From a virus, in the IMG/VR virus record IMGVR_UViG_3300028666_000350, positions 1 to 24,475 of that record: a stretch of 24,475 nt of DNA; one strand, given 5' to 3'. The notes under the pieces are model-generated. The model was not told where the DNA came from. It did no database searches and saw only the letters and a list, made by a program, of their open reading frames with translations. The translations under genes were made by a program, and so were the position numbers. Position 1 is the stretch's first letter; each line of letters begins with the position of its first letter. Positions 1 through 24,475 of this stretch are shown here, piece after piece.

Positions 1-39
1 CACCGTGCAAATAGGTAAGCGGCTGGCCTAAGGTAATCA

Positions 40-74
40 AAATAAAAAGGGTAGTCGTGTGGGGCGACTACCCT
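40..74 (-). terminator. intrinsic terminator closing the leftmost unit
   Basis: Positions 48-57 and 65-74 form a perfect 10-bp stem with a 7-base loop. Read on the minus strand, the stem is followed at once by TTTTTATTTT. This is the classic stem plus U-tract of a Rho-independent terminator. It lies just past the 96-residue gene and the GC-rich segment, where the leftward transcript should end. An open frame starting at 185 also runs through it, so the transcript end is inferred rather than shown. Confidence 0.72.
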
Positions 75-187
75 CTGGGCGGTGGGAACGCCCGTGGGAA
101 AAGGGCTAAAGAAAGGGGCTTTGGTTTCGAAGCCGTGGCCCCTACTGGCACTTCCGTGCGCCTCTGTGTTGGGATGATACCACACAC
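48..187 (-). ncRNA. GC-rich segment with consecutive stem-loops
   Basis: This stretch is much richer in GC than its surroundings and can fold into several successive hairpins. They are 114-119 with 138-143 (AGGGGC/GCCCCT), enclosing a smaller stem 123-126 with 131-134; 148-151 with 156-159, which on the minus strand has a GGAA (GNRA-type) tetraloop; 77-81 with 89-93; and the terminator stem 48-57 with 65-74. It lies between the 96-residue gene and the terminator, so it may be a structured 3' region or a small RNA. The same bases hold a short open frame with an exact Shine-Dalgarno site, so RNA and peptide readings compete. Confidence 0.3.
68..187 (-). CDS. possible 39-residue Pro/Arg-rich peptide
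   Basis: A short frame starting with GTG at 187 encodes 39 residues. It is preceded by an exact AGGAGG (193-198) five bases from the start and begins 12 bases after the stop of the 96-residue gene. Its stop codon lies inside the terminator stem. The peptide is basic and rich in proline and ends in FPRAFPPPRG. Strong Shine-Dalgarno sites are rare in this window, which argues for translation. A second GTG at 185, seven bases from the same site, opens another frame that runs off the window edge without a stop (61 or more codons), and it could be the true gene. No family is recognised. Confidence 0.28.
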   Translation of the reverse strand: MCGIIPTQRRTEVPVGATASKPKPLSLALFPRAFPPPRG

Positions 188-199
188 TGTCGCCTCCTG

Positions 200-490
200 C
201 TATACTCCCTCCTTTCGGGAAATGAGTTTGCCCTCTTGCATGAGCCGTTGAGCGTCGGCCCACGTGAACAAAGGCGTGTCAATGTGCCTGACCAGACGGT
301 CTTCGTACAATGAAATGAGCAAGTACTGGCAAGCAATAAGAATGAAGGTCGGCAAAAACTGTTCAGTTTTGTAACCTTCCCACAACATGATTTCTCGGCC
401 TTTGTCCAGCTTGTAGCTGTCGCAGATTTCCGAGAATATCTGCCGAGGACTCACCTCATATTCAGAAGCGGTTTTTACCAGTGCGTCCAT
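200..490 (-). CDS. hypothetical 96-residue protein with a strong ribosome site
   Basis: The 96-residue product is unrecognised. It is mixed in charge, with a hydrophobic stretch near residues 47-61 (PTFILIACQYLLISL) that is more likely a buried helix than a membrane segment. The ATG at 490 follows GGAAGGTGGTGATGT, nearly identical to the extended consensus AAGGAGGTGAT, so the start is well supported. Almost no other gene here has such a site. A promoter-like pair (TTGAGC, 16 bases, TATAAT) lies just upstream and a terminator downstream. The gene may therefore be expressed independently of the lysis genes, as moron genes of phages are. The function is unknown. Confidence 0.75.
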   Translation of the reverse strand: MDALVKTASEYEVSPRQIFSEICDSYKLDKGREIMLWEGYKTEQFLPTFILIACQYLLISLYEDRLVRHIDTPLFTWADAQRLMQEGKLISRKEGV

Positions 491-523
491 ACATCACCAC
501 CTTCCTAAGAACAACCTCGGCAT

Positions 524-551
524 ATTATACGCCTGTCGGGGATAGGCTCAA
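524..551 (-). promoter_or_regulatory. promoter before the 96-residue gene
   Basis: On the minus strand, TTGAGC (546-551) is followed after 16 bases by a perfect TATAAT (524-529). The predicted start near 517 gives a leader of about 26 bases containing the strong ribosome site. The -10 lies within a near-palindrome (519-533 region, GGC...GCC) that could be an operator. The -35 overlaps the stop of the 28-residue gene. Confidence 0.45.
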
Positions 552-634
552 AAAAACCTGCAAAGAACAAATAGGCCACCGATAACAAAACCAGCACCGT
601 ACACCACCACCACAATTTTTAGAATGAACATCAT
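548..634 (-). CDS. 28-residue single-span membrane peptide
   Basis: This frame is read as ATG at 634 to TGA at 548 and gives 28 residues. After the start MMFILK it is almost wholly hydrophobic (VVVVYGAGFVIGGLFVL) and ends in CRFF, which is one membrane span. Its ATG overlaps the stop of the 48-residue membrane protein in an ATGA junction, so its translation is probably coupled to that gene. It lies in the lysis-type cassette. A role as a holin partner or holin inhibitor is inference from position and topology only. It is too short for ordinary gene callers. Confidence 0.5.
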   Translation of the reverse strand: MMFILKIVVVVYGAGFVIGGLFVLCRFF

Positions 635-777
635 AAAATTGGCTTTTTGAGGGCGATGAACCACAACAAAAAGCTAAAAGAGAAAATAACAGCCGTCTGG
701 TAGCCTAGTTGCCACACGAAAGCGCTGAACATTGAGGTAAATAAAATGACGGCAAAATGTTTGGGGAATAGTGCCAT
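631..777 (-). CDS. 48-residue two-span membrane protein, holin candidate
   Basis: ATG at 777 to TGA at 631 encodes 48 residues. Two hydrophobic stretches are visible, about residues 8-25 (FAVILFTSMFSAFVWQLG) and 28-43 (TAVIFSFSFLLWFIAL), followed by the basic end KKPIL. This fits a small class II-type holin with both ends inside. The start is four bases after the stop of the cysteine peptidase, and the stop overlaps the start of the 28-residue peptide. No Shine-Dalgarno site is seen, so coupled translation is likely. Small membrane proteins beside a lytic enzyme are typical of phage lysis cassettes. No holin family is recognised by sequence. Confidence 0.6.
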   Translation of the reverse strand: MALFPKHFAVILFTSMFSAFVWQLGYQTAVIFSFSFLLWFIALKKPIL

Positions 778-781
778 TGTG

Positions 782-1693
782 TTATTGCTGACTGAAAAGG
801 CTCAAAAAAAAGTTTACCAGTCTTTGTTGCCACGAAATGATTGCGGGATTCGGTATCATTTGCCCTGGATTAGTAGGATGCGGAACAAACTTAGTAACGA
901 AGGTAAAAATGTCTACCATTCTTGGAGTACCTAGATAGTTGTTGCTGTCAAAATTCTGAACACCATTAGGCACCTCAGTTCCGAAACTTTGAAGTGCTTG
1001 GATAGTCGGCACGCTGTTAGAAAGATACGCACGATGGGCGCACATAAAATGTCCTTCATCGCTTTGTCCGGCATAACGGGGATAGTTTGAAAGCCAAAAT
1101 TCGGGCGCACCACCGTCAAAATGTGAGTCAATATGCCAGAGGACTGCTACATTATCCCTGATTGCCTCAGCAATGGCCTCAGGAGTGTTATCAACGCTTA
1201 CTTTGACCCAACCACCGTACTTTGTTTCCAAAATCATATTAGGGGGCGTTTCAAACGAAGTATCCAAGAAAAGCGCCTCATCGGTTGTGCCGTCGGGATA
1301 ATATGAGGATAGGATAGCTTCTTCTAAAGCACCGACATTAGCAATTTGATTTTGTAAATCTCCATCAGTTGCACCTCCTCCGTAAGGGTAACGAATAGGA
1401 GCATAAATACTTCTTGCCGAAATTTCTGTATAGGGGAGATTGTGTAAAACGGCATAGACAATGCCGACCCAATAAGCACCGGCCTGTCCTGAGCAGGAAT
1501 ATGATTGGTGCTGGTCTTTGATTTTAATGGGGCCGATTTTAGAGAGCCGTGCGTCAATCATCGCAGGGTCATTGTTCCAATCAAACGGTTTTGCCGCACG
1601 AGCTAGTTTAGAACGAAAAACATTGCGTATTTTATGCGATATCTTCGCTCTTAAATCAGTGCGTGCACCACCTTGTAATTTACAAGGGTTCAT
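782..1693 (-). CDS. papain-like (C1-type) cysteine peptidase
   Basis: The 303-residue protein has the layout of papain-family peptidases. Gln61 and Cys67 in KDQHQSYSCSG match the oxyanion Gln19 and catalytic Cys25 of papain at the same six-residue spacing. His215 in EGHFMCAH fits the catalytic histidine. The segment usually reading NSWG appears as QSFG at 235-238, so the third catalytic residue (Asn) is replaced by Gln235. The N-terminal 40 residues are basic, and the C-terminal tail is hydrophobic (LVNFFLSLFSQQ). No signal peptide is seen. The ATG overlaps the stop of the XhlA-like gene (ATGA), and holin-like genes follow, so the enzyme sits where an endolysin is expected. It could cleave peptide cross-bridges, host surface proteins or virion proteins. 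Confidence 0.8.
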   Translation of the reverse strand: MNPCKLQGGARTDLRAKISHKIRNVFRSKLARAAKPFDWNNDPAMIDARLSKIGPIKIKDQHQSYSCSGQAGAYWVGIVYAVLHNLPYTEISARSIYAPIRYPYGGGATDGDLQNQIANVGALEEAILSSYYPDGTTDEALFLDTSFETPPNMILETKYGGWVKVSVDNTPEAIAEAIRDNVAVLWHIDSHFDGGAPEFWLSNYPRYAGQSDEGHFMCAHRAYLSNSVPTIQALQSFGTEVPNGVQNFDSNNYLGTPRMVDIFTFVTKFVPHPTNPGQMIPNPAIISWQQRLVNFFLSLFSQQ

Positions 1694-1941
1694 TTTTGTA
1701 ATTGGCTAATCTGTGTTTTTAATTCAGAGCGGGCGGTTTGAAAAGTATAAATTACTAACCCTATAATAGCACCGCCAATAAGTATCACCATAGATGACCC
1801 TCCTAAAATACGATTACGCCAACCCTCCAATGAAGTGACACGGCCATTTGTTCGCATGGTCTGCGCTTCAATACGCTTCAAATACTCAATCACCTCTGTG
1901 TGTTGAGCATCAAGTTCACGATTGGAGTAAGGAGTTTCCAT
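1690..1941 (-). CDS. XhlA-like coiled-coil and single-span membrane protein
   Basis: The 83-residue protein has a helical N-terminal half with the phrase RIEAQTMRTNGRVTSLEGWRN, one membrane span at about 50-68 (SMVILIGGAIIGLVIYTF) and a short helical tail. This is the arrangement of the phage haemolysin XhlA/accessory-holin type, and the R-x-x-x-L-E-x-W-R pattern is common there. The ATG at 1941 was chosen because it follows the stop of the preceding 39-residue gene by one base (TGACATG). A TTG at 1956 would add five residues. The 3' end overlaps the peptidase start. The protein probably acts with the holins in lysis at the inner membrane. Confidence 0.7.
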   Translation of the reverse strand: METPYSNRELDAQHTEVIEYLKRIEAQTMRTNGRVTSLEGWRNRILGGSSMVILIGGAIIGLVIYTFQTARSELKTQISQLQK

Positions 1942-1942
1942 G

Positions 1943-2062
1943 TCATTGGCACGCAATACACACTTTAGCCTCGTCGTCTGCGGGGTCTTCGGGAATAGTA
2001 AGAACTCGTGATTTAATCTTTTTGAACTCTTCTATCTTCTGTTGTTTTTGTTCTTCGGTCAT
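1943..2062 (-). CDS. 39-residue hydrophilic protein with CxxC end
   Basis: ATG at 2062 to TGA at 1943 encodes 39 residues. The first half is a highly charged helix (TEEQKQQKIEEFKKIKSR), followed by an acidic stretch (PEDPADDEAK) and the end VCIACQ with a CxxC pair. It begins eight bases after the fibre gene stop and ends one base before the ATG of the XhlA-like gene, filling the gap almost exactly. That tight fit is the main support. No family is recognised, and the CxxC could bind metal only with a partner. Confidence 0.5.
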   Translation of the reverse strand: MTEEQKQQKIEEFKKIKSRVLTIPEDPADDEAKVCIACQ

Positions 2063-2070
2063 GTTCGTTA

Positions 2071-4542
2071 TTATACATCACTGATAACACCGCCAGTAGA
2101 AGCATTGGTAAATGGGTTGCCCCTCTTCCCTGAATCAGCGGCTCCCGTCGTAGAAGAAAATGTTAAACCAGATTCAAGACGAGTAGAATCAACAACCAGT
2201 TGACCCATTGTTGCGACAGACGCCACTGCCGCAATCACCATCGCCTTGTTGTTGGCATTGTCGTAGTCTTCACAGTATAAAATCGGATTACCGCCCGTGT
2301 ATTCAATGTACGGGTCGGCAACCTGGTCGGCTCCCATCAATGGAGTGCCGTCAGCGGCCCAGATAAGGTCGGGGCGAACAAACATAACGATATCGCCAGG
2401 ACCGTGGAGATAGTTTACTCCGTCCCAGGTTCGTGCCATATAGTTTATAGAATAAGCGGCAGACGGTGCTGGGGAACCCGCAATGTCTCCATGCCCCCAT
2501 TTATACGTACTGCCGTCCGGTGATGTCCAGCTCCACGGACCACCGAGAATCTGGCCAGTTTTGAAGTCGGGAGCCATAGATGCGACAACCGTAGCGGCCG
2601 CTGTTTCGTTCACTAACTGCGTTCCGCCCTTGAACGTGAGCGTTGTGGTGCCGACAGTAGCCACGACAAACTGCCCGTTGTTGCCGGAATTGGTGAACCC
2701 TTTGATTGAAATGGTATCAAGAACCGCCACGCCGTCTCCAGAAAAACTACCTGATGCGCGCGTGAGTGTCGCGGTAGAAGCGGTGATAGTTAAATTCCCC
2801 GTGCTCGCTAGGGTGCGGGCATTTTGCGTTTGGCTGACGTAACTTAATTCTGCCGATTGAGCCGGAGAACCTTTTAGAGAACCACCATCAGTCGCTTGGG
2901 TTGGGAGGGCCATTGAAAACATATTAGGCCCTGTGGCAGTTCCCATTTGAAACGATACGCCGCCGACACCTGATGCCTCAATATCCATCTGCACTTGCGT
3001 TCCCGCTTGGTAGATGAAGTGATTGCCGAAACCGTTATTGCCCCACGTACTGTTTTTGAGGTTGTTGAGCAGTGTTATCGGCGTTGTCCATGTCTCACCA
3101 CCGTCAGTGGAGAAGGAACAGCGATAAGGATAGTTGGTGAAGTCGTTGACCCACACCATCATAAAGCCGTCGCCCATGGCATACCCTCCGCAAGCCACGG
3201 TATCACCAGTATTGGCCGCGTCGGTAATGACCGGATTGGCCGCGTCACGAGTCCAGTGGATACGGTCAGCAGAAGTAGCATGACAAATGGTGTGGTGGTT
3301 TAAGCCAGCGTCGTAGAACATGTGCCACGTACCATTGAATTTTCCGTTGGTAAGGCCGGGCAAGATTGTTGACTCTTGCGCCATGCCCTGCGTACCTGAA
3401 AGACCAGCTCTTTCTGCCGTCGCCGTGCCGTCAATACACGTAATTGGCTTTGCCCATTTACCCTGGACAGCGAGACCATTCTGAATACCATCCAACTGCG
3501 TGATGTTGTCGTAAGGTTGCATGAGGAATACCCCACAGTTGATTTCCCACGCTGTCAGTTCAACATTGTGAAATGTCGGAACCATGATGAAGGCAACGGA
3601 GGCAAGTGAGCCGGGGCCGCTACCCGTATCCAATCCGCCAAAGGTGATTTTCGCCGTGAGAGCGTTGGAATATGCCGCCGTGCTTGTTGGGTCAAAGTAA
3701 TAACGGATACCCTGAATGAAGACCTGAAAACCCGTTGGGCCGCAAACAATTGCGATGTGTTCAATGGTTGAGTTAAATACGTTGTTGGTGGTGAACGTGC
3801 TTGTCACGCCGCCTACTTTTCTGGTGAACGTAAGACCGTTGGAACCGTTGCACTGAATGAACCAATTGTTATTAGAATCTCCGTACCACGAAGCGATGTA
3901 ACCAGTTCCGGCCTGTAGCAACCAGAGTTTGAGAGTGAAAGCGGCAGGCATGGCGATTGCAGGCGTCTGCATGGCACCACTGCCACCAAATTGAACACCG
4001 GAGTTTGAACCACTAAAAGCAATAGCGTCCGGCATATTCCCCGCAAATTGACCAATTCGCAAACGATATTGGCGTCCCCAGCCCAAGTCTGAAATGGAAC
4101 GTGTGCCACCTATGGTGCCGGATTTTGTGAGGCTCCCCGTTATGCCCGTGGAATCAACGTATGGGCCGGTAGTATCGGCAAAGGTTGTCCATACGCCAAT
4201 AGAACCACGTTCGGTTGATTTTGGAATATCAAGGGTATTCTGGCTATTGGAAACAGCCGAAGCTCCAGTATTGCCCCACTGAAGAAGCAGGGAAGTGGCG
4301 GAGGTATCATTCGGAATACGGATACGCATCCGAGCTATTGAACGAAAAATGAATCGGTCAAAAGAATAGTTGCAGAGGGTCGTACCATCGGCTTTAGTGA
4401 CACGCCAGTCACTGCCGTCGGGATTGCTCGCACCCCAAATAGGATGGTTGGGTCCGACGTCGAAAAACATCGTCTTATTCGCTGGGTGTGCGCCAGAGTA
4501 TTTGATATTAACCGTGTCTTGATAGTGCCATCCTGAGAGCAT
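2071..4542 (-). CDS. tail fibre/spike with lectin-like and sialidase-like parts
   Basis: The 823-residue protein is likely a receptor-binding or host-surface-degrading virion protein. Residues about 180-325 look like a LamG/concanavalin-type sandwich (FTLKLWLLQ, EHIAIVCG, GFQVFIQGIRYYF). From about 395 a beta-propeller region follows, with GTWHMFYDAG, IHWTRD and an Asp-box at 478-485 (STDGGETW), as in sialidases. Near 743-763 DPYIEYTGG and ILYCEDYD resemble GH43/GH32-type blades. Residues about 575-655 form a separate small beta domain (SISIKGFTN-type, NNGQFVV, TTLTF) that seems to interrupt the propeller. No catalytic residues can be named with certainty. The gene stands at the end of the structural operon before the lysis-type genes. 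Confidence 0.7.
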   Translation of the reverse strand: MLSGWHYQDTVNIKYSGAHPANKTMFFDVGPNHPIWGASNPDGSDWRVTKADGTTLCNYSFDRFIFRSIARMRIRIPNDTSATSLLLQWGNTGASAVSNSQNTLDIPKSTERGSIGVWTTFADTTGPYVDSTGITGSLTKSGTIGGTRSISDLGWGRQYRLRIGQFAGNMPDAIAFSGSNSGVQFGGSGAMQTPAIAMPAAFTLKLWLLQAGTGYIASWYGDSNNNWFIQCNGSNGLTFTRKVGGVTSTFTTNNVFNSTIEHIAIVCGPTGFQVFIQGIRYYFDPTSTAAYSNALTAKITFGGLDTGSGPGSLASVAFIMVPTFHNVELTAWEINCGVFLMQPYDNITQLDGIQNGLAVQGKWAKPITCIDGTATAERAGLSGTQGMAQESTILPGLTNGKFNGTWHMFYDAGLNHHTICHATSADRIHWTRDAANPVITDAANTGDTVACGGYAMGDGFMMVWVNDFTNYPYRCSFSTDGGETWTTPITLLNNLKNSTWGNNGFGNHFIYQAGTQVQMDIEASGVGGVSFQMGTATGPNMFSMALPTQATDGGSLKGSPAQSAELSYVSQTQNARTLASTGNLTITASTATLTRASGSFSGDGVAVLDTISIKGFTNSGNNGQFVVATVGTTTLTFKGGTQLVNETAAATVVASMAPDFKTGQILGGPWSWTSPDGSTYKWGHGDIAGSPAPSAAYSINYMARTWDGVNYLHGPGDIVMFVRPDLIWAADGTPLMGADQVADPYIEYTGGNPILYCEDYDNANNKAMVIAAVASVATMGQLVVDSTRLESGLTFSSTTGAADSGKRGNPFTNASTGGVISDV

Positions 4543-4576
4543 AGAGGGAATTTTTTAATTAGTTTGCCCCGCGTAA

Positions 4577-5041
4577 TTAGTTATCGCGAACCACTACGGT
4601 ACAGGTGTATGCCTGAGATGAGGTTGATGATTTCCCTGTAATCAGAAGCATACTTGCTGCCGACATGGGAATGTTGTCGAGACCCTCATAGTTAGAATTA
4701 TAGGTATATGAACCACTATCAAGAAGAACGGAACGCTGGGTCAATTCTCCCGTCGAAGTGTTATAGAGACACAGAGGAATCCATGTTACTCCTCCATCAG
4801 GAGAATAGTAATAGTAGAACGTGGCATTATTACCTGAAGCAGCGGTTAGATACGCCGACAGTTGAGATTTTGCCATGCTATTAAGACCGGCAATCAGAAA
4901 CACTGGCGTCTCGGTAGCATTAAGATTTCCCAGAAGAGCATTAAAGGAGGTGGAAATTAAAGAACCTTGCCACGAGAGGGCAGACTTGCTCGCATCATTT
5001 GCTACAAATCTCGCTGGGTCATATTGCACGATTGAATTCAT
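4577..5041 (-). CDS. 154-residue virion-associated protein with an Asp-box
   Basis: The family is not recognised. The sequence is rich in Ser, Thr, Tyr and Asn and has strand-like segments (ATFYYYYS, SYTYNSN, YTCTVVVRDN), suggesting a beta-sandwich virion protein. Residues 80-87 (SPDGGVTW) match the Asp-box S-x-D-x-G-x-T-W seen in sialidase-type propellers, and the next gene downstream carries one too. A single box cannot make a propeller, so it may mark a surface loop. The ATG is one base after the stop of the 67-residue gene (TAATATG). It could be a tail adaptor, capsid fibre or decoration protein. Confidence 0.6.
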   Translation of the reverse strand: MNSIVQYDPARFVANDASKSALSWQGSLISTSFNALLGNLNATETPVFLIAGLNSMAKSQLSAYLTAASGNNATFYYYYSPDGGVTWIPLCLYNTSTGELTQRSVLLDSGSYTYNSNYEGLDNIPMSAASMLLITGKSSTSSQAYTCTVVVRDN

Positions 5042-5042
5042 A

Positions 5043-5246
5043 TTATTCAGATGATTGGTCTACGACCTTTTCCTCTACTTTTTCCTCTACTTGCACCTCC
5101 TCAAAAAGAGGAGCGTGCTTATCGAGAATTTCTACCGCATCAGCGTCAGTTACTTCAGTTTCCTTTGTTTCCAACTGAATGGTTCTGCCATCATTCATCT
5201 TCACGATATGCGGAACCATCCAGGCGTGTTTGAGAGTTATTTTCAT
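5043..5246 (-). CDS. 67-residue acidic-tailed protein of the head module
   Basis: The product is small, with a basic N-terminus (MKITLKHAW), a middle with VTDADAVEILDKHAPLF and a highly acidic, repetitive tail (EEVQVEEKVEEKVV). A longer frame extends to 5474, but it overlaps the 233-residue gene out of frame. The ATG at 5246 is one base after that gene's stop (TAATATG), so it is taken as the start. The stop is one base before the next ATG. Small proteins of this kind often lie after the major capsid gene. No function can be named. Confidence 0.65.
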   Translation of the reverse strand: MKITLKHAWMVPHIVKMNDGRTIQLETKETEVTDADAVEILDKHAPLFEEVQVEEKVEEKVVDQSSE

Positions 5247-5247
5247 A

Positions 5248-5949
5248 TTAGCGATACCATTCGAACGAATAAGTACCAGCGAGAGTGCTTGTGGCACTAA
5301 CAATGGCGTACTGAGCAGTATTGAAGGCACCCACAGAAGATGAGGTGGCAAAACCAACGACATATTCACTCGGACCAACAAGAATCTCAACTTGTGAAGC
5401 AGAGCCAGGATATTGATTGGAACGAGTGTCAGCAATTGCTCCCGATGTGTAGGCAAAGAGCGATGAGGTAGCAAGTGAGTTCGTGCTAATCAAACTCGGT
5501 GAGATGTTATTTCCGTTCGGACCGTTGTAGGAAATGCCCGTGGCTTGCGTGGAAGTACCAACCATAAGAGTCGTGGAAGCTGCGGCATTAGTGCCGTAGA
5601 TTTCCGAGAAAACTAAAGTTGAAGTCGCGCTAAATGGATTTTGAATAGCGAAGAGCGTGGTTGAACCCTGATAACTTGTGGTAACAGGATTACCATTCTG
5701 AATCGAGTAGTTGTTTGCAGGACCAAAAGTACCTGAAGTCACTATTTGGTTTAATCCGTTCTCATTCAAACCGCCATTTGGGTCAACAGGATTTGTAGTG
5801 TACTTGAGTGCCAAACCAGTTTGAGAACTGACCGAGGAGGACTGGGAGAAAGCTCCCGCCGTAGCCTGCCGGTGTGTAAGCATATACACACCGAAGACCA
5901 CAAGCACAACAATTAAGATACCGATAAGAATTTTACTTGTAGTGTTCAT
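5248..5949 (-). CDS. membrane-anchored Ser/Thr-rich surface-type protein
   Basis: The 233-residue protein begins with a basic tip and a strong hydrophobic segment (about residues 7-24, ILIGILIVVLVVFGVYML), followed by HRQA. This could be an uncleaved signal anchor. The rest is rich in Ser, Thr, Asn and Gly with repeated TSTL/ATST/ATSS words and beta-strand character (VEILVGPSEYVVGF, YSFEWYR). It lies between the capsid gene and two small structural-type genes, yet a membrane anchor is unusual for a virion protein. It may be a capsid fibre or a protein displayed on the infected cell. An AT-rich leader with TAATTA (5956-5961) replaces a Shine-Dalgarno site. No family is recognised. Confidence 0.65.
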   Translation of the reverse strand: MNTTSKILIGILIVVLVVFGVYMLTHRQATAGAFSQSSSVSSQTGLALKYTTNPVDPNGGLNENGLNQIVTSGTFGPANNYSIQNGNPVTTSYQGSTTLFAIQNPFSATSTLVFSEIYGTNAAASTTLMVGTSTQATGISYNGPNGNNISPSLISTNSLATSSLFAYTSGAIADTRSNQYPGSASQVEILVGPSEYVVGFATSSSVGAFNTAQYAIVSATSTLAGTYSFEWYR

Positions 5950-5976
5950 AGCTTTTAATTATGAGGCTAATAACAC

Positions 5977-7119
5977 CTAGCCCGTGAAGGAGATGTTGTT
6001 TCCGAGGGAGGAAAGAACGTGCCTCCACTCCACGAAACCGTAACTGAATTCTTCCTTAATCTTGTACATGATGGAATCAGTGTAGATATCGCGTTCTGTG
6101 CGTTGCTGGAGGGGGACGAATTCAATACGAACCAAACCTGAACCTACTTCTGGGTCGCGGTTTTCCTCATCAACGAGATGCCACTGGTAGCCCTGAAGAG
6201 AGGTTGTGGCAGAGGTAGAAGGAATGTAGTACGAATCGGAAAGATACGGAGAACAGATGGTGGAAGAGAATTCACCCTTAACAATGTTGACATCGTTGTT
6301 GTTAGAACCAGGAATCCACTCTGATTGCTGAATAGTTTGAGCAACCAAACCAAGAGCGTTCTTCGGAGGAACCAAGAGACAGGTCTTACCACCAAAACCA
6401 GGCATTGCATCACCGACATCGTCTTTGAAGGAAGCACCTTGTTCTTTGGCTGACCAGTAGTTTGCGTACGAGAGAGAAAGACAAGCAGAACCATTTCGAA
6501 CGACGTTAGACTGCGTTGCACCACCATCGGCACGAGCATGGACAGTAGAGAACAAAGCTTCACCGAGAGCTGAGAAGTTGGAGTCCAAACCACGGTTTCC
6601 ACGAGCGAAGAAGCGACCAGAAGCCACGCCACCAGGATACGAAGAAACAGCGGTGTAACCCAAGTTCAATACTTCAAACGGGTCAATGATATTGTAACGG
6701 TCAATTTTCTGCACCAATTTGAGAGCGCGATTCAGGATAGTCTTGTAGTCCTTATCCTCTTTCATTTCGCGTTCCTCAGGAACTTTCAACTGCTCAGCGA
6801 GTTGATTGTCGGGGTCATAGACGGCAGTCTCGTAGTTACGAATGAATGTCGCGTCCTGATATGTACCGCCAGCCTTACGAGCTAACATTTGCTGAAGACC
6901 AGTTGTACCGATATGACGCCATACGGCGCGTTCACCTTCAGTCGTTTCTGACGTGACGTTGGTGAAGATGGTCATAGCCATCGGGTCGGTATCAACTAAT
7001 TTGTAATTCTTAATTTGATTGAGTGACTGCAAACCTTGGTCAGTGATGGCATCAAATTTGGCACGGAAGCCAACAAGAAACGCGTCAATAGGGCCTTGGT
7101 ATAGTGTGTCGTTGTTCAA
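5977..7119 (-). CDS. major capsid protein, probable HK97 fold
   Basis: The 380-residue protein follows scaffold-like and decoration-like genes, the standard place for the major capsid protein, and its length fits the family. An N-terminal helical region is followed by a long charged segment (EQLKVPEEREMKEDKDY), like the E-loop and spine helix of HK97-type subunits. The C-terminal part (YKIKEEFSYGFVEWRHVLSSLG) resembles the last strand of the P domain. The family call rests on this plus context, not on a clear motif. The only standard start is TTG at 7119, directly preceded by ATT. The first in-frame ATG is at codon 47, and no Shine-Dalgarno site is visible. Confidence 0.75.
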   Translation of the reverse strand: MNNDTLYQGPIDAFLVGFRAKFDAITDQGLQSLNQIKNYKLVDTDPMAMTIFTNVTSETTEGERAVWRHIGTTGLQQMLARKAGGTYQDATFIRNYETAVYDPDNQLAEQLKVPEEREMKEDKDYKTILNRALKLVQKIDRYNIIDPFEVLNLGYTAVSSYPGGVASGRFFARGNRGLDSNFSALGEALFSTVHARADGGATQSNVVRNGSACLSLSYANYWSAKEQGASFKDDVGDAMPGFGGKTCLLVPPKNALGLVAQTIQQSEWIPGSNNNDVNIVKGEFSSTICSPYLSDSYYIPSTSATTSLQGYQWHLVDEENRDPEVGSGLVRIEFVPLQQRTERDIYTDSIMYKIKEEFSYGFVEWRHVLSSLGNNISFTG

Positions 7120-7158
7120 AATAGTAAATTTTATGTTCTAATAATCTTCTAATAATAA

Positions 7159-7734
7159 CTAGATAGTTGCGGCTTGCTGAAAACGACCAATAACTTTGGT
7201 TAATGCACCTGAAGAATCAGCAACTGCTTTCGTGCTATTGAACACGCTGGTTGTAGCAAGAGTAGAAGCTTGGGTAAGCAGACCGCTTATCTGCGTATTT
7301 GTGCTTGGGCTGATGATATAAGAAGCAACATCAAGAGTTACTGCAACAGCAGTAATGGTTGTGCCACTGCTGGTGCCGACATCGGCAATCCAATCAATCG
7401 GTTCGGAACACTTAATGTAATCAACAACGTAAGGAACTGAAGAAGTTGTGTTGGTAGCACCTGTGACAGCTGAAGTTACTGCTGACAATTCCTGTTGGCC
7501 ATTCAACTGGCGAACGGCTACAACAACACCCAACAGGGCTGTGGTTGCAGAAGTGGAAGCAGAAGCCGGTGCAACATAACTACCTTTTACCGCAGTACCA
7601 GGAGTGGCGAGAGTAGCAACAGTGGGGATAATCACATCTCCCACGTTTACCTGACCACTCGTCCAGTTAGTATTGTTGGCAATAATTGCCGTATACTTCT
7701 GAATTTTCTCATCATTTGTAAGAGGACGAATCAT
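7159..7734 (-). CDS. probable capsid decoration protein
   Basis: The 191-residue protein is rich in Thr, Ala, Ser and Val with short strand-like stretches (VGDVIIPTVATLAT, LLGVVVAVRQLNG, VDYIKCSEPIDW). It lies between the scaffold-like gene and the major capsid gene, where head decoration proteins are commonly encoded, and its composition suits a beta-rich capsid cap. The ATG at 7734 has no Shine-Dalgarno site but an AT-rich leader. A hairpin sits 25 to 45 bases upstream and may protect or limit the downstream capsid message. The decoration role is inferred from context. Confidence 0.6.
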   Translation of the reverse strand: MIRPLTNDEKIQKYTAIIANNTNWTSGQVNVGDVIIPTVATLATPGTAVKGSYVAPASASTSATTALLGVVVAVRQLNGQQELSAVTSAVTGATNTTSSVPYVVDYIKCSEPIDWIADVGTSSGTTITAVAVTLDVASYIISPSTNTQISGLLTQASTLATTSVFNSTKAVADSSGALTKVIGRFQQAATI

Positions 7735-7756
7735 TTTGTTATTAAAATTAACGATT

Positions 7757-7779
7757 AAAAGCCTGAACTTGCGTCAGGC
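7757..7779 (-). terminator. hairpin between scaffold and decoration genes
   Basis: Positions 7761-7766 and 7774-7779 form a perfect 6-bp stem (GCCTGA/TCAGGC) with a 7-base loop. On the minus strand TTTTAAT follows. The T tract is short, so this may be a leaky attenuator or a 3'/5' stabilising hairpin rather than a full stop, since the decoration and capsid genes lie just beyond with no visible promoter of their own. Confidence 0.4.
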
Positions 7780-7805
7780 CATTCAATCTCGTATGAAGAA
7801 AAAGT

Positions 7806-8492
7806 TTACTTTAGGTCAGTCGTCGCGGTGTTGTAACTCTTCCAAGTTCTGTCGCTCTGACTCAATCCCAATCCTCGTTCTACCTCTTCGGCAGTTAAAG
7901 GCATTGGCTTTGCTTTAGCGGCATTAACACGGAGAACTGCAACAACTGCGGGAGAATAGGTCTTTTGTTCACCACCGCCTCCACCTGAGGCATTAGCACC
8001 AACTCCTCCCATACGGAAGTTAGCGGCACCAGCTTCAAGATTTCTAGAGTTCTCTTCGGCGTTAATGAGCCGGTCAGCAAACGCTATTGCGTATGCACGA
8101 GGGTAGACCGCGTCCACATCGACTGTCGAAACATCGATGGTTTTTGCGATTTCCTCTACTTTGGCCGCATCTTCGGGAGAGAGATTCTTGCGTTGGATGA
8201 AAAGAGCACCTTGTTTAATCAGAGCCTCTTTCTTGAGGTTCAGCTGAACATCACTGACGATTTTCTTATGTTGTTCGGAAGCGTCCTCGCCAATCTTCTT
8301 CTGTGCTTCTCTAAGACCTTTAACCGCGTCTAACTCCTTCTTGTGAGTTTCCGTGGCTTCTTGGGCCTTCTTACTGGCAGCAGAACTGGCTGTTTTCCAA
8401 AACTCCGCCTTCTTCGCATCATCTAGGCCCTTAATGGCCTCGTCAATGTTCTCACCTGCGATAAACTTATCTACAATAGGTTGAATGTCCAT
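7806..8492 (-). CDS. capsid scaffold-like coiled-coil protein
   Basis: The 228-residue protein is mostly helical and charged. Residues about 30-105 form a likely coiled coil rich in Lys, Glu and Ala (KKAQEATETHKKELDAV, QKKIGEDASEQHKK). A Gly-rich linker near 162-175 (GVGANASGGGGG) precedes a C-terminal part that could bind the capsid protein. This layout and the place before decoration and capsid genes fit a scaffold protein. No protease domain is seen. It is the first gene after the promoter at 8621-8646 and has a leader of about 120 bases, with a hairpin just before the start. Confidence 0.65.
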   Translation of the reverse strand: MDIQPIVDKFIAGENIDEAIKGLDDAKKAEFWKTASSAASKKAQEATETHKKELDAVKGLREAQKKIGEDASEQHKKIVSDVQLNLKKEALIKQGALFIQRKNLSPEDAAKVEEIAKTIDVSTVDVDAVYPRAYAIAFADRLINAEENSRNLEAGAANFRMGGVGANASGGGGGEQKTYSPAVVAVLRVNAAKAKPMPLTAEEVERGLGLSQSDRTWKSYNTATTDLK

Positions 8493-8509
8493 AACGCTTT
8501 TTGATTAGT

Positions 8510-8530
8510 TAATTAGAGGCGGCCTAATTA
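8510..8530 (-). promoter_or_regulatory. leader hairpin before the scaffold gene
   Basis: TAATTAG (8510-8516) and CTAATTA (8524-8530) form a 7-bp stem around a GC-rich loop (8517-8523), starting 18 bases upstream of the scaffold ATG. It could stabilise the leader or tune initiation. The stem is AT-rich, so it is weak. Confidence 0.25.
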
Positions 8531-8620
8531 TTGAAATAACGCCCTGAACCTAAGTTTTACTTCCTTTCTTCCAACAAAAGCGTTTCTATTGGAATGGGAT
8601 GAAGGCTCCCCTTTACCTCT

Positions 8621-8646
8621 AGTATAACATGATTTTCTTCTGTCAA
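8621..8646 (-). promoter_or_regulatory. promoter of the capsid module
   Basis: On the minus strand a perfect TTGACA (8641-8646) and TATACT (8621-8626) are present, with an upstream TG one base from the -10 (8628-8629), giving an extended -10 (TG-n-TATACT). The spacer is only 14 bases, shorter than the usual 16-18, so recognition may depend on the extended -10. A start near 8614 would give a leader of about 120 bases before the scaffold gene. This is the largest gap between confident genes here (8493-8693), consistent with a promoter. Confidence 0.5.
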
Positions 8647-8693
8647 GGACTTTTTTGATTGATGAGGGCATACTCCACCATTTATAAAAGTTC

Positions 8694-8762
8694 CTACTTC
8701 TTTTTTCTAAAAGAAAAATCTAGATTATATCTTTTCCTAATATATTCATTACTAGAAGGCAT
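8694..8762 (-). CDS. possible 22-residue basic peptide
   Basis: ATG at 8762 abuts the stop of the 53-residue gene (TAAATG) and the frame runs to TAG at 8694. The 22 residues are basic and aromatic and end in FSFRKKK. The seamless junction resembles other gene joints in this window. The length is too short for any statistical support, and the stretch could be untranslated. Confidence 0.2.
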   Translation of the reverse strand: MPSSNEYIRKRYNLDFSFRKKK

Positions 8763-8924
8763 TTATTTTAACTTCATCTTCAACTTGACCGTATTTGCCA
8801 GTCCATGAGGAGAACCAATATTCGGCATCTTAACACCACGAATAGATACCGATTTAACCGTCGGTACTTTCATTGCCGTATTGATAATCTTCATTTTAGG
8901 CATAGAAATTCCTTTGAACGCCAT
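8763..8924 (-). CDS. 53-residue highly basic protein
   Basis: ATG at 8924 to TAA at 8763 encodes 53 residues with no acidic residue at all and about a dozen lysines, with repeated short words (MPKMK, AMKVP, VKMPN, KLKMKLK). It could bind nucleic acid or the phosphate-rich packaged DNA. The start lies four bases after the stop of the 124-residue gene, and the leader contains TAATTA (8934-8939). It is the last clearly coding frame before the capsid promoter. No family is recognised, but the composition and the close fit argue for a real gene. Confidence 0.55.
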   Translation of the reverse strand: MAFKGISMPKMKIINTAMKVPTVKSVSIRGVKMPNIGSPHGLANTVKLKMKLK

Positions 8925-8928
8925 TTTA

Positions 8929-9303
8929 TTACTTAATTATTTGTTTCATTCCATCCGACCAAGACCTTACTCCCTCTAGAGGGTCGGTCTCTTTTTTGAC
9001 TTGAGGAATGACTTTTTTAACTTCCGGTTCTTTCGGCATGGTTACCCAGCGATGAAAGAAACGAAGATTGTACATAACCCCGTTATAGAAATCTCCTTTA
9101 TTGGGATTATCGGCTTTAGCTTTGAACGTGGCATACATCATATGCACAAGCGTTTTCTCAAAACCTTGACCAGCACGCTTGAGAAAATCTACCGTCGAAG
9201 GCTTGGCATCATTAGGAATAAGCGATAGAGAGTCAACAAGGCTCATATCATCAAACTCAGATTTATATCGCTTATAGAGGAATTTTAGAATCCACTGTTT
9301 CAT
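8929..9303 (-). CDS. hypothetical 124-residue protein after the portal
   Basis: The protein is mixed, mainly helical, with a basic start (MKQWILKFLYKRYKSEF) and a central helix FEKTLVHMMYATFKAK. The C-terminal third is Lys/Glu/Pro rich (PKEPEVKKVIPQVKKE). Its ATG overlaps the stop of the portal gene (ATGA, 9300-9303), so the two are probably translated together. Position suggests a head assembly or connector role, but no family motif is visible. Confidence 0.65.
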   Translation of the reverse strand: MKQWILKFLYKRYKSEFDDMSLVDSLSLIPNDAKPSTVDFLKRAGQGFEKTLVHMMYATFKAKADNPNKGDFYNGVMYNLRFFHRWVTMPKEPEVKKVIPQVKKETDPLEGVRSWSDGMKQIIK

Positions 9304-11357
9304 TGTGAGATAGTTTGTGCCTGATTAAACGGATTCATTTGAGATTGGATTGGGGTTTGACCATTTCCACCGTTTGAAAGACCTCCGTTCTGTTGACCCA
9401 TAACACTTTGTTGTTGCTGGCCGAGAATGTTAGCGCGATTAGCCCCATTAGTAGGTACTTGAGGATTGCCAACATAGTTACTTCCCCATGAAGCCATGAG
9501 TTTTGGCAATACCTGAGCTGAAGAGTAATCCATAGGATGTTCACCAAGAGCTTCCAAGTGACGGAGAAATACCTTACCTGGGTCTGCAATACCCATAGGA
9601 ATGTATGTCTGAATCATCGGTTGAATGACCGACTGAATAAACATTGCCTTCTTCATTTCCGAAGTCTGTTCGGGTTCCAACTCAATCTCCCCAATCATAA
9701 ACTCCAATTTCTCAATAATATCAATGGGGGCCTCGATAATTTCAGTCATTCTGCCATTCTGAATGGACTTCTTTACGGATTCTAGGAAGAGGTCGAGAGG
9801 CCGTTTTGCTTTATCAACGAGGCGGATTTCCATATCTCCAACACCACCAAGAGAAAGCGGTGAGTTCGGAACGAGTACGGCTTTTATGATTGCTCCTTTT
9901 TCAACACTGTATTTTTCGGCTGTGTAATACTGAAGCATTGTCTTCAATACCAAGAGAAGTTCCTGACGAATAAGGTCATAGTACATGAGCATGGTATTGC
10001 CCATGGCTTGCTGACGAGCCATATTGAGCGTATCCACTTCGGCGGCGGATTTGGGCTGAATAGAGGGGATAGACTGACTCATGCCACCTTGAGCAAATCC
10101 GCTCATCATATTCTGAGTGGAATTGAATGTTTGGAAGAAATCGTTTCCTGCCGGTTGAAGATTGAATTCCTTGTACGCGTTCACATCCTGAACGGGGATT
10201 ACTTTCTTTGCTCCGAAAATAACGCTCGGTGACTCCAAATCAGAGGTCAGAATTGGCGGGTCAATCATGCGTAATTCTTTTTCGAACAAGAGGGTCCACT
10301 GCATGTTAAGGAGTTTATGCGGGTCTTTTATCTTGAACGGTGTAGGAAGACCGTAGGCGAGTTTTTCATCAAGTGCTTCACCTATTCCCCAAGCGAACGG
10401 AAGCATTTTATGGTCATCTGGCATCGGAGGCACAATCGCATTTTCTCCACGACCAAGTTTATTGAGCAACATACCATTAGCTACGATACCGAATTTATCG
10501 TTATCAGTGTCAAAACCACGAAGAACTTCAATCTTGTTCAGAGTTGTAATGCCAGTACCACCAAGTAAACGATAGTAAAGAGAATCTTCAGCAATACGAT
10601 TTCCAGGAATAACATACTTGTGGTCAGGATACATCCCAAATTCACGATGAAAGTCAGCGGGTTCCATTTGACTACGCCAGATAACTTTTCCTTGCTTTTG
10701 GATGTTTCGTTCATAGATTTTGGGAAGATAAATGTCTTCAATCGGCACTAGGGTAGATTGGACATCGTTAAACCACGTCACTTCTTTTGAATCTAAAGAG
10801 AAATTTCCGCTCGTTGGGTCATAGTTTTTCAGATACGAGTAGTTCTTCTTCTCTTTATTGTAGCCAACATACAGACAGACCGTGCCATTTACGAAACCAT
10901 AAAGAGCTTGCCAGAACTTCTCAACTTTATCGTTTGATTTAGTTCGCCAGTGTTGGTAGAGACCATTCAAGACCTTCATACCATACTCATCCAGTTTGTT
11001 CCCATGAATCCGGGGCTTGACACCAAGAGAAGTGAGTCGGCCCATCAAGTCCATTATTTCCTTCCGAGTGAAAGGAAGAGAGAACTGTAGTCCTAGACCT
11101 GCTAAGTCTTCTGAGGCAGTAATGTTGGAGTTCCAAAAGAGTTCACGAGATTGTCGCCAGACTTCTTCCAGCGACGTAAACTGCATTTGTCTGACTGCTC
11201 CACCACGAAAGACCCGATAGCGGTAGTAATCAGTAATCAAGGCCGTGACGTAATCCTGCTCATAGGCGGCAGGTTTGTAGAGTTCTTCAGGACGATACCT
11301 TCCCTTACCATTATCACGGATTGAGGAGTAAGACGGGTCAAGAGCGTCGTTTTGCAT
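9300..11357 (-). CDS. portal protein
   Basis: The 685-residue protein fits the size and position of a phage portal, the dodecameric ring through which terminase pumps DNA. It lies downstream of the large terminase and upstream of scaffold and capsid genes. The N-terminal part (YEQDYVTALITDYYRYR, FWNSNITASEDL, FTRKEIMDLMGRLTSLG) and the following ALYGFVNGTVCLYVGYN segment resemble large P22-like portals, with a wing and stem region rich in helices. The C-terminal 50 residues are Gln/Asn/Gly rich (QQQQSVMGQQNGGLSNGG) and probably disordered. The ATG is one base after the preceding stop (TAACATG). The call rests on context and overall pattern, since portals are poorly conserved. Confidence 0.75.
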   Translation of the reverse strand: MQNDALDPSYSSIRDNGKGRYRPEELYKPAAYEQDYVTALITDYYRYRVFRGGAVRQMQFTSLEEVWRQSRELFWNSNITASEDLAGLGLQFSLPFTRKEIMDLMGRLTSLGVKPRIHGNKLDEYGMKVLNGLYQHWRTKSNDKVEKFWQALYGFVNGTVCLYVGYNKEKKNYSYLKNYDPTSGNFSLDSKEVTWFNDVQSTLVPIEDIYLPKIYERNIQKQGKVIWRSQMEPADFHREFGMYPDHKYVIPGNRIAEDSLYYRLLGGTGITTLNKIEVLRGFDTDNDKFGIVANGMLLNKLGRGENAIVPPMPDDHKMLPFAWGIGEALDEKLAYGLPTPFKIKDPHKLLNMQWTLLFEKELRMIDPPILTSDLESPSVIFGAKKVIPVQDVNAYKEFNLQPAGNDFFQTFNSTQNMMSGFAQGGMSQSIPSIQPKSAAEVDTLNMARQQAMGNTMLMYYDLIRQELLLVLKTMLQYYTAEKYSVEKGAIIKAVLVPNSPLSLGGVGDMEIRLVDKAKRPLDLFLESVKKSIQNGRMTEIIEAPIDIIEKLEFMIGEIELEPEQTSEMKKAMFIQSVIQPMIQTYIPMGIADPGKVFLRHLEALGEHPMDYSSAQVLPKLMASWGSNYVGNPQVPTNGANRANILGQQQQSVMGQQNGGLSNGGNGQTPIQSQMNPFNQAQTISQ

Positions 11358-11358
11358 G

Positions 11359-11628
11359 TTAAACTATGGTTTTTCCTACCCTTTTCTCCATATAAAGATT
11401 GGCGTTGTCCTCGTTACCGAGATTGGTTGATAAACCTATTTTCATGAGGGGTTCAAACATATTGGCTCGTTCTCGTTTTGGAATGGAATAAAATATTTGA
11501 GTTGTAAAGCCCTGTATCATCCTGCCACGTTTATGAATAAGGTAATTCTCGTGAAGAGTATCGTACCAACACTCCATACCTAACCTCGGCAACGTAGCCT
11601 GAAGAAACAAGACAATCTCATTTCTCAT
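11359..11628 (-). CDS. hypothetical 89-residue protein between GroEL and portal
   Basis: The product is unrecognised. It has Trp and several aromatic residues (CWYDTLHENYLIHKRG, TTQIFYSIPKRERANMF) and looks like a compact alpha/beta protein. The ATG at 11628 is four bases after the chaperonin stop, with AGGG directly before it, too close for a normal Shine-Dalgarno site. The stop is one base from the portal ATG. Its position in a chaperonin-to-portal run suggests coupled expression. Confidence 0.6.
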   Translation of the reverse strand: MRNEIVLFLQATLPRLGMECWYDTLHENYLIHKRGRMIQGFTTQIFYSIPKRERANMFEPLMKIGLSTNLGNEDNANLYMEKRVGKTIV

Positions 11629-11632
11629 CCCT

Positions 11633-13195
11633 TTATTTTACCACGGATTTAAGGTCTTTGATGGCGGCACCAAGCGTCAAGAAGAGGCCCGCGGTAGAAA
11701 CAGCGTTGGTTAGAACTGCTTTTGCCACGAGTACAGGGTCAATAATGCCCTTCTCAATGAGGTTCTTGGTGTACTTACCTGAATCAGTGTCAAAACCATC
11801 AGTTTCATTGATTTTTGAGGCATCGTATTCAACGCCAGCGTTCTTTATTAATATTTCAACAGGTCGAGAGGCGGCACGAGCAAGTATACCCGAACCCGTT
11901 GTTTTGAGTTTTTCATCAACTTCTTTGCAGATGGCTCGTAAAGTAAGACCGCCTCCAGTAATGTAACCTTCGGCTTTTGCGGCAGTAACAGCGGCCACGG
12001 CATCGTCAATCTTATCCCTGCGATACTTCATTTCCGCTTCAGTAGCGGCACCAACCTTAATAACCACAGACGATGAAGTGAAGCGAGATAGTCTATCTTT
12101 GAGTTTTTCCTTTGATTCACCTTTGTATTCTTTAAGGTCATTATTAATAGCTTCAATACGGGCACTATAGCGGCTCTTTTCGTTATCAGTACGGTCACCT
12201 TTGATAATCGTAATCTTATCTTTGGTAATAACAACCTTGCGGACACGAGCAAGATGGGTCATAGAGAACTTTGAATTACTGTCTGGTGTTTCCAACGTAC
12301 AACCGGTAAATTCGCCCAGGTCTTCAAAGACATCTCTATCCCGAGGCATTTTGACCACACCGGCAATGAATTTGTCTTTTAACTTGTTCTGAATAACCGT
12401 TGCCAGTGCCTCTGATGCCATATCCTCACAGATAATTACACATTGGGCAATTTCATTCTGTGATATTTCTTTGAGAATGGGGAAAATCTCCTTATTGAGA
12501 ATAAACTTCTTGCTCGTAATAAGAACGTGGACATCATTGAAGATGGCCTCAAATTTTCCAGGATGGGTGATGAGCATAGGCGAAATGTAACCTTGGTCAA
12601 AGGTAAATCCTTCGTTCTTCTCAGAGGTAGTTTCACCAGCGGCAGACTCTTCGACGAAGACCTTACCTGTTTCACCAGAATCAATAACGGCCCGAGAAAC
12701 CAATTCAGCAATCGTTTCATCTTCAGAAGAAATCCTAGCGACTTTTAGGAGTTCCTTATCATCGGTAATCTTAATGGCTTTTTTATCCAGTAGTTTGATA
12801 ACCTCATCCTTAGCCTTATCCAATTCCCTGCGAATAGACATCGGGTCTACATCTTTAATCTTCATGCCCTCATTGATGATTTCATATGTCCAAATAGCTG
12901 AAGAAGTTGTGCCGTCTCCAACCTCGTAGTTTGTCTTGTTACAGGTCTGCTTGATAATATCAGCCCCCATTCTCTCCATCTTGTCTTCAGGGAAGATTTG
13001 CTGAGCAATAGACACACCGTCGTTCGTAATCTTCGGCCACGCCTCTTCACCCATGATTGTCTTATCAATGGGAACGTAGATGACATTCCTGCCCTTAGAA
13101 CCGAGGGTGACTTCGACTGCTTTAGCTACCGTCTCAATACCCTTAAACAACTTCTCTCGTGCGTCTTCGAAATACACTTGGTTTTGTAGTATCAT
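11633..13195 (-). CDS. groEL: phage GroEL-type (group I) chaperonin
   Basis: The 520-residue protein is a full group I chaperonin (E. coli GroEL has 548). Equatorial ATP-site motifs are intact: TLGSKGRN (30-37), ITNDGV (56-61), VGDGTTS (92-98, Asp94 matching E. coli Asp87), and DDAVAAV with Asp398 at the same number as the catalytic Asp of E. coli, then GGG (414-416). The apical FDQGYISP matches FDRGYLSP. The apical PGFGDRRK motif is replaced by a shorter PRDRDVFEDL, about four residues fewer, close to the substrate and GroES groove. The C-terminal GGM tail is absent (ends KDLKSVVK). It probably folds phage structural proteins, as phage T4 gp31 and the phage EL chaperonin do. The ATG overlaps the previous stop (ATGA). 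Confidence 0.95.
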   Translation of the reverse strand: MILQNQVYFEDAREKLFKGIETVAKAVEVTLGSKGRNVIYVPIDKTIMGEEAWPKITNDGVSIAQQIFPEDKMERMGADIIKQTCNKTNYEVGDGTTSSAIWTYEIINEGMKIKDVDPMSIRRELDKAKDEVIKLLDKKAIKITDDKELLKVARISSEDETIAELVSRAVIDSGETGKVFVEESAAGETTSEKNEGFTFDQGYISPMLITHPGKFEAIFNDVHVLITSKKFILNKEIFPILKEISQNEIAQCVIICEDMASEALATVIQNKLKDKFIAGVVKMPRDRDVFEDLGEFTGCTLETPDSNSKFSMTHLARVRKVVITKDKITIIKGDRTDNEKSRYSARIEAINNDLKEYKGESKEKLKDRLSRFTSSSVVIKVGAATEAEMKYRRDKIDDAVAAVTAAKAEGYITGGGLTLRAICKEVDEKLKTTGSGILARAASRPVEILIKNAGVEYDASKINETDGFDTDSGKYTKNLIEKGIIDPVLVAKAVLTNAVSTAGLFLTLGAAIKDLKSVVK

Positions 13196-13344
13196 TTCTT
13201 TTTACGTTTGGTTAATAATTTTCTCTTGTTAGGAGCACGTTTGGGAAGGCGTTTCGGCGTATCAGCTTCAAATTCGGCAATATATTTATGCAAAGCAGAG
13301 GTGGAATAAAACTTTTTACGTTGGGCTTGGCTTTTGAAGGGCAT
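13192..13344 (-). CDS. 50-residue basic phage protein (MPFKSxAQRxKFY type)
   Basis: ATG at 13344 overlaps the HNH stop (TAATG), and its TGA at 13192 overlaps the chaperonin ATG (ATGA), so it joins the two genes exactly. The N-terminus (MPFKSQAQRKKFY) and the middle (YIAEFEADTPKRLPKR) follow a pattern I recognise from small proteins recurring in many phages, usually of unknown role. The C-terminus is almost pure Lys/Arg. The protein may bind nucleic acid. The double overlap and family-like start make it a confident small gene despite its length. Confidence 0.75.
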   Translation of the reverse strand: MPFKSQAQRKKFYSTSALHKYIAEFEADTPKRLPKRAPNKRKLLTKRKKK

Positions 13345-14123
13345 TAGACTAAAAGATTATGTTTAATTGCATATTTCTCAAATGAGAATTTTCTAAAACA
13401 CTTCCTACGACCCCAAGTATCAGTCTTGCGGTGACATTCCAAACAAAGAGTTTGACCATTTGAAACATCGAAACGTAATTCAGGATACAAAGCCAACGGT
13501 TTTATATGATGTGCAGTTAAGTATACACTTTTTCCTTTTCCATTTCTATCACCACAATCTTGGTAAGTATAGTCATCTCTAGCATAAACTTTGTCTCTCC
13601 AGATTTTATATTCAACTCCGTGATAACGTGCCTTTTGATTACTTGATATTTTCCCCTTTCCTAAATTCTTTTGTCTTTGTATTTCTGACAACCGCCGCCT
13701 CATAATATCAGAACCCATTATTCTCTTTTGTACTACAGACATTTTACCCTTAGTGAAGATAGTATGTTTTCTCCCCAACATCCTTGTCCCCATATTCTTT
13801 ATATTTATCTTTCCGGCACATGTTTTGGAACAAAATCTATTTCCTTTTCTTTGCTTATATGGAGGGAAATAAAACTCTTTTCCACAAACTTCGCATTTCT
13901 TATACCCATACTTTTTTACGTTTCTTCTCCTAAAATCTTCATACTTACATTCATTGGAGCAAAACTTCGGTAAACTTTTTTTTATTCTGTATAAATTGTA
14001 ATACCTTTCCTTTCCACAAATCTTGCAAATAATTGTTTTACCCGTCTTTCGTACTTCTGCATAACAGAGAGTACAACCCTTACATCCTGAAAAGATTTTC
14101 TTACCATGTTTACAAAATTTCAT
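13344..14123 (-). CDS. HNH homing-type endonuclease with zinc ribbons
   Basis: The 259-residue protein has N-terminal zinc-binding pairs (C33xxC36, C55xxxC59; C77xxC80, C98xxxC102), a NUMOD3-like stretch near 116-135 (LGRKHTIFTKGKMS) and a C-terminal HNH core: HH at 205-206, Asn222, CLECH at 227-231. The usual CxxC before the HNH reads Tyr187-x-x-Cys190, so one zinc ligand is lost while C227 and C230 remain. Activity is thus uncertain. The gene looks more AT-rich than its neighbours, and it sits between terL and the chaperonin cluster, where free-standing homing endonucleases often insert. It overlaps terL (ATGA) and the 50-residue gene (TAATG), so the insertion is well fitted to the operon. 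Confidence 0.88.
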   Translation of the reverse strand: MKFCKHGKKIFSGCKGCTLCYAEVRKTGKTIICKICGKERYYNLYRIKKSLPKFCSNECKYEDFRRRNVKKYGYKKCEVCGKEFYFPPYKQRKGNRFCSKTCAGKINIKNMGTRMLGRKHTIFTKGKMSVVQKRIMGSDIMRRRLSEIQRQKNLGKGKISSNQKARYHGVEYKIWRDKVYARDDYTYQDCGDRNGKGKSVYLTAHHIKPLALYPELRFDVSNGQTLCLECHRKTDTWGRRKCFRKFSFEKYAIKHNLLV

Positions 14124-15607
14124 ATGCGTAGGTACTTTACGAGAGAATTGGTTAATGAACGAACATCCTCAGTTCGTTTTTCATCTCTTTGATTTCTTAA
14201 CATTCTTGCTATTGAAACCGCCCCGTTTTCAAACGCGGCACGATTATCAGCAACCCCGTCACCATCGTGAACTGGCTTCTTGGCCGAGTCCGCGGAGATA
14301 ACCGAATTGGCATACCGAGAGTTTGCTAAGGCATCATAGAGTTCCATGACAAAAGGACTTTCACTATTAAAAATAGTCATGGGTAGGATTGCGGCGGTAG
14401 CGATTCGGCGAGGCTCGTGGGTAATGGCATAGGAGTTGTACCGGAGATTAATGTGGTGCTTCTGTAAAACCTGAGCACAGGATAAGTTAGAAGCCATTGA
14501 TTTCTTGAAATGGTCGAGTTCTCCAAACCACGCCGTTGGTTTCTTCCAGTGCCGAACCTTATCCAGTAGTTTCTTCTGTACCTCAGTCTGGTACTGAGAT
14601 TCGTTGAAAGAAAGGTCGGGATTCATAAACGGCGCATACCATTCAATTTCCTTGTTATTGTTCGAGTAGCACTCGATGATTTTAAAGTTCCTGCCATTGT
14701 ATTGCCACCAAATAATAACCGTTAAATCTCCTCTACCAATATCCATTGATATATACAATGGTCTACCACTATCATACTCTATCGGTATCATTTTGGCATC
14801 CTTAATCTGTGGATAATAACGAGAAGCATCAGAAAGAGCGTAGGAAACTTCTAGTTCACGGAGAGCTTCGGGATTACGTTCTCCTTCCTTTAGTTTTCCA
14901 TCTGCCCATTCTTGGTCTTTCCAAGGATGGTCATGCCACGTTAGTCCAATATGGTCGCCTTTTTCATCTTGTTCCTTAACGAATCTATCGAAAATGGAAC
15001 CTACCTTCGAAGAGGAAACGTAGATTTGCACGCGAGAGACAGTGTTAAGAGATTGTTCTACTTGGTTGAAGTGTTGCACGAAGAAACACTCATCTATCCA
15101 TGTCACTGAGAAGCGACGAGAGCGGCCAGCCGAAGTGTTCGTAGTAGAACCGACGATAGAAGAACCTAAAACAGGATTGATGAGTTTTAGATTCATGTCC
15201 GTACTCGTTCCTTTCTTACCTTTGGGAGTATACCCTTGAGGCAGAAGTGCCTGAGGAGTCATGGAAATAAGCCAACGGATTTTGCCAAAGATACTTGCGT
15301 CGGGAAGTATGCTACCGTCATCTACTTCGGCTTCAGAACGAGAAAGTATAAACCCTGACCAGTTTGGGGTGAACATCCACCTCCAATAGAAATAGGCCGC
15401 GATTATCCAAGTAATACCCATTTCACGAGGTTTGTCGATGACGATTTTGTGTTCTTTGACATCGTTCTCAGCTTCCATGAGCTTGTACACAATGTCTCTT
15501 TGATAGGGGAAGAGAAAGAAGGGTTTGATAGCATTGCCGTAGTTAGGCAACTTTATGTAGCAAAAAGTTTCTATGAAAGCCACGGGGTCTACCGCCCAGA
15601 CATTCAA
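14120..15607 (-). CDS. terL: terminase large subunit
   Basis: The packaging ATPase-nuclease shows an adenine-site Gln36, a Walker A-like KPREMGIT (59-66), Walker B VTWIDE (168-173, Asp172-Glu173), a coupling segment VSSSK (197-201), and RNase H-like nuclease acids Asp289 (SMDIGRGD), Asp365 (ELDHF) and the DGDGVAD cluster (448-454). It drives DNA into the capsid with the portal. The listed start is TTG at 15607, the first standard start codon. The frame continues open and coding-like upstream for 39-40 more codons (WFSSPEYTARLRERYRQ and on) to an ATT at 15727, just after the in-frame stop of the preceding gene. The true N-terminus probably lies there. Confidence 0.93.
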   Translation of the reverse strand: MNVWAVDPVAFIETFCYIKLPNYGNAIKPFFLFPYQRDIVYKLMEAENDVKEHKIVIDKPREMGITWIIAAYFYWRWMFTPNWSGFILSRSEAEVDDGSILPDASIFGKIRWLISMTPQALLPQGYTPKGKKGTSTDMNLKLINPVLGSSIVGSTTNTSAGRSRRFSVTWIDECFFVQHFNQVEQSLNTVSRVQIYVSSSKVGSIFDRFVKEQDEKGDHIGLTWHDHPWKDQEWADGKLKEGERNPEALRELEVSYALSDASRYYPQIKDAKMIPIEYDSGRPLYISMDIGRGDLTVIIWWQYNGRNFKIIECYSNNNKEIEWYAPFMNPDLSFNESQYQTEVQKKLLDKVRHWKKPTAWFGELDHFKKSMASNLSCAQVLQKHHINLRYNSYAITHEPRRIATAAILPMTIFNSESPFVMELYDALANSRYANSVISADSAKKPVHDGDGVADNRAAFENGAVSIARMLRNQRDEKRTEDVRSLTNSLVKYLRI

Positions 15608-15739
15608 TATCTGTTCAGCCCGCTTAAAATCATCAGGCAGGAATTCCTTAACTTGACGATAGCGTTCCCGTAACCGAGCAGTGTACTCAGGGGAAGAAAA
15701 CCACTCGTCTACTTTTTTTATATTAATGGTAGTGGGGGA

Positions 15740-16483
15740 TTATTTACGTTCCTGAACAAAGTTCAGTAAATCCTGCTCGACCTCATCACGAGAAGCCCGA
15801 TTGATGTTGATTTGGTTGAGCACCATGCTATTGGGGCGGCTTTCATCCATCTTGCCCATAACGCCGACGATTTTCACAATGGAATCTATCTTCACTTTCG
15901 TAGAAAGAGCTTTGAGGTCTTTCTTGGTGAGGGAATTGACGAGAATGTGGAGAATAGAGGCGACTTTGAGGCGACTCTCAGCTATGAGGATATTCGGGTC
16001 AGGATTAGACATGACCTGTTGGCCTTTGGCGGCAGGAGTGTTATTGCTGGTCACTACAGGTACGTTGAGTTTTGTATTCTTCATCACATAAGGTGAAGTC
16101 ACCCAAGTAAAACGGTCAATGAGTTTCATCTTCGCTTCCATCTCCTGCGTGATGAGTCCAGGATACTTCTTAAGGAAGTTACCTACGATAACGGCCATGC
16201 CACCGAGTTTGTGATAGAGCTTCTGGGATTTTGAATCAGGGTCGGTTGAAAAATACCCCATTCGGTAGTACAACTCCATTTCAAATCCTGGAGGACCGCC
16301 TAAGATTTCAGCCTCGATATTCCTGAACATCTCATTGGTGACGTGGAAAACACCCTTTTCATCGGTATATCGAAGCATAAGGTTGAAAAAGGTCAGAAAG
16401 TTACCCTCTTTCCACTGAGCAATGTCGTAGAACTTGACCTGTTGCCCCAAAACTGACTTATAACGCTCAAATGTCGTGGTCAT
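15740..16483 (-). CDS. possible terminase small subunit
   Basis: The 247-residue protein immediately precedes terL, the usual place of the small subunit that recognises packaging DNA. It is largely helical, with YKSVLGQQVKFYDIAQWKEG near the start, a central proline/Asn-rich break (VVTSNNTPAAKG) and a C-terminal helix set ending ININRASRDEVEQDLLNF. No HTH motif is obvious, and small terminases are too diverse to name from sequence alone. The ATG lies inside the end of the upstream 74-residue gene (17-base overlap). The stop TAA is in frame with the open extension of terL, so readthrough would fuse the two. Confidence 0.5.
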   Translation of the reverse strand: MTTTFERYKSVLGQQVKFYDIAQWKEGNFLTFFNLMLRYTDEKGVFHVTNEMFRNIEAEILGGPPGFEMELYYRMGYFSTDPDSKSQKLYHKLGGMAVIVGNFLKKYPGLITQEMEAKMKLIDRFTWVTSPYVMKNTKLNVPVVTSNNTPAAKGQQVMSNPDPNILIAESRLKVASILHILVNSLTKKDLKALSTKVKIDSIVKIVGVMGKMDESRPNSMVLNQININRASRDEVEQDLLNFVQERK

Positions 16484-16691
16484 GGTATTTAGTTACATTA
16501 TCATAATAGTCATCAAGCTGGCCTATTTCACCCCGTTTAAGGGTATCTTCAGGATTGCGGAAAGGAATATAGGAACCGCATCCTGAACAGCGACGAAAAT
16601 AGACAACTTCATAAAAATGCTCGTGCTTACATCTTCGTCGCTTAGCATCAGCGATTTGTACCATCTGGTTAAGATAGCGTTTGTAAGCCAC
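16467..16691 (-). CDS. 74-residue zinc-ribbon-like protein
   Basis: This small protein starts with GTG at 16691 and carries CKHEH near 21-25 and CSGCG about ten residues later, a plausible Cys/His metal site. Its basic N-terminus (RYLNQMVQIADAKRRR) could contact DNA. It opens the leftward run that includes the terminase and overlaps the next gene by 17 bases. Position before the terminase genes could mean a packaging or regulatory role, but no family is recognised. Confidence 0.6.
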   Translation of the reverse strand: MAYKRYLNQMVQIADAKRRRCKHEHFYEVVYFRRCSGCGSYIPFRNPEDTLKRGEIGQLDDYYDNVTKYHDHDI

Positions 16692-16769
16692 GTCTTTGTA
16701 TGGTCTGATTATACTCCAGTCAATGGTACAATGAAAGAAAGAGTCAATTATTCATTAACAATTTTATAT
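16692..16769. promoter_or_regulatory. divergent promoter region
   Basis: This gap separates the leftward packaging genes from the rightward 74-residue gene. On the minus strand a perfect TATAAT lies at 16708-16713 without a good -35. On the plus strand TGGTACAAT (16724-16732) is an extended -10. The word CAGTCAATGGT (16717-16727) is identical to one inside the promoter at 17655-17665 and could be an operator. Both promoter calls are tentative. Confidence 0.35.
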
Positions 16770-16994
16770 ATGGCACATATGAAACCTAAAGGAGCTAAGG
16801 GAAAAACCCAAGTAAAGAAGCTCGGCAGAAATTACAAGACCGGAGGGTTTAAGAAAATTGCTGAGAAGGCAGAGAAAGAGTACGGCTCTAAGGAAGAGGG
16901 AAAACGTGTCGCTGGTGCGGTGTTCAATAAGATGGCGAAAGCACACGCCGCTAAAACAGGAGGTATGGCACCGAGTTACTCAAAGAAGTATTAA
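16770..16994 (+). CDS. small basic phage protein, only plus-strand gene
   Basis: The 74-residue protein is very basic, with NYKTGGFKKIAEKAEKEYGS and EEGKRVAGAVFNKMAKAHA, a pattern (KYGSKEAGKRVAGA-like) that recurs in small proteins of many phages with no known role. The ATG at 16770 is chosen because the longer frame upstream would overlap the opposite-strand gene. No Shine-Dalgarno site is seen. It is followed by a strong bidirectional terminator. Its opposite orientation suggests separate control, and its composition suggests DNA binding. Confidence 0.7.
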   Translation: MAHMKPKGAKGKTQVKKLGRNYKTGGFKKIAEKAEKEYGSKEEGKRVAGAVFNKMAKAHAAKTGGMAPSYSKKY

Positions 16995-16997
16995 AAC

Positions 16998-17024
16998 AAA
17001 AACCGCCCTCTCAGGCGGTTTTTT
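16998..17024. terminator. bidirectional intrinsic terminator
   Basis: AAAAACCGCC (16998-17007) pairs with GGCGGTTTTT (17014-17023) around a 6-base loop, with a run of T on the right and a run of A on the left. It works in both directions, ending the plus-strand gene and the leftward GroES unit. Confidence 0.9.
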
Positions 17025-17025
17025 G

Positions 17026-17082
17026 TTACTTGGCTGGTTTGCTAGGCTTGGGGCGACGAACTTTGGCTGAACCAATTGGCAT
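17026..17082 (-). CDS. possible 18-residue basic peptide after groES
   Basis: ATG at 17082 follows the groES stop by one base (TAACATG, the same joint as at the portal gene) and the frame ends at 17026 next to the terminator. The 18 residues are Lys/Arg/Pro rich (VRRPKPSKPAK). The junction is suggestive, but the length gives no statistical support. Confidence 0.25.
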   Translation of the reverse strand: MPIGSAKVRRPKPSKPAK

Positions 17083-17083
17083 G

Positions 17084-17419
17084 TTATTGAAATTTAGCGA
17101 GTAAACGACACATTAACCTGTTAATTATACCACGATTTGACCAACGGACGCCGACAACGTCTGCGTCTTCAATAAGAAAGACTTGCTTATCACCATCGTC
17201 TTCAGTGACGAGGCGGAGTTCATCTACAGAGTACCGACGAAAGAACAACTGGTCGCCTGGAGTGAAACGAGATTTCGCACCAGCTTTTAATACCTTACCA
17301 GTGACAGGGGTTGAATACGCTTGGGCTTGAGAGAGAGAAATACCAGAGGAGGTCTCGATGCCAGTCTCAGGAATATCAACAATGCAATACGAGCGAAGTG
17401 GGGTGAATTCGGAGTTCAT
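17084..17419 (-). CDS. groES: GroES-type co-chaperonin (Cpn10)
   Basis: The 111-residue protein has the Cpn10 outline. The PLRSYCIVDI strand matches RPLHDRVIVK. A mobile loop follows at about 17-33 with SGISL (25-29) in place of GGIVL, whose hydrophobic tripeptide docks on GroEL. TPVTGKVLKAGAKSRFTPGDQLFFRRYSVDEL matches the G-x-V, vkvGD and VLF core (given in pieces: TGKVLKAG, TPGDQLFF), and VFLIEDADVVGV matches the final strand with its ED motif. A C-terminal basic extension of about 18 residues (RWSNRGIINRLMCRLLAKFQ) is not normal for GroES. Its ATG overlaps the stop of the small membrane gene (TAATG). It probably caps the phage GroEL encoded 4 kb downstream. Confidence 0.88.
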   Translation of the reverse strand: MNSEFTPLRSYCIVDIPETGIETSSGISLSQAQAYSTPVTGKVLKAGAKSRFTPGDQLFFRRYSVDELRLVTEDDGDKQVFLIEDADVVGVRWSNRGIINRLMCRLLAKFQ

Positions 17420-17646
17420 TATAAGTACAAATCAGCGTTAGTTGCGTTCGTTACGATACCATCATAAATACAACCGATAATTAAACCTATAACTGCCCCA
17501 ACAAAACCTCCCATATTAAAACCTATAATAGCCAATACTATAGGGGCAAGGAGCGTTAGATAAAATAATATTACACCAACAAAAAAGAACGGAAATGCTA
17601 TACCTTGACCAATATTCTTTAGAATGTTTAACATTCCCTTAATCAT
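17419..17646 (-). CDS. small two-span membrane protein before groES
   Basis: The frame encodes up to 75 residues with two hydrophobic segments, about 15-41 (GIAFPFFFVGVILFYLTLLA onward) and 42-60 (GFNMGGFVGAVIGLIIGC), and a polar end. It overlaps groES (TAATG). The first ATG (17646) lies inside the -10 of a strong promoter, whose start point falls at the next in-frame ATG (17634). The real product is therefore probably 71 residues from a leaderless message. It could be a holin-like or inner-membrane protein. No family is recognised. Confidence 0.6.
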   Translation of the reverse strand: MIKGMLNILKNIGQGIAFPFFFVGVILFYLTLLAPIVLAIIGFNMGGFVGAVIGLIIGCIYDGIVTNATNADLYL

Positions 17647-17669
17647 AGTCGATAACCATTGACTGTCAA
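17642..17669 (-). promoter_or_regulatory. sigma70-type promoter of the groES unit
   Basis: A perfect TTGACA (17664-17669) is followed after 16 bases by TATGAT (17642-17647). It fits into the short gap between the 953-residue gene (stop at 17672) and the membrane gene. The predicted start (about 17635) coincides with an ATG at 17634. The spacer contains CAGTCAATGGT, shared with the divergent promoter region. Confidence 0.65.
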
Positions 17670-17671
17670 GA

Positions 17672-20533
17672 CTACTTTTCCTTACCCTGTGGATTACTTA
17701 TTACATTTGCTGTTTGTATAGAGATGGGAAGTTTCATCTTATTGAGTGCTGGAATCACGGTATCTTTCACAACAGAGGCACCTGTTGTCCATGAATTCTC
17801 AGGTAGAATACCTTGTTCAGTTGCTTGAGCAATGATTTTATCAAGTGTCATGGAAGACTCATTTGAGGCACCCATTGCCAGACGACCAAAGTGGAAGGCC
17901 ATCATAAATTTACTTCTTGTAATAAGCCCAACAATACCCAGACCAAGTTGGGAAGTCTGCGTTGTAGAAAGTTTTTTGTTTGAGGCGTCTACATGTTTTT
18001 GAAGTAGTTCTGCATCTGTTGTTATTTTTTGTATCTCTTCTGGAGTCGTATCCAAAAGCATTGCCTGTACTTCAGGATTACCACCACCAATTTTCTCAAA
18101 ACCTTTGATAAGGTTACTAAAGTCAAAAGTTCCATCAGGATTTTTCGTAACCAAATCACCCTTAAGAGACTGGGAAATAGCACTTTGGCGAATGTAATCC
18201 CATACTTTCTGTCCATCTGCACCACCTGATACAAGAGTGCTTTTAAGAGCAGAAAGTTCAGCAGGGTCTTCAATAGCACCAATCTGTTTAACCATCGCTC
18301 CGACACCTTTTGTCGTTGCAGTTCCAACCAAAGAGGTGAGTGTATTAACGCTCTTATACTGATTCTTCAAGTCACTGAGATTCTGAGATTGTTCAGGAGT
18401 TAGGGCGGTAGTCGGTGCTTCTTCACCAGGAGTAGAAACAACACCAGCAGTTGGGGCCTTTTCAGTTCCACCCTGGAATAGAGAATTGAAAGCATTTGCT
18501 CCTGTAGGTTTAATCACCGTCTCAGAAATTCTTAAATCAGCAACTTGGGCTGGTGTCAGAATCTTATCTCCACCATTTTTCAAGAAATCAGTAATGATTG
18601 AAGAATCTTTTGCCGCAAGAGCTTGCTCTTTTAGAGAATCAGAAAGATTCATCTGGAAACGAGTCAGAGAATCTACATCTCCTTTGAATGAATCAAGAAC
18701 TGCGCTAATTTCAGGAGCTGTTGGCGCAGTCTTTAGACTAGCTATATTCTGCACAGCTTGGTCAGCAGTTTGAGCGTTGACAATAGCCTTTGAAATTGTA
18801 CCTTCTCCAGCAGACTGGACTAATCCCTTTATACTTTTTGAATCATCAAGAAAAGACTTTGCCTCAGGAGAAGCGGAACTATACATATCATTCTCAATGG
18901 AACCATAGAGTTTGTTCATCATTCCTGTTGCTACAGGGTCGCCTGTAATTGAAGTAGCATCTACGCGAATATGATTCGCTAAAGTATCCAAGACTGAAAG
19001 CGTTGTCTGTTTTCCATTTAATAGTGCAGTAACTTGCCCAGCATACTTTTGTAAAATCTCATTATTTTTCCCTATCTTACCTTCGGGTGCCATTTGTTCA
19101 CCCATGAGAGGAACAGGTTGACCTGTCATTTCAGACGGACTCATTTTCTCAACATATCCGTTTACGTCACGCAGAGCAGTTGCTGTTTCGCCTAGCTTTT
19201 CAACTGGGATAGTATCTTGATTGCGGAAAAATCCTTGTTCGTAATCATTTTTCTGCTGATACAGGTTATTTAGTTTTGAACGTAAATTGTCTCCGACGGC
19301 AGTTGTATTATCTTGAGCGTTGAATTTGGTAGAGTTTACAAAATCAGTAGCCTTCTGGTCATATTGACTATTAAATTCGGCAGCTCGTGAATTTAGTTCA
19401 GATACAGCCAAATCGCTCTGGTCGAGAGGAATTTGAGCTAATCTTGTGGCATTTGAGCTTACAAGATTTGAAAGAGCGTTGAACGCGGGAGAAGTTAATG
19501 CCATTCTAGCTCCAGCCCCAAGAAGGCCAGTACCAGTATTTAAGACCGAACCAGTAATAAAACCCATAGCAGCACTCTCTGTTGCATCGCTAGCAATCTT
19601 ACCAGGGTCAGAAACGCCAGCCCCAATATCTTGGGTGGCTGAAAGAAAAGCATTTGTCGCACCAAATTTAAGGCCAGTTTTTAATGCCCCGAGAGCAAGT
19701 GTTTTCCATAATGGAGTTGATTTTGTTGCAACACTAGCCGCAGTTTCAGCAGCAGAACCAGCAGCAGAGTTGGCACCACCAGCAACTCCTTCTGCGGCAC
19801 CACCGAAACCTCCAGCAACACCGTCCCATGCCAAAGCAGAATTTACCGTGTCTCCGACAAATTGAGCAATCTTTTGAACAAATCCAGCCTTATCGTTATT
19901 AGCCGCTTGACCACCAATCGGCCTGACTACAGTAAGAAGTTTTCCTTGCTTATCAAATATGGGAAGTCCGGAATCATAAAGAGCAGATTCTTTATCAGTC
20001 CCCGAAATAGCTGTGTTATACCCCCAGTTAACAGCACCCTGTCCGAATCGGTCAAGCAAACTACCAGGCTTTGAACCTGTTGAAATAGCTGCACCCAAAG
20101 AAGCAACTCTGGCACCTATATCACCTATTGCTCCTTCTGCCCCTGCTTCTATTGAAGCGACTGGGGTTGCTAATGCTCCTAACAAACCTGAACCAATACG
20201 TTCCATAAATCCTGGAGCCTGAGATTGTGCTTGGACATTCTGACCTGTACCAACAGCATTTTTATACTGTTTGAACATAGAATCGGAGGCATTTTGCATC
20301 TCTCCCTGTGAGGCATTATTGGACTTTAGATAGTCCATTGTATTGTTGTAGTTTTCTATAAAATCACTTGAAAGTTGAATGGGGGCTGCTGGTTGTGTAG
20401 AAAAAGAAGTATTAGTCGGTGTTGTTGTTGATAGAGTAGTTGTATTCGTTCCAGCATTTTTAACGGGTGGAACTAATGTTGGCGTTCCACTTGCGGCAGT
20501 TGTCAGCGTCTGAAGAGGAGAGGTCGTTGCCAT
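17672..20533 (-). CDS. large internal/ejection-type virion protein
   Basis: The 953-residue protein begins with a Thr/Ser/Pro-rich low-complexity leader (1-55). A region of Ala/Gly-rich hydrophobic helices follows (about 110-345, e.g. LLGALATPVASIEAGAEGAI and GGAAEGVAGGANSAAG), like glycine-zipper segments of phage ejection proteins that enter the host membrane. The rest is largely helical and charged (LNNLYQQKNDYEQGF, ISAVLDSFKGDVDSL), with a final hydrophobic patch (LGLGIVGLITRSKFMMAF). No lysozyme or transglycosylase motif is seen. It starts one base after the preceding stop (TAATATG). A tape-measure protein is the main alternative. Confidence 0.55.
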   Translation of the reverse strand: MATTSPLQTLTTAASGTPTLVPPVKNAGTNTTTLSTTTPTNTSFSTQPAAPIQLSSDFIENYNNTMDYLKSNNASQGEMQNASDSMFKQYKNAVGTGQNVQAQSQAPGFMERIGSGLLGALATPVASIEAGAEGAIGDIGARVASLGAAISTGSKPGSLLDRFGQGAVNWGYNTAISGTDKESALYDSGLPIFDKQGKLLTVVRPIGGQAANNDKAGFVQKIAQFVGDTVNSALAWDGVAGGFGGAAEGVAGGANSAAGSAAETAASVATKSTPLWKTLALGALKTGLKFGATNAFLSATQDIGAGVSDPGKIASDATESAAMGFITGSVLNTGTGLLGAGARMALTSPAFNALSNLVSSNATRLAQIPLDQSDLAVSELNSRAAEFNSQYDQKATDFVNSTKFNAQDNTTAVGDNLRSKLNNLYQQKNDYEQGFFRNQDTIPVEKLGETATALRDVNGYVEKMSPSEMTGQPVPLMGEQMAPEGKIGKNNEILQKYAGQVTALLNGKQTTLSVLDTLANHIRVDATSITGDPVATGMMNKLYGSIENDMYSSASPEAKSFLDDSKSIKGLVQSAGEGTISKAIVNAQTADQAVQNIASLKTAPTAPEISAVLDSFKGDVDSLTRFQMNLSDSLKEQALAAKDSSIITDFLKNGGDKILTPAQVADLRISETVIKPTGANAFNSLFQGGTEKAPTAGVVSTPGEEAPTTALTPEQSQNLSDLKNQYKSVNTLTSLVGTATTKGVGAMVKQIGAIEDPAELSALKSTLVSGGADGQKVWDYIRQSAISQSLKGDLVTKNPDGTFDFSNLIKGFEKIGGGNPEVQAMLLDTTPEEIQKITTDAELLQKHVDASNKKLSTTQTSQLGLGIVGLITRSKFMMAFHFGRLAMGASNESSMTLDKIIAQATEQGILPENSWTTGASVVKDTVIPALNKMKLPISIQTANVISNPQGKEK

Positions 20534-20534
20534 A

Positions 20535-22427
20535 TTATTTGAAGTCGCTAGGAACCGTTACTCCGTAATTAGTATTTAGCGTTGCTGGTTGATTACTTCC
20601 TGTAGTTGAATTTGTTTGTGTCTGACCGTTATTAACAATAGCTTGATAGCCAGGAGATTGCATAAGTGTTGTGAGATATGACATCGAACCCTTAATGCCC
20701 GAATTCCCTGAAAGGACAGAATTTCCTGAATCGGTTTTAATATTTGTTTGGATTGTATTATTTAATTGACCAGCCCACCCAGCGACGATAGATTGAAGAC
20801 CTCCAGGATTCTTTGCTTGAGAATAGATAGCCTTGAGTTGGTCGGAAGTCGGCACAGTTCCATACGTTGCTTTGTAAATATTAGAAACAGTAGATGCTAG
20901 TTGGGCAGCAGTCTGAGCTTGCTGAGAAGCAGGATTACCGATAACACCATTAAGAACATCGAGTCCTGTCTGAACAGAACCGCTATTGCCCTGAAGCATA
21001 CTCGTAAGGCCCGCAATGCTCTCGATGCCATTTTGATAATCACTATATCTTTGTGCCACACCCGTAACATACGTTCCAACAGAGACATCCTTAAGAGTAT
21101 TTTCAATACCTACTCTCGCCTGATTTGCCATAGCGTTTAATCCAGACACTGTGTAATGAGTCTGACCATCAGAGCCAGTATAGGTTCCTGTTATATCTGC
21201 CTGAGTTCTTGTAACATCATTTTGAGTTCTAATAGCGTTAAGATTTACACCTTCCTGTTTCAAACCAAGATTCTGTGCATTGTAGTAATTTGAAATGACG
21301 GCGTTAGAGAACGATGTTGAGAGTGTCGCCAATTCTCCGTAAGCCTGTTGCGTGGCATTAGAAACAATAGAGTTGTAATTCTGCATCGCACCCTGATACG
21401 CGGTTATGTCATTTGCTTGGAGGGCGATGTCAGCGGCTTGCCAGTTGGTATTCAGTTGTGTTTGAGCCATAGCAAAGTAACCGCCGATTTTAGCGATAGA
21501 GGCTTGGTTGGTAGCCGAGGGACCGAAAGCATCAAGACGAGCAGCGATTCCTGCCGCAGCTCCGATGGCGTTATTCGCTTGGAAAGCTAACTGTTGAGAT
21601 TGAGCAGAATAGTTTGCATCAGTGGAAGCTTTCTGTCCATCATACTGAGCGGCGATAGTATAGAGCTGGGAGTTGAGATTTGCTTGAGCAGCTTGCTGAA
21701 TAACATTCATTCCTGTGAGGGCAAAACCTGCGGCATTATTCGTTGCGGCATTTAACATTCCGTTAATGTCAGGTCCTTGAGAATTCCCAGTATTGTTATC
21801 TTGAGAGTTCCCAGTATTGCCAGTGCTCCCAGCTGGGGTATTGAACTGAGAAGTATCAACGGCGGGTGGAACCGTTACCGTTCCAGCAGATGTTTGAGTA
21901 TTATTAGTCTGCATATCAGACGACGTTTTTACTGGAGAAGTAGTCGTTGTTTGCTGAGGTTGGGTTTGTGACTGAATCGTTTGAGAACCAGGACTAGAGA
22001 ACAACAATGAAGCATACGGATTTGCCGTAGGTGGAGGAGTGAGCGAGGCCGTAGCCGAGGAAGTTGCTCCACCTATCTGTTGGTTACTCAAAGCTAGAGC
22101 CGAAGAAGAGAACCCAGAAGGGGAACTGCTGTTGTTTATAGATTGAGGAGTGGTAAAAAGTCCAGGATTAGGATTCTGCACTGCTTGACCAGAAGCATGG
22201 TAACTGACATTGGGAGTAGTCGGAGAAGAATAGAGTCCTGTTGTGGGGTTATATGAGTAACCTGTTGATGAAGCAGGAAGATTGGGGCCGGTTGCACCAC
22301 TAATGGCTCCCTGAACAGAACCAACTAAATTTGTACTAGCACCCGTGCTACCAGCAAGATTAGGACTAATTGTTCCTGTGTAAGTTGGATTACTATCTAC
22401 CGTCGTATGGGGAGAAGAAGTTGCCAT
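20535..22427 (-). CDS. large low-complexity virion protein
   Basis: The 630-residue protein has a long N-terminal third of low complexity rich in Ser, Thr, Pro, Gln and Asn (YNPTTGLYSSPTTPN, QTQPQQTTTTSPVKTSS). An Ala/Gln/Asn-rich helical part follows from about 225 (QAAQANLNSQLYTIAAQYDG, FQANNAIGAAAGIAARLDAFG), resembling internal core proteins of short-tailed phages. Gene order beside the 953-residue protein supports a shared ejection complex. Both ends join neighbours by the TAATATG junction. No family motif can be named. Confidence 0.5.
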   Translation of the reverse strand: MATSSPHTTVDSNPTYTGTISPNLAGSTGASTNLVGSVQGAISGATGPNLPASSTGYSYNPTTGLYSSPTTPNVSYHASGQAVQNPNPGLFTTPQSINNSSSPSGFSSSALALSNQQIGGATSSATASLTPPPTANPYASLLFSSPGSQTIQSQTQPQQTTTTSPVKTSSDMQTNNTQTSAGTVTVPPAVDTSQFNTPAGSTGNTGNSQDNNTGNSQGPDINGMLNAATNNAAGFALTGMNVIQQAAQANLNSQLYTIAAQYDGQKASTDANYSAQSQQLAFQANNAIGAAAGIAARLDAFGPSATNQASIAKIGGYFAMAQTQLNTNWQAADIALQANDITAYQGAMQNYNSIVSNATQQAYGELATLSTSFSNAVISNYYNAQNLGLKQEGVNLNAIRTQNDVTRTQADITGTYTGSDGQTHYTVSGLNAMANQARVGIENTLKDVSVGTYVTGVAQRYSDYQNGIESIAGLTSMLQGNSGSVQTGLDVLNGVIGNPASQQAQTAAQLASTVSNIYKATYGTVPTSDQLKAIYSQAKNPGGLQSIVAGWAGQLNNTIQTNIKTDSGNSVLSGNSGIKGSMSYLTTLMQSPGYQAIVNNGQTQTNSTTGSNQPATLNTNYGVTVPSDFK

Positions 22428-22428
22428 A

Positions 22429-24306
22429 TTATGCTATTTTCTCTACTAACATACCAAGATATTTCACATAATCACTAGCCCCAGGAGAACCAACGCTATA
22501 AACACTTATGTTTATCTGTATTTGTAATGGTTCTGTAGTATCAAGAGATGATGTACCAACCGTTCCAAATGGATAAATCAATTTATTCCCTGTTGAAGTA
22601 AGGAGGTTATCAACGTAAATTGCTTGTGCTGACGCAGAACTTTGATTTATCATCGTTGCATCCAAATAAAGATTATTTACTGTTGCCGCCCCACTTTGGC
22701 AACCTGCTCCTTGAGAAGCAATTGTTGTACCGTTTATATTTATTTGAAAAGTGGCAGCATTTGAACTACTATTCGCCGCAACAGCAAAATAAGTTTTAAT
22801 CCGTAAGCCTCCATTTAATCCCAAAAGACCTCCTGGGACTATATACGAATCAACAATACCAGTGCTTGAGGGTGTTGAGTTAATAAATGTTGATGTCAGT
22901 AATGCAGACCGAGCATTATATTTTGAAATAAGACCAACTGAATCAGTTTCAACAATCTTATTAACTGTACCCATGATTGTCTTGAAATACGACTGAGAAG
23001 TTGCAACAGTCACCCAACCATCTGAGGTATTGTTATATTTCAATAAACCAGCATATCCACCAGCAGTATTTATTCCGATATTTGGATGGTTATAATTATC
23101 TTTCGTAGATGTCGTAAGAACAATCCAATACTTTGAACCTACTGCCATTGACGTATACGGCGTATTAAATCCTATTGCAAACTCCTGAGCGGCAGTTATG
23201 CCAGTCCAAATACCATTAGTAATTGTATAACTTGCCAAATCACTTCCTGATGGAGAACCTGAAGTATCAGCCTGTAAAGCGATTTTAATCGTTCCCACGA
23301 ATGTTCCTGTATCAGCAGCTTTGTATAAAGCGACACCCTGAATAGCCGTAACAGTAGGAATGAAACTCTGAGCAACAAGATACGCATTTGTTGTTGAGTT
23401 TTCTTTACCGAACGCCTGAGTTGAATTCTGTGTCGTTTGTGATTGGTCAGTACCAGCAGTAACACCTTTCGTTGTTAAAGTAGAAGAAGAAGCAAAGACA
23501 TTTGGTTCATACCAGGCTTTAATATAGCCATTTGTTGAATCGTCCTGTTCAAGAAGTTTTGTTTCCCCAACACGATGGTAGATGGAACAAAAAATAACGT
23601 CGCCATCAACGGGAGTTGGTTCAGAAGGTGAGACAGACTCAGTTCCAGTCCTATAAGCAATAACTGCCGAAGGAATGTTATAAACCAAAAGGTCTATACG
23701 AGGATTTCCTGAAGGGGCAGTATAAGCAGAAGTCGTTGTCTGAGCAATGTTTACCGTTCCCGTTGTTGTTGGAAGAGAAATCGGATTGATAATAAGTGTC
23801 AAAGCACCTGCCCCGTTCTGAGAAACATAAGCATGACGAGCACGGGGAGAGGTAGCAAGACCAAAACTGCCAGTTGATTTAGTCACTCCAGCATTGGTAA
23901 CCGATGAATTACCAACTGAACCTGCCACCAATCCGTTGATATATGTGATGAGGTCAGCAATATTATACCCGCCCCAACCAATAATAACGGGTGTTCCTGA
24001 AGGGTGGTAGACCTGGTTTGCTGTTAGAGACACATCACCAATAGCTGAAAGCCCACGGGTCGCTCCCGTGAAAGCAACTGCGGTAGAGTTTACTCCCGTG
24101 AATGAAACGAGTTCGGGCTGAATACCATTCTGATTGTCAGGGTCAATAGTCATAATTCCCCTAGAAAACGGAGAAAAATCAGCAAATGAAACTGCTTCAC
24201 CCGTAAGAGTGGTCAAGCCAGTGACATAAATGGTCGTGTCGCTACCATTTACGAGTAAGGGTTGTGCCAGAGTAGTTTTAAATAATGATGGGAGAATCGT
24301 TGACAT
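22429..24306 (-). CDS. tail fibre/baseplate-like protein
   Basis: The 625-residue protein has an N-terminal part of about 120 residues with ELVSFTGVNSTAVAFTGATRGL (at 65-86), a phrase type common in phage baseplate or tail adaptor proteins. A second part near 200-245 (NPRIDLLVYN, PVDGDVIFCSIYHRVG) is also typical of virion proteins. A beta-sandwich at about 308-400 (VAQSFIPTVTAIQGVALYK, ALQADTSGSPSG) resembles carbohydrate-binding or choice-of-anchor type domains. The C-terminal part (480-625) is a further beta-rich domain that may bind the host. The ATG at 24306 follows an AT-rich leader without a Shine-Dalgarno site. Confidence 0.6.
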   Translation of the reverse strand: MSTILPSLFKTTLAQPLLVNGSDTTIYVTGLTTLTGEAVSFADFSPFSRGIMTIDPDNQNGIQPELVSFTGVNSTAVAFTGATRGLSAIGDVSLTANQVYHPSGTPVIIGWGGYNIADLITYINGLVAGSVGNSSVTNAGVTKSTGSFGLATSPRARHAYVSQNGAGALTLIINPISLPTTTGTVNIAQTTTSAYTAPSGNPRIDLLVYNIPSAVIAYRTGTESVSPSEPTPVDGDVIFCSIYHRVGETKLLEQDDSTNGYIKAWYEPNVFASSSTLTTKGVTAGTDQSQTTQNSTQAFGKENSTTNAYLVAQSFIPTVTAIQGVALYKAADTGTFVGTIKIALQADTSGSPSGSDLASYTITNGIWTGITAAQEFAIGFNTPYTSMAVGSKYWIVLTTSTKDNYNHPNIGINTAGGYAGLLKYNNTSDGWVTVATSQSYFKTIMGTVNKIVETDSVGLISKYNARSALLTSTFINSTPSSTGIVDSYIVPGGLLGLNGGLRIKTYFAVAANSSSNAATFQININGTTIASQGAGCQSGAATVNNLYLDATMINQSSASAQAIYVDNLLTSTGNKLIYPFGTVGTSSLDTTEPLQIQINISVYSVGSPGASDYVKYLGMLVEKIA

Positions 24307-24326
24307 ATCTTTATTTTAACATGTTA

Positions 24327-24475
24327 TTACATAATACGTTGTGGCGGTCTTGCTACCTGCAACTGATTGGAAACTGGTGCGGTGAATGTGCGATTGCTAG
24401 AAACAGCCAATGCATTGAGTTTGTCCGTCACTTGCGGCAAAAGAGCATCTATGTCGTCTTTCTGTGCTTGGAGAG
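24327..24475 (-). CDS. C-terminal end of a protein cut by the window edge
   Basis: A minus-strand frame enters from the right edge (first full codon at 24473) and stops at TAA 24327. The 48 visible residues are mixed (KDDIDALLPQVTDKLNALAV, then a Pro/Gln/Arg tail ending RPPQRIM), with a helical start. It lies 20 bases before the 625-residue gene, in the same direction. Too little remains to name it, but the spacing and composition fit a structural-operon gene. Confidence 0.55.
   Translation of the reverse strand, partial: LQAQKDDIDALLPQVTDKLNALAVSSNRTFTAPVSNQLQVARPPQRIM

Follow-up and report, generated by a model that had tools for sequence, protein, structure and literature searches.

Superinfection-exclusion proteins of phages are small and lineage-specific, and they may be expressed as separate units. 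As loci, accessory or 'moron' insertions have been described for Salmonella and lambdoid prophages (PMC7067206). Here we analysed a candidate locus of this type in IMGVR_UViG_3300028666_000350, a linear virus record of 24,475 bases taken over its full length (the window), whose minus strand holds nearly all larger ORFs.

The window encodes a terminase (phrog_2, E 2.6e-26 in PHROGs), a GroEL (11633-13195, minus strand; phrog_5725, E 2e-101) and a GroES-like protein (17084-17419, minus strand; E 3.5e-05, under the curated cut-off). The portal and the major capsid protein were assigned from position and relatives, the capsid protein having a weak PHROG match only (E 0.075) and the portal no notable one. 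Against phage records the terminase is distant, with 32-35% identity among the 20 matches listed and none of 203 records reaching 80% coverage, and the portal found no match. IMG/VR scans recovered two tiers of relatives, near ones that are 45-62% identical in the portal, the terminase or the capsid protein, and farther ones whose terminases are 23-34% identical; scans of genome_contigs recovered no terminase relative. The GroEL and GroES-like genes sit inside the late block and are also carried by several related records. Between terminase and GroEL lies a homing-endonuclease-like gene (13344-14123, minus strand; HNH by eye, NCBIfam match under cut-off), with a homologue in G004 only among G001, G004 and G005 (blastp E 1e-43). 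A strong terminator-like hairpin on both strands (16998-17023) separates the GroES-like gene from the terminase block. In two relatives a RecA-like gene, recognised by eye, stands on the opposite strand beside GroEL (L070:2969-3958 and L002:3639-4604); the ORF list of the window has none next to its GroEL. A patescibacterial host is no more than a guess, prompted by the threonine- and serine-rich proteins of that group. The word GroEL is absent from the main texts of two papers on phages of Patescibacteria (PMC12911398 and PMC10746230). Literature searches on leaderless transcripts with Patescibacteria (including PMC12641178) and on Parcubacteria phages with terminase and GroEL brought up nothing about this lineage.

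The features of the locus and of its upstream neighbours are the following.

1690..1956, minus strand: 88-aa membrane-type protein, whose blastp homologues in G004 and G015 have E values of about 5e-10 and 9e-07
782..1693, minus strand: 303-aa protein, putative lysis peptidase by position only
631..777, minus strand: 48-aa hydrophobic ORF, next in line after the 303-aa gene and, judging from position, a possible small lysis protein
548..631, minus strand: possible 27-aa hydrophobic ORF, overlapping the end of the 48-aa ORF
551..524, minus strand: sigma-70-like promoter site (TTGAGC at 551..546, 16-nt spacer, TATAAT at 529..524)
503..493, minus strand: near-perfect extended Shine-Dalgarno (SD) site AAGGTGGTGAT, ending two bases before the ATG at 490
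490..200, minus strand: 96-aa ORF, ATG to TAG
68..187, minus strand: possible, doubtful 39-aa GTG ORF with a good SD site (-12.1) and its stop inside the terminator stem
76..46, minus strand: intrinsic terminator with a 12-pair stem, a 7-nt loop and a T-rich tail TTATTTTGAT

A sequence-only reading had seen here a self-contained unit with its own promoter, ribosome site and terminator, of the kind typical of late-acquired phage genes. Promoter site, SD, ORF and terminator do stand in this order, all on the minus strand. The TTGAGC-16-TATAAT site is present as described, with 10/12 matches; the chance of at least as good a match in a given 70 nt on the right strand is about 0.8% in a first-order model, and promoter-like sites are not enriched over window 1-20000 (31 found versus 33.1 expected). 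Because the -35 element overlaps the TGA that ends the possible 27-aa ORF, the candidate promoter does not lie in an empty gap. Nor is a private promoter-like site special in this lineage, since some relatives have TATAAT close before ordinary genes. The terminator was likewise found where it had been claimed. Window 1-20000 has 20 terminator-like sites, a number at chance (18.4 expected), and none of the others has as long a stem. The minus strand between 16998 and 76 contains no other strong terminator, only weaker sites of 5-8 pairs, and for this reason upstream late transcripts probably run through the 96-aa gene and end at 76..46 too. The components of the unit thus stand as proposed, but the late transcript probably uses the same terminator, which makes the unit self-contained only in part, and the earlier reading is partly supported.

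The frame of the 96-aa ORF is the best of its six against the codon usage of the other window genes (z 2.15 versus shuffles), and its third-position G+C of 0.61 is the highest among the 26 listed ORFs. The possible 39-aa ORF is not coding-like (z 0.48). The 96-aa protein has no match in Pfam, PHROGs, PADLOC or PDB, and one chance-level match in NCBIfam (E 0.1; 12.8 bits, where the cut-off is 100); tblastn searches of phages and plasmids were empty. An IMG/VR peptide scan, whose reach is limited to close relatives, gave 33 pattern matches of which none was confirmed, and blastp against the ORFs of G001, G004 and G005 gave chance matches only (best E 1.1). AlphaFold, run on the single sequence, returned an all-helical prediction of low confidence (mean pLDDT 55), and a maximum hydropathy of 1.56 over 19 residues does not clearly indicate a membrane-spanning protein. 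A likeness of its C-terminal part to a DUF2829/Tad2-type motif was considered; no search backs it. The role in exclusion, defence or takeover that had been suggested for the gene found nothing in its favour: there are no detected relatives, no superinfection-exclusion or defence family was matched in Pfam, PHROG or PADLOC, and the structure prediction is of low confidence.

To compare the locus with its relatives, 20 related virus records were searched. The 96-aa protein has a relative in none of them, while the same search recovers the gene in the window; many of the 20 are fragments short of the equivalent place, which six span. This spot begins where the structural block ends and extends to a conserved tail gene of 362-419 aa, present at its far side in 6/6 records (blastp against the G014 copy, E below 1e-54). 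The window ends 45 bases past the terminator, short of the tail gene, and its place was equated with the spot by gene order and by the 88-aa homologue, found in G004 and G015 only. Five of the six records taken to span the spot (G001, G004, G005, G014, G015 and G018) hold other genes there, so that the unit, checked for presence or absence as had been proposed, is not conserved. In G014, the nearest relative by portal identity, TATAAT stands 5 nt before a 64-aa zf-FCS ORF, followed by a second 64-aa ORF, unrelated to the 96-aa gene; the SD of this ORF, at -17.5, surpasses all others among 8437 start contexts. The G014 spot also includes a membrane-type ORF of 58 aa and one of 80 aa on the opposite strand. 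The spot of G004 holds two small ORFs (56 and 73 aa), a terminator, more TATAAT sites and genes that by eye are holin-like and lysozyme-like; G005 has a 239-aa protein there, along with a 56-aa ORF and another that by eye is holin-like. In G015 there are a membrane-type ORF and several small ORFs with GGAG-type sites, these small ORFs lying between two strong terminators; the weaker GGAG-type sites of G004 and G015 were picked by eye. The G001 spot extends over about 7 kb of mostly opposite-strand small genes, from a lysozyme-like gene to the tail gene (L005:4224-11496), while that of G018 measures about 30 bp, next to which we recognised no lysis gene. The small genes of G014, G004 and G015 resemble the 96-aa gene in standing on the same side of the conserved tail gene, in their GGAG-type start sites and in adjoining promoter-like or terminator-like sites, but they have no sequence kinship to it and one is a zf-FCS zinc finger.

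The near-perfect extended SD site claimed for the 96-aa gene was confirmed at 503..493, with a computed duplex energy of -14.7, all SD energies being calculated with an assumed anti-SD sequence. For random 22-mers (n=1500) the mean was -3.8, the 1% quantile -11.7 and the lowest value -15.9. The other 25 listed ORFs of the window range from +0.2 to -7.5, and 20/25 are weaker than the random mean, which bears out the contrast that had been drawn with the coupled genes upstream. When first starts were ranked over the window and ten related records (490 called ORFs, each 60 aa or longer), the 96-aa gene had the strongest and the sole one at or below -14, a ranking that leaves out the G014 64-aa ORF (-17.5), missed by the longest-ORF caller. 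Late-gene entries of the same records (n=70) have a mean SD energy of -2.4; 2/70 reach -10 at the first start and 4/70 when the best of several starts is allowed. The 88-aa gene of the window itself has an internal start at -14.0. When all start contexts of ORFs of at least 40 aa were considered, 65/8437 reached -11.5, of which 4 were among the 175 contexts in the spots; the other 61 lie mostly inside coding sequence, by our reading, and strong sites away from the spot also precede small ORFs, at least one in G019 (-14.0) and one in G020 (-11.7). The SD is a real outlier among the start signals of the phage that carries the 96-aa gene.

The set of 490 genes, and that of 566 used below, came from a simple longest-ORF caller with partial cover of some records (20,000 of 21,051 bases of G016; 20,000 of 22,087 of G020). 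No protein is counted twice among the 70 late entries, although overlapping stretches may have contributed a few truncated copies.

SD-poor starts were found on both strands of the lineage. The idea that early genes are SD-led and late genes are not was rejected, opposite-strand genes being not consistently stronger (8 related records, p 0.04 to 0.92). In 1048 start contexts, corresponding to 566 genes of the window and ten relatives, TATAAT occurs exactly six bases before the start codon 10 times versus an average of 1.7 per position. These 10 cases come from G005 (L045), G014 (L060, L062), G015 (L064, L065) and G018 (L068, L069), and 3/10 have an extended -10 TG; the control is imperfect, the hexamer TAATTA also occurring 8 times at this distance. 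The window itself has no TATAAT 3-12 bases before its start codons. The position of the hexamer suggests that this phage lineage makes leaderless transcripts. G004 has eight small proteins (minus strand, L048:17643-19057 and L049:947-2789) with a C-terminal LEN, which in six cases is part of ITLEN, probably because the 3' ends of their genes supply the following gene with an SD-like GGAG.

We consider it probable, with some reserve, that the end of the structural and lysis block is a variable accessory spot of the moron type, whose 96-aa occupant is SD-led and preceded by a putative host-type promoter in an SD-poor lineage of tailed phages carrying GroEL and GroES-like genes. The absence of the gene from relatives (0/20), its outlying SD, the variability of the spot and the composition of the first 550 bases fit an accessory, late-acquired gene, as had been proposed. 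In the composition check that had been recommended, window 1-550 is the least typical of 97 stretches (lowest Markov likelihood), by a small margin (-1.399 versus -1.387), and the overlapping stretch 226-725 ranks only 37th.

The same surroundings could be read as those of a lysis module, with the 96-aa gene as its last member, a small regulator or helper given its own promoter for early or high dose. The gene comes directly after a putative lysis cassette formed by the 88-aa membrane-type protein, the 303-aa protein and the hydrophobic 48-aa (maximum hydropathy 1.79) and 27-aa ORFs, and relatives have holin-like, lysozyme-like or amidase genes in or beside the interval, some recognised by eye. 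The 303-aa protein has no match in Pfam, PHROG, NCBIfam or PADLOC, blastp finds no relative of it in the related records, and the G004 protein at its position has weak peptidase matches under cut-off. We regard the lysis assignment as rather unlikely, as the hydropathy of the 96-aa protein does not clearly make it membrane-spanning and the protein occurs in 0/6 records spanning the place. Still less likely, indeed very improbable, is that the functional element is a small regulatory RNA at 200..46 with the 96-aa ORF merely as its upstream neighbour. This stretch is G+C-rich, ends in the terminator and overlaps a match to the suhB/mmgR small RNA (RF00519) at 113..34, but that match is sub-threshold (24.1 bits, cut-off 41), all Rfam families stay under their cut-offs there, and the folding z of -3.37 falls to -0.89 once the terminator is removed, no better than shuffles. 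A structured RNA after the 96-aa gene was rejected on these grounds.

A false assembly join to DNA of another organism over about 1-550 would account for both the different start signals and the composition of the contig end. The unit lies at the very end of a metagenomic record, its stretch is the least typical by the small margin given above, its SD is unlike those of its neighbours, and the sub-threshold suhB/mmgR match could be counted on the same side. That match is however missing from the whole-window search, and window 1-600 found one 33-base chance match in phages (E 0.2) and none in plasmids. Furthermore, G014 has the same kind of arrangement, TATAAT and a small SD-led ORF, at the equivalent place and well inside its contig, and we judge a join improbable.

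If the accessory-spot reading is right, a host sigma factor would start a leadered transcript near 517, with a leader of about 27 nt, and the ribosome would bind the near-perfect SD in this leader, giving strong translation of the 96-aa protein. Expression of the gene, as transcript and as protein, would then not depend on the late genes, in which SD sites are scarce; read-through from the late genes would also cover it, and both transcripts would stop at 76..46. On this reading the candidate promoter would work and the 96-aa protein would be abundant. We infer that the protein would act on the host cell, for example by excluding or inhibiting competitors or host functions, and not in the virion; this role follows from the accessory nature of the spot and not from the sequence of the protein. 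A more speculative and, in our estimate, unlikely extension is that two start modes coexist, SD-poor and partly leaderless for the lineage's own genes, with leader and SD for exchangeable cargo at one spot. A strong SD would in that case mark cargo expressible at high dose outside the phage programme, possibly in another type of host cell, one dependent on SD sites.

These results mark a variable cargo spot in an uncultivated GroEL-encoding phage lineage and indicate that a gene at such a spot can carry start signals unlike the phage's own genes. Should expression data agree, SD strength could pick accessory genes from such genomes without homology.

Compared with superinfection-exclusion proteins, the 96-aa gene is alike in its small size, its possible separate unit and its lineage-specificity; its product differs in having no sequence relative and in being not clearly membrane-bound or secreted. 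With the moron loci described in PMC7067206 it shares the kind of locus: a small gene that has its own promoter-like site, stands among lytic genes, differs from relative to relative and lacks a structural-protein match. Those are prophage loci; here the terminator is probably shared and the lineage is otherwise SD-poor. The 96-aa unit probably belongs to an already known class, the phage accessory locus, and the contrast in start signals is its main point.
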